From: Lunularia cruciata
Lineage: Eukaryota; Streptophyta; Marchantiopsida; Lunulariales; Lunulariaceae
Assembly: GCA_948567375.1 (NCBI GenBank)
Contig: OX419760.1
Coordinates: 62,058,911-62,122,910, forward strand
Reading direction: 5' to 3'
Length of the DNA stretch: 64,000 nt
Part shown: piece by piece, positions 1-64,000 of the stretch
Layout of the letters: each line of letters opens with the position of its first letter
Position numbering within the stretch: position 1 is the stretch's first letter
Made by a program: the position numbers and the translations under genes
The notes under the pieces: generated by a model
The model's database searches: none
Seen by the model: only the letters and a program-made list of their open reading frames with translations
What the model was told of the DNA's origin: nothing

Positions 1-1045
1 TCCTAAATAGGTGTTTGTGCATTGTGGAGATGAGAAAGAAGCTACCATGTGGCATCATAAAGGGGATACCTTTTTCAAAGGACCTTATATTCAAAGGACC
101 TGTTGTTGGTGGCCACATTGGATATCATGGCATACAAATATAACATCAAGTTAATATTCCTCATGATCATTGATAGAGATGGGAGGAGGAGGGATTTAGA
201 CACAAGTAGAAAAGGATGATGAGTTAGAACCAAAAGGCTTTAACTTTATAACAGAGAAGACAAGATGGATGTGCATATGACTAATTGATAAGCAATGGGA
301 GAAATGATTTGCATAATCTCAAATGAATCTATCCAATTGATAGCAAGTTTGCAGCTTGGGTATTGAGTGAGAGAGGAAGGTTACTAGATGAAAGCGTGAC
401 CTAGTTGAAAGGTGAGATTGTGATGATATTTATAAGCATGTTGCTTTTGCCAATTTTGAGCACCAAGAAGATGAGACTTGGCTTGGTGGAGGGATTTGGA
501 TAACATGGAAAAGAAGGTAGAAGTATGCAAGACTCGAGATGGTGGAAGAGCAAGAAAAGAATTTGGAACAAGTGAATCTTGAAGAAGAAAGGAAAGGAAA
601 CACTTGCATGCTTGGTAGGATAACTTGGTATTGTAGGAAAACTTGGTAACTACAAGACAAGTGTCCAAATTAGTGTGATGAACATTGACAAATGTATGTA
701 GCATTTCCTCCAAAGTGCAAATCTTTTATCCATCAGTTTAAGGATGATAAGTTAGACAATGAAAACTTGGTACCAAGGAGTTTAAAAGGTGCTTGCCAAA
801 ATTTACCAATAAAGCAAGGATCTTGGTTAGGGATGAGAACCCTTGGCATCCCATGTTGCTTGATGACAATATCAAAGTAGATCTATGCCAATGTTAGAGC
901 ATCACTATATCCATAGTAGGAGCTAAACAAATTAGCTTTGAGCTTATCAACAAACACTTTGATGGTTGTATGGTCCTAGTCCATCTTTGACAAGGATGTA
1001 ATGAGTTCTAAGCTTACATGTCTCCAACATGTAGATGAAATTGGT
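1..1045 (-). pseudogene. A1 integrase C-terminal part and chromodomain, broken
   Basis: Minus-strand translation of 384-713 gives the segment after the integrase catalytic core (motifs like AFVNVHHTN and SHLLGAQN). The same segment is found at 9845-10195 (A2) and 58570-59055 (A5). Below position 200 the reading continues into the chromodomain seen more clearly in A2. The integrase inserts the cDNA; in chromoviruses the chromodomain is thought to bias the target site. Stops and frameshifts break the frame throughout. The part upstream of about 1045 is missing where a family-B LTR intervenes. Confidence 0.75.
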
Positions 1046-1048
1046 TTT

Positions 1049-1531
1049 CTTGCCATTTGTAGCATCACACCTAGATTGCTTGGACGTTGGAGTAGTAGTG
1101 TGGGTAGTTAGAGATATTTTGGCAGTTACTCATAGACTGCTTATTGACAATCAGATTTCATGTTTGGGGTATTGACTACATGGTGGGCCCTATTGTCACT
1201 TGCACTGTTCATACGATTAAGTGTGCCGTCAGTGGGACTGTTAAGGTTGGAGACCTAGGTCAAGATCAGGGTGTATACTTTCAAGTGCAGCTCTAGAGAG
1301 CTTATTTCTCTTATGTTGAGCCTTTGAGATCTTGGCTCTGGTGGACAGAGGCCAGCAAGCATCACCTAGAGTCTCTTAGCTAGAGTGGGTATGGCTTGAT
1401 TGTATCAATGCCCAATTGTTGGTAAATCAATGATTGAGTGTGATTCAAGGAGAACAAATCAATTATTGTGGCACTTTAGAGTTTATGTATGATATGTGTG
1501 AGTTGTGTTTCTATGATATGTGTGAATTGTG
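1049..1531 (+). repeat. Family B LTR, solo, in A1
   Basis: About 480 bp matching the family-B LTR (compare 12196-12751 and 20846-21296), here in plus orientation and thus opposite to its host A1. It includes the roughly 110-bp outer module with the GGCACTTTAGAG motif at its 3' end. No B internal sequence is attached, so this is a solo LTR or a truncated copy. Just beyond it a 23-bp stretch starting AATTCTTCTTCTTATC occurs at 1532-1554 and again at 1591-1613. Confidence 0.7.
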
Positions 1532-1589
1532 TAATTCTTCTTCTTATCATAATTGCAGCACTTAAGAGCTCATGTATGATTTAAAGTGG

Positions 1590-2790
1590 GAATTCTTCTT
1601 CTTATCATAATTGTTTCTATTATGAGAGATTTAGTAAGGTACTTCAAATTGAGTCATCATGATAGGGCATGGGGATGATATAGAAATACTAGATCTGTAC
1701 TCAAGCTTGATGGAAAAAAATTGTAGTTGTTCTTCCTATTGATAATTTTGATTCTTCATGTGCTTCAAATATAGGATCTACAACAAAGGTTTGTGATTGG
1801 TTTGCATGATCACTTGTTTCCCCAAGAGATAATGTCTCCATACCTTTGTGATACATATCATTGCTATTTCTTTTGACCTTGAGTAGAGTAATTCCTTTCT
1901 ATGGTACTTAATCAATGGGATGTAATCCATTTGGAAATGGATTATATTTGGAAATCCACAAGGCAATGGGATGTAATCCATTTGGAAATTCCTATTGTAA
2001 CATAGCTCCAATGGCAAAGTTAAATGCATCAAAATTAACCACAAGGTAGTTGAGGGTGAGATGGTTGGAAGATGAATAGTGGAGACACCATATAATTTAG
2101 TTTCTTGAATGTGTCTTTGTGCTTGGTAGTTCTTTGAAAGCTTGATATCTTCCCCATAAAATTACTATAGATTAAAATATCATCCAAGAACACCATTACA
2201 TATCAATCCAATAGCCCTTCCAACACCCAATGAATTTGATCTATGAAAATTGCCAAAGCATTAATGACTCAAAAAGGTAAAGCTCTCTACTCCAAATGCC
2301 CAAACCTTGTACAAAAGGTCATCTTTTGCACATCCTTCCTATCAATGGGAATTTTCCAACAGCCGCTCCAAAGATCTAATTTGGAGAAATACTATGCTCC
2401 ACTCATTTGATCCAACAAGTCATCAATTTGAGACAAGGGATACACATTTTTCATAATTTATTTATTAAGACCTTGGTAATTAATATAAAATTTAAGTCTT
2501 CTATCCTTCTTTGGTACAAAGAGTATTGGTGCTCCCCAAGGAGATGTACTATATCATATTAACTCCTCCAATAACTTGATTAGTATTTTTTTAGGCTCTT
2601 CTAACTCCTTTTGGTGAGAACCTATAGATTGATCTAATCACAAGAGTACTACTTGGCAATTTCTTGATCTTGAAGTGCATACCTTGATCAGAAGGCAAGC
2701 CTCAAAAGATCATCTAGAAATACATTTGAAACTCTTGTGTTATCTGATCAACCATTACTTGTTGGGGTTGCTTACCCTCATCAAATTAAC
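1590..2790 (-). pseudogene. A1 reverse transcriptase/RNase H remnant
   Basis: On the minus strand the peptide VFLDDILIYS, the catalytic F-L-D-D of gypsy reverse transcriptase, is encoded near 2166-2200. It is followed by RNase H-like residues in 1778-2044. Compared with A2 (11444-11683) the stretch just after the catalytic box has been deleted, and two near-identical pieces of about 40 bp around 1915-1990 show a local duplication. Many stops; not functional. Confidence 0.75.
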
Positions 2791-2869
2791 CTTGTTCAAT
2801 TGGTTTGATCTACATATAAAAAAGAAGACTATATTTCTCTAAATCTTGCTCTATAGCTCAAGCTTTATA

Positions 2870-4480
2870 GGTTCTATACTAACAAACTTCTCGTCTTGGG
2901 ATTGACTACTTTTAAGTATCTTACTTAAAGATGCACAACAATCTAATTGGTAATTATTGTACTTGCATTTGTTATCAAATCCATTCAAATTAAACCTTAT
3001 AGCATTCAAGATAAAGTAGACCTAAAATGACATCATAAGGAAGCAACTATAAACCTCATACACTTTGAATACTCTTTTCCAATCTTAAATATAACAAAAT
3101 ATGAAGTACAAAATGCAAAACCCTTTCTTTTGTCTGCCATCATCAATAGACTACTAAATATTGGATTGATATGAATATATAATTCCTTTGGTAATTGTAT
3201 AGACATGAAATTCTCAAAATTCTCATAATCAACCAAAATCATACAACAATGATTGGATATCATATCTTACAAGTGCATCAAATTTGCATAGGTCAAACCT
3301 TCAATCCCATTGGAACAATCTAGTTCTTAATAAGTGGCTTCATATCTCTTCTTGGGATTCTTTGTTTCCTTAGTCCTCACATTCCAAGAACTCTATGTTG
3401 CAATGCAATGTTATATTTGGCAACAATAGAAGCAACCACTATTTTTTTTAATTTTTCTCTATTTGTAGTGCCAAGTGGTCTTTATTGGATGGCATTAATC
3501 TTCATTGATGCTAGCTCTTCCACCTTTTTGTGGTATGGTTGTAAGTTTTATAGAGGTTTAGGTCAAGACCAAGTTATAGCAACCAAGGAATCAAAATACT
3601 TATCCAATTGCATGGCTTCTTCCAATTGTTTGGGCTCCTACATGGTCACTTCCAACTTGGTGCATGATTTTAAGCCCCTCAAAAATTGATCAAAAGCTTC
3701 ACCTTCTAGTATCTCTAGAATCCACATTACGGTATTTTGGTATTGAGTGATGTAGCTCTTCATAGAATCAATATGTTTCAATATTATCAATCTATCTTGA
3801 GTGGTTTGTGCAACATTTACCACTTATAATCTTCCAATTATTATGCTCTTGAATTCTTTCCATGTTGAGATCGCCATAAAAAATTGCTGTTGAACTTGCT
3901 CCACCCAAAGTTACCACCATAGTTTTGCCACTCCATGTAATTGGCTTGAAGCCAAGAGAATTTATCTTCATTCACCTTGAATATATGTAGCTTCAAAATA
4001 GCATTTGCAATCAAACACAAAATCATCCTCTATACTCAAGAGATTTTTGCTTTCAAATATCTTTGGATTCTGAAACCAAAATTGCTCTTCTCCTTCTCAA
4101 AATTCTACTCTCTCTAAATGTTCTTATCATTGGTGATCTTTCTCTTCCAATAATCAAGTAAGATGCTCAATTTGTTACCACATAACAATGATAAATTTGG
4201 GCATTGCCACCATGAATACTACTCTATCAAACTAACTATTTGCAATTATCTAAGTTAACATGTAGATACAACATGTCTACCACTCCCCGTAAGTTACAAT
4301 TAGAAGTATCAATGGTTCATTGGAAAAGTTTTGATCATGTTCAGACAATTCTACCCCAAGCATGAAATGATGAATTACATGAAATGATTCTTTGATGGTT
4401 CTTGGACACAAAAGTTCCAATAGTTAGGGGGAAATGGATTTGGTGGTTCATAGATTTGATCCATCTCATTCTTGCTTTGA
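2870..4480 (-). pseudogene. A1 gag and protease remnant
   Basis: Minus-strand reading. The gag part (3638-4026 and nearby) matches gag of A2, A3, A4 and A5, and ends in a CCHC zinc knuckle (C-F-Y-C, then His) near 3410-3460 whose last Cys is lost. The protease follows at 3033-3263. It aligns to the A2 protease at 21608-22003, but the active-site Asp-x-Gly region is degraded to VDYENF. Retrotransposon Gag packages the RNA and the protease cleaves the polyprotein; neither could work here. Confidence 0.7.
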
Positions 4481-4486
4481 TAGCAA

Positions 4487-4935
4487 TGTAAAAGACCAAA
4501 GTGAGAAATAAAAGAATAGAAGACTAATTTGGAATATCATATTGGTACTCTCAAGTGAGGGAAACACTGGATGCCTAATTTGAGCTTGGCTTGGGTATTT
4601 TTAGGTAAATTGGGTACAAGATTTCCAAGGAGCTTCTAAGGAAAGTTCCTTCTAAGAGTTTCCTTACTTGGAGTGCAAGTTTACTTAGTAGTTTACTAGG
4701 TGTATAAGCTGAGCTAGTAGTTAGCTTGGCATACAAGTTACTCTATCCTTGGAAAGTTCCTAAAAGCTTCTCACGAAGAAGCTTCTATATGCTTCTAGAA
4801 TATTTTTCCCACAAGATTTTTTTATGCTTCTATTACATTCTTAGGCTAGTTCTATTTCTTTTTTTTTCTATATTTAGCTTAGACTAATAACTTATTAGCT
4901 TTTACTAACTTGTCTACTAACTCTATATTAGTACA
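4487..4935 (-). repeat. 5' LTR of A1
   Basis: Begins (minus sense) with TGTAC and ends with CTTTTACA directly before a decayed initiator-Met-tRNA primer site (TTGCTATCAAAGC). It contains the family's GAAGCTTC clusters and TAGCTTAGCTTG motifs, shared with the LTRs at 8934-9347, 22709-23102, 42236-42595, 55583-55986 and 59564-59919. Confidence 0.8.
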
Positions 4936-5155
4936 ATCATGATAGAGTTCTCCAAGGATTCTAGATATTTTGCTACCATACATAGTGGATTTACAAAGAA
5001 TGGCACTCAATATCAGCCCGTATCTCAAGTACCAACAAATGAAGAGATTGTTTATAGTTTGGAGTCAACCACGGGAGCTAATTAAGTTGCACAATGTGTT
5101 TCCACTCCATTGTTGTGGAACATGGATGAGATTTATGGGGCTCCAAGGGAGTACT
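4936..5155 (+). pseudogene. Family B copy B2: gag N-terminus
   Basis: Plus strand; an ATG lies at 4939. The sequence aligns in reverse complement with 19280-19511 (B1), where a gag-like ORF starts MEFFGDSRG and runs through the motif PLLWDMDDIYG. Here A1's LTR ends 3 bp before the ATG, and homology stops at about 5155 where family-C DNA (C1) begins. The rest of this B copy resumes at 8311, beyond C1. Stops are present. Gag identity is inferred from position at the 5' end of B1, after its LTR and leader; I recognise no Pfam-style gag signature. Confidence 0.6.
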
Positions 5156-6130
5156 TATCATATTAGATCCTCCTTCTTTCTATTGGCTCTCTCATAACTC
5201 ATTCCTCCATGGTAAGTAAACTTTAGACAATTCTTTTAGATGTGACCTCTACTTCCACAATCAAAACTATTTATATCATTAAAATGTTTTGTTGGTTGGC
5301 CTCCTCTATATGGATAGTTCCTATAATCCCTTGGTCATCATCCAAAATTTTGGTCCACTTCTCTCTTCCCTCATAGTTGTAGTACATTGATCTTTAGATC
5401 TGCAAGTTGCTCCATGATGTTTGAATCAGATCTTTTGGTAGAGGTGCAAGGACTAGAGCAACTATTACTTGTGGTACAACCTTTGTCACCAATGGGCTAG
5501 AAGCCACAGTACTTGTAGACTTGTGAAGGATGCAAAACCTTCTTCACCACTAGATCACTCTCACCTCATTCCAAAATCTCCTCCATATGAATTACAATCT
5601 TGATAGCTTTTACCTTGGAAGATTTTTCATATCTCACATTACTTTGAATTTATGATTTCAACCCTCCTACAAAATTACTTGATGAGCATGGATACTACTC
5701 CAATCATATTAGTCTTCATGTCATCCTCAATCTTCTTCAACACTATGTAGAATTAGGACTCTAACTTCTCCACTCTTTTGCATATGCTCTCACTTTCTCT
5801 CCATCTCCTTGCTTGAGGAAGATAACCTCACTCATCAATCTCTTATAATTTTCATTCAGAAGAAAATTCTAAATGAGTATTGTAGTCAAACTCTCCAAAG
5901 GCTCCACTTGACCATCTCTTATCTCTCTTTCTTTTAATATTTGGATTCAAACCATGTAAGAGTTACATCCTCAAAGAAATCCAATAGTAGCCCATTATAT
6001 CTTCCTCCTCTCATTATTTCCTATGCAATTTCTCTTGAATTCTCCCACAAAAGTCTCTATATCTCTCCATCTTTGCCAAAGAAATCCAAAATTTCCCTAT
6101 CTTAGCCTCTCACTATCTTTTGTCCTCTCC
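5156..6130 (-). pseudogene. C1 gag remnant
   Basis: Minus-strand match to the C3 gag at 26310-27210. The N-terminal stretch of C3 (GKLPVFFGKDGEDVEAF) is recognisable at about 6050-6120. The C-terminal zinc knuckle near 5225-5275 keeps the second Cys, the His and the last Cys, while the first Cys codon has become Ser. Several stops. No protease follows because the element is cut at about 5156. Confidence 0.7.
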
Positions 6131-6289
6131 CTACATTTAAAAAGAAATTTTCTCTCACTTTATAACTAATAGAATATAGATATTGTTAATATCATTTGAG
6201 AGCAGTAAATTATAGGGAACATAAAAGGTTCATATTACTCCATTTTCACCACAAAATCAAATCCTAGAATGTATATTAATCAAACCTTC

Positions 6290-7645
6290 ATGGATAGTTT
6301 ATCCATAAATTGAAAGATTAGCTCAATCACTAATCTTGAGAACTCTCTTATGAAGGTGGTAGTCTCTTGATAGCTATACTAAGACTCTCTCTAAGATCTT
6401 TCACTAAGTTTTTCAAACATTGTATTAATTCATTACACTCATGGCTCTTTGGAAGTCCTTCCACTCCAAAAAACTCACACAACCCCTTGATCCTAGATCT
6501 CCTCCCTTTCAATCTTGGTGAAGAAGGTCCAACATGCAATCCCAAGTCAAGTAAGCCTCTCATTTCCCTCAATCACTTGCTCTAAATCTCAATGGACATG
6601 AACTTGCCTCATCTCTCTTCTCTCCACATAAAAGACACTTAGAATCACTTTTTCCTCCAAATGATGTAAGTTTTTGAGTCCTCTCAACTGTGTCTTCAAA
6701 TTCTACTCTAAACTCTCCTTTCTCCAAATCAGCCATTACTATCACCTCAACCTCCTTTGGAGAACCTTACATAACCTTAACTTCCACTCCTAATGACCAT
6801 TGCAAGATGAATCTAAATACTCAAACATGCTTTTGGTCATTCATAAACTCACTTTGCATGAGATTTCAACCTTCCAAAAATAGATCCTTCTTCACAATGT
6901 CAACTAATTCTCCCAAATAGTAGCTTTTCCTCTGAAATTTTTCACACCTAATCAATTGATTAGGTGTGAAAAATGAAGTGAAAACACTATATGGTGTCTT
7001 TCCTTGCAAAATTTCAGCCCTTTTCATCAAGTTATTTGGCATAGACACCTCACTATTCAATATACATCTTCCTAGATTTGGTCTAAAACCACTTGTCTCT
7101 TCTTAGGAATTTCTAATTACCTATCTAAAATTGATCTCTCTCTAATTTCTAGGCTAGAGGGGAGCCTATCTACCATTAAATTTCTTAGAGAGTTTCAATG
7201 CAATCAAAATAGAATTGAAGGGATAGTGAACTCTATATAATTCTCTAAAGAGCATGCAATTTTTGGCAGCAATTTACTCTACTATCTTGCAATAATTTTA
7301 AGTGTTCCAACTAAGCAATAAAACAAGTTATTATCTCTAAAACTTTCAATTCTAGATCTTTAAACTCAAAGTTTTGTCCAAAATGACCATAATCTCCAAA
7401 ATCTGCAATCCACCTCAAAAAATCTCTCCAAATCTTCTCATGTGTGTAAGATGTATAATATCACCTCAAAAACATCATAATGAACTACAATATATAAAAA
7501 TGGATCCAAGTTCTCTAACATAAATTTAGAAATGTCCTCCCTAATGTTCTCTCTAAGTGAGTTCTCATAGCCTTCTTTTGTCTAACATAGAATTGTACAT
7601 GGAATATTATCTTGCCTTCAAGAGAGGTCTAATTAACCAAACCAG
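6290..7645 (-). pseudogene. C1 extra ORF upstream of gag (ORF0)
   Basis: Minus-strand counterpart of C3 24780-26076. The best preserved piece (6348-6572) contains RGLLDLGLHVGPSSPRL and the second zinc-type module (C-x2-[F for C], then H-x-C), here with its second Cys replaced by Phe. The same ORF sits in the same place between LTR and gag in two copies of opposite orientation, so it belongs to the element. Function unknown; zinc-mediated nucleic-acid binding is a guess. Confidence 0.6.
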
Positions 7646-7647
7646 AA

Positions 7648-8310
7648 AGTGAGCCAACTTGTCTTTCACTCAAGATGAAGGCTATTACGGTAGTGTTCCA
7701 TGGACTAAGAAAGCAAAAAACTCCAACTCTGTCATACTCTTCCAAGGCTAAAACTCCAAGGCACTTCCAAAACTCAAAACATTGCACACAAGAGAGCTTA
7801 ATGAGAGAGAGTTAGTTGTAAATGAAAGGATTATATGAGTACCTCCTCATCTCTTGTTTATATACTTGTGAAATAGTTATACACCAAAGTTATTAATTAC
7901 CATATTAACTCAAGTTACTAGGCAAAAATTCTAAAGTCAAAAAAAATATCCCAGCTCATAGGGATAATCCCCTAACCATGTGATCTTCAATTGATCCAAT
8001 TGTTAAGTCATTGATTCTTTCACATGGGTTTATCTTTGGACTATAGGAAAATTTGAACTAGAAAGACTTGTGGGTCCAAGAGTTCTCAACTCTTTCCTCA
8101 AAGTTATACACCCAAGAATAATACCAAGTCAATACACTAGAATCCAAACTAGTGGTGTTCACTCTTTTACCTCTATCTTGGCTATGACTAATCTAGCTAA
8201 TCATAGCTAATTTTTAAATTTATTTTAAATATATAAATAATATCTCTCAACTACTTGGAATTCTAAACTAAATATCATAATAGAGCATATATGTAATAAT
8301 AGGTGTTATA
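7648..8310 (-). repeat. 5' LTR of C1
   Basis: About 663 bp, aligned with the C3 LTR at 24068-24756. In minus sense it starts TGTTAT-AACACC-like and ends GGCTCAC(T). A TATA-type stretch lies where C3 has ACAAGTATATAAATTAG. It contains an internal run of A/T-rich sequence near 8210-8250. The flank at 8311 is family-B methyltransferase sequence. Confidence 0.8.
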
Positions 8311-8933
8311 ATACTAGTTGTGGTATTATAGCCAAGCATATGAGTTTAGAGGTACTTGGATGTAGAGAGAGATGAGAGTCTTAGAAAATTTTCTTTATAT
8401 TATGTGGCACACTTGGCCTATTGGTATCCTAAGTTATTACCAATGTCAACAATCAAGGGTTACTAAATGACATACCAACAAACATTTCTTTCTTGGTGGC
8501 ATAAGATTTAAAGAACATGGTCCCATTCATTTGGTGATTTTTGGATGACCATGTCGGTGACATACCCATATTGACTAAGGTCAAGGTCTACAAGATCTCT
8601 ATTCCAATGTATTTTGGGATATGTTACATATACTATGGTATCTCTAGGTCATCAAGTCATTTTTTAGCCTATATTTTTGAAAATGTCCCTTTGATGGCCG
8701 ATCTTTGTGCATGGATAGTAGCAAGTACACATCAGATACATTATTGGATAAACCATGATATTAAATAGTAAGAATTGGATTGCAGCTCTTGATCTTTGGT
8801 AGATGAACCACTTACCTAGGGATGTTCTACATCATGCATATGATGGTATTCAAAAACCATCATATTTGATTGTTGATGATACCTTGGGTGTTGGGTGTTA
8901 GTCTTAGATTGTAGTAGTGGTTGATAGGTCATC
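8311..8933 (+). pseudogene. Family B copy B2: cytosine-C5 DNA methyltransferase remnant
   Basis: Second copy of the methyltransferase segment of B1 (16300-17219), on the plus strand. Visible in order: a motif-II-like block (RYLDVERDE, near 8355-8385); motif IV, GPIHLVIFG-stop-PC with the catalytic Pro-Cys codons at 8549-8554; motif VI, FENVPLM with Glu-Asn-Val at 8679-8687; and the block LPRDVLHHAYDGI followed by IVDDTLGVG. In DNA methyltransferases the Cys of motif IV attacks cytosine C6 and the Glu of ENV protonates it. At least four stops and two frame changes; not functional. The left edge abuts the C1 LTR and the right edge (8933) the A2 LTR, so motif I and the C-terminus are missing. 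Confidence 0.72.
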
Positions 8934-9347
8934 TATAAAGTTCCAAGACTAAGGAGAGAAATAGGATAATGGAAGATAACATTGGGACACTTGAATGAGA
9001 GAAAACTCCAAATACCTAGCATGAGCTTTGGTTTTGGTACTTATAGGAAGCATACACGGCTCTTGAGAAGCTTCTCAAGAAGCTTCCTTGAGCCATTTTC
9101 TTGGAGTGCAAGTCAAGTCAAGTGGGGAAGTTTCTCAAGAAGTCTTTTACTAGAAGTCCCTTACTTGGCATGCAAGCTAAGCTAGTTAGAAGCTTCTAGA
9201 AGCTACCTACTTGGAGTGCAAGCTAAGCTAACCAAGAAACTTCACAAGAAGCTTCTTATATACTTTTTGAATATTCTAGGCTAATTTTTTCTATTTGCTA
9301 CTTTGTTAATCCTAACTAACTTCATCACTAATCTCCATATTGTTACA
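8934..9347 (-). repeat. 3' LTR of A2 with polypurine tract
   Basis: 414 bp, minus sense TGTAACAATATGG… to …CTTTATA. It is preceded (minus sense) by a clear polypurine tract, AGAGAGGGGGATA, at 9348-9360, the primer for plus-strand DNA synthesis. Two perfect GAAGCTTC palindromes 12 bp apart lie at 9067-9086. Confidence 0.85.
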
Positions 9348-9399
9348 TATCCCCCTCTCTACTAATTGGTGGCATCCTTGTTGCCATTGAAACTTCAAA

Positions 9400-10760
9400 C
9401 TCCTAGGTGGCCATTTGTGCATTTTTGAGATGAGAAAAAAGTTCCCATGTGGTATCATGAAGGGGATACCCTTTCCAAAGGACTTTGTACTCTATATGTT
9501 GATGACTTTGTTGAATGTGACTATGTGCAAGGATATGATCAACTTTGTACTCCTCATGATCATTAATAGGGATGGGAGGAGGAGGAAGTTGGACAGGAGA
9601 GGAAAAAGAAGATGGGTTAGGAACAAAGGGTTTCAACTTAGAAACGTAAAAGACAAGGTAGATGTGCATTTGACAAGGCAAGGCAAGTTGATAAGCAAAA
9701 AGAGAGATGATTTGGGTGACATCAGAAGGTCCTATCCAATTAGGGTGAGTTTACAAACTTTGGTATCAAGTGGGAGGAGAACATGACCTTATCAATGACT
9801 TGAAAGGTGAGATAATGACAATGGTGGTCCACATATTATTTTTGCTAATTCTGAGCAATAAGGAGATGAGATTTGGCTTGTTGGAGGGACTGGGAAATGG
9901 TGGTCAAGAAGGTGGAAGTATAAGGGACATGAGATGGAGGTAGGGCAAGAAGAGAATGTAGAACAAGTGGATCTTGGCCAAAATTGAGGAAGAAAGAAGA
10001 GAATCCGGTGTTTTCATCCTTGGAATTACTGTATGCAAACTCCGCAATTGCAAGACATTCATCCCAATTGGTACGGTGGATGTTGACAAAGGCACAAAGC
10101 ATATCATCCAAGGTGTAATTTTCATGTTCAATTTGTCTATCAGTTTGAGGATGATAGGTAGTGGACAAAGTAAGCTTGGTGTCAAGTTTTTGCAAGAGTG
10201 CTTGCCAAAAATTTCCAATGAATCAAGGATCATGGTTGGATATGAGTACATGAGGCATCCCATGATGCTTGAAGATAACATTGAAGTAGATTGTACCAAT
10301 GTTGGGCCATCCGTGGTACCAAAGGTTGGTGCCAAATGCATTTGCTTACTAAACTTATCCAAAAACACACTATTGTTGTGTGATCTTGCTTTGTCTTGGG
10401 CAAGGATGTGATGAGATCCAACCTCACATGTTACCATTGAGTAGATGGAATGGGGAGTGGTTGAAGTTGTCCACTCGGTTTCTAGTTGTTGGCCTTGTTG
10501 CATTGGCAGCTCTCAGCTCTCACACTATTAGAAAAAATCTCGAACATCTTGTGTCATGTTGGGTCACCACCATTGGCATTAGAGAGCACCCAAGGTCTTG
10601 TCCACACCCATCTAACTAGCAACTGGTAAGTCATGAGCTTCTTGGAGGCACACAAGTCAAAGCTCACCCTTGGCTGGAACATAAATCTGGTTCCCATAGA
10701 ATAGAAGGCCTTCCTTGAAGAAGAAGAAGGTGTTGTACTCCTTTTTGTATGTTGCAAGAC
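9400..10760 (-). pseudogene. A2 integrase and chromodomain
   Basis: From 5' to 3' in minus sense: the zinc-binding N-domain near 10554-10757 (MGVDKTLG-type residues), the catalytic core, where SLDLITSLPK-type residues carry the first Asp (10230-10427), the ANHTL/AFVNIHRTNW stretch (9845-10195), and a chromodomain at about 9420-9560 (EYKVDHIL … EYKVLWKGY … TWEL). The chromodomain's aromatic residues and W-K-G-Y core are kept, so this module is recognisable at high confidence although the whole ORF has stops and frameshifts. Confidence 0.82.
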
Positions 10761-10829
10761 AACCTTGTACCATCTAAAAGAAAGGATCTTGTTGTAAAGT
10801 GGTCTTCAACTTGAGTTGGACTTTGGAGT

Positions 10830-12195
10830 CAATTGATACCATCATAATTGCCACCATGATGAGAGGAAGATACTTCAAATTAGGTCATTGTGACATGGTA
10901 TTAGGAATGATGTAGAACCGATCAGGTTTGTACTCAAGTTTGATGTCAAACAATTGTAGTTTTTCCTCCTATTGATGATGTTGACTCTTCATGTGTTCCA
11001 AGTGTAATGTCTACAATAAGGGTTCATGATCGGTTCACATTATCACCTATTTTCCCAAGAGATAATATCTCCATACTTTGGTGGCATATACCATTGCTAA
11101 TTTTTCTTGATCTTGGGCAAAGTAATTCCTTTCCGTGGTGTTTTATTGGTGAAACACAAGGGCAATAGGATGTAACTCATATGGAAATTCTTGTTATAAC
11201 ACAACTCTAATGGTAAGGTTAGAAGCATCAAATTCAACTACATAAGGTAGTTGAGGATCATATGGTTGAAGAATGGGTCTTGAAGACACCATATGTTTAG
11301 CTTTTGGAATGCTTCTCCATGCTTGGCAGTCCATTGAAAGCTTGAGTTCTTCCCAAAGAGGTTGGTCAATGGTATTGCCACATGCACATAATAGTGGATG
11401 AACTGGTGGTAAAAAATTGTCAATCCATTAAATGCTTGCACCTCTATGGCATCCTTTGGAGTAGGCCAATCAATAATGGCTTGATTTTCTCCTCTTCCAT
11501 CTTGATCCCTTTTGATGAGATCTTGTGACCCAAGAAGGTGACTTCCTTTTGCCAAAAGGCACTCTTTGACTTCTTGCAATAGAACCTCCATTGATATAGT
11601 TGCCTTAGGACTTCCCGCACATGATTTATGTGTTCTACTTCCATCTTGTTATAGATTAAAATATCATCCAAGAACACCACCATGTATCAATCTAGTAGTC
11701 CATCCAACACCCAATGTATCTGATCCATGAAGACTACTAGAGCATTAGTGATCCCAAAAGGTAGAAATCTCTATTCAAGATGCACATACCTGATGCAAAA
11801 GGTAGTCTTTTTCACATCCTCCCTATCAATGGAGATTTGCCAATAGCCACTACAAAGATCCAACTTGGAGAAGTATTGTGCTTCACTCAATTGATCAAGT
11901 AAGTCATCAATTTGAGGTAAGGAATATGCATTCTTCATTGTTTGTTTATTGAGCCCATGGTAATCAATACAAAAACAAAGTCTTCCATTGTTCTTTGAAA
12001 CAAATAGTACTGATGGTTCCCAAGGAGATGTGTTAAGTCATATGGAATCCTTCTCCAACAACTCTATAAGTGTTATTTGCAACTCCACCAACTCCTTTGG
12101 TGAGAGCCAATAGATTGGTCTACTCATTGGAGTACTCCTTGGCCTTAACTCAACCTTGAAGGGCTTACAATTGATCATAGGGTAATCCCTTTGGC
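10830..12195 (-). pseudogene. A2 reverse transcriptase/RNase H
   Basis: Minus strand. The peptide VVFLDDILIYNK (within 11444-11683) is the reverse transcriptase catalytic box. It is followed by WQKEVTFLGHKIS and AFNGLTIFYHQFIHYY, the standard palm-to-connection segment of gypsy elements. RNase H follows at 11030-11400. The N-terminal fingers are encoded at 11800-12195 and run up to the B1 insertion point. Stops and frameshifts make it inactive. Confidence 0.82.
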
Positions 12196-12751
12196 TGTTG
12201 TGCATATATACATTGCTACACAACGTACATCGCTGTCAACATCATACACTATAGAAGCACAACTCACTCATAAGTCATACATAGACTCTAAAGTGCCACA
12301 ATAATCAGATTGTTTACCACTCTCAACTCAACTCAGCTCAGATTAATACTTGATATGTCACTCTATAAACTGCCAACAACTGGGCACTGATTACAGTCAA
12401 GCCACACCCACTCAAGCATAGAGAATCCATGTGACGCTCACTGGCCTTTGTCCACCATAGCCAGGAACTCGAAGGCTCAACATCAGAGAAGTGAGCTCTT
12501 TGGAGTTGCACTTCAAAAGTATACCCCCTGGACTCGAGCTAGGTCTGAACCCTAATGGTCCCACTAATAGCACACTCAATGGTGCAAACAGTGCAAAGTG
12601 ATGGTGGGCCACACTGTGAAGTCAATACCCCAAACACAAAATCTGACCGTCGGAAAGTAGTCTTTGAGAAACTGCTAAAATAACTCTAACTTCTATCATT
12701 GGAACTCCAATGTTTGAGTAATCGAAATGCAACACTACAAATGACGTGACA
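12196..12751 (-). repeat. 3' LTR of B1
   Basis: Two parts: a core (12303-12751) that aligns with the 5' LTR at 20846-21296, and an outer module (12196-12302) containing CACAACATACATCG-type repeats and the AAGTGCCACAA end. The outer module is absent from the 5' LTR but present at the same side of the B LTR copies at 1049-1531, 30055-30596 and 54169-54655. TG…CA ends are visible (TGTCACGTCATTT… in minus sense, …GCACAACA). Confidence 0.72.
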
Positions 12752-12757
12752 GCTGTC

Positions 12758-12872
12758 ATGTGTATACATCGCAACACAACATACATCGCTACACAACATA
12801 CATCGTTATCAACATTATACACTATAGAAGCACAACTCACACATAAGTCATACATAGACTCTAAAGTGCCAC
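12758..12872 (-). repeat. Direct repeat of the B LTR outer module
   Basis: About 115 bp nearly identical to 12196-12302 and in the same orientation, lying just inside the 3' LTR. The same doubled arrangement occurs in B3 (54169-54261 and 54655-54765), so it predates the separation of the two copies. Confidence 0.75.
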
Positions 12873-13047
12873 AATTGCCCCCTAGCTGGCGGTTAGGTCC
12901 CTCTAACTCCAGATAGCCATCATCTCTAAGTATATGGTATACCCTATAATGAGCAAAGATCAGGAGGCCGGGTGCTATGGAGCCCCATCGTTAGTCGCTT
13001 GTTTGCAATCTATACTATATAAAGAATGAAGTAGCTATAGGTCAAAT
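12873..13047 (-). other. B1 3' untranslated spacer
   Basis: Sequence between the PHD finger and the 3' repeat, conserved in B3 at 54766-54938 (e.g. CTAGCTGGC / CTAGCTAGC and the shared ATGGTATACCCTATAATG-type stretch). No ORF seen. Confidence 0.5.
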
Positions 13048-13375
13048 ACATCTAGGACATAACCATTGTCCCTAAGGAACCACCGTGAGGAGAGGAGTCA
13101 TACATGCCATATGCCATCCTCTCGAATAGCTATCACACACTAACATAGTAGCAGCTCCACTAGAAGAGCCACATAACATACACCTCAAGCCTACACGTAC
13201 AAGTGCCAAGCTTGGGTCCATAGTACCATCAATGTTTGGGAGGTGGCATGGCACACAATTGCACACATGATCTTTCCAAACAACACCATCACGTCCTTCC
13301 AACACAAGGACTCCAGATGGCAAAACCTCACGCACTCTCAAGATAGTGCGGCTTGTCAAAACATCAAGTGTCATT
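13048..13375 (-). pseudogene. B1 integrase C-terminal domain plus PHD finger
   Basis: The minus-strand ORF 13072-13374 begins LRVREVLPSGVLVLEGRDG and CVPCHLPNIDG, taken as the tail of the integrase. It then shows C-M-L-C, eleven residues, V-C-D-S-Y, R-G-W-H-M-A-C, TPLLTVVP, stop, G-Q-W-L-C-P-R-C (13182 down to 13048). This is the C4-H-C3 spacing of a PHD finger, including the W two residues before the penultimate Cys and the hydrophobic TPLL…VP loop. The fourth Cys is Tyr here but Cys in B3, and the stop here is Gln in B3. PHD fingers read histone H3 tails, commonly at Lys4. In this element it sits where chromoviruses have a chromodomain. Confidence 0.78.
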
Positions 13376-13589
13376 GGTGCTGTCTACTGTAGATATACAT
13401 AGTTGCTTGGATGAAATCGACCGATCGAGGGTCTATAACCTCCTCAAATGCTAGCATAGCATAAAGTATCTTTATGCTAAGCAATTGCCAAGTTTTCAAA
13501 GGCCATTGGCATCACTCTCCGAAAGATCTCTGCCCGCTAAGAACATGCATTCATCCATACATTGGGGTCATCCAAGTCCAAAACTATAG

Positions 13590-14375
13590 TAGCATCTCAA
13601 CAAATGGCTGCAAGTAAATTTGGATCTTGTCCATAGAGTAGAAAGTATGGAGAGAAGGATGCTAAGGAGGCTTGCCGGCTGAATCGATAGCCCATGGCCA
13701 ACCAAGGTAACTGGAGATCCCAATCTCCCAAGTAGCCTCTCTGCAAACCATACTTTTGCAATCCTCTCTTCACCATCTGAACCACTCTCTTTGCTAAGCC
13801 ATCTACCTCAAGGTGATCTTGAGATGTAGTACAATGATCAATCAAAGCCTTGTCACATAAGACCTGAAACTCTCCCAAGAACTCTGTACCTTGATCAGTC
13901 AAAACCTTAGTTGGTGCACCAAAATGACTAAGAACTCGATCTAGGAATGAGTAAGTTGTCCCTTCACTAGACTTGTCAGGAAGTGCCACCAACTCAATCC
14001 ACTTGGAGAAGTGCTCCACCATCACCAAAACATACCAATGATGTCTCACAGTCAGTGGTAAAAGTCCAGCAAAGTCCAAACTCCAACAATAACCCGATCC
14101 TATGATAGGTAATGGGTGTAACTATGGCATAGAAGCATTGAATGATGCTCTAACTCGGTCACAAACCACACATTTGGCAACAAACTGCTATACCTTGGTC
14201 TACATACCGTGCCAACAATAATGACTCTAGAGTAAATACTCTATATGTATGTTTTACTCCAAAATGTCCTAGCTCCTCATGAGCATGATGGACCAACTGT
14301 GGTCTCTGTGCTGGAAGTGGTACTACTCGCACTCTACCATCCTCCCATACACACAAAAGGTGTTTGCTCTCCAAT
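13590..14375 (-). pseudogene. B1 integrase (zinc N-domain and catalytic core)
   Basis: The zinc-binding part lies in 14159-14374 (HHAHEELGHFG, then C-C-Q-M-C). The core lies in 13597-14079: first Asp in MDFAGLLPL, second in VLTDQGTEF, and the third catalytic position in DGLAKRVVQ, where Lys replaces the Glu seen at the same place in B3. The YxLLYGQDPNL block closes the core. An intact-looking 160-codon frame in a decayed element suggests this segment is relatively well preserved, but the Glu loss would abolish strand transfer. Confidence 0.85.
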
Positions 14376-15700
14376 CTTAACCATCTGGCTTGATTAAGAA
14401 CACGGTCTCTCTCCTTGGCCCCAATTGTGCCACTTATAACACCAGTGTGAAGATATCCATCACTAAGACATCATCATGAATGTCTCGCTGAACTGTACCA
14501 ATATCTTCCCTCTTTGGATCTGTGACCTCAATAACTCCTCCTATATGCGCTAAGAGAGATACCACCAAAGCCTCTAAAAATATACATAGAAAGGCCGATG
14601 CATGCCAACTTGGCAGCATCTCCTCATCTATCTCACCATGCCGACATGCTCCGGTCTAATCTTGCAAGCTGGGACATGGGTTTCTACTCAATACATCTGC
14701 ATCATGGTTCACCACTCCAGGTCTGTGAACAACCGTGAAATCATACTCTTGTAAAATCAGAGCCTATTGTGCAAGCTTCCCTAAAAGCTTGTTGGACTTC
14801 ATCAACCACTTTAGTGGCTGATGATCAATGATGAGAGTGAAGGGGTTACCAAATAAGTAACATTGAAAATGTGCTACTGCCCAAACTGTTGCCAAGCACT
14901 CTCCCTCATATGAACTATATTTCACCTCCGCTGAATTTTTGGAGCAATTAGCAAAGGCCACCACAAACTCCTTCCCCTCATCATCATGTTGGGTGAGCAC
15001 CGCTCCAAAGCCCAACATTTTCCAATCAGTATGAATCTGAAATGGCCGTCCTCAAATCGGTCTCCTTAAAATAGGAGCAGATGTCAACCTCTCCTTGAGC
15101 TCTATAAAAGCTCTCTCCTGCTCATCTCCCCAACACCACTCATGTGTAAGCTTGGTCAGCTTTATCAAGGCCTTGGCAATGGCACTAAATCCTCAAACAT
15201 AGCGGTGATAGAAGTTTGCCAACCCAAGGAATGCTCACACTCTGCTCACATCCATTGGCCAAGGAATAAGTGCAATAACCTCCACCTTGGTCTGCTAGCA
15301 AAATCCAATCCAGCTAGGGTCCTATCCATGACCCTTTGGAACTCAGCAAGAGTGTTCTTCAACCCAAATGGTAAGAACCTCCACTGATATAACACATCCT
15401 TGCCGTGAGAATCAATAGCCCAAAATGTTGTCTTGGACTTATCCTCTTCCCTGATTGGCAACTGATGATATCCCGCTCAAAGATCCAAAGTACTAAAGAC
15501 CTTTACATGCCCAGTTGCATCAAAAATCTCCTCCGGTGTAGGCATGGCATACCAATCAGCCCTGGTCTATTGGTTGATAGGACGGTAATCTCTACACATC
15601 CGCCTATCTGTGTAGTTGCCATGCATATCCTTCTTGGCTGGCATCACTATTGTTGATGCATACTCTCTATGTGAAATTCCACCAAACCAGCCTCAAAAAG
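14376..15700 (-). pseudogene. B1 reverse transcriptase and RNase H
   Basis: Minus strand. Reverse transcriptase fingers/palm: VFSTLDL-stop-AGYHQLPIREED, then WRFLPFGLKNTLAEFQRVMDR (15246-15461 and upstream). Directly after LDFA the frame jumps to KVEVIALIPWP, so the YxDD active-site segment (roughly 200 bp) has been deleted. The connection FLGLANFYHRYV is at about 15180-15245. RNase H at 14764-15018 has GFGAVLTQHDDEG, YSSYEGECLA and IIDHQPLKWL. The A-L-T-Q and D-H-Q-P-L-K-W signatures are typical of Ty3/gypsy. A spacer (14376-14760) leads to the integrase. Confidence 0.85.
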
Positions 15701-16299
15701 GTCACTACCCCGGCTCTAAATCAATGTCCTCTCCATCTCACTATATTGATAAGGACGTCAAAAAACTGGTGTATTGCTAGTCAGCTCAATCCGTATACCA
15801 TGTCCTTTTAGAGCACCCAAATCCTTCATACTGAAGGCAAAACAACTCGTGTGGCTCCTCAAGAACCTCCAAACCCTTAGTCTTTCCTCTCCAGTAAGCT
15901 TGGATCCAAGATTTGGCTCACAAGTATCCTCTATAACTATAGTAGGAGTGGAAGACGTACTGATTGGCTACTACACTGGGCCCTTGGGAGGAATAGTGTC
16001 ATGCTCTCGACCACTAGAGGTCCCAACCTCTGTGTGAAAAACTCCCTCCACTCTGGCTGCAAGCTCCACACGTCCTCTAGTTGCATCCTAAGTGGACCAA
16101 GGGTGTAATCCAAGTAGCCCACACTCACCTGGATGGACTCCAAGTAGACCACTCTCCCTAGTAGCTATTGGATGTGTCCCAAGAATACCATGTCCACTCG
16201 GTCCATCGTCCCCAATATGTGCCTGAATCGTCTCGATAGGCACATGGCTCACAAGTGTTCGAGTGGTGATGCCTATCAAGCGCATCCTACGGCTCTACC
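15701..16299 (-). other. B1 segment between methyltransferase and reverse transcriptase
   Basis: About 600 bp in the position where a protease would be expected. Frames give LSHVPIETIQ (16088-16285) with repeated G-x-HP units, and near the reverse transcriptase LKGHGIRIELTSNTPVF, the usual entry into the fingers domain. I see no D-[ST]-G protease motif. It runs without LTR or break from the methyltransferase into reverse transcriptase, which ties the two together. Confidence 0.5.
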
Positions 16300-17219
16300 A
16301 AGCCAAGGCTCACAATCCAGGTCAAACAATTTAGGTCCATGCCTGACCTAACACCTAACGCATGGATGCCTCTAACACCACTGGAACAGTGGTAATACCA
16401 GTGCAAAAATCCATTGCCCACTCTCTCTCATCAACGTTGGGCTCCACCAACTGATGTAACTGTGAGTCCCAAACAAGTCCAGATCCTCCCTCTTGAAAAG
16501 CATGAGAGCTTGGGAAACTCATGAGTGTGGGAAATGTGGCTCTAGGCTGTCCAACTAGGTTCACCACTGCCATAGGTGACCTATCAGCCACTACCACTGT
16601 CTGAGACTGACGTCCAACATCCAAGATGTCATCAACAAGGATGTGGTCAAGTCGCTAAATCCCATCATAAGCGCATTGTAGAACCTCTTTGGGTAAGATG
16701 TTTGTCCTCCAAAGACAAAGATGATGAGCCCGTGATCCCACTCTGACTGCATCTAACAATACAACAGGTCCCATCTAAGAATGGACCTGATGTGTACTTG
16801 CCACCACTCTGGTGTGAGAATCACCCATCAAAGGAATGTTCTCCAAAAGGTAAGCTGGAGAAACGGACTGATGAACGTGGAGATGTCATAATATCCATAA
16901 CACTCCCAAAACACACCTAAACAAGGATCCTGAAGACCCAAACTGCGGCCCGCATGTGTATGTCCCTAACATGACCATCCAGAAATCACCAAGTGAATAG
17001 GCCCATGTCTCTCTAGGTCATGCGCCCCCAGTAAGGAAATATCTACTCATAGGATCTTCTGGTAACCTCTGACTGTTGACATCAATAATAACTCCGGATA
17101 CCAATAGGCCAAGTGTGTCACATGATGTAGAGAGACTCGCCTAGCAGTCTCATCTCTCTTTACATACAAGTACCTCTGTACTCGGATACCCGCCTGTAAC
17201 ACTGTAGCTAGTCTGGTGC
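16300..17219 (-). pseudogene. B1 cytosine-C5 DNA methyltransferase domain
   Basis: Minus strand, about 306 codons over three frames. In order: STRLATVLQAGI (tail of motif I; the rest is cut off by C2), RYLYVKRDETARR (motif II), GPIHLVISGWSC-stop (motif IV at 16966-16980; Pro-Cys-Gln reads Ser-Cys-stop here but keeps Pro-Cys in B2), LLENIPLMGD (motif VI, Glu-Asn at 16838-16843), VLLDAVRVGSRAHHLCLW (motif VIII region, 16698-16790), EREWAMDFCTG (motif IX region) and VLGQAM/DLNCLTWI (motif X, split by a 1-base shift, 16303-16372). Order and spacing fit the catalytic domain of DNMT enzymes, which transfer methyl from S-adenosylmethionine to cytosine. It is contiguous with reverse transcriptase downstream. 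Inactive in this copy. Confidence 0.75.
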
Positions 17220-17601
17220 TGTGAGCCGGCCTGTCTCTCACTCAGGATGAACTTTGATAGCTATTATGGTAGCGCACCATGGACTAAGAAGGCAAGGAAC
17301 TCCAACTCCATCATACTCCTCCAAGGCTAACACTCCAAGACTCAAGACATTGCTCACTAGAGAACTCAATGAGAGAGAGATAGTTGCAAATGAAAGGATG
17401 ATGAGTACCTCCTCACCCCTTGTTTATATACTTATGAAATAGTTACGTACCAAAGTTACTAATTACTACAATAACTCAAGTTACTAAACTAGAAGTCAAG
17501 TCAAAAAGTAGAAAGGAATATCCATTCACATGGGCATATTCCCCTTAGCATGTGGTCTTATCTTGACCCAACCACTAAGTCAAGGATTCCTTCACATAGG
17601 G
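17220..17601 (-). repeat. Partial 3' LTR of C2
   Basis: Aligned with the last 390 bp of the C3 LTR (about 24366-24756); the first 300 bp are missing. In minus sense the LTR ends GGCCGGCTCACA at 17220, matching the C3 LTR end at 24756. Upstream it joins integrase coding sequence at about 17601, so an internal deletion removed the integrase C-terminus and the LTR start. Confidence 0.82.
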
Positions 17602-17921
17602 TAATTAGTAACTACCACAATGTACCAATTGTTCCTTGGGGTTCTATTGAGAGGACCTACAAAATCAATTCCCCACTTCTCAAAAGGTCCTAGCAATGAA
17701 ATTGATCTAAGTGGTGGAGCGGATGTAGACTTTCTAGCAAAAGCTTGAAAAACATGACAAGTTTTGCAATAATCAAGACAATCCTTGAAAATCCCTCTCC
17801 AATAGTAACTTGCATCTAGAATCTTGAAAGCAGTCACCTTTCCTGCAAAGTGTCCTCCACATACTAAACCTTCATGAAACTCCTTTATGAGTAAGATAGA
17901 CTCTTCCTTACCCATTGCTCT
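17592..17921 (-). pseudogene. C2 integrase N-terminal half
   Basis: Residues GGHFAGKVTAFKIL … DYCKTCHVFQ form the zinc-binding H-H-C-C domain. FEKWGIDFVGPL carries the first catalytic Asp, and NNWYIVVVTNY follows before the frame breaks off into LTR sequence. The DFVGP context is typical of Athila/Tat-type integrases. Truncated before the second Asp and the Glu. Confidence 0.85.
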
Positions 17922-19072
17922 TCAAAGTAGACCATCTGCTCCTTGGTGAAAAATAATATCCTCCACCATTGTGTAAGGTTTAGATCTTGCTGCAAGGGCC
18001 TTCCTCTCCCTAGCATGCATCCCTTTTGGATAGTTACCTCTTGTCACAAAATCCAAAATCTCCTTGTATTCCTTTGGAACCTCTTGAGTGACTGAGATTG
18101 TCATGAGCTCCTCATCTGAGAAGGAATCATCCATTGGCTCATCTCCATCATGATCATAGGCTCTAGATAACAAATCAGCATTTGCATGTTTCTTTCTTGG
18201 CCTATCTTCAATGGTGTAGTCATACTCAGACAAGAGTATCATCCACCTTGCTAGTCTCCTTTCAACATTAGGCTTGTTGAAGATGTACTTCAAAGCCTTG
18301 TGATCCGTGACAATGGTGGCTTTCCCTCCAATCAAGTAGTGTCTAAACTTCTTGAGACCAAAGATCAATACCAACCCTTCTCTCTCAATGACAGAGTAGT
18401 TCTTCTCTGCCAAAACCATCTGCCTACTAGCATAAGCTATTAGATGATCATGCTTATCTTGGTCTAATTGACTAAGAGTGCATCCTATAGCTACATTATA
18501 AGCATCAGTGTAGAGGATGAAAGGCTTACCCCAATCAGGTTTAGCAAGAATTGGAGCTACAACAAGGGATTGCTTGAGCTCCTCAAAAGCTTTGAGAGCC
18601 TCCTTGTCCTCCAAAATCACCATGTAATCTACACCCTTCTTCATGTAGATATTCAATGCAAAAGCCTTGTTGGAAAATGAGAAGATGAACCTCCTATGGT
18701 ATCCAACCATCCCCAAGAATTGGCGTAACTTTGTCAAGCTTGAAGGGAATGGAAGGTCTGAGATTTTCCTCACCTTCTCAAGATCAATTGCTATTCCATC
18801 CTTGGAGATGATGTGCCCCAAAAGTAGACCTTCTTCACATCCAAAAATGCACTTCTCTTGGTTGAGTGATGCATTTGCCTCATCCAAGCATTGCAAGACC
18901 TTGATTAGGTGCTCAAAGTGCTCCTCCTTGCTCCCATAGACACAAAAGTCATCAATGAAGTCTCTCACAAATTTCCCAATGAAAGGTTCAAATACCTTGT
19001 TCATGAACCGTTGGAATGTGGCTGGAGCATTGCAAAGCCCAAAAGGCATGACCTTGAAAGCGTAAGTTCCTC
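17922..19072 (-). pseudogene. C2 reverse transcriptase/RNase H, 375-codon open frame
   Basis: Open from 19049 to 17922 without a stop, the longest intact retroelement frame in the window. The start is truncated: the Met at 19049 is the internal MPFGLCNAPATFQRFM motif. Catalytic box FIDDFCVYG follows, then GHIISKDGI, LRQFLGMVGYHRRF, RNase H with LYTDAYNVAIG (catalytic Asp kept), YSVIEREGL, VTDHKAL and the tether ending HQGADGLL. Residues 1-200 are reverse transcriptase palm/thumb, about 215-330 RNase H. It would not act without its N-terminus. Confidence 0.9.
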
Positions 19073-19511
19073 AATATTGTCTTCATAACTCAATCTCCTC
19101 CAAATGAGCTCTCTTGAACTCATGGTAGGCATCCATCGGCGGACCCTCTAGATGCTAAACCAACCTCTTCTATGCCATGAAAGGTGTGAACAAAGTTGGG
19201 TTCCGCATCTACTACAGATCACACCAACTATCAAACTCCTAGATGAAGTCATCCAACTCAATGGTACCCATTATACCAGAGTAATGCCTAGGGCTTTTGG
19301 AGGCCCCATAAATATCATCCATGTCCCACAACAATGGGGCAAACACACCAAGTGCACTCTCAACTAAATCAGCTCCAGTGTCAAACTCCAACTCAGATTC
19401 AATCTCCTCCCTCATTGGGACCTAAGATACAGGCTGATACTGAGCACCACTCCAAGTAAACCTACTACGTATTGTAGGGCTAACTCCTCTAGAATCTCCA
19501 AAGAACTCCAT
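19073..19511 (-). pseudogene. B1 gag-like ORF
   Basis: The ATG at 19511 (minus) opens MEFFGDSRG, followed by SRFTWSGAQYQPVS, PLLWDMDDIYGASK and, with stops between, PPMDAYHEFKRAHLEEIEL before C2 starts. The same N-terminus occurs in B2 at 4939 on the opposite strand. Position after LTR and leader and before the pol domains suggests Gag, but no zinc knuckle or capsid motif is visible in the surviving part. The end of the window (63860-64000) has a related FKHAHLEEIDL stretch. Confidence 0.55.
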
Positions 19512-20845
19512 TGTGACAAAGTAACCGCAACAACAAACCAAAACCACCAATTGCAACTACAAGTCGCAACCGCAAGTACCCCACCAAGTGCCAACACCAC
19601 CAAGTGCCAATACCAACTAAGCACCACCCACTAATGTAACTCTAACCGAGATAACTACACTAGGTAAAAGGGCAACATGTAACCTGCCATCATAACACGC
19701 ACTCTCATGGTCTGTAGGTCATCACTTCTTGCCTCACCAGAGAGAAACAAAGGTAGTTTGACTAGTCATCACTCTAGCCTCACTACCGAGAGCACACTAG
19801 AGCACCAACGCTCAAAACTTAGAGCATCTCACACAAACGTGGTGCACAAACAAGAAGTAGAGAATGGAGGGGGTCCAAACACAAGAAATCTAAACAAAAA
19901 CCTTCCATCTCATAACACAACATGGGACTGACTCTGCCACCATTTGGCATTTGACATAAGAGAAGTTTGTATCTAAGTCCTAAGCTACTAGGATCACCAA
20001 GAATGGGATCAAACTGCCTCTCCTAGCCAAAGCTACATGTGTATAGATAACAATGGCACAGTCACTAGGACAACAAGTGAGGGTGGACTAGTTGGCTAGG
20101 GCACCAGTCTAGGAACAAGAGATCTAGGGATCAAACCCTGTTGCACACAATCTAGCAAGAAAGGCAGATTTTGCCAACCAATGACCAAGATATACTCTGA
20201 ACTAGTTAGCCTCATGCCAGCAAGCTGGCTTGTTGGCTCTTCTAGGCCTTCGTAGCCTCTCATAGCCCACAGCCCTATGCCTTGATGCCTCTAAATGCCA
20301 AATGAGACCTTTCTTCTTGCCACTTTGAACCTCTTCCAAAATTAGTGAAAACTTCTCGAAACTTGCAAAAGCCCTCCAAACTAGCAAAACTCCTCCAAAT
20401 CTGGCCAAACAGCGAAACTCATCCAAATCTTACGTAAAGTCTGACATAAACCCTAAAGTTGGATGTCCGCCAAATCTCCTGCTAACTATCCACTTGGGCC
20501 AAATTGACAACACGGGTTTCTCCAAATCACAAATTCATGATAATAGCTTCCCAACTCCACCTTCAATTTGACTTTCTGAGCCCAATTTATAGCAAATTGG
20601 TCTTGCCTTCATCTCTTGAGCTCAAAATCACAATTGTTGCTTGAAATTTACTCCTTTGCTCAAAAATTGGCCAAGGTTTCCATACACCATCTGCCTTATT
20701 GCCAAATCTGCATCAATTGAATGAGCTTTTGTACACTTGGGAAAATTTGAACTTGAATCAAGCTACCAACGATCCACCGAGCTTGTAGATACCACCAACA
20801 CTCAAAGTTCCTATATCCAATTTCCCCTTGACTTCACTTCTCTGA
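19512..20845 (-). other. B1 leader between 5' LTR and gag
   Basis: 1.3 kb with no long recognisable frame. A primer-site remnant (ATCAGAG in minus sense, the core of the initiator-Met-tRNA site) sits at 20838-20848, at the LTR edge. A 74-codon frame at 20202-20426 has no match I recognise. Confidence 0.5.
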
Positions 20846-21296
20846 TGTAATCAAACTTTTTACCACTCTCAACTCAACTCAACTCAAATCAATACTTGAT
20901 CTATCACTCTATAATTGCCAACAATTGGGCACTAATTATAGTCAAGCCACACCCACTCAAGCATAGAGAATCCAGGTGACGCTCGCTGGTCTCTGTCCAC
21001 CATAGCCAAGAACTCGAAGGCTCAACATCAAAGAAGTGAGCTCTCTGGAGTTGCACTTCAAAAGTATATTCCCTGGACTCAAGCTAGGTCTGAACCCTAA
21101 CGGTCCCGCTGACGGCACACTTGACAGTGCAAACGGTGCAAAGTGACGGTGAGCCCCACCGTGAAGTCAGTACCCCAAACACAAAATCTGACCGTAGGAA
21201 AGTAGTCTTTGAGAAACTGCTAAAATAACTCTAACTTCTATCACTGGAACTCTTGTGTCCGAGCAATCTAGATGCGACACTACAAATGACATGACA
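20846..21296 (-). repeat. 5' LTR of B1
   Basis: 451 bp; minus sense TGTCATGTCATTTGTAG … TTTGATTACA. Aligns with the core of the 3' LTR (12303-12751) at roughly 85-90% by eye, but lacks the 107-bp outer module that the 3' LTR has. Confidence 0.78.
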
Positions 21297-22708
21297 TGGC
21301 AGATCATACGGAAATATGTCTGCAAACTCTTGAACTATTTGATCAACCATTGCTTGATGAGGCTCTTGACCTCCTCAAATTCTCCTTGTGTGATTGGCTT
21401 GATCTTCCTCTATAGGTGTTTCACTTATAAACTTCCCATATAGGGACTTATCTTCCTTCCAAGCTTGCTCTAAGGCTGCTTCACTAACAAACTTCCCATC
21501 TTGGGACTTATCTTCCTTCAAAGCTTGCTTTATGGCTGCTTTCTTGACAGACTTCACATCTTGGGATTGATTATACTTAGGTGTCTAACTCAAAGGTGCC
21601 ACACAACCTAATCAGAAATTCCTACCTTGGTGTTGTACTTGATTTGTTGTTGGTTCCAATCAAATTGAACCTTATGACGTTCTAGCCAAGGTAAACCAAA
21701 ATTGACTTCATGGTGCATAGGTGTCGCTACAAACCTCATACACTCCAAATACTCCTTCCTAATCTTGAAGGTAACAAGATGTGAGGTGCAGAATGTAGAA
21801 CCTTTTCTACCATTTTCCATCATCAATCTACTTCCAATTATTGACTTGATAGGAATACTTAAATCCTTTGCTAGTTGCATAAACATGCAATTTGTTGAAC
21901 TTCCAAAATCAATTAAAATCTTACAACCACAATCAGATATCATACCTTGCAATTGAAACAACCTTGCATAGGTCAAGCTTTCAATCCCATTGGAACTAAT
22001 CAAATCTCAATAGGTGGCTCAAAATCTCATATTGAGATTAATTGTCTTCCTAATCATTTAGCTCCACAATCTCCATTTGGGCAATTTGTTGGGATTGTCC
22101 ATTCTTGAGTGGACATTTAGCAATGCAATGTCCAATCTAGCAACAATAAAAGCAACCACTATTTTGCCATAATCTTTCCCAATCTATTGTACCAAGTGGT
22201 CTCTATTGGATGTCATCAATCTCCATTGGTGCCGGTTCCTCCACACGTGTGTAATGTGCTAGTTGGTTTTGTGAAGGTCGAGGTTGAGACCAAGTTGCCA
22301 ATACCAAGGAATCAAAGTGATCCACTAGTTGCATGGCTTCTTCCAAGTATTTTGGCTCTTGCATAGTCACTTCTAATTTGGTTTGTGACTTCAAGACCTC
22401 ACAAATTGATCCAAAGCTTCACCATCTATTATATCTAGAATTTGCATTATGGTGTTCTGGAATTACGTGATGTAGCTTCTTATGGAACCAATTTGCTTCA
22501 ACTTTGCCAACTTATCTTATGTGGCATTTATCACTAGGAATCTCTCAAATATTACACCCTTGAATTCTTCTTATGTCAAGATTGGTGCAACAAATTGCCT
22601 TTCAGCTTGCTCTACTTGGAATCACCACCATTACTTTGCTGCTCTATCCAATTTGCTTGTAGTTAAGAGAATTTGTTTCTATTTATCTTAGAGAATTTGT
22701 TTCTATTC
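21297..22708 (-). pseudogene. A2 protease and gag (5' part of A2)
   Basis: Minus strand. Gag pieces at 22203-22700 end in the CCHC knuckle near 22123-22165 (C-F-Y-C … H … C with one stop). The protease at 21608-22003 is open for 131 codons: MISDCGCKILIDFGSSTNCMF, where D-F-G-S-S stands at the D-[ST]-G catalytic site, and GLPWLERHKVQFDWN. Two repeated 60-bp pieces around 21410-21560 (AACTTCCCAT…TTGGGACTTATC) encode a short acidic repeat after the protease. The gag is cut at 22708 by the LTR of A4. A 24-bp tandem duplication (TTAGAGAATTTGTTTCTATT) lies at 22664-22708. Confidence 0.8.
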
Positions 22709-23102
22709 ATCAACAATATGAAGTTTAATGACAAAGTTAGTAGGGCTAACAAAGAAGCAAATAAGAAAAATTAGCCTAGAATATTTTAGAAGTATCTAAG
22801 AAGCTTCTTGGCTTCCCAGATAGCTTAGCTCACACCCCAAGTAGGTAGCTTCTAGAAACTTGCAAGTAGCTTAGCTTGTACACCAAGTAATTGGCTTCTC
22901 AAGAAACTTCCTAATTAACTTGGCTTGCACTCCAAGAAAGTGGCTCAAGGAAGCTTCTTGAGAAGCTTCTCAAGAGCCTTGTATGATCCCTATAAATAAG
23001 AGAGCCGAAGCTCATACTAGGCATTTGGAGTTTTTCCTCATTCAAGTGTCACAATGTGAGCTTCCATTCTCTTATTTCTCTCCTCAGTCTTGGTCTTTTA
23101 CA
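22709..23102 (+). repeat. 5' LTR of A4
   Basis: About 394 bp ending GGTCTTTTACA. Has the TATA-type CTATAAATA near 22990, four GAAGCTTC or GAAGCTTCTTGAGAAGC-type palindromes in its U3 part, and TAGCTTAGCTTG/GCACTCCAAG modules repeated three times. Confidence 0.85.
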
Positions 23103-23118
23103 TTGGTATCAGATCAAG
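23103..23118 (+). other. Primer-binding site of A4 (initiator Met tRNA)
   Basis: TTGGTATCAGATCAAG directly after the LTR: TGGTATCAGA is identical to the start of the plant initiator-Met-tRNA primer site used by many LTR elements. Confidence 0.85.
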
Positions 23119-24067
23119 AATGAGATGGATGGAATTTAAGGACCACCAAATCCATTTCCACCAAACCATTATGATTTTTTTGTTCAAGTACTATCCAAAT
23201 ATCGTTTCACATAATTCATCACCTCACGCTTTGGACAAGATTTTTTGCAAATGATCACCATATTTGAGGAACCCTTGGTGCCTCTAGTTGTAACTTATGG
23301 AGAACGGTGGACGCATTGCTTCTATGTGTTAATAAATTAGATAGATTAAGAGTGACATGATAGAGTAGCAACCATGGTGGCAATGCCCAAGGTTATCATT
23401 GCTAGGCAACCGCAAATCAAGCACCTTATTTGATTGTTGGATGAACAAGATCACCAACGACAAGAGCACATAGATAGAATACCAATTTGGGAAGAAGAAG
23501 ATCAAATTAAATTCCCTAAACCTAAGGTATTTGAAGGTAAGAATCTCTTGGGTGTAATGGAGAATTTTGTGTTTGACTATGAACATTATTTTGAAGCTAC
23601 CAATTTTCAAGATAAGTAGAAACAAAGTCTCTTGGCTTCTAGCCAATTGGATGGATTGGCAAAGTTATGGTGGAGATTCCAAGTGGAGCAAGCTGATGAG
23701 AAATTGTTGCACCAATCTTGACGTGGGCAAAATTCAAAAGTGCAATAATTAGTCAATTCTAAGTTATAAATGCCACATAACTTGCATGAGATAGGTTGGC
23801 AGAGTTGAAATAGATTTGCTCTATAAGAAGTTACATCATGCAATTCCAGAACACCATCATGAAAATTCCAAATATATTGGAAGGAGAAGCTTTGGATTGA
23901 TATGTGAGGGGCTTGAAGTCAAAAACTAAATTAGAGATTACTATGCAAGAGCCACAACACTTGGAAGAATCCATGCGGTTTTGATTCCTTGGTTGTAACA
24001 ACTTGGTCTTGACCTCTATCTCCATAGAACCTACCAATATACTACACAAGAGTGGAGGAGCCGGCAC
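23119..24067 (+). pseudogene. A4 gag remnant
   Basis: Reads RIPIWEEEDQIKFPKPKVFEGKNL, the start of a Retrotrans_gag domain, then LLASQLDGLAKLWW and YMQFQNTIMKIPNILEGEALD in changing frames. Parallels A5 (56300-57000) and, in reverse, A1-A3. Interrupted at 24067 just before the zinc knuckle by C3, with flank GGCAC at the junction. Confidence 0.75.
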
Positions 24068-24756
24068 TGTAACACCTATTTGTGCATGTATGTAGTAATG
24101 TGATATTTAGTTTGGTATTACTAGTACTTGAGAGATACTATTTATATAGAGATAAAGGATGGTTCTATCTTAGTCATGATTAGCTAAATTTAGTCATAAC
24201 TAAGATAGATAGGACCTTACTTTAGAGGAAGTGGAAAAGATGAACACTAATATTTTGGATTCTAGTATGTTGACTTGGTATTATTCCTAGGTGTTTGGCT
24301 TTGAGGAGAGAGTTGAAACCTCTTGGGCTTGCAAGCCTTTTTGTTTTGGATTCTTCTATAGTCCAAGGATAGCCCATGTGAAGGAATCCTTGACTTAATG
24401 GTGGGTCAAGATAAGATCACATGCTTAGTGGAATATGCCTATATGGATAGATATTCCTTTATACTTTTTGACTTTACTTGACTTTTAGCCTAGTAACTTG
24501 AGTTACTCCAGTAATTAGTAACTTTGGTGCATAACTATTTCACAAGTATATAAATTAGGGGTGAGGAGGTACTCATCATCCTTTCATTTGCAATTATCTC
24601 TCTCATTGAGTTCTCTAGTGAGCAATGTCTTGAGTCTTGGAGTGTTAGCCTTGGAGGAGTATGATGGAGTTGGGGTTCTTTGCTTTCTTAGTCCATGGTG
24701 TGCTACCATAATAGTCATCAAAGGTTCATCTTGAGTGAGAGATAGGCCAGCTCACA
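24068..24756 (+). repeat. 5' LTR of C3
   Basis: 689 bp, TGTAACACC … GGCCAGCTCACA. TATA-type box ACAAGTATATAAATTAG near 24543-24560. Homologous LTRs at 7648-8310 and 17220-17601. Confidence 0.87.
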
Positions 24757-24760
24757 TTTT

Positions 24761-24776
24761 TGGTTCCATTGCCAAG
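24761..24776 (+). other. Primer-binding site of C3 (Asp-tRNA-like)
   Basis: TGGTTCCATTGCC four bases after the LTR differs at three positions from TGGCGCCGTTGCC, the Asp-tRNA site I know from Athila elements. This supports placing family C in that branch. Confidence 0.6.
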
Positions 24777-24779
24777 ACC

Positions 24780-26076
24780 TCTCTAGAAGGCAAGATAATG
24801 TTCCGCATACAATTCTATATTAGACAAAAGGAGGCTATGAGAGCTCACTTGGAGAGAACTTTAGGGGAGAAGAGTGTTGAACTTATGTTAGAGAACTTGG
24901 ACCTATTTTTATACCCTATAGTTCATTATGATGTCTTTGAGGTGATTTTGTACATCTTGTACATTGAGAGGATTTGGAGAGATTGTGTGAGGTGGATTGC
25001 AGATTTTAGAGATTAAGGTGATTTTGGGTAAAATCTCAAGTTTAAGATCTAGACTTGAAATTTCTATGCATGATAGCTTGGGTTATCTTTCAATTAGCAC
25101 ACTTGAAATTAATGTGAGAGCTACTATACACACTAGGCTAGAATTTTTGAAAGTTGATAGTGTAAACTGCTCCGCAATTGCATGCTCTCTGGAAAATTAT
25201 ACAGAGTCTGCCATTTCTCAATTTTCTGTGGATTGTCTTGAAAATTTCCAAGAAAATTTAGTTCATTGTATCCTACTGTTGACTCAAAAATAAGAGAGAG
25301 ATCATTTTTGCATAGAGAGTTATGAGTTTTTAAAGTGAGGGGGTGGTTTTTAGACCAAATCTGAAATATGTGTGATGAATGGAAAGGTGTGTAGGCAAAA
25401 TGGCTCAATAAAAAGATTTGAAATTTTGCAAGGAAGGATGCCCTAGAGTGGTGATCAAGTGTGAAGAATTTCAGAATAAATAATATACCAGTTGAGAGAT
25501 TTGAGTAACATTGTGAAGAAGTGTCAATTTTGTAAAGTTGAGATCTCATGCATGAGGAGTTTGAGAGCAACAAAAAGCATATTTGAGTGTTTTGATTCAT
25601 CTTGGGAACATAGAGGGTCATCAAGAGTGGAAATTGAGACTATGCAAGGTTTTGAGGTGATTATAGGAGGTGGATTTGAGGAAAAGAGAATTTAGAATAA
25701 AATCTGAAGAGAGTGTTGAGAGGATTCAAAAACCTACACCGCTTGGAAGAAAGAGTGAATCTAGGTGCTTTTTATGTCGAGAGAATGGACATAAAGCAAG
25801 TTCATGTCCATTGACCTTGAGAGCAAGAGATTGAAGGAAAGGAGAGGATTACTTGACTTCGGTTTGCATGTTGGACCTTCTTCACCAAGATTGGGTGGGA
25901 GAAGATCTAAGACCAAGGAGTTGTGTGAGGTTTGTGGAGTTGAAGGACTTCCAAAAGGACATGAGTGTAGTGGAGTAAAAGCACTTTTGGAGACTTTGGT
26001 GAAGGATCTTGGAGAGAGTCTTAGTGCAACTATAGAAATATTACCACCTTCATCAGCTAGTTCTCAAGATTATTGA
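24780..26076 (+). pseudogene. C3 extra ORF upstream of gag with two zinc-type modules (ORF0)
   Basis: Frames at 24735-25016, 25492-25695 and 25804-26076 read as one broken protein. It contains REAMRAH-type helical sequence at the start, then a CCHC knuckle C-F-L-C-x4-H-x4-C at 25766-25807, then GLLDFGLHVGPSSPRLGGRR, then C-E-V-C-G … G-H-E-C (C-x2-C-x8-H-x-C) at 25924-25968, and an end LPPSSASSQDY followed by a stop at 26074. It precedes a separate gag with its own zinc knuckle. Also present in C1, so it is a family trait. Role unknown. Confidence 0.65.
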
Positions 26077-26309
26077 TAGAGATAATCTTTCAACTTATGG
26101 ATAAACTATGCATGAGAGTTTGATTAATATGCACTCTAGGATTTGATATTCCTATAGAAATCTTGGAGTAACTTGAAAATTTTGAGTTCCCTAGGGTGGA
26201 TTGCTCTCAAATGGTGTTAGTCATGTACATACTCTATTAGTTATAGAGTGAGAGAAAAGAAAAGAGAAAAAGAAAAATTGAGAGAAAAGAAAAATAGTGA
26301 GGGATTAAG

Positions 26310-27566
26310 ATGGGGAAACTTCCAGTTTTCTTTGGCAAGGATGGAGAAGATGTAGAGGCCTTTGTGAGAGACTTCAAGAGAGATTTCATAGGAAATAATG
26401 AGAGGAGGAAGAATGAGTGGGCTTCATTGTTACCAGATTTCTTTGAAGATGCAGCTCTTACATGGTATGAGTCAGAATACCAAAAGAGAGAGAAAAGAGA
26501 GAGAGGAAAGATGAGCAAGAAGAGTCTTGGGAGAGTTTGACTTTAGTTCTCATTGAGAACTTCCTTCCAGATGAGAGTTATGAGAGATTGATGAGTGAAG
26601 TTACCTTTCTCAAGCAAGGAGATGGAGAGAAAGTGAGAGTCTATGTGGAAATAGTAGAAAAGTTAGAGTGTAGATTTTGCATAGTGTTGAGGAAGGGTGA
26701 GGATGATGTGGAAACTAATATGATTGGCATAAGAGCTATGCTCACCAAGAATTTTGTGGGAGGATTAAGACCACAAATTAGAAGCAAGTGAGATGTGAGA
26801 AATCTTCTTCCAAGGTTGAAGCTATTAAGATCGCAATTCGTATGGAGGAAATTTTGGAAGAGGATGAGAGTGATTTGGTGGTGAAGGAGGTTGTGCATAC
26901 TCCTCAAGGTTACAATTATGGTAGAACTTCTGATACTTTGGTGATAAGAGTTGCACCATAAGTAGTCATTGCTCCAATTCTTTCACCTCCATCAAAAGAT
27001 CCACTTCAAACTATCATAGAACAACTTGTAGATCTCAAGATAAATGTGGTGCAACTATGGGAGAAGAGAGAGGTGAATCAGAATGTAGGGAGAGGGCCTA
27101 GGAGTTATGGACTATCCATATAGAGGAGGTCAACCAGCCAATAATTTTAATGATAGAAATTGATTTGGTTGTAGAGGAAGAGTTCATATCCAAAGGAATT
27201 GCCCAAATTCCACTTACCATAGGAAGAAGGGGTTATGAGGGAGCCAATAGAGGGAAAGAAGGAGGTAGTGAAACCCAAGTGGCTCCTCATCCAAACAAAG
27301 ATAAAGGGATAGCATCTATAGATATGGTTGAGAGCAAGTATGAGAAGAGAGAGTGCTCAAACTCCAAGAGTCTTAATTTGGAGCTTTTGGCACAAGAGAA
27401 GAAGAGAGCTCGTTTTGCAGAGGATGTGCACTCTTCTCAAGGATTTACTCCTAGCAAAGATACTCCTATGTCTACTAGGAGCACTTGCACCTCAACACCA
27501 TCAACAAAAAAGACTCCAAGAAAGAAGTTGGGGATGGAGGACTTCTTGATATCAAAACAACAATAG
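26310..27566 (+). pseudogene. C3 gag
   Basis: The ATG at 26310 opens GKLPVFFGKDGEDVEAFVRDF, then WASLLPDFFEDAALTWYE, the matrix/capsid core of Ty3/gypsy Gag with its conserved WY. It continues in other frames (26537-26791) and ends in a zinc knuckle at 27161-27202 where the first Cys codon is a stop (x-x2-C-x4-H-x4-C). A basic, Ser/Thr-rich tail (27328-27566) follows. About 400 codons with at least three breaks. Confidence 0.78.
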
Positions 27567-27659
27567 AACTACAATGTGTTGGAGGATGTTGGTAGTCACA
27601 AGGCTAACATCACAATGGGCCAAATTATTGCTTGAATCTTACTTTGAGAAAGGAACTTA

Positions 27660-28150
27660 GAGGTGGTTGAGTTCTATAAGGAGCAAGAGGAAGAAGAAGG
27701 CAAAAGCTCTAGTATCAATGGGGGTGGTGGATGCCAAGCCAACACCATGGGAGGCTTGTGAATATGCCTCCAAAATTGAGGTTAGAGTGAATGGTCATAA
27801 CATCGAGGATGCATTGGTTGATGGAGGATCAACAATGAATGCCATGTAGAAAGGTTGATGAAGAAGTTAGGTATGATACCCTCCAAACCTTCAATGTTTG
27901 TGGTGAGCATGGCAAACAAACAATAAGTTCGACCAGTAAGGATGATAGATAAGGTGGTAGTTTCAGTTATGGGAGTTCAAAATCTCATGACTTTCCAAGT
28001 CTTGAAAGATTCAAGTTATGACTTACTTCTTGGGAGGCCATGGTTGAGAGCAACATGCACAACTGATTGATGGCACAAAGGGTACTTGAGGATTGGACCA
28101 TCAAACCATAGAGTCACAGTTCTTGTGACTACCACCACCAACACTTCACA
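27660..28150 (+). pseudogene. C3 aspartic protease
   Basis: The active-site loop ALVDGGSTMNAM has its catalytic Asp codon at 27820-27822, followed by a stop. Downstream come SYDLLLGRPWL (28015-28050) and the hydrophobic strands between. This is the retropepsin pattern of D-G-[GST], then a D-x-L-L-G-x-x-W-L block. It would cut Gag-Pol. Confidence 0.75.
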
Positions 28151-28269
28151 TTCAGATATACCATCTTCTGATTATTGGGAATCAGATTCTAAAGAAGGAG
28201 CTTCAAGTGTGGACACAAGCATGGAAGAGTAGACTTCCACGGAGGAGGATGAATTTGAAACTGATTCAG

Positions 28270-29600
28270 ATGTGTATTCCTTGTGTGCTATAGATTTTGC
28301 ACCTAAGCCAGAGGTTTTGAAAGACCCAGATAAATCACCATTGACACTTGAGGAGATAGAGGGGAGGTTATCTACCCTCAAGTTTAGCCCAAATGTTACC
28401 AAGGAGGAGAAGGTAAGATTTGAGGAGATTTTCCCCAAGTTCACCCATGTGTTTGCTTTTAGTTACAAGGATTTGAAGGAAGTCACTTTGGAGGAGCACA
28501 AGATAGAGGTGGAGTCACATGCAAGACCAATCCACCAAAAGCAATGTCACATTAGCCCGCAAATATCTTTGGTTGTGAAGGAGAAGATTGATAAGCTCAA
28601 GGAAGCTGGATTTATCTTTGAGGTGGAGAATTCAAAATGGGTGTCTCCAATTGTCATTGTGAAGAAAATAATGGCAAGCTTTGGGTATGTATGGATTACA
28701 AGAAGCTCAATGTTATTACCAAGAAGGACTACTACCCATTGCCATTCATTGATGAGATCTTGGAGGAGGTTGTAGGTCATGAGAGGTACAGTTTTGGAGA
28801 TGGTTATATTGGATATAACCAAATCAAGATTGCACCAGAGCATCAACAACTCACCACATTCACCACACCTTGGGAAACTTACGCTTTCAAGGTCATGCCT
28901 TTTAGGCTTTGCAATGCTCCAACCACATTCTAACGGTTCATAAACAAGGTATTTGAACTTTCATTGGGAAATTTGTGAGACTTCATTGATGACTTTTGTG
29001 TCTATGGGAGCAATGAGGAGCACTTTGAGCACCTAATCAAGGTCTTGTAACACTTGGATGAGGAAAATGCATCACTCAACCTAGAGAAGTGCATTTTTGG
29101 ATTTGAAGAAGGTCTACTTTTGGGGCACATCATCTCCAAGGATGGACTAATAGTTGATCTTGAGAATGTGAGGAAAATCTCATACCTTCCATTCCCTTCA
29201 AGCTTGACAAAGTTATGCCAATTCTTGGGGATAGTTGGGTAATATAAGAGGTTCATCTTCTCATTTTCCAAAAAGGCTTTTGCATTGATCATCTACATGA
29301 AGAAGGGTGTAGATTACATGGTGATTTTGGAGGACAAGGAGGCTCTCAAAGCTTTTGAGGAGCTCAAGCAATCCCTTGTTGTAGCTCCAATTCTTTCTAA
29401 ACCTGATTGGAGTAAGCCTTTCATCCTCTACACTAATGCTTCTAATGTAGCTATAGGATGCACTCTTAGTCAATTAGACCAAGATGGGTATGATCATCCA
29501 ATAGCTTATGCTAGTAGAAAAATAGTTTCAACAGAAAATAACTACTCTATCATGAAGAGAGAAGGTGATCTTTGGTCTCAAGAAGTTTAGACATTACTTG
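28270..29600 (+). pseudogene. C3 reverse transcriptase and start of RNase H
   Basis: Reads KEAGFIFEVENSKWVSPIV, then after a frameshift GKLWVCMDYKKLN (first catalytic Asp region), YPLPFIDEIL, YNQIKIAPE, FKVMPFRLCNAPTTF, then FIDDFCVYG with the double Asp at 28988-28993, and GHIISKDGL. RNase H follows with LYTNASNVAIG, where Asn replaces the Asp kept in C2, so it is catalytically dead. Five or more stops in all. Confidence 0.85.
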
Positions 29601-30054
29601 ATTGGAGAGAAAGCCACCAGTGTCACAGATCACAAGGCCTTGAAGTACATCTTCAACAAGCCTAATGTTTAAGGAAGACTAGCAAGGTGGATGATACTCT
29701 TGTCTAAATATGACGACACCATTGAGGATAGGTCAAGAAAGAAACATGCAAATGTTGGTTTGTTATCTAGAGCCTATGATCGTGATGGAGATGAGTCAGT
29801 GGATGATTCCTTCCTAGATGAGGATCTCATGACAATCTCAGTCACTCAAGAGGTTCCAATGGAGTACAAGGAGATTGTGGATTTTGTGACAAGAGGTACC
29901 TATGCAGAAGGGATGCATGCTAGGGAGAGGAAGACCCTTGCAACAAGATCTAGACCTTACACAATGGTGGAGAATATTCTTTTTCACCAAAGAGCAGATG
30001 GTCTACTTTAGAGAGCTGTGGGACAACCATGAAGACTTCCACTGGATATTTTCC
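29600..30054 (+). pseudogene. C3 RNase H end and tether to integrase
   Basis: Continues VTDHKALKYIFNKPNV, then SLLSRAYDRDGDES and ARERKTLATRSRPYTMV-ILFHQRADGLL with a stop at 30009. Matches the corresponding C2 segment at 17922-18200. The integrase that should follow has been lost at the junction with a B LTR. Confidence 0.8.
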
Positions 30055-30596
30055 AACATCACTACACAACATACATCATTGTCAACATCATATAATATAG
30101 AAGCACAACTCACACATAAGTCATACATGAACTCTAAAGTGCCACAATAATCAATTTGTTCTTCCACTCGAATCACACTCAAATAGAATAGGTACTCAAT
30201 CCTTCACTCAAAAGTTTTCCAATAATTGGGTACCAATTACAATCAAGCAATACACACTCTAGCTAAGAGACTCCAAGTGATGCTCATTGGTCTCTATCCA
30301 CCATAGCTAGGAACTCAAAGGCTCAACATTAGAGAAGTGAGCTCTTTGGAGCTGCACTTCAAAGGTATACCCCTTTTCTTAACCTAGGTCTCTAGCCCTA
30401 ACAATGCTGTTGATAGCACATCCAATGGTACAAATGGTACAAGTGATGGTGGGTCCTATTGTGTGATCAATAGCCCTAACATAAAATTGGACCATCAACA
30501 AGTAGTCCAAGTGTAACTACCAAAATACTTATGACTACCAATACTACTACTCCAATGTTTGAGCAATCAAGCTTCAACATCACAAATGTCATGACA
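30055..30596 (-). repeat. Family B LTR, solo, at the end of C3
   Basis: Same layout as 12196-12751: outer module with CACTACACAACATACATC, AAGTGCCACAATAATCA, then the core ending CACAAATGTCATGACA. No B internal DNA on either side. It truncates C3 on the left; the sequence to the right (30597-31000) is unassigned. Confidence 0.78.
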
Positions 30597-30999
30597 TACT
30601 TGATCTTGTAGCTAGCTCATGTGGTCTCTAGGCTTATTTTTCTTATCTGCATTTGGGATTATCCTACATCACTCTAAGTGTTGAACATCCTACAAGTAGG
30701 CCTGCCTATAAGTACTTGGGATTATTCTACATCATTTCAAGTCTTTCTTCCATTCTAGCTTGCAGTGTCACTCCTCCAAGTACCTCTCCATTTGAGGCAC
30801 TTCTCCCAATAGGTTTATCTTTTCTCATAGTTCTCTTAGCACTTAAGCTTGGTATGATCAACAAAAGAAAATTTTGAAGAAATGAGAGTACCATACTTGG
30901 CTTGCATGGAGTATTGTGTGAAAAAGTGCATGTAGATGTTTTTCATCAGATCATGAAGTGCACAGATTCTTTCCTCTATTGTTCCTTTTTGTCAAACAA
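30597..30999. other. Unassigned spacer
   Basis: 400 bp with a repeated phrase (CTGGGATTAT-type: TTGGGATTATCCTACATCACT at 30654 and TTGGGATTATTCTACATCATT at 30717, about 63 bp apart). No domain recognised; it could be a decayed LTR of family D. Confidence 0.35.
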
Positions 31000-31099
31000 A
31001 GACATCCGTGTTGACTTAGTAAGAATAAAAAGAGATAGAACTCAAAGGAGTTCAATCATGATAATAGCTTCTTGCTAGTAAATAAGTTGAAATAGGGTG

Positions 31100-31560
31100 A
31101 ATCCCATAGCCATCTTTATTGTGGTGCAATAAGCCTATAGTGCACCGACAAGTTTCTAATCCAAATTTGTGGAGTTAAGACTGACCATTTTTTTAAATAG
31201 TCAATAGGATTCCATTGATGCGCTCAACCTGACCATTTGCTTATGGTGGTAGGGGATAGACCGGTTGTGTTGGACCTTATAGATGGTGGTCAAGTTCTAT
31301 ATGCCTTCATTGATGAAGTGTGACCCATTATCCATGATAATAGATAAGGGAACACCAAAATCTAGAGATAATATTTCTCTTTAGAAATTGGACGGTGATA
31401 GCAATAGAGTTGTTGACAAAGAATTTGGCTTTTCCCCATTTAGTTAAGTAGTCAATTGCAACTATACTATAATAACGTTTACTCCTTCTAGCTACAAGAT
31501 TGATTGGGCCTACAGAATCAACACACCTTTTTAGAAGGGTTGTGTTGCTAAGATTAGGTG
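31100..31560 (-). pseudogene. Family D integrase core
   Basis: Minus frames read VDSVGPINL (first Asp), YYSIVAIDYLTKWGKAKF and PLSIIMDNGSHFI (second Asp), the DDE integrase signature order, followed by SIPYHH-Q-G-type residues near 31240. Stops between blocks. Confidence 0.72.
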
Positions 31561-31984
31561 GAGGTATATGTGGTATTGGAAGGCAATTTTATCAATATGT
31601 GGATAGGCATCATACATGTGGGCATGCCTATTGGCATCATGAGAGATGAAAAACCATCAATATCTTGCAAGGTAGACCTTGCATGCAGTCAATTCTTCCA
31701 AGAAGTACCCACCCGATTCATAAAAATGACATGCCATGAGTACTACAAGAAATTCATTTGGGTGATGTAGTGCCAAAGGACTTAGTCTACACCCATCTTG
31801 TATAGTTCACCTTGTAAGATAATGAATGGTAGGGCTAATGTATGAAAAATTTTATGGTTTGCTTGTGGTAAATTGGAGGGCACAAAGCCCCCAAACAAGT
31901 AATGTTGGATTTGGAGCATCCAAGATTATTGTGTAGTAATTATGTCTTGTAAATAAAAGAGATGAAAGTCTATGGGATTGGGGT

Positions 31985-33260
31985 CTAAAGATTTCTTGGC
32001 AAGATCTTTAGAAATATGAGATAGGAAATCTTCATTATCATGTGATTTTTTAGAATGGTATTCAATGGTAAAACCAAATTCTTGTAGGAGGACCATCTAG
32101 CAAGCAATTCTTCCCACACAACATGGTTTGTGATCAGGTAATTCAGGGATTTGTGATTGACATGGAATATGAAATTGTTGCCCATGAGGTAGTGGCAAAA
32201 TTTTTGAACTGTGAAGATCATTCTTGCTCTATTGTAGAATAATTTCTTTATGCTAAATTGAGTTGCCAACTAGCATAATAGATGAGATGTTCCCATTGTT
32301 AGTCATTATAATATGCTAAAACAACACCCATGGCCATGTTAGAGGTGTTTACAAAGATGTGAAAGGTAAGCTCCTAATTGGGGGTTGTGAGAATTGGAGC
32401 GGTAACCAATTTTTGTTTCAAGATCTCAAAGGCTTTTGTGCAATGGTTGGTCTACAAGAACTCAATGGTGTTGTGTAGTAGGCTAGTAATGGTCAAATAA
32501 ATAGACCATAACTAGCCTACATGTGGCATACATGTGGACATACCATTGGTAATATCATGTACAACCCAAAAAATGCCCGAGATTATGTATTGTCTTTGTT
32601 ATGGGCAGCTATAGAATGATTTGAAATTTCTTTGGGTCAACATGATTCCATTTTTTCAAACAAGATGGCCAAGGAGAGGTCCAAATGAGATAGAAAATAA
32701 ACATTTGTGGATATTTATTGAAATCCTAACTTGCCTACAAATATGCATATGGTTTGTAATACTTGGATGTGATCAAGATGGGAAGTATGCGCACACATGT
32801 CATCCAAGTATAACTCCATGTCTCTTTGTGCATTGCCAAAAGAATTCATCACATACCTCTAAGATGTTACAAGAGTATTCTGAAATCTACAGAGCAGAAC
32901 TTGGTAGGCATAAGTACCCTCACTTTGTGACAAAAGAGGTTTTGTATTAATCCTCTAGAGCAATATGATTGTAGCCAAAATAGCTGTCCATTGCTGCTAG
33001 AATAACCAGAATAGCCATCCATAGCCATCCATGGAATTGGGTAAGGATCCAAGATAGTTTGTGAATTCAATTGTGGAAGTCAACATAGATTCAAACCTTT
33101 CTTGTGTCTTTCTTTGGTACCACTAATATTGGGGAGGCCCACTCTATCTCTCCTACAAAATAAATGAACCTACATTTGAGTAGTTTTTCTAGCTCTTCTT
33201 GTACCTTTTGAGAGTAAGTGGGGTTTAATCTACATGGTTTGGACTAGATAGGGACAAATT
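31985..33260 (-). pseudogene. Family D reverse transcriptase/RNase H
   Basis: YSQKVQEELEKLLKCRFIY and EWASPILVVPKK (fingers), YGYSGYNQIA-like and SFVTK, then the catalytic LYLDDMCAHT at about 32795-32825 with both Asp present. RNase H frame 31985-32269 contains FHVNHKSLNYLI. The catalytic DAS of RNase H reads NTS. Broken by many stops. Confidence 0.78.
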
Positions 33261-33399
33261 TTGGTCATAAAATCATATGATGTTGACACATTTTTGGATC
33301 CACTCCCATGAATTCCATGTATTCATAAGCAAAGAATCCTAGAATTCTTAGAAGAGGGCTTGGTAAGTATGTTGTTCCTCCATGACCACATTAGTGCTA

Positions 33400-35540
33400 A
33401 TCTTGACATACTTGGTGTTTCCTCCTCTTGGAGATATCTAGATTTTGAATTTTTTTCTACCACCTATAAGTGAGTGGGATGGTTGTAGACAAATGTTTGG
33501 GAGGTCCAAAAAATAGCATTGTAACCCCTCCTCTAGTATGGTTTTGATGGAATTCATATTCTTTACAACCCACTTCATAGGTTGTTTTTGGCCATCACCA
33601 ACAATGATGTGGTATGGAGGACTCATCCCCTTGCAATCAGCTAGAAGAGCTATCTCAACCACCAGAGGTTTGTTTCACTATCTTCAAGAATGACAATGTC
33701 ATCATGAAGAGTGCCATCAAGATGGAGATATTCCTCATCAATTTCTTTGTCTTGGCAATTGATGTCATCTTTAATATAGAAGCAAGAGGTATTCAAGGTT
33801 TCTTGAGTATGTTCTTGTGTGTAAGGGAGTGGGAACATAACATGGCAAAAAGCTCCATTTTCAATGCTAAGAGAAGCTTCTTAGTCCCAAAAAAATTGTG
33901 CTTGGAGTTGGAGAAGCATGTCTCTCAAGAACATTTTGCGGTCTTGCCAAAAAAATGGGGCTATTTCCATGTAGTTGTCCAGTATGACTGCTCATTTCCT
34001 TTGTAGTTATGAAAAGAAAATTAGCAATGATGTCTACAATTTACTCATTGCTATCAATGTGAGTAGGACTTCATGCATCAACCTTGAAACTTGGTTCTCC
34101 TTCTTGATCTGAACTTGACAATGGTACAATAGGGTAGATATGTAATACAATGTGTTTTGATATTTTCCAAAGGCTAGCTTGCACTGCATATGCATAACTC
34201 CTATGTTGGTACTCAAGGATTCCCATTGCCTAACTATTTCTATGGAGGTACTTCTGCACTGGCTCACTATGCAACACTTTAATCCATGCTTGCATATGAG
34301 CAAGTGCTCTTGCTTATAGCCATACCCGTTCTCATAGTTTGACCTATACCTATGAGAACGGGTATAGCTACAAGCATGAGCACTTGCTCATCTGCAAGCA
34401 TTTATTGAGGTGTTGCATAGTGAGCCAATGCATAAGTACCTCCATAGAAGTAGTTAGGAGATGTGAATCCTTGAGTAGCAGCATAGGAGTTATGCATTAC
34501 ATTCCCTTTGAAGTTTGGTATTATAGAGCAGAGGTCTAATAAAGCCATGTCTTGCTTGTTAGCTTGATCTAAGATTGTGCCTCCTCAGATGTCTATGCTA
34601 TCATAACAACTTTGTTGTAGATGAGGAATTTTTAGATGTCCTCAAGTAATGCATCTTTGAACTAGTTGAGAGCTAAAGTAGGATTTGGAGCTAGTGTGAC
34701 CATTGAAAAGATGTATTGAAATACTTGAATAAAGGCTTGCATTATTTCATTATATCCTTTGAAAATTCTATTTATCTTGTCCTTGAGTTGTTCTTGTCAT
34801 CTTGGTGAGATGTATTATGAGATGTATTATCCTTTGGCATGTATCAATGCATAACTTGTCCGCATTACAAGGTCAAGGCCACTAAACTAGTGTTGTACAA
34901 TTCCAAAGAAACATTGGCCAATTTGTTGTGTCATGGCAACATCATCTAGGATGCTTCTTGCCATGCAAACATTCTCAAACATTCATAAGAATGACTCTAA
35001 GTCTTCTTGCCTGGTGAATACCATTCTGGGGAGTAGAATTTCTTCCTCCTAAATTTGATGTCATTGCAATGGGAGCTGCAAGAGTCATAGGAGTTGAGAC
35101 CATAGGAGAGGCTTGGGTAGCAATTTTTTGTGATGCTAATGTTAATGGGTTTCATTGGGAAGAAATACTTGCCATTAAGGGTTTCTTGTGTTCTAACAAG
35201 AGTATTCAATGACACAAGAGATAATGTTTTTCTTGGGTTTAAAACACATTTTGTAGAATTTGGAGGTAATACTTCCTTTGGGCTTAAAATAGCAGCATCT
35301 GCATTGAATTCTATAGAATAAATATGGCCTAAGCAAGTTGTTGAGACAAGTGGAGAAGATATACGTGTTAGATGGCAACAATGCTAGAAATGTTGGTGGG
35401 ATCATCTTGTTCCGGAATGGAGGATATGGGATGCTACAAGAGAAGGGGAAGTCATTACAGTCCTTACACGGCTGGCTGTTTACTTGGCTTGAGGAAGAAG
35501 TGTAGACAAGATTTCCATAGTGGTTTGTAATTCCACTCAT
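33400..35540 (-). pseudogene. Family D gag/protease region, unresolved
   Basis: Minus frames at 33438-33662, 34034-34303, 34997-35215 and 35193-35540 are short and mutually offset. I infer gag and protease from position upstream of reverse transcriptase, and see no secure motif. The region contains the large inverted repeat at 34192-34495. Confidence 0.35.
34192..34495. repeat. Large inverted repeat (fold-back)
   Basis: Arms 34192-34337 and 34350-34495, about 146 nt each, around a 12-nt centre. The inner 19 bp (TACCCGTTCTCATAG against CTATGAGAACGGGTA) are perfect; the outer part is diverged but continuous. Both arms encode the same peptide pattern from opposite strands (ICKH … CCIVSQC-STSIE … GVMH). 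Confidence 0.85.
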
Positions 35541-38500
35541 GTATGTGAATCTCCTATATACACGTACCCTTGAAGATACTCCTCAAGTCTATCACCCTTG
35601 CAAGCTCTTCAACCTCCTTGGTATGGTCCTTAATGTGTTTCCTTTTGGAGCCTTGCTGAGCAATTTTCTTATGTACCATTCCACTTAATCAGACATGGTG
35701 ACCTCTACATGATTGGCATCACTCCCTAACACATCATACATGACTCAGTAAAATTCCCAATTACACCTTATCCTTCATAGAAATTAGAATAAAGTCATGG
35801 ATTGTTTATTATCCTTTGATAATTAGATCCTAGGGCCAACACCAATCATGCATCCTATGCAACAACCTTTGATTCTCCTAGTCACAATCATACCTACACC
35901 TCCGAGCCCGTAAGTGAACATAGGGTTCTGAGAGATAAATGACTTGGGAGAATTTCCAATAATAGACTTTGAGTTCAAAGATTTTCCCCCAAAGGAAGAA
36001 ATAACACACTTAAATAGTTATTCTAACCCTAACAGTAATTTTTGTCTACCCTGATCACTTCTTTTCTTGTGGCCACCACCTTCTCATGTGCTTGCACCAA
36101 GAATTCCAATTGGTTCTCCTTCCTTAGATTTTCCTGAACTATATGCACCTACTTTGAATACCATTAGAGCAAAGCTTAATTGTTAATTACTACCTACCTC
36201 TTTTTTTTATATGAACCCATAAACTAGTTAGCCCGCACTCCTTTACTAAGTCAGCTTGCAAAAGGTCCTATAATAGTTTTTGACTTCTCTTGCACTTGGG
36301 CTTAGTTGGCCCATAGAGATTCTCTCCCATAGCTTTGTACATAGGATTCGACAATCATTCACTATTCAGCATTGATGTACCATCCCATAGATGGTTTCTT
36401 GCACTTTTGACTTGGTACTTGTGCTCAATTGACAAATAGTGGCTAAATTCCTTTATTTTCTTTATTAAGTCAAAGTGTAGTCCTAATTGTTTCTTTATTC
36501 TACGATGATGTTGCAATTAGAGCAATATTGGATAGCAACAAGTTTTATATCAATTAGATTAGTTCCCTAGGATTTACTTTTCAATAGTTGATATGCATAA
36601 ATGACATTAGCGTCTATTCAATCTCAAATATTGACCTCAACATCCTTATAGATTTGTATATGTTTTGTAGACTATAGATTCCTCTATAACTAGATGATTT
36701 ATCAATAGATTTTTAACTAATATTCTTATGAATTAAAATCTATATACTTATGAAATATATTCATCCATCTCTAAATGTTTCAATGTATCAAAATGATATG
36801 CTTATAAAGACCAAGCTATCTCTAAATAGTTGTATATAGAATCCAATTGATATCTAAAGTGCATGGATAGAAGTCAATCTATATTTAAAGGTCTCAAGTA
36901 AAGACAAGGATATGAGAGAATAAGTAAGGAGGATAGAAGAGAAGAGATAGACCAAGCACTCAATACTAAGATCTTAAGCTAAAGATAACTTAAGCTCTTG
37001 TTATTTATAATTGAGGTGGATGTAAGCTTACTTCATGACAAAGAAAAAAATTTAGCCTAGTTACTCAATCTCCTAAGAAGTTTCACCAAAACCTTAATAA
37101 AACAAGAAGTTTCTTGAGTATCATAATAGCCTACTTAGTCCTTAAGAAGGTCCTAATTCAGTGCTTTCTGAATATTCCTTTATGATACTTCTAATGCATT
37201 TCCTAAAGTTTCCTTTTAAAACTTTTTGTAACTTATATGACATGAGATAAACTTGTATGAAGGTTTTTATTAAATTACTATGGAAAATTCACATCCTATT
37301 TCAAATTCCCCTTTTGTTAGTTGATATGATCTCCAAATCATATTCTTTTATTTTGAACTCTTGTATTGCATCTTGTGTATTGTGAAGATGCTAAAGGGGC
37401 ATATATGTAATATTATGAAGTCTATAATTGTTTCAAATAAATTTATACTCTATATTTGCTATCTAGTATATGAGACTTGGCTTCTTATGAGGAAGAAGAC
37501 AAGATGTACAAAAGTTTGAAGTTTTAGTAACTTTGAAAGATGGATGAATAAACAAGCTATGAGGAATTAAGGATTATGATCATTATTAAGAAAATAGTTA
37601 GAGGATAAAGAAGAAAAAAACTGGATCGAGAGCTAGTATCAAGGAAGGTTCTTACTAGAAAGCATAACTTTATAGTCAATTACAAAAGATAGATCACTAT
37701 GTTGTATATTAATACATTTTATTTTTGCCAATTTTCAATCAACAATAGATGAACCTTGGCTTCTTATAAGGAAGAAGATAAGATGGACAAGAAAGTGGAT
37801 GTACTAGTAAAACTGAAAGGTGGTGATAATACAAGCTATTAGGAACAAAGAAGTTATGATCATAATTAAAAAAAGCAAAAGAGTGAGAGAAGTAAATACT
37901 TGCTCCTTTGAATTTATTTAGGAAAATTACTTTTAGGTAAGAATATATCCTAATTAACATGACGCATACAAGTTCATAAATGCACAAAAACTTTCTTGTA
38001 ATATATTGTTGATGGATTTAGTTTTGAGGATGATCATTATTGAATAATGCCAAATTTGGTACTTCAAATTTTGAATAATACTTACCAAAGTATACCAATA
38101 AGAGTTGCAATTGAATCCAAGTATTCTAATGAGATCACAAATCAAACAAAACGTCAAATAGACCTTGGCAAGTAAGGGTAAGAGATTGTGATCACTATAG
38201 GAGCTAAGAAAATTTCCTAACTCACTTTATTAATACTATTAATTGCAACATTGAGCAAGGATAAGAAGAGGTTTCTTAAGATCAATCTTCATTCTATTAT
38301 TTGACTTGTTGAGTTATCATTGAGGGTTATTTATACTATATATATGATAAAATTTATGTAAATTTATAAGAAGTTAAATACAAGAATCAAGAATGAGCAT
38401 GATATATTATATCCATCATATAAGGATATGTAATTTCTTCTTCCATAGCTCATAAAAACAAGAAAGAAGTTAATTACATTTTATATATATTACTTAATAT

Positions 38501-41500
38501 TTAGTGAACTCTTTTTATTTAGGAACTAAAAATGTTTCTAAAGATAAAAGTCAATCATCTTCTTATTACTTTTGAGAACCATATCCCTTTAGGTCCTTTT
38601 GCAATATGAAGTAAAAGAAGGTAAATCTAACATATAAATATAAAAAGAATAAAATTTATACTTTCAATCAAAAAAATTATTATAAAAGAGATAAATACAT
38701 ATTCCAAACTTGATCTTAGTAACAAATATTATGTTTTTGAATAAATCTTTAGTATTGCAATTTGAATTGGAAAGAACTAAAATTGGTATGCCATCAATTT
38801 ACTTTGATATTTCCTAATAAAATATCCATAGATTTTGACCATCCAACCTAAATCCCCATAAGCATAGATTTTACAATAAAATCCAAATTTATTACATCAA
38901 TCACATACCCTAGAACGTCTTTCATCTATTCTATGTGAGATATCTTGGTGATATTTATATGAAGAAGTACCACGCATGATTCCACACCACATCATGCAAT
39001 ATATTCTTCTCAACAACTTCATTTCAAATTTCAATTAAACAGATTTTATATTTTAAATACAACATAGTGCTTCACAATAATCACTAGTGCATTAGGATAC
39101 TTAAAACCCGCCATGTGGTGGCACATCTATCTACTTATATACACTAAGAATCTAGCTTTGTCCCTAAATGAAAAAATAGCGGTCCTTAGTGGCACCAGAT
39201 TTGAGACACTCAAATCTAAAAATCACCAATATCTTGCATGTTTCCAAAAATTAAGCATTTTCAATGCATTGCATCCAAAGAGACAATTCATGGGATTGCC
39301 AACCTTAAAAATTTCTCCACACTCAAATTTCTTGTGATTGAATATGTAAGCAAAACTAAAATGATCATAGATCATCTTTGCACAAACACAAAAAATAGTT
39401 TTGCTTTAAAATTATTTTTAGTCAAGACATGAACGGTTTTGATTGTTGTTTTGATTTGATAAGTTGGCTACCAAATTGTTAGGTCTTGTCCTTGAAAGCC
39501 TTGTATAGGCCACATCATGTCATTGTGGGTGTCTTGCATAGCCTATGGTAGGTAATTTTTAGCAATGAACCACTTTTATCAACAAATGAAAGAGAAATTT
39601 GAGCCTTTGAGCACATTTTTTAGCCTTTCATGTTAATAAGTGCGCAATTTTGCTCATAGAGAGCAAATTCAGCTCAAATTTTCAACTTTTATTGAGACAA
39701 TCTAATCTAATTTTCTCTTGAAATGTGCTTGTTGCTCATATGAAATAAGTGTATTAATTATTGGTTAAAACTTTGATATCATATCTTGCAAGACATACAT
39801 AGAGTAACACTTTTTGAAATGTTGAATGAAATATGCAAGTATGCCAATTGGCTTCAGCACAAAATAAAGGCAAATTGGTCATAAGTTTTACTCTAATTAG
39901 TGCAATAGGATTGTAAGGCTAGCTTGTGTTGAATAATTTCTACTTATAGATTGTGGATTTTATTTATTTATTGTTTATAGCCTACATATGGCACATGGTA
40001 GATCATGTAGGCAGAATTGACTTGGAATTGGTTTTGACTTCTAAGCTTATATATTGGTGATATTCCTTTATTAACCCCAAACTTGTTCATCAAAGTTGAA
40101 CCTTGACCACATCTATAGCAAGGTGTAAACACATATGTGGTTAGTTCTACACCTTAATATGCTTTGATCATTGGCACCATCACCTCCACTATAGATTATT
40201 ACACTTGTATAGTTGAGAGCAAGTAGACAAACATCAATGCTATAATGCTTAGCCCAATTTGTAGCAATTTTCATGTGCCATTTGACCACTTTGTCACAAC
40301 ACCATATACTTTCACCATAAAGGGCCTCAATCTCTAGACAAGATACTCTTGCCAAAAAACCTTACTAGCCTAAGCAAGGACATACCAAAAAATAGAAGAG
40401 AAAGAGATAATAAGAGATGGAGATTTAGCCCTAGTTTATCACATCTCTTACTCTTTTCACTCAATAACACCATAATCAATAAGAAAAAATCAGTCTGAAA
40501 CAATATGGTCAAGTTTCCCTTGCATGAGGATAGCCATTCCAAGGTCTAAGTGGTTTTTGGTTGAGCTCAAGTGCTAGCAGTTAGAGGCAAGGAAGAGTCG
40601 TACTAATAAAATAAGATAAGAGTCATAAAATAGGAAAAGACCCTTTGTCTTGAAGCAAGAAGAATAATTTGTCAAATGTGCTAGAAAGATAGAAAATCTT
40701 CTTGGCATTCACCACCTCCTTTCTTTGCATCTGATCACACCCACTTCCCACTGATTTCTTGTCATAAAAAGGACTCCCTTGCAAGTAGTGCATGCCAAAG
40801 TGCCCACAAGAATGATGACAAAATAGTCTCTATCAAGAAGTCATTCCTAGATAATTGTTCCTTGACTCAACATTTGGAAGTTCAACTAGATAGTTGAATT
40901 AATCCTCCATAGATTATTTTGAATTTTGGTTGACGAGACACCAAACCAGTTTTTCTTGCAACTCTCATTGCAACAAACTAGCATGTTCTTCTTTTAACAT
41001 GAAGTCTACCATCTCCATTCTCAATAAGCTCTAAGAGCATGATGTTTGAAGCTAAAGTTTCTCTTTGAATAGCTTATAGTCAAAATACAATCTAACAAGG
41101 TAGTGTTTTTGAGGAATTATGGTTAGCCTCTAGAGAAACACAAACCATGTTTGGCTATGGGGCTAAAAATATTTCTCCACTAACCAATTTTGCTGAATTT
41201 TCACTAACAAGCTAGATCTACTTGCAACACTTGCTACAATAGACCAAGCTGGTTGATACTAAACTAGATTCTCTTTATATGAAATTAGCTTATGCTCCAC
41301 AAGAAGCATCTTGCACCTTCTTATAGTAGAAACTAGATAAACTCTCAAGTGAACCTTTTTTTCTACAAATTAAAACCTTGAAACCTAATTAGATGGTAGA
41401 TTCTTATTCATTGAGTTGAGAGTTTATATAAACTACATATATATAACATGGATTATGTCAAAATTATATTTTCTTATAAGTACAATGTTGATTTAGTGCA

Positions 41501-42235
41501 ACTTCAGAGTTTCAAATTTAACCCTCTTGGATTGCTTAAACATTCTAGAAACAATTGCTCATAATTTTGAGCTCCTTTAAGATCAAAGTGAGAAGAGCAT
41601 AGTCAGATTTTGAATATGAATGGGTCCATAGTTACATGCTAACAAGTTGCACTCTTACATGTTGTGGATTCCTATCACATAGGTGTTCCTACTCAATTAA
41701 TAGCTTACAATTTCCCAATTCATATCAAAGGAGCTAAATGTATTTTTTTATGATCTTATTGCTCTACAAACTTCTCCTCCCATTCCTCATATACATTATT
41801 TTCTTTGAACTTAATGCTTTGATGGTTTTCTCTTTTTGCAATATTTATGTAGTACTACCAAACTTCACCCAACCAATTTGGAATTGGTCTCTTTTTGCAT
41901 GAGTATTCTACTATAATATATTCTTATATCTATTCATTTTGTTGGTGTTCATTTCATATGTAGTATAGAGATTCCTATATCTTATTTCCTTGCTACTAAC
42001 TCCCTCCCTAAGCTGCTAGTGAGGTTTAGATGGCTCTACAAGATCACCTAAGAAATTTATATTGCTTAGTTTTATATTTGGCTCAAGTATGGGTTGAAGC
42101 AATCTAACTCATAATTGTTTTAATATGTTGTGCAACATAATGAACTTCAAACTATCTCTGTCTATTTTGATATATATTTGACTATGTACTAATTATGTTC
42201 AATATTCATCTTAAGGCATGACTAACATCCCAATG
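35541..42235. other. 6.7 kb AT-rich region without a recognisable gene
   Basis: Short frames only, the longest about 80 codons. I see no domain, no tRNA and no LTR edges. Poly-A/T runs and simple ATAT stretches (e.g. 38455-38500, 41430-41450) are common. Probably very old repeat DNA; a decayed copia or LINE origin cannot be excluded. Confidence 0.5.
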
Positions 42236-42595
42236 TGTAAAAGACCAGGAGAGAAATAGGAGAATGGAATATCAAAGTGAAAGATCACATTAGGACTCTT
42301 GAATGACGGAAACTCTAGATGCCTAGCATGAGCTTGGGCTTTGGTATTTATAAGGAACATACAAGGCTTCTCAACAAGCTGACTACTTGGCATGCAAGCC
42401 AAGCTTCCCGAGAAGCTTCTTTTGAGAAGTCACTTACTTGGCATGCAAGCTAAGCTAGCCAGGAAACTTCTCAAGAAGCTTCCTCCTAGAAGTCACTACT
42501 TGGCTTGCACATTACTTGATACTTGGAAGGTACCAAGTAGCTTTCTAGATGCTTCTAGAATATTGGCTAATTTGGCCTATTTGTTGTATGACCTT
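42236..42595 (-). repeat. 3' LTR of A3 (incomplete)
   Basis: Plus reading TGTAAAAGACCAGGAG … TTGGCCTATTTGTTG. The end with TGTAACAATATG is missing and the sequence runs straight into integrase DNA (TTGTATGACCTTGCTTTGTC), so LTR start, chromodomain and most of integrase were lost in one deletion. A repeated phrase TTGTTGTATGACCTTGC (42580 and 42611) marks the junction. Confidence 0.78.
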
Positions 42596-42599
42596 GCAT

Positions 42600-44400
42600 A
42601 AAAACCAAAATTGTTGTATGACCTTGCTTTGTCTTGGGCAAGGATATGATGAGATCTTAACTCACATGTTCCCATCAAATAGATAAAATCAGAAGTGGTT
42701 GAAGGAGTCCACTCAATTTTTGGTTGTTGGCCTTGTTATGTTAGCAGCTCTCACAAGATCAAACAAACTCTCAAACATCTCATGCCATGTTGAGCCACCA
42801 CCATTGGTGTTATAGGATACCCAAGGTCTTGTCCATATCCATATAACCAAAAATTGGTAAATCATGGGCTTCTTGAAGGAGCACAAGTTGTAAATTACCC
42901 TTGGTTGGAACATAAATCCGATTTAAAATAGAAGGCTTTCCTTGAAGGAGAAGGTGTTGTATTCCTTGTTGTGTGTTGCAAGATGACCTTGTACCATCTT
43001 AAAGAAGGGGTCTTGTTGTAAAGCGGTCCTAAACTTGATTTGGACTATTGTGTTGATTGACATTATCATAATTGTTGTTGTGATGAGAGGAAGAGATTTC
43101 AAATCAGGTCATCATGATAGGGCATTGGAGATGATGTGGAATCTACTAGGTTTGTACTCAAGTTTGAGGTCAAGCAATTGTAGTTGTTCCTACCATTGAT
43201 GATATCAACTCTTCCTATGCTCCAAATGTAATGTCTGCAACAAGGGTTTGTGATCAATTTGCATGATCACTTATTTCTTGAAGAAATAATGCCTCCATAT
43301 CTTTGCGGCATATATTATTGCTAGTTGTTTCAATCTCAAGCATAGTAATTCATTTTTATGGTGTTTAGTTGATGTGCCATAAAGGCAATAGGATATAACC
43401 CATCAAAAAATTCCTCCTACAACATAACTCTAATGGCAAAGTTAGAAGCATCAAAATCAATGATACAAGGTAGTTGAGTATCATATAGTTGAAGAATGGG
43501 TCTTGAAGACACCAAATGTTTTAGCTTCTAGAATATTTCTTTGTGCTCGGTGGTCCACTAAAAGCTTGAGGTCCTCCCCAAGAGGTCAATCATTGGTGCG
43601 ATCACATGAGCATAATAGTGGATGAATCATCAATAAATACTTGCCAATCCATTAAATGCCCGCACTTCTATGGGATCCTTCAAAGTAGACCAATCAATAA
43701 TGGCCTTTATTTTCTCCTCTTCCATCTTGATCTCCTCTGATGAGATCTTATGACCCAAGAAGGTAACTTCCTTCTACCAAAAGGCACCCTTTAACTTCTT
43801 GTAATAAAACTTCCATTGATGTAGCCATCTTAGGACTTCTCACATGTGATTTGCATGTTCTACCTCTATTTTGCTATAGATTAAAACATCATCCAAGAAC
43901 ACCACCATCTACCAATCCAATAGCCAATCCAATAGCCCATCCAACACTTGATGCATCTGATCTATGAAGACTATTGGAGCATTAGTAAGCTTGAAAGGTA
44001 GAACACTCCATTCAAAATGCCCATACTTTGTGCAAAATTCAATCTTTTGCACATCTTGTCTATCAATGGGAATTTTCCAATAGTCACTTTAGAGATCCAA
44101 CTTGGAGAAGTATCATGCTCTACTCAATTGATGTAGCAAGTCATCAATTCAAGGCAAGGGATGTGCATTCTTCACTTTTGTTATTAAGGCCACAATAATC
44201 AATAGAGAAGCAAAGTCCTCCATCCTTCTTTAGGACAAATAGTAATAGTGCTTCCCAAAGAGATGTACTATGTTGTATGAAATCCCTCCAACAACTCCCC
44301 CAATGTTGTTCAAAGCTCGTCAAACTCCATTGGTGAGAGCTGTTAGATTGGTCTACTCATTGGTGTTCTTCTTGACAATAACTTAATCTTGAAGTGCACA
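42600..44400 (-). pseudogene. A3 integrase start, RNase H and reverse transcriptase
   Basis: The integrase zinc domain is at 42713-42990, RNase H at 43200-43560, and reverse transcriptase to 44400 with the FLDD box at about 43880-43905 and a small repeat of CAATAGCC units at 43917-43945. Same order as A2; stops throughout. Confidence 0.75.
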
Positions 44401-44449
44401 CCAAAATCAAAGGGTAATCTCTTTGGTAGATCATCTCAAAACACATATG

Positions 44450-46100
44450 CAAACTCATGAACTATTTGATCAACCATTTATTGATAAGGCTTTTGGCCCT
44501 CATCAAATTCTCCATGCGCAATTGGTTTGATCCACACTACAAAAATAAGAATATTTTTCTCCAAATCTTGCTCTATGGTTGCTTTATTGATAAACTTCCC
44601 ATCTTAGGGCTCACTATGACATCATAGTGTAGAGGTGCCACTACAAACCTCATACACTCCACATACTTCTACCCAATCTTGAATGTAATAGTATGTGAGG
44701 TACAAAATGTAGAACCCTTTTTACCATCCGCCATCATCAATCTACTTGTATTTAATGGCTTGATAGGAAAAATCAATTCTTTTTTTAATTATATGGACAT
44801 AAAATTCTCTAAACTTCTAGAATCAACCAAAATCTTACAACCACAATAAGATATCATACCTTGCAAGTGAAGTAAACTTGCATAGGTCAAGCTTTCAATC
44901 CCATTGGAACTAATAAAGTTCCCAATAGGTAGCTCAAATTCTCTTATTGGGATTCTTTGTTTCCTTGATCATCATACTCCACAAAATTCCTTTGGACCAA
45001 TTTTTTTGGGTCATCCATTCTTGAGTAGACATTCAAAAACATGATGCCAAATTTGGTGACAAAAAAAGCAACCACTATTTTGTCATAATCTTTCCCTATG
45101 TATAGTCTCCATTAGATGACATCAATCTGTATTGGTGCTGGCTCCTCCACCCATGTGTAGTGTGTGGGCAGGTTCTGTGAAGGTTGAGGTCAAGACCAAG
45201 TTGTCACAACCAATCAAAGTGCTCAACCAACTGCATGGCTTCCTCCAAGTGTTTGGGCTCCCGCATGATCACTTCCAATTTGGTACATGACATTAGATCC
45301 CTCAAAAATTTTTCTAGAGCTTCACCTTCTAACATATGTGGAATTTGCATTATGGTGTTTTGGAATTGAATGATGTAGCTTCATACAAACCAATTTGCTT
45401 CAATTCTGCCAATTTATCTTGTGCGGCTTGTGTGGTATTTATAGCTCAAAATTGCACAATTATTGTGCTCTTGAATTCTTTCTATATTGAGATTGATGCA
45501 ACAAACTACCCTTAAGCTTGCTCCATTCAAAATTGCCACTATACTTTTACCACTCTATCCAATTGGCTTAAAGCCAATGAAATATGTCTCCATTCATTTT
45601 GAAGATTTCTAGCTTCAAAATAACATTCACAATCAAATACAAAATTCTCCATTGCGTTCAAGAGATCCTTGCTTTCAAATATCTTGGGCTTTGGAAATCA
45701 AATTCACTCTTCTCCTTCTTGAAATGGTGCTCTCTCTTCATGCTCTTGTTGTTGATGATCTTGTTCTTCCAACAATCAAGTAAGGTGCTCAATTTTTTGC
45801 TACACAACAGTGATAACTTTGGACATTGCCACCATAGATACTACTCTATCAAACTACCTAAAATTATCTAAGTTAACTCATAGATGCAACATGTCCTCTG
45901 TTCTCCATAAGTTACAATTGGAAGTACCAAAGATTCATTGGACAAGGTGATCACATTCAAAAAAAGTTCTGCACAAAGCGTGAGATAACAAACTACATGA
46001 AATGATGCTTGGGTAGTATATGGACATAAAAATCCTAATGGTTTGGTGGAAATGGATTTGGTTGTCCATAAATTCCATCTATCCCATTCTTGCTCTGACA
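44450..46100 (-). pseudogene. A3 protease and gag
   Basis: Protease at 44590-44960 in minus frames matching A2 21608-22003. Gag at 45100-46100 with the knuckle region near 45040-45080. Matches A1, A2, A4 and A5 gag. Not intact. Confidence 0.72.
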
Positions 46101-46104
46101 CCAA

Positions 46105-46329
46105 TGTAAAAGACCAAGGAGAGAAATAAGAGAATGAAAGATCACATTGGGGCTCTTGAACAAGAGAAACTTTGAATGCCTAGCATGAGCTTGGGCTTTG
46201 GTATTTATAGGGAACATACAAGGCTTGTGAGAAGCTTCTTAGGAAGCTTCCTTCTAAAAGCAACCTACTTGGCATGCAAGCTAAGCTAGCCAAGAAGCTT
46301 CCCAAAAAGCTTCCTCCTAGAAGTTATTA
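46105..46329 (-). repeat. 5' LTR of A3 (incomplete)
   Basis: 225 bp from TGTAAAAGACCAAGGAG (plus reading), ending at AGAAGTTATTAT, where unrelated sequence starts. The outer half of the LTR is missing. Confidence 0.8.
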
Positions 46330-47760
46330 TAGACTTCACCTTAGATTTCCTTTCCATATTGAGCAAGTAATTCAAATGGACCATGTTTATCCTATATAAT
46401 ATCTCTCAATCTTTTTATGCTACAAAAGGGCAAAAAATTTAGTCATCTTGTTGTTGACCTTTTTCTCTTACTCATTCATTGCAATCCTTTGCAGCATAGT
46501 TTAGTTCTCTCTTGCATCTTGCTATTTTAATGCAGTTTATCAATAGGTTCCAATGACAAAGATGTATGGGTGTTTGTGCTTCAACATGCACTATATGTCA
46601 ATTTTGGATTTTTCATCATTTTGTGTGCTTTATCATCCCATGCAACCTCTACTAGGCCTATACTTCAAGATTATTGGTAACAATCATTTTATCATACAAG
46701 TTAGGTTGCAATAAAATTTAGCTTGGAAAACATATAATTGATTCTTTGAGTGAACTAAAGGAGCTCTCTTGAACAACCCCAATATCTCAATACTCTTTTA
46801 CATCAAATTGCACACAATAAAGTAAGAATTTATGCTATCTATTATAAATATCAAACAAAGGAATTCACGACTTGACAAAGAATGAAGCTTAGCATTGACA
46901 TCAATGCTACAATTTATACATCTAAAATAATTTAAAATACTAAAAATTTGGTTTTGTACATGTCCTAAGAACCTAGTGATGAAGAATTGACTGATAGCGA
47001 GTGGAGGCTCCAACATGCACTTTCTACCTAAACTTGTTGTACCTCATAAGACGAGTTGGACAAATGAAGTACATTCGGAAAGAAAGAAGTGAATCAAGTT
47101 CCTATACAATATTCATGTTTCATTGTCTCACAAGCGAGGTTTGTATCCATTTTGTGACAAGGGCATTGAGGACAATAAGGAGACAAGTCTTATTTTATCT
47201 ACTATTGTGAATTTTTGCACATAACATATGTAAGGGATTCAAGGTCACAACCAAGTCAGAAACAAACATTATGGTGAATCTTGAGATAAAGATCAAATAC
47301 ACTCATTACCTAACTTCAGTAAGAGAAGTGAATTTCATAAAAAATGTAATTCTTTAATAATTGCATCACTTTATATATATAATAGACATGGATTCGGAGG
47401 TGATCTTAAGCAATACCGGAATATGGTCCTTAACTGCGCTCACGTTTTGATGTTAGATTTTGATGTTGCGATAGATAAATGGATGGGTGATGGCATGCGG
47501 CTGTCGGAATCTGGAGTAATGGCCCAAAGCCCGACATACGGGCGTTATACGGTGGAGAGATGAGGCAATGGAGAGTTTGAAAACGGACGAACGTGCTTTG
47601 ACATGCGTGGAATGCAGACGGGTGTTTATTGTGTCCGGAGGAAACATAGGCAGATAGTTTTACATAATAGAGGAGGGAGTCGAACGCGCAACCTTTACTG
47701 AAGGGGACACGTAAGTACAGAAGCATAGGTGAGTAAAGCAAGGGCCGAGGATTTTACACT
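46330..47760. other. Intergenic DNA upstream of the host gene
   Basis: 46330-47380 is AT-rich with no recognised feature. From about 47400 the base composition turns more GC-rich, with many CG dinucleotides, as is usual near an unmethylated promoter. A GGCCCA element (47521-47526, the reverse of TGGGCC, the site-II type common in promoters of plant organelle-protein genes) and a TATATATATAATA stretch (about 47370-47385) are possible promoter elements. The start of transcription cannot be fixed. Confidence 0.4.
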
Positions 47761-47806
47761 TCGACGAATTTCGCTTCCGCTGGTGTTTCCTCGGGGCATC
47801 AGCAGC

Positions 47807-47828
47807 AGGTGCGAAATCTCTCGCACCT
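47807..47828 (+). promoter_or_regulatory. Hairpin in probable 5' UTR
   Basis: AGGTGCGA and TCGCACCT (8 bp, perfect) flank a 6-base loop, 144 nt upstream of the start codon. About 50 nt further on, GAGACCTGCCAGGAAGA occurs twice (47876-47892 and about 47901-47917). Presence in the mRNA is inferred from position. Confidence 0.45.
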
Positions 47829-47971
47829 ATAGACCGAGACGAGACGAGAAAAGAAGAGGAAGAAGAATCATCTTGAGACCTGCCAGGAAGATAGGCATTC
47901 GAGACCTGCCAGGAAGAAAATACTGATCCGAAGAAAATTGGATTCCGTGGATTTCGGTCGAAGCAGTCAAG

Positions 47972-50428
<2,457 letters not shown>

Positions 50429-52739
50429 AAATTGCACCGAGACTTCACTCCGATCCCTTCCACTTTGACAGATGGTGCCTCGAGTCTGCGTCCCCATTAT
50501 TGGCGACCTCTTTCATAATCTTGAAAATGCCGGAAAGAGCACCCGAAGGATAAAAGCTGCCTCGGTTTATCCATATCGCCCAAATTTGTCTCCTACCCAT
50601 CTGGCCACGCCAAGCTAGTTCTTATTTGCATTGTTAAAGATCTGTTGAAGCTGTAGTTGCCACGAGAGAGCCAGTGAGTGATATCCTGGACATGCTAGAA
50701 ACTCTGACCTGAGGATACGACAAGCCTTTTTTTCGTCCTAGGCAAAAAGGACTACATATGCTGGTCCTTTCGAACTGAGCCGCCGGTGACACGCCCTAAT
50801 AACGACTTGGATGATCTTAGGTTATGAAGATCGTCCACATCCTTGCCCTAGTTCATCGGTCGATTATCTAAGATACTGGTTCTCATTTTTCGCCCTAAAT
50901 TTCCAGCCCCGTTAGTTGATGGCGGTAGAAGGTCAGATGTGCAACTGGAGATTACAGCTGGAGAAGCAGGCCTGCGTTGCTTTTTGTTGGTACTACTGTC
51001 TTCCTTTCTAGATGTGTTAGGCTCTTTGCTAGGCACGGGTTGTCGTGGCACTTACGTAGATGAGAAATTTGTGTCACGGAGTACAGAAGTCACTTTTCGT
51101 GGAAGCTTTGAGTATAAAATGCTTACATTTTTTGGTAGTTGGCTTTGAGTATTAGTTGTGATACGGTGAATGTATTTGGTCTTTTATGGTCAGTTAAACA
51201 CAACTTGTCTAATCTTGTGTGGGGGGACTCTTAACTCGAGTCGCTTCTCAGCTTCTCCTTTAGCTTGATCGATAGATCAAGCAGGAGTGGTTCGCTATCT
51301 TAAGAACAGTGCTAAGAACGCATCAGTAGTTGTCACCTGGACAGAGCCCAAAGGTTTGCTCTGTCTCTTCAGGTGGGCACAATCGTTTTCACTCGGTACA
51401 CGAGGATATTTCTACAAGCCTGCACACTCTAGTGATGAAAATTTGCTTTCGTTCGTAAAGCTTCCATCAGTTCCAAAGAAATTGGTTTGGTTGGAAGTCA
51501 AACGTTGGAGTGTCTTAATCAAGATCTTGCACGTTTACTGTACATGTCTCCGTGCTTAGTTAAGTTTGGAACTTCCTGCACAGCAGTCTTGGTTGGTTTC
51601 TAGCTTTAATTTCAGAAGACAAAGTGAGAAGCCTAGTTTTCCTGGCTGTTCCAACTTGTTGTGATGCTAATGTCTCTGAATATTAGATTTACGGTTTTAT
51701 TCTTGAGATAACGTTTTACTGAAAGAAACCATCAGGCTAGTCCAAATCCGTGGACTGTCACTAGAATTATGTGTAGGGAAGTCACCAAATGAAAACCATG
51801 CCAGAACACCACTCACTAAGTACGGATTACAAACCTCGATAGTTAAAGAGGAGAAAGGCGACCGGGTAGAAAGAACTAAGGATGGGAAGTTCCCATCAAG
51901 CTGAACAATGGTGAGACAAAAGAGGCAAAATGGGGTTTAAGTTCCGATAATATCGGTACGAGACATCTGCCCTATTGCGCCTGAGATATGTAAGATACAA
52001 GGGAAAGAGGTAAAATGGAGCTAACTTCCCCCCATGATATCGATACGAGACATCTGCCCTACTGCTTCTAAGATCATGTCTATTATAAGATCTGCAAGTT
52101 ATAAGGTAAATAGGACACGAGTAAGCTTTTGCGTTAAACAAGAGAGGTACTAAAGGATCGAGCGATAAAAAAGGAACAAGAAATTCTTGCAACGTGTAGG
52201 TAATCAGCAATTCTTACAACCAGACAAGACCGCATCGATGGGGAAAATATCGTTGAAGAAAAAATACATAAAACTGGAAAACATTAATTCGTTGAAGAGA
52301 AATGACTGTGCAAAACAAAGCTGCCAGGAAAACGACGGTCACAATGACCACAGTAACACTCCTCTCGATGTATCAACATCCTATTCGCCCAAGTTTTGCA
52401 TGACATACTGACTTGAAAGATACAACGGCCGATGAGAAAGCAACTCCCATCGCAATTTGTTGCGTGACTCAGACTCTGCGTGAGAATATCGGAAAGCGAA
52501 TGAGCAAGACTTCGCATTAGTGAAATGAGTTCATTTTGCATCATGCACTTAGGAACAAGAGTGTAACATATTGGAATTAGGTAATCTCTAGTTTAGGACA
52601 AGGTGGGGCCACTCACTTTTAGGGTTCTGTCAAGCACCACCCCTGCTTATGCGTTTCTATATTCATTGTTGAGAGATTGGAGAGGTCTGGTCAGAATCAT
52701 CTACAAATTGTATTTAGTTTTTGCCGACAAGTAAAGGAC
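50429..52739. other. Downstream flank of the host gene
   Basis: Probably 3' UTR for the first few hundred bases; no clear AATAAA near. Frames at 50939-51148 and 51287-51559 (90 codons) have no recognisable domain and no splice context, and I do not call them genes. Composition stays host-like until about 52560, then the copia remnant begins; the stretch 52565-52740 may be its leader or LTR. Confidence 0.45.
51926..52068. repeat. Two-unit tandem repeat
   Basis: Two diverged units containing GTACGAGACATCTGCCCTA and ATACGAGACATCTGCCCTA, with a shared AGGTAAAATGGAG/GGCAAAATGGGG lead-in, about 90 bp apart. The ATATCGGTAC / ATATCGATAC cores are similar. Confidence 0.65.
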
Positions 52740-54098
52740 GACATCTAAATAGGATATTTAGATGGAGCAAGATATCTTTAAATAAAGTCTCCCACTGTGA
52801 TGGGTTGTATAGAGATGCTTACTATGAAGATTCAAGAGGGTGATGAGTTCACCAAGCTGCTATCAGGAGTTCAGAAAGGTTTCAAGAAGCTATAAGATGC
52901 GAAGAGAAATATGAGATAAATTATTACTTAAATTCTCTTCTTCCCAGCTAGGAAATTATTTGAATAGCTTTGAAGGTTCTTCGTATGGAATCTATGATAT
53001 AGAACCATGTGGCAAATATGTTACTAGAGTTCAAAAAAGACAAAAGACCAAGAGAAGAAGCAAAATATAAAGAGTTGTTGGATGCTACTCTATTTAGTGT
53101 TTCTTCAAAGTTCATAGAAAAGATGAGGTAGAAGGTCAAATGAACATGAGAAAGAGGCTAACTTAACAACAAGCCTTGTTATTTCTATCATGAGAAGTGT
53201 CATATTTCACTTATTGTTCTAAGAAAGGTGATACGAGATAACAAGAGCTAAAGAAGGAAGGGAGGAGATCAAATTTGATAGAGGAACTCAAACCTACAAG
53301 CTCTATGTACAATTCAAAGGACTCCAATGATATCAAAAGCAATGAAGAAGGATATATAGTAGAACAGTTGGTTGGAGACTTATTGTAGAATCACAAACAA
53401 TCTCAAGTGGTTCAAGATGATTCTTGGACTCTAGAGCTACTTCTCACACCTACTACCAAAGAGAGTTGTTATCCTCTCTTCAACTTGTGAATACTTCCAA
53501 GCGTGGTTGTTATGGATTAGGGATTCTAAATCTAATGCTAGGAATTGGCAAGGTTCTTATTGCATTCATGAGAGGAACTAATACACTTCATTTGTAAGAG
53601 CTATTTGGAGAATGTTCTATATGTTCTTGAATATGCAAAGAACTTATTATCAATACACCACCTATTAGAACATAGAGTGGATGTTCTTTTCCAAAAAATA
53701 TCATTTTGAAGAGAGGAGCATTGGTACTTGGCATGAAATTGCAAAAGATAAGTTATTTAAGTTATTGGAAGTTGATTGTCTTGATATTGCATTAGTTCTA
53801 GAGAGCCATAATGACATTCATCTTTAGTATCTATGGTTGGGATATTTTTAGAGCCTAATATCCAAACTCTAAAAAAGATGGTGGAGGGATTGAAGTAAGA
53901 TCACAAAGGAAAACTTGATTTTTGCAATGGTTGTGAAAAAAGAAAGGCGCAAAAGGTCCTATCGCCAAGGAATCCTCAAGTAGAGCTTTTGGTCTATTGG
54001 ATGTCATATATTTTGATGTATGAGGTTACACAATTGAGAATCTCTTAATAAGACAACATACTATATATCATTTGTGGGTGATTGTAGTGAAAAGAGTG

Positions 54099-54100
<2 letters not shown>
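52740..54100 (+). pseudogene. Ty1/copia gag-pol fragment
   Basis: Plus frames: gag from about 52760 (MEQDIF), a Cys/His knuckle remnant near 53175-53215 (C-Y-F-Y-H-E-K-C-H), the protease region (SWTLESYFSHLL), the GAG-pre-integrase block (GTWHEIAK … CLDIALVLES … KLDFCNGCEKRK-type residues near 53910-53945), then the start of the integrase core, NKTTYYISFVGDCS. It breaks off at a TA repeat. Order and motifs are those of Ty1/copia (integrase before reverse transcriptase). Many stops. Confidence 0.75.

Positions 54101-54168
<68 letters not shown>
54101..54168. repeat. (AT)34 microsatellite
   Basis: 68 bp of uninterrupted AT dinucleotides between the copia integrase fragment and the B3 LTR. Confidence 0.98.
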
Positions 54169-54171
<3 letters not shown>

Positions 54172-54765
54172 CACAAAACATACATTGCTACCAATATGAT
54201 GCATTATACAAGCACTACTCAAATAAGAAGTCAAATATAAACTCTAAAGTGCAACAATAATCAGAAATAAGAAATTAGAAATTAGACTATATGTACTTTG
54301 CCAACAGGCATTGATTAGATTCATCAAGACAAACCCATTCTAGCACAAAGACTCCAAGTTGCACTCATTAGCTCTATCTACCATAACCAAGAGTTCAAAG
54401 GCTCAACATGGAAGAAGTAAGCTCTTTAGAGCTCCACTTCAAGGTATACTCGGGGAATCCAAGGAATCTATTCCTAATGGCACATCCAATGGTATTGGAA
54501 ATGTGAATGTTGAAAATGATGGCTTCTAATGAGGCATTGGAACCCTAATGTAATAGATGGCCACCACTAAGTAATCTTTGAGTAGCTATTGATATAACTA
54601 TGGCAGCCAAGATATTCATTCTAGTTTCTAACTTAGCATTACAAATGTCTGATATCTTTTGTGCATATATACATCACTACACAACATACATTTTTGTCAA
54701 TATCATACACTATACAAGCATAACTCATGTAGGAAGTTATATGAAAACTCTAAGTGACACCATTG
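54169..54765 (-). repeat. B3 3' LTR flanked by its outer module on both sides
   Basis: Outer module 54169-54261 (CACAAAACATACATTGC … AAAGTGCAACAATAATCAG), core 54262-54655, second module 54655-54765 (TGTGCATATATACATCACTACACAACATACAT … CTCTAAGTGACACCATTGCC). Same doubled layout as B1. Confidence 0.72.
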
Positions 54766-54938
54766 CCTCACTAGCTAGCACATAGGTCTTTCTAAATCCA
54801 AATAGCTGTCTTTTCCAAGTATGTGGTATGCCTTATGGTGTGCAAAGACCAAGAGGTATGGTGCTATCATGTCCCATCATTAGTTGTCTATTTGCAATCT
54901 ATACCACCTAAAGTAATGAACTTGCTAAAGTATCAAAT

Positions 54939-55200
54939 ATATCAAGGACAAAATCATTGCCCTTGAGGAAGCACCATAAGAAGAGGGGTCAAACATACCA
55001 TATGCTATCCTCTCAAACAGCTATCACACACCAACATAGTAGTAGCTCTACCAATAGAACCACATAACATACATCACAATCCTAAGTATACAACTACCAA
55101 GCTTGGCTTATCACACCATGAATGTTTGGGAGGTCGCATGGTGCCCAATTGTGCTAATGATTCTTCTAAATGACATCAACAAGTTCTTCCAACATGAGGA
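54939..55200 (-). pseudogene. B3 PHD finger
   Basis: Minus strand: C-M-L-C (55073-55062), eleven residues, V-C-D-S-C, R-G-stop-H-M-V-C, TPLLMVLPQGQ, stop, F-C-P (down to 54948), then a stop and Tyr where the last basic residue and Cys should be. The fourth Cys is kept here. Three stops stand exactly where B1 has W, W and R, so each copy confirms positions lost in the other. Upstream CHLPNIHG-like sequence continues the integrase tail. Confidence 0.75.
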
Positions 55201-55399
55201 CTTGAAAAGAAAAATCTCAAGCACTCTCAAGATAGTGTGACATGTATTCATATCATGAGTAGTCAATGCAGCTTGCTATATATATACATAATCATCTAAA
55301 TGAAATCAACAGATCAAGGGTTTATAACCTCACTTTCAAATAGTGGTATAATGTAAAGTATCTCTATTTTAAGCAATTGCCAAGTTCTTAAAGGCCATC

Positions 55400-55582
55400 A
55401 AGATCACTTTCTAAAAGATCTTTGCACATTGAGAACATACACTCACCCATACATTCATATCATCCAAGTCCAAAACTACAATAACATCAACACAATTAGC
55501 TATAAATAAATTTAAATCTTGTTCATATATAATGAAGTAGGGAGAGAAGGATGCTAAGGATACTTGCCATTTGAACCAATAG
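55400..55582 (-). pseudogene. B3 integrase, C-terminal part of core
   Basis: WFKWQVSLASFSPYFIIYEQDLNLF matches B1 FSRQASLASFSPYFLLYGQDPNL. The frame reaches the A5 insertion at 55582 inside the Met-Gly-Tyr codons. Confidence 0.82.
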
Positions 55583-55986
55583 TATAACAATATGGAATTT
55601 AGCAACAAAGTTAGTTAGGGCTAACAAAGTAGTCAATAGGCCAAATTAGCCCAAAATATTCTAGAAGTATCTAGGAATCTTCTTGGGAAGTTTCCCAACT
55701 AGCTTAGCTTGCACTCCAAATAAATAGCTTCTAGAAGCTTCCAACTAGTTTAGCTTGCAAGCCAAGTATACGGTTTCTAAAAGGAAGCTTCTTGAGAATC
55801 TTCTTGGTTAACTTGACTTGCACTCCAAGAAAGTGGCTCAAGGAAACTTCTTGAGAAGCTTCTTGTATGATCTCTATAAATACCAAAACCAAAGCTCATG
55901 CTAGGCATTTGTAGTTTACTACATTCAAGTGTCCCAATGTGATCTTCCATTCTCTTATTTCTCTCCTTGGTCTTGGATTTTTTACA
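55583..55986 (+). repeat. 5' LTR of A5
   Basis: 404 bp, TATAACAATATGG … GATTTTTTACA. TATAAATA at 55875-55882. GAAGCTTC-type palindromes upstream of it. Longer than its partner by about 48 bp because of one extra TAGCTTGCACTCC module. Confidence 0.92.
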
Positions 55987-55987
55987 T

Positions 55988-56003
55988 TGGTATTAGAGTA
56001 GGA
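55988..56003 (+). other. Primer-binding site of A5
   Basis: TGGTATTAGAGTAGGA, two mismatches to the initiator-Met-tRNA site (TGGTATCAGAGC) over its first 12 bases. Confidence 0.8.
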
Positions 56004-56019
56004 ATGGGATTGATGGAAT

Positions 56020-57270
56020 CTATGGACCACCAAATCCATTTCCACCAAACCATTGGGATTTTTGTGTGTGGGTACTACCAAACATCATTTCACATAGTTC
56101 ATCACCTCACATTTTGGGCAGAATTTTCCAAATGAAATCACCTTGTCCGAGGAACTCTTAGTACTTCCAATTGTAACTTATGGAGAACGGTGGATGTGTT
56201 GCATCTATGTGTTTGTAAATTAGATAAATTGGAGGTAGTGTGATAGAGTAGTAGCCATCATGGCAATGCTTGAGGTTATCATTGCTTTTCAGCAACAAAT
56301 CAAGTACCTTACTCTATTTTTGGATGAATAAGACTAGCAACAACAAGAGCACGTGTAGAGAGGACCATTTTGAGAAGGAGAAGATCAAATCTGATTCCAA
56401 AACCCAAGGTATTTGATGGCAAGAATCTTTTGGTCGCAATTGAGAATTTTGTATTTATCTTTGAACATTATTTCAAGGCTACAAATCTTCAGATGAACAA
56501 AAAAAAATTCTCTTAGCTTCAAGCCAATTGGATGGAGCAGCAAAGTTATGATTGTGATTCTGAGTAGAGCCAGCTGAAAGGTAGTTTTTTGCACCAATCT
56601 TGACATGGGAAGAATTCAAAGGTGCAATAATTGGGTGATTCCAAGTGATAAATGCCACACGAGCTACACAAGATAAGTTGGTAGTGTTGAAGCAGATTGG
56701 TTCTGTAAGAAGCTACATCATGCAATTCCAGAACACCATTATGAAAATACCATATGTTATGGATGGTGAAGCTCTGGATCAATTTGTGAGGAGCTTGAAG
56801 TCACAAAAATAATTAGAAGTGACTATGCAAGAGCCAAAATACTTGGAAGAAGCCATGCAACTAGTGGAGTGCTTTGATTCCTTGGTTGTGACAACATGGT
56901 CTTGACCTTGACCTTCACAAAATCAACTAGCATATTACACACATGTGGAAGAACCGACACCAATGGAGATTGATGATATCCAACATAGATCACTTGCTAT
57001 AATGGACCGGGGAAAGATCACGGCAAAATGGCGGTTGCTTTTATTGTCACAATATTAGACATTAAATTGTTGAATGTCCACTCAAGAATGTGCAATCTCA
57101 ACAAATTGCCCAAATGAAGGTTATGGAGGGGAATGATTAGGAAAACAAGGAATCCCAATAGGGTTTTGAGCCGCTTATTGGGAACTTGATTGGTTCCAAT
57201 GGGATTGGCTCGACCTATACAAGTTTGTTTCACTTGCAAGGTACAATATCTAATTGTGGTTGTGGGATGA
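56020..57270 (+). pseudogene. A5 gag and start of protease
   Basis: Gag in changing frames; zinc knuckle at 57036-57077, C-F-Y-C-x4-H-x4-C, with all four ligands kept but one stop between. The protease start GSNGIGSTYTSLFHLQGTISNCGCGM (57190-57262, split here) matches A2 21940-22003, after which the protease and most of reverse transcriptase are deleted. Confidence 0.78.
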
Positions 57271-57960
57271 CTTGTTTGATCAATAGCGAGAAGTCCTAAG
57301 ATGACTATGACAATAGAAGTTTTATTGCAAGAAGTTGAAGTGTGCCTCTTGGCAAAAGGAAGTCACCTTCTTAGGTCACAAGATCTCATTGGAGGGAATC
57401 AAGATGGAAGGAGAGAAAATTGAGGCCATTACTAATTGGCCTACTCCAAAGGATACTATAAAAGTATGAGCATTTAATGGATTGGCTACTTTTTATTGAC
57501 AATTCATCCACTACTATGCTCATGTGGCCGCACCATTGACTGACCTCTTGGAGAAGAACTTGAGCTTTCAATGGAGCACCAAGCACAAAGAAGCATTCTA
57601 GAAGCTGAAATATATGGTGTCTTCAAGACCTATTCTTCAACCATATGATATTGTACTACCTTGAGTGGTTGATTTTGATGCTTCTAACTTTGCCATTAGA
57701 GCCATGTTGCAGCAAGAATTCCCTGATGGGTTACATCCCATTGCCTGTGTCTTGCCGAGTAAACACCGCAGAAAGGAATTACTCTACACAAGATCAAGAA
57801 CAAATAGCAATGGTATATACCACTAAGCTATGGAGGAATTATCTCTTGGGAAAATAGGTGATCATGTGAACTGATCACAAGCCTTTGTTGCAAACATTAC
57901 ACTTCAAACACATGAAGAATTGACATCATTGATGTCAAACACCTACAATTGTTTGACATC
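57271..57960 (+). pseudogene. A5 reverse transcriptase C-terminus and RNase H
   Basis: Starts in the thumb (WQKEVTFLGHKIS-type reading, 57350-57400), then AFNGLATFY, FIHYYAHVAAPLTDLL, RNase H DFDASNFAI (57667-57700) and a TAERNYSTQDQEQIA block. No YxDD box: it was removed by the internal deletion joining protease to thumb at about 57270. Confidence 0.8.
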
Positions 57961-58109
57961 AAATTGGAGTACAAACTTGGTTGGTTCCATGTCATCCGTG
58001 ATGCCCTATCAAAAAAACCTGATTTGAAGTCTCTTCTTCTTATCATGACAACAATTACAATAGTATCAGTCAACTCCAAGTCCAAATTGAGTTTAAGATA
58101 ACTCTACAA

Positions 58110-59500
58110 CTAGATCCCTTCTTTTAGATGATACAAGGTCATCTTGTAGCATGCGACAAGGAGAACAACACCTTCTCTTTCAAGGAAGGCCTTCTAGTCC
58201 ATGAGGATTGGATCTATGTTCTAGCCAAAGGTGATCTCCAATTTGTGCACCTTCAAGAAGCCCATGATTTACCAATTGTTTGTCACATGGGTGTAGACAA
58301 GACCTTGGGTACTTTCCAATGCCAATGGTGGTGGCCTAACATGGTATGAGATGTTTGGGAGTTTTTTTAATCATGTGAGAACTACCAATGCAACAAGGCC
58401 AATAACCAAAAACCAAGTGAACTCCTTCAACCACTCCACATTCCATCTACTAGTTGGGAATATGTGAGCTTAGATCTCATCACATCCTTGCCCAAGACAA
58501 AGCAAGGTCACATAGCAATTATGGTGTTTGTGGATAATCTTAGTAAACAAATCCATTTAGCACCAACTGTTGATATTGTGGATGCTCCAACCTTGGCGTA
58601 GATCTACTTTGATAATGTATTCAAGCATCATGGGATACCGCATGTACTCATCTCCAACCGTGATCCTTGCTTATTGGATTTTTTTGCAAGTACTCTTCCA
58701 AATACTCGGCACCAAGCTTGCTTTGACCACAGCATATCATCCTCAAATTGATAGACAAATTGAATGTGCAAACCACACCTTGGAGGATGTGCTTTGTGCT
58801 TTTGTTAATGTTAACCATACCAATTGAGATGAATGTCTTGTAGTTATGGAGTTTGTATACAATAATTCCAAATGGGCAAGCACCAAATTCTCTCCTTTCT
58901 TCCTCAATTTTGGCCAAGATCCACTTGTTCTAGATTCTCTTCTTACTCTTCCTCCATCTCATGTCTCTCATACTTCAACCTTCTTGACCACCATATCTCT
59001 ATCCCTCCAACAAGCCAAATCTCACCTCCTTATTGCCCAAAATCATCAAAAATAATATGTAGACCACCATCATTGTGATCTCACCTTTCAAGTTCATGAT
59101 AAAGTCATGCTCTTATCTAATAACCTACCTTTCCCACTTGATATCTAAGTCCATAAACTTGCTCTAAATTAGATAGGGCCCTTTTAGGTCATAGAAATCA
59201 TTTCTCTTATTGCTTATCAATTTGCCTTGCCTTGTCATATGTACATCCATCCTATCTTTCATATTTCCAAGTTGAAACCCTTTTTCCCTAATCCATCTTC
59301 TTTATCCTCTTGTGTCCAACCTCCTTCTCCTCCCATCCCTATCAATGATCATGAGGAATATGAAGTTGATTGCATCCTCGTACGTTGCCACATTAAACAA
59401 GTACACCAACAACATATGGAAGTACAAGATCCTTTGGAAAAGGTATCTCCTTCATGATGCCACATGGGAACCTCTTTGTCATCTCCAAAATGCACAAATG
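58110..59500 (+). pseudogene. A5 integrase and chromodomain
   Basis: The 58128-58349 frame carries HLQEAHDLPIVCHMGVDKTLG (zinc domain), followed by C-E-N-Y-Q-C. Core: SLDLITSLPKTKQGH (first Asp), LISNRDPC (second Asp), IECANHTLEDVLCAF (Glu). The next frame 58846-59055 matches A1 384-713. A chromodomain at about 59350-59490 reads EYEVDCIL … WKYKILWKRYLLHDATWEPL. All catalytic residues are present, but stops break the frame. Confidence 0.85.
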
Positions 59501-59563
59501 ACCATCTGTGAGTTTGGAGTTTTAATGGCAATAAGGATGTCATCCACTAACGGTGGAGGAATG

Positions 59564-59919
59564 TGTAACAATATGAAGTTTAGCAACAAATTTAGTTAAG
59601 GCTAACAAATTAGTGAACATGCCAAATTAGCCTAGAATATTCTAAAAGTCTCTATGAAGCTTCTTGGTTAGCTTAGCTTGCATCTCAAATAAGTAGTTTC
59701 TAGTTGGAAGCTTCTAGAAGCTTCCAACTAGTTTAGCTTGCAAGCCAAGTATACGGCTTCTAGAAGGAAGCTTCTTGAGAAACTTCTCAAGAACCTTGTA
59801 TGCTCTCTATAAATTCCAAAACCATAGCTCATGCTAGGCATTCAGAGTTTACCACATTCAAGTGTCCCAATGTGATCTTCCATTCTCCTATTTCTCTCCT
59901 TAGTCTTGGATCTTTTACA
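59564..59919 (+). repeat. 3' LTR of A5
   Basis: 356 bp, TGTAACAATATGAAG … GGATCTTTTACA, about 90% identical to the 5' LTR over shared positions by eye, so the insertion is old. Preceded by the polypurine stretch GGTGGAGGAATG (59552-59563). Confidence 0.92.
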
Positions 59920-60560
59920 AATAGCCCATAGTCAACCAAGGTCATTGGAGACCTAATCTTTCAAGTGGCTTTTCTACAAATTATACTTATCCTCTCTTCA
60001 CTATCTAGAGGACTCCCTCTACCAAACCATTGCTTCAAGGTGATCTTGAGATGTAAGATGGTGATCATTAAGGGCCTTGTCACACAAGACTTGAAAATCT
60101 CCCAAGAACTTTAAACCTTGATCAATCAAGACCTTGGCTAACACACCAAAATGACTAAGAATCCCATCTATGAACAAATAAGCTAACCTTTCACTGGACG
60201 TGTTTGGAAGTTCCACCAAATCAATCCACTTAGAGAAGTGCTCTACCATAACCAAAACAAACCAATGATATCTCATAGTCAAAGATAAAGTTCTAACAAA
60301 GTCTAAACTCAAGTAGTAACCCAAACCCATGATAAGTAGTGGGTGTAATTGTGGCATAAGAGCATTGAATGATGCTCTAACTAAGTCACAAACCATGCAT
60401 TTTTCAACAAGTGCACATCAGTTTGCATATCATGCTACCAATAATGACTCTAAAGTAAGCTATATGTTTGGTTCCACTCCAAAATATCCTAGCTCATCAT
60501 GAGCATGACATACCAATTGTAGTCTTTGAGATAGAAAGGTATTTCTTGCACTCTACCATC
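59920..60560 (-). pseudogene. B3 integrase, N-terminal and middle part
   Basis: Minus strand 60019-60396: SLDFVRTLSLTMRYHWFVLVMVEHFSKWIDL (first Asp; split here), LIDQGLKFLGDFQ (second Asp), then after a frameshift GLVEGVL, which keeps the catalytic Glu that B1 lost. Further up, HHAHDELG-like residues near 60480-60520 mark the zinc domain. Beyond 60560 B3 homology ends. Confidence 0.8.
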
Positions 60561-63100
60561 CATTCATACCCAAAGAAGGTCCCTAAAACCTAAACCTTAG
60601 TGCAATCTACATCATAGCTCTTTATCTAGTGTCTTATTACCAAATTGGACAACTTGTGCCTTAGTAAATTTTTGAATGAATCAACCATCTTATTTATCAT
60701 AACACAATAATTGTCACATTGTAGCACAATTAAGTGCCTACAAAATGATTGTTACATTTCACTTAGAAATTTTTTTCAAGGCATTACTTCCATAAATTTT
60801 CTGCAAACACCAAGGATCAAACGCACAAGGTATTCCAACAACTCCAATTATGAAGATTCACCAACACTTGTGCAATTTGATGAACAAGACACTATACCAA
60901 TAATTGAGTAAAGCAACAAGAAGATTGTGCTCTTTCATTTATTAAATTTCTATGGGATTAAATACAAAGCACTTTGAATATGTTTCTTAAAATAGCAAAC
61001 AATACTTGGTAGTTACTATACAAAACTAACTAACATTTATAACTTAGTCCCCAAAGTATGAACTAACTAAAAATATCTAACTAATCATTCAAGTTAGTTA
61101 CACTTGCTTACGTCTCCTAATGATCTTCTTCTTCTTTATTTACTATCATTTATAAACAAGATGCTAATATATGTACCTTTAATTTAAGGCTTTCTCTAAG
61201 TTCTACTTTTGTTGGCTATTGATCTTGTATAATTTGTATCATGACCTTCTTCTCTGGATGTTTTAGTTCTTGACCATTAACTGTTATAAGGTTTTGGTCA
61301 ATTTCAAGGTATCCCAATCCACTAATATGTTCCCAATGTTCTTCATTATTAAATTCTCTTATTCACATTGCCATCTTTGACAACTTATAGTAAAAATGGT
61401 TGTTGTTTTTTCCTTGCAATGGCTATTAAGGATGCATGTTATGTTTCAATTCCTTGATTCCTAATGGCTATTCTAGTTCTTGTTTGAGTAATGGACATTC
61501 TCTCCCTCTCTTCCAATTCTTGTAGTAGGATCTTGAATATTGCCAACTTGGTTTCTATAATTGCTAATTCTCTTTCTTTTCCCTTGTAATGCTCTTAGAT
61601 CTCTTCATTCTTAGCTAGACTTTGTTTTAGTTCCTTCCAATGATCCACTCCTACATCTAATTTCTTGTTAACAATCAAGATGATGCACAAATTTTGATAA
61701 TTCTTGTTGTTGTTTCTTGTAATTGCATTTGCAATATGATTCATTTTGACAAAGTCTTGCTTTGAGTTTGCATCTAGATTGTTCTTCTTACTTTGCAACT
61801 TGAAAATGCTTTATGCCTTTTCTTTGTTCTTCTTTTGACACTTGTCTAACTTAAACTTTCCTTGGTCTAATTCTTCAGCATCAAGTCAATGTTGGCTCTT
61901 TACTATACAAAGTGGAATATATCTTCTTAACAAGATGGAAAATGTCATAGACATCCTATGATTGCATAGCATACCATAGGAAATTGAGTATAAAATCTAA
62001 AATCAATAGTTTTATCTTCCTAACATTCCATGTGGATAACAATCCTGAATAGATATGCCACAAATTGGCTTCTTCACTCCCTAGATTGGGCACATCTTGA
62101 GGATGGCTTGGTTTTATGTACCAATTTTGATCCTTGGGGTTCTATAGTATTGAATTCTCCTTAGACATCTTGTGTGGATAACTTGGGTTTTCAATTAGGT
62201 TTGCTTCTTCTAAAGTGTCTTTGTGGATTCTTCGTAACTTAAAGGATAACTAATCTACAATTCTCTTTTCTTTTTCTTTTGCTCTACATTCACTCTACTT
62301 GTGGTTCAACGATAGCTCTCCATTTTCCAGTCCTCTTTGTGACGTGAGAACACTTTCTAACTAATTTGGTTCCATTGACTTGCCCATTCTTGCAAAGTAC
62401 TCATCTTTGTCCCATATGTCATTCAGTCTTTCATGCTCAACTGATGTACTTTAGTAGCTATCTAGTGGCAAAAGGTCATCATCAAAGAACACATTCTTTT
62501 CTTTAGATAATAGATTCATCTATGCATAGAAGTGAACCATAAAAGAGATGAGATACATTGGTCCTTGTCTGCAAACTTTCCATATATCATTTGAGTATAA
62601 TGCTAAAACACATTGGCCAATCAATGTTTTCTCTTGCAAAGACATGTTAAAAAAATGCCTTACTAATAGTGAGGTAAGTGGTTCTCTAGGATAAAAATGA
62701 ATGCATTATAGCACGCAGTATGGCTCTCTTCTTAGTATCCTAATAAGCATTTACTTAGAACTCATTGTTGCACACTTGATAAAAAGAAACAAGGCTTCTA
62801 ATTTCAATAACATAATATTTGTGTCTTCATATTGAGCATAAAGTATGTGCCCATCTGTTTTTCTTGCATCTTTTGCCAAGATCGAGCATCAATTGTCTTT
62901 TGTCTAGTTGGGAGGATTCCTATGAAGAGTATTGTGACCTTGATAATTCCCTACCTTTAACTCATACATGACATACGTTGAGATATAATCCCAATCCCAC
63001 ATCAAAAGCTAAGGTGCATCTTCTTTAGATACTCTTAGTGAGCAGCTATCTCAAACTTCTCTATTGTAGGTGCCCGTGCCTTGAGGTCCCATTCCTCCCA
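60561..63100 (-). pseudogene. Unidentified decayed coding region
   Basis: On the minus strand several frames between about 63000 and 61900 string together into a protein-like reading: EPLTSLLVRHFF, SLQEKTLIGQCVLALYSND, KNVFFDDDLLPLDSY, NDIWDKDEYFARMGKS, LRRIHKDTLEEANLIENPSYPH, GSEEANLWHIYSGLLSTWNV and KIKLLILDFILNFLWYAM, with stops between. A charged, coiled-coil-like part follows (61595-61798). I cannot name the family. It is not retroelement pol. It may be a processed or decayed host pseudogene. 60561-61500 has nothing recognisable. Confidence 0.35.
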
Positions 63101-64000
63101 TACCATTCTTTGCTCCTCTCATCCTATCAATTATTCTTGATTGTTTTTCTATTGCACTCAACTCTTTGTGCTCTGCTCCATTGAATTACTTGACAATGAG
63201 CAACTTGTCTAAATAATTTTTTTCTTGCACTCTCCCAATGTGAGAAAACAAAGTTTGAGAATGAACTTGACTCCAAGGGAATGATGGTATCCACCATCTC
63301 CATTTTGTCAATATGCCTAGTCATTCTTCCCACATGAATTTCACTCATGTATGCAATAGTTATGCAGTTTGTGCGGTGGCCATTAAAGGAATTCAAGGTT
63401 GATGGATTTTGAAAACATCACTTTGCTCATCACTCACTTGCAGTCCTGCATTCTTTGTTTCATACCTAACTTTTTCTCATAAAGCTTCACTACAAAGACA
63501 TATTTTTCCAAAGAATGAGCCAATATAAGAATTACTTCTTCTTTGTATACACTTAGCACCTGAAAAAGAAAGAATAACAATTTTCCAAAATTTCTCATTG
63601 CTAGCCACATATGCAAGTGTATGCCTTGCATAGTTCTTTCCAACCTTCTACTAGAACTCTTGTAAGCTCTTTAGCTTGTCAGTCCGCACTCCTTGGTAGT
63701 TTTGCCTCAAGCACTCAAGGAACTCTACCATGGGGTTAAATTGTAATACTCCACCACCTCTTGCTATGATACCACCACTCGTAGTAGCACCATGTCCAAC
63801 TGGTGCACCACCATTAGATACATTGATGTTACTAGAACTAGAACTTGTGGGTATTGCTTGTCAACCTTGAGAAACCAAGCTTGAGGTGATGGAGATGTAG
63901 TCTAAAGGTCAATACTATTTCCATAGGTCAATCTCCTCTAAGTGTGCATGCTTGAACTTGAGGTAATTGTCCATAAGTAGACCCTCCAAGTGTTAGGACA
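63101..64000 (-). pseudogene. Gag-like remnant at window end
   Basis: Minus strand near 63860-64000 reads MDNYLKFKHAHLEEIDLWK, resembling MDAYHEFKRAHLEEIEL of the B1 gag, followed by a Gly/Ser-rich stretch GGAPVGHGATTSGGI and FLECLRQNYQGV. Probably gag of a family-B-related element continuing beyond the window. Frames 63127-63643 are not recognised. Confidence 0.4.

What the first reader, a model, noticed from the sequence alone, without database searches (positions are those of the whole stretch)
16300..17219. Cytosine DNA methyltransferase domain inside a plant LTR retrotransposon
On the minus strand the motifs of a C5-cytosine methyltransferase occur in the right order: the tail of motif I (STRLATVLQAG), motif II (RYLYVKRDE), motif IV (GPIHLVISGWSC), motif VI (LLENIPLMGD), the motif VIII region, motif IX (EREWAMDF) and motif X (VLGQAM/DLNCLTWI). 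It runs on the same strand without LTR or other break into the reverse transcriptase of B1. From memory, retrotransposons with captured cytosine methyltransferases have been reported in dinoflagellates and charophyte algae; I know of none in a vascular plant. An element able to methylate its own DNA would reshape the usual silencing conflict. This copy is dead (stop after motif IV Cys, frameshifts).
Basis: partly seen in the sequence, partly recalled or inferred. Interest (0 to 1): 0.95.

Follow-up and report, generated by a model that had tools for sequence, protein, structure and literature searches.

The report
Retrotransposon carrying a DNA methyltransferase
A dead plant jumping gene in this window once encoded its own DNA-methylating enzyme; close relatives occur in mosses and liverworts, so a curiosity published from algae also belongs to land plants and could be tested in a laboratory liverwort.

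Summary
Confirmed and extended. Window 17219-16293 (-) is a decayed C5-cytosine methyltransferase. A protein search with it gave 41 homologues, best E 8.5e-116, 62% identity. It lies in a 9.1-kb retroelement (12196-21296, minus strand): repeat A1, gag start, [foreign insert], methyltransferase, reverse transcriptase, RNase H, integrase, PHD finger, repeats B1-A2-B2, with a possible GCCA target duplication. Database relatives carry these domains fused in one protein. The domain is DNMT3-type, not rearranged. The nearest published system is KnitGypsy-Dnmt3 of the alga Klebsormidium, with the same repeat layout (PMC5890265). New here, as far as searched: land-plant hosts (all 32 organism-named hits of 117 are bryophytes), an integrase-linked PHD finger, and two domain orders. 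The 'vascular plant' premise is unsupported: the host could not be identified, and the evidence leans to a bryophyte. Function is inferred: methylation of the element's own DNA, possibly with PHD-guided integration. This copy is dead.

The parts
12196..21296 (-). whole retroelement copy, 5' TG at 21296, 3' CA at 12196 (contains a foreign insert)
   Evidence: repeat edges; the only TG..CA pair within 10 and 20 bases of the edges with a duplication of 4 or more bases
21297..21300 (-). possible target site duplication GCCA, 5' side
   Evidence: rate for a random TG..CA pair 0.0085, several pairs were tried
12192..12195 (-). possible target site duplication GCCA, 3' side
20848..21296 (-). terminal repeat A1
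   Evidence: 89% identical to A2 (400 of 449), no convincing B copy beside it
19074..19322 (-). gag start remnant
   Evidence: 65% identity to Marchantia P0042 residues 1-83
17220..19073 (-). foreign sequence: RT-RNaseH-IN fragment of another Gypsy element (about 19070-17604) plus a 380-base repeat (17600-17220); lies where the rest of gag, the protease and motif I would be
16293..17219 (-). decayed DNMT3-type C5-cytosine methyltransferase (motif I tail to motif X)
   Evidence: stops and frameshifts
14626..15919 (-). reverse transcriptase and RNase H
   Evidence: colinear with P0103 and Marchantia P0050; RT_RNaseH Pfam 8.4e-24 in 14764-15018
13597..14425 (-). integrase (H2C2 region and rve core)
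   Evidence: rve Pfam 4.7e-12; 54.6% identity to P0103 over 14220-13048
13048..13200 (-). PHD finger at the integrase C-terminus
   Evidence: PF00628 E 4.3e-4, below the curated cut-off in the decayed copy; same place in P0103 at 3.8e-8; window residues
12781..12875 (-). repeat B1, preceded by a purine tract (AGGGGG)
   Evidence: 94% identical to B2 (89 of 95)
12302..12751 (-). repeat A2
12196..12302 (-). repeat B2 (3' terminus)
8314..8936 (+). second, more decayed methyltransferase copy, cut off by other repeats on both sides
   Evidence: 71% DNA identity to copy 1 over the aligned part
54159..60580 (-). third partial copy: B-A-B repeats (54163-54763), PHD/IN end (54945-55582), 4.3-kb insertion, IN core (59921-60580)

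Best explanation
The window holds a dead copy of a Gypsy-type retrotransposon lineage that carries a DNMT3-type methyltransferase inside Pol. Layout: A1 - gag - protease - DNMT3 - RT - RNase H - integrase - PHD - B1-A2-B2 (in the window the protease and most of gag are replaced by a foreign insert; they are seen in relatives). Shown: the domain content and order, relatives with fused domains, the split repeats, and the decay of this copy. Inferred: Pol is cut by the protease; the DNMT methylates newly made element DNA, or the insertion site, de novo, probably at CG; the PHD finger reads a histone H3 tail and steers the integrase, as chromodomains are thought to do in chromoviruses (recalled). 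Element DNA would then arrive already marked, escaping a check for unmethylated DNA or landing in tolerated chromatin.
For: Homologues, 12 of 41 with PF00145. Fused relatives: P0103 (MTase-RT-RNaseH-IN-PHD, 1516 aa) and Marchantia P0050 (protease-MTase-RT-RNaseH). Window and the two Marchantia rows group in both the RT tree (100/98) and the MTase tree (100/100). Catalytic residues in 76 homologue domains: motif IV Cys 74, motif VI Glu 75, last motif VIII Arg 75. DNMT3A is the best solved relative, E 6.1e-12. PHD in 18 of the 25 proteins in which an integrase was found. DIRS-type retrotransposon DNMT3 of Symbiodinium methylates CGs de novo (PMC5890265, abstract and section 11 read).
Against: No activity, expression or methylation data for this lineage. 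In PMC5890265 the tested LINE-type retrotransposon DNMT did not methylate DNA in yeast (section 11), so activity cannot be taken for granted. Codon-position differences between decayed window copies give at most weak support for past selection: positions 1, 2, 3 differ at 0.304, 0.228, 0.329 (MTase), 0.268, 0.212, 0.218 (PHD/IN end, no third-position excess), 0.212, 0.169, 0.232 (IN core). Ordinary Gypsy elements transpose without a DNMT. The host is unidentified and no intact copy was seen in it.
Confidence: 0.72

Rival explanations
1. The methyltransferase is a host DNMT gene (or its pseudogene) that happens to lie next to a retrotransposon.
For: Non-flowering plants have host DNMT3 genes (PMC6453930, passages), and the window is a nest of insertions.
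Against: Relatives from several bryophytes and metagenomes have it fused to protease and/or RT-IN-PHD; a second copy sits in the window; 4 homologues align in one piece from MTase into RT.
Confidence: 0.03
2. The enzyme acts outward: it methylates host genes or competing elements, or dampens the element's own expression, rather than protecting its cDNA.
For: PMC5890265 (section 11) raises slowed transposition as an option. The element's coding region is CpG-depleted (observed/expected 0.31 against 0.75 around a host gene), as expected after long methylation at CG.
Against: No data separate this from cDNA methylation. CpG depletion is stronger in other repeats of the window (0.06, 0.01), so it most likely reflects host silencing.
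Confidence: 0.25
3. The domain no longer methylates and serves as a nucleic-acid-binding or structural part.
For: Glu replaces the motif IV Pro in 5 of 76 domains, and the first motif VIII Arg varies (Arg in 39 of 76). A LINE-type retrotransposon DNMT was inactive on DNA in yeast (PMC5890265, section 11).
Against: Catalytic Cys in 74 of 76 (2 gaps), motif VI Glu in 75 of 76 (1 Lys), across very diverged members.
Confidence: 0.1
4. The window is from a vascular plant, so the lineage spans ferns, lycophytes or conifers too.
For: Heavy nested, decayed insertions; an unrelated Gypsy element of the window matches Taxus at 52% over 99% of the query.
Against: All 32 named MTase hits of 117 are bryophytes; the same unrelated element is 77% and 74% identical to liverwort proteins over 69% and 53% of the query; a host gene at about 48.0-50.4 kb has introns of only about 100-450 bases (my reading).
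Confidence: 0.25

Closest known systems
KnitGypsy-Dnmt3 of Klebsormidium nitens (PMC5890265)
   Same: Gypsy-type Pol with an unrearranged Dnmt3 domain in the Pol ORF; repeat structure of the DIRS kind (A-coding-B-A-B)
   Different: Other hosts (bryophytes in the named hits); C-terminal PHD finger, a word absent from that paper's main text (figures and supplements not seen); sequences could not be compared, and no Klebsormidium protein is named among the 117 hits
SymbioDIRS-Dnmt3 of Symbiodinium (PMC5890265)
   Same: Dnmt3 in Pol; A-coding-B-A-B repeats; two domain orders occur
   Different: Those use a tyrosine recombinase; here the integrase is the rve (DDE) type
Plant DNMT3 host genes (PMC6453930, passages)
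   Same: Unrearranged DNMT3-type catalytic domain
   Different: Host genes have a C-terminal DUF3444; here the neighbours are protease and RT
DRM methyltransferases
   Same: Related catalytic domain
   Different: DRM motif order is rearranged; here it is canonical
Chromoviruses (Gypsy with a chromodomain; PMC2864245 seen in listing only, integrase position recalled)
   Same: Chromatin-reader domain at the integrase C-terminus

Membership tests
DNMT3 family | Canonical (not rearranged) motif order I, IV, VI, VIII, IX, X | tested here: met
   motif I itself is truncated in the window copy, complete in homologues
DNMT3 family | Closer to DNMT3 than to DNMT1/MET1, CMT, DRM or bacterial enzymes | tested here: met
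   PDB search with P0001: DNMT3A E 6.1e-12, DNMT3B 1.4e-9, 4onj (named 'DNA methyltransferase'; tobacco DRM by recall) 1.2e-8, DRM2 1.6e-4, HaeIII 3.5e-4; profile search: DNMT3A 1.5e-12, HhaI 1.6e-6, 4onj 1.4e-5, DRM2 7.5e-4, and no chain named DNMT1, MET1 or CMT among 57 matches at E<=10. Not tested by a tree with host plant enzymes
DRM family | Rearranged motif order | tested here: not met
KnitGypsy-Dnmt3-like elements | Gypsy-type RT, RNase H and rve integrase | tested here: met
KnitGypsy-Dnmt3-like elements | Dnmt3 inside the Pol ORF | tested here: met
   in relatives P0103, P0050, P0115 and others; the window copy is broken
KnitGypsy-Dnmt3-like elements | A-coding-B-A-B repeats | tested here: met
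   one full copy; B-A-B at 54.2-54.8 kb; A-B alone at 30.1-30.6 kb and 1.05-1.51 kb; only one 5' end (A1 without B) was available
KnitGypsy-Dnmt3-like elements | Common descent with the K. nitens sequences | not testable with these tools
   sequences not at hand; not among named hits
[quoted passage not shown]
   codon-position counts on decayed copies only
SymbioDIRS-Dnmt3 / DIRS | Tyrosine recombinase | tested here: not met
   rve integrase in the window; no Phage_integrase among the Pfam hits of full-length relatives P0103, P0085, P0098, P0115

The most novel reading that the evidence does not exclude
One DNMT3 capture founded a long-lived Gypsy lineage that pairs a DNA-methylation writer with a histone-reading PHD finger on its integrase, spread through charophytes and land plants, changed the place of the DNMT inside Pol once, and in Marchantia polymorpha (for which PMC5784723 lists five host methyltransferases of MET, CMT and DRM type and no DNMT3) is now the genome's only DNMT3.
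Probability: 0.2. Interest if true: 0.85.

Novelty: new variant of a known kind. Interest (0 to 1): 0.62.

Why it matters
Retrotransposons that carry their own DNA methyltransferase were published for coral-symbiont dinoflagellates and one charophyte alga (PMC5890265). Finding the same kind of element in land plants, with 23 of 117 hits named Marchantia polymorpha, including a 1278-aa protein with protease and DNMT regions (P0042), puts the question of what such an enzyme does for a transposon into a genetically tractable plant. The integrase-linked PHD finger suggests a combined writer and reader of chromatin marks. If elements can mark their own DNA, the usual picture of methylation as purely a host weapon needs amending.

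Tried and rejected
Direct Pfam scan of the decayed window pieces: no hit; PDB phmmer of the first piece: one chance hit at E 2.1. The viral-contig search for intact loci gave 7 loci with matches of 24-53% identity in contigs of 19-81 kb, which I take for phage-type methyltransferases and did not pursue. Rfam and tRNA scans of the window: nothing. Several lists were capped (for example 20 of 1,622), and subscription papers, preprints and supplements are not held, so this is not proof of absence. PMC12344493 (passages) restates the 2018 report for streptophytes and dinoflagellates, calling the LTR elements Copia. I first read the terminal repeats as ordinary LTRs; that fits badly, because A1 has no B beside it, B-A-B occurs at two 3' ends, and A-B alone occurs at two places. 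A relative (P0085) seemed from memory to carry a Dam-like adenine methyltransferase at its C-terminus; the Pfam scan did not support it, so it is not claimed. A tree against host plant DNMT3, DRM, MET1 and CMT was not possible: no such sequences were at hand; the human DNMT3A pieces used as outgroup sit on a very long branch.

Full report
What is there. On the minus strand, 17219-16293 reads as a C5-cytosine methyltransferase in broken frames. Scanned directly, the decayed pieces hit nothing in Pfam. Searched against about 5.8 billion proteins, the read found 41 homologues at E<=0.01, best 8.5e-116, 12 of 41 with precomputed PF00145. Against intact homologue P0001 the segment scores 222 and 135 bits in its two main pieces; the maximum over 200 two-base shuffles was 23.9 bits. 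The window copy keeps the catalytic Cys but has lost motif IV Pro, has a stop right after the Cys, and has lost two of three motif VIII Arg positions probed.

The element around it. Downstream on the same strand come RT, RNase H (Pfam 8.4e-24), integrase core (4.7e-12) and a weak PHD finger (4.3e-4, under the cut-off). P0103, a 1516-aa metagenome protein, has MTase, RT, RNase H, integrase and PHD in this order and aligns along the window from 16774 to 13048 in pieces of 28-55% identity. Marchantia P0050 (protease, MTase, RT, RNase H) aligns from 17220 to 14354, 53-66% in its main pieces. In four homologues a single alignment runs through MTase into RT. Upstream, a gag start remains at 19322-19074, and the sequence between it and 17220 is foreign: a piece of another Gypsy element and a 380-base repeat. 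Motif I was lost there.

Termini. A1 (21296-20848) matches A2 (12751-12302) at 400 of 449; B1 (12875-12781) matches B2 (12302-12208) at 89 of 95; near A1 only chance-like matches to B of 23 and 16 bases were found. Elsewhere in the window B-A-B occurs after a PHD end (54.2-54.8 kb), and A-B alone occurs at 30.06-30.60 and 1.05-1.51 kb, as recombination between A1 and A2 would leave. With TG at 21296 and CA at 12196 the flanks share GCCA. It is the only TG..CA pair tried near the edges with four or more matching bases; a random pair does so at 0.0085, so with several pairs tried this is moderate support. PMC5890265 calls A-coding-B-A-B typical of DIRS elements (Fig. 1 legend, section 6, read) and says of the Klebsormidium elements that their repeats are of the DIRS kind while their domains are Gypsy (Fig. 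4 legend, section 9, read).

Relatives. A second search, with P0001 padded by X to reach full-length proteins, gave 76 hits. In the 117 proteins of both searches, domain order by seed comparison was: MTase before RT 14, MTase after RT 18, one or both domains not found in the other 85. PHD was found in 18 of the 25 proteins in which integrase was found. The RT tree (26 rows) puts the 18 'MTase after RT' rows in one clade (100/99) and the window with the two Marchantia rows (100/98). The MTase tree on 24 rows also joins window and Marchantia (100/100) and groups seven MTase-first rows (89/92), but the MTase-after-RT rows are not one supported clade there, and P0115 (MTase-first, very long branch) stands apart in both. 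This fits one capture and one later move inside Pol but does not prove it. In the larger MTase tree (78 rows: 76 of the 117 homologues, those with a matched span of 230-450 residues, plus window and human DNMT3A) the window falls in a set of 24 rows that holds all 14 bryophyte-named rows of that tree (SH-aLRT 99).

Which methyltransferase. The best solved relatives of P0001 are DNMT3A (6.1e-12) and DNMT3B (1.4e-9), then 4onj, named only 'DNA methyltransferase' and by recall the tobacco DRM (1.2e-8), where part of the domain aligns; DRM2 is at 1.6e-4. A nine-sequence profile gives the same top rank, with HhaI (1.6e-6) above 4onj (1.4e-5), and lists no chain named DNMT1, MET1 or CMT among its 57 matches at E<=10. 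The order is not rearranged, so it is DNMT3-type, not DRM. Residues across the 76 domains: motif IV Cys 74, motif IV Pro 69 (five have Glu), motif VI Glu 75, motif VIII Arg 39, 72 and 75 at three positions.

Host. The genome could not be searched. Of the 117 hits, 32 carry an organism name: Marchantia polymorpha 23, M. paleacea 1, Sphagnum 4, Calypogeia 3, Riccia 1 (counted); the other 85 carry none. A different, better-preserved Gypsy RT in the window is nearest, among named proteins, to M. paleacea (77% over 69% of the query) and Riccia (74% over 53%), with Taxus at 52% over 99% (120 of 317 hits listed). A host gene at about 48.0-50.4 kb, which from memory resembles a prostaglandin E synthase 2-like glutathione transferase (one search gives only a sub-threshold glutaredoxin match), has introns of roughly 100-450 bases as I read them. 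I lean to a bryophyte, perhaps a liverwort; a vascular host is not excluded.

Mechanism. Shown: layout, relatives, decay. CpG observed/expected is 0.31 in the element and 0.75 around the host gene, but 0.06 and 0.01 in other repeats of the window, so the decay fits general host methylation of repeats and says nothing about the element's own enzyme. Inferred: the DNMT travels with Pol and methylates element DNA around reverse transcription or integration, and the PHD finger guides the integrase. Support for activity is indirect: conserved catalytic residues here, and de novo CG methylation by DIRS-type Symbiodinium DNMTs in PMC5890265 (abstract, section 11); the LINE-type DNMT tested there was inactive on DNA in yeast. 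Evidence for selection in this genome is weak: codon-position differences of 0.304, 0.228, 0.329 (MTase), 0.268, 0.212, 0.218 (PHD/IN end) and 0.212, 0.169, 0.232 (IN core).

Novelty. The kind is known (PMC5890265; restated in PMC12344493, passages). The host range in land plants, the PHD finger and the two orders in Gypsy-type elements are not in any listing or passage I saw (searches). In Marchantia polymorpha, PMC5784723 (passage) lists five host methyltransferases of MET, CMT and DRM type and no DNMT3; whether the element is then the only DNMT3 there is a lead, not a result.

Noticed in passing
window 48000-50420 (+): An apparently intact host gene with about six exons as I read it; the protein resembles, from memory, a prostaglandin E synthase 2-like glutathione transferase. 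CpG is much less depleted in this region (0.75) than in the repeats.
   Followed up: partly
window 55583-59920 and 8937-11618: A 4.3-kb insertion splits a third copy of the DNMT element between integrase core and C-terminus; related sequence (57286-59915) also abuts the second methyltransferase copy at 8937.
   Followed up: partly
window 17220-17600, 24370-24756, 7649-8028: A shared repeat of about 380 bases abuts methyltransferase copy 1 and lies about 290 bases before copy 2, but in opposite orientation relative to the gene; both copies begin at nearly the same motif I position.
   Followed up: no
window 63633-63992 (-): A second gag fragment of the same family at the window end (40% identity to P0042 residues 57-170).
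   Followed up: no
P0084, P0095, P0096, P0099, P0105: A tight clade of five relatives; five of the 76 domains have Glu in place of the motif IV Pro next to the catalytic Cys. That these are the same five is likely but was not printed.
   Followed up: no
P0059-P0072, P0074-P0076, P0078-P0080: Twenty long relatives show protease and methyltransferase but no RT, which may mean that RT is in another frame in that clade.
   Followed up: no
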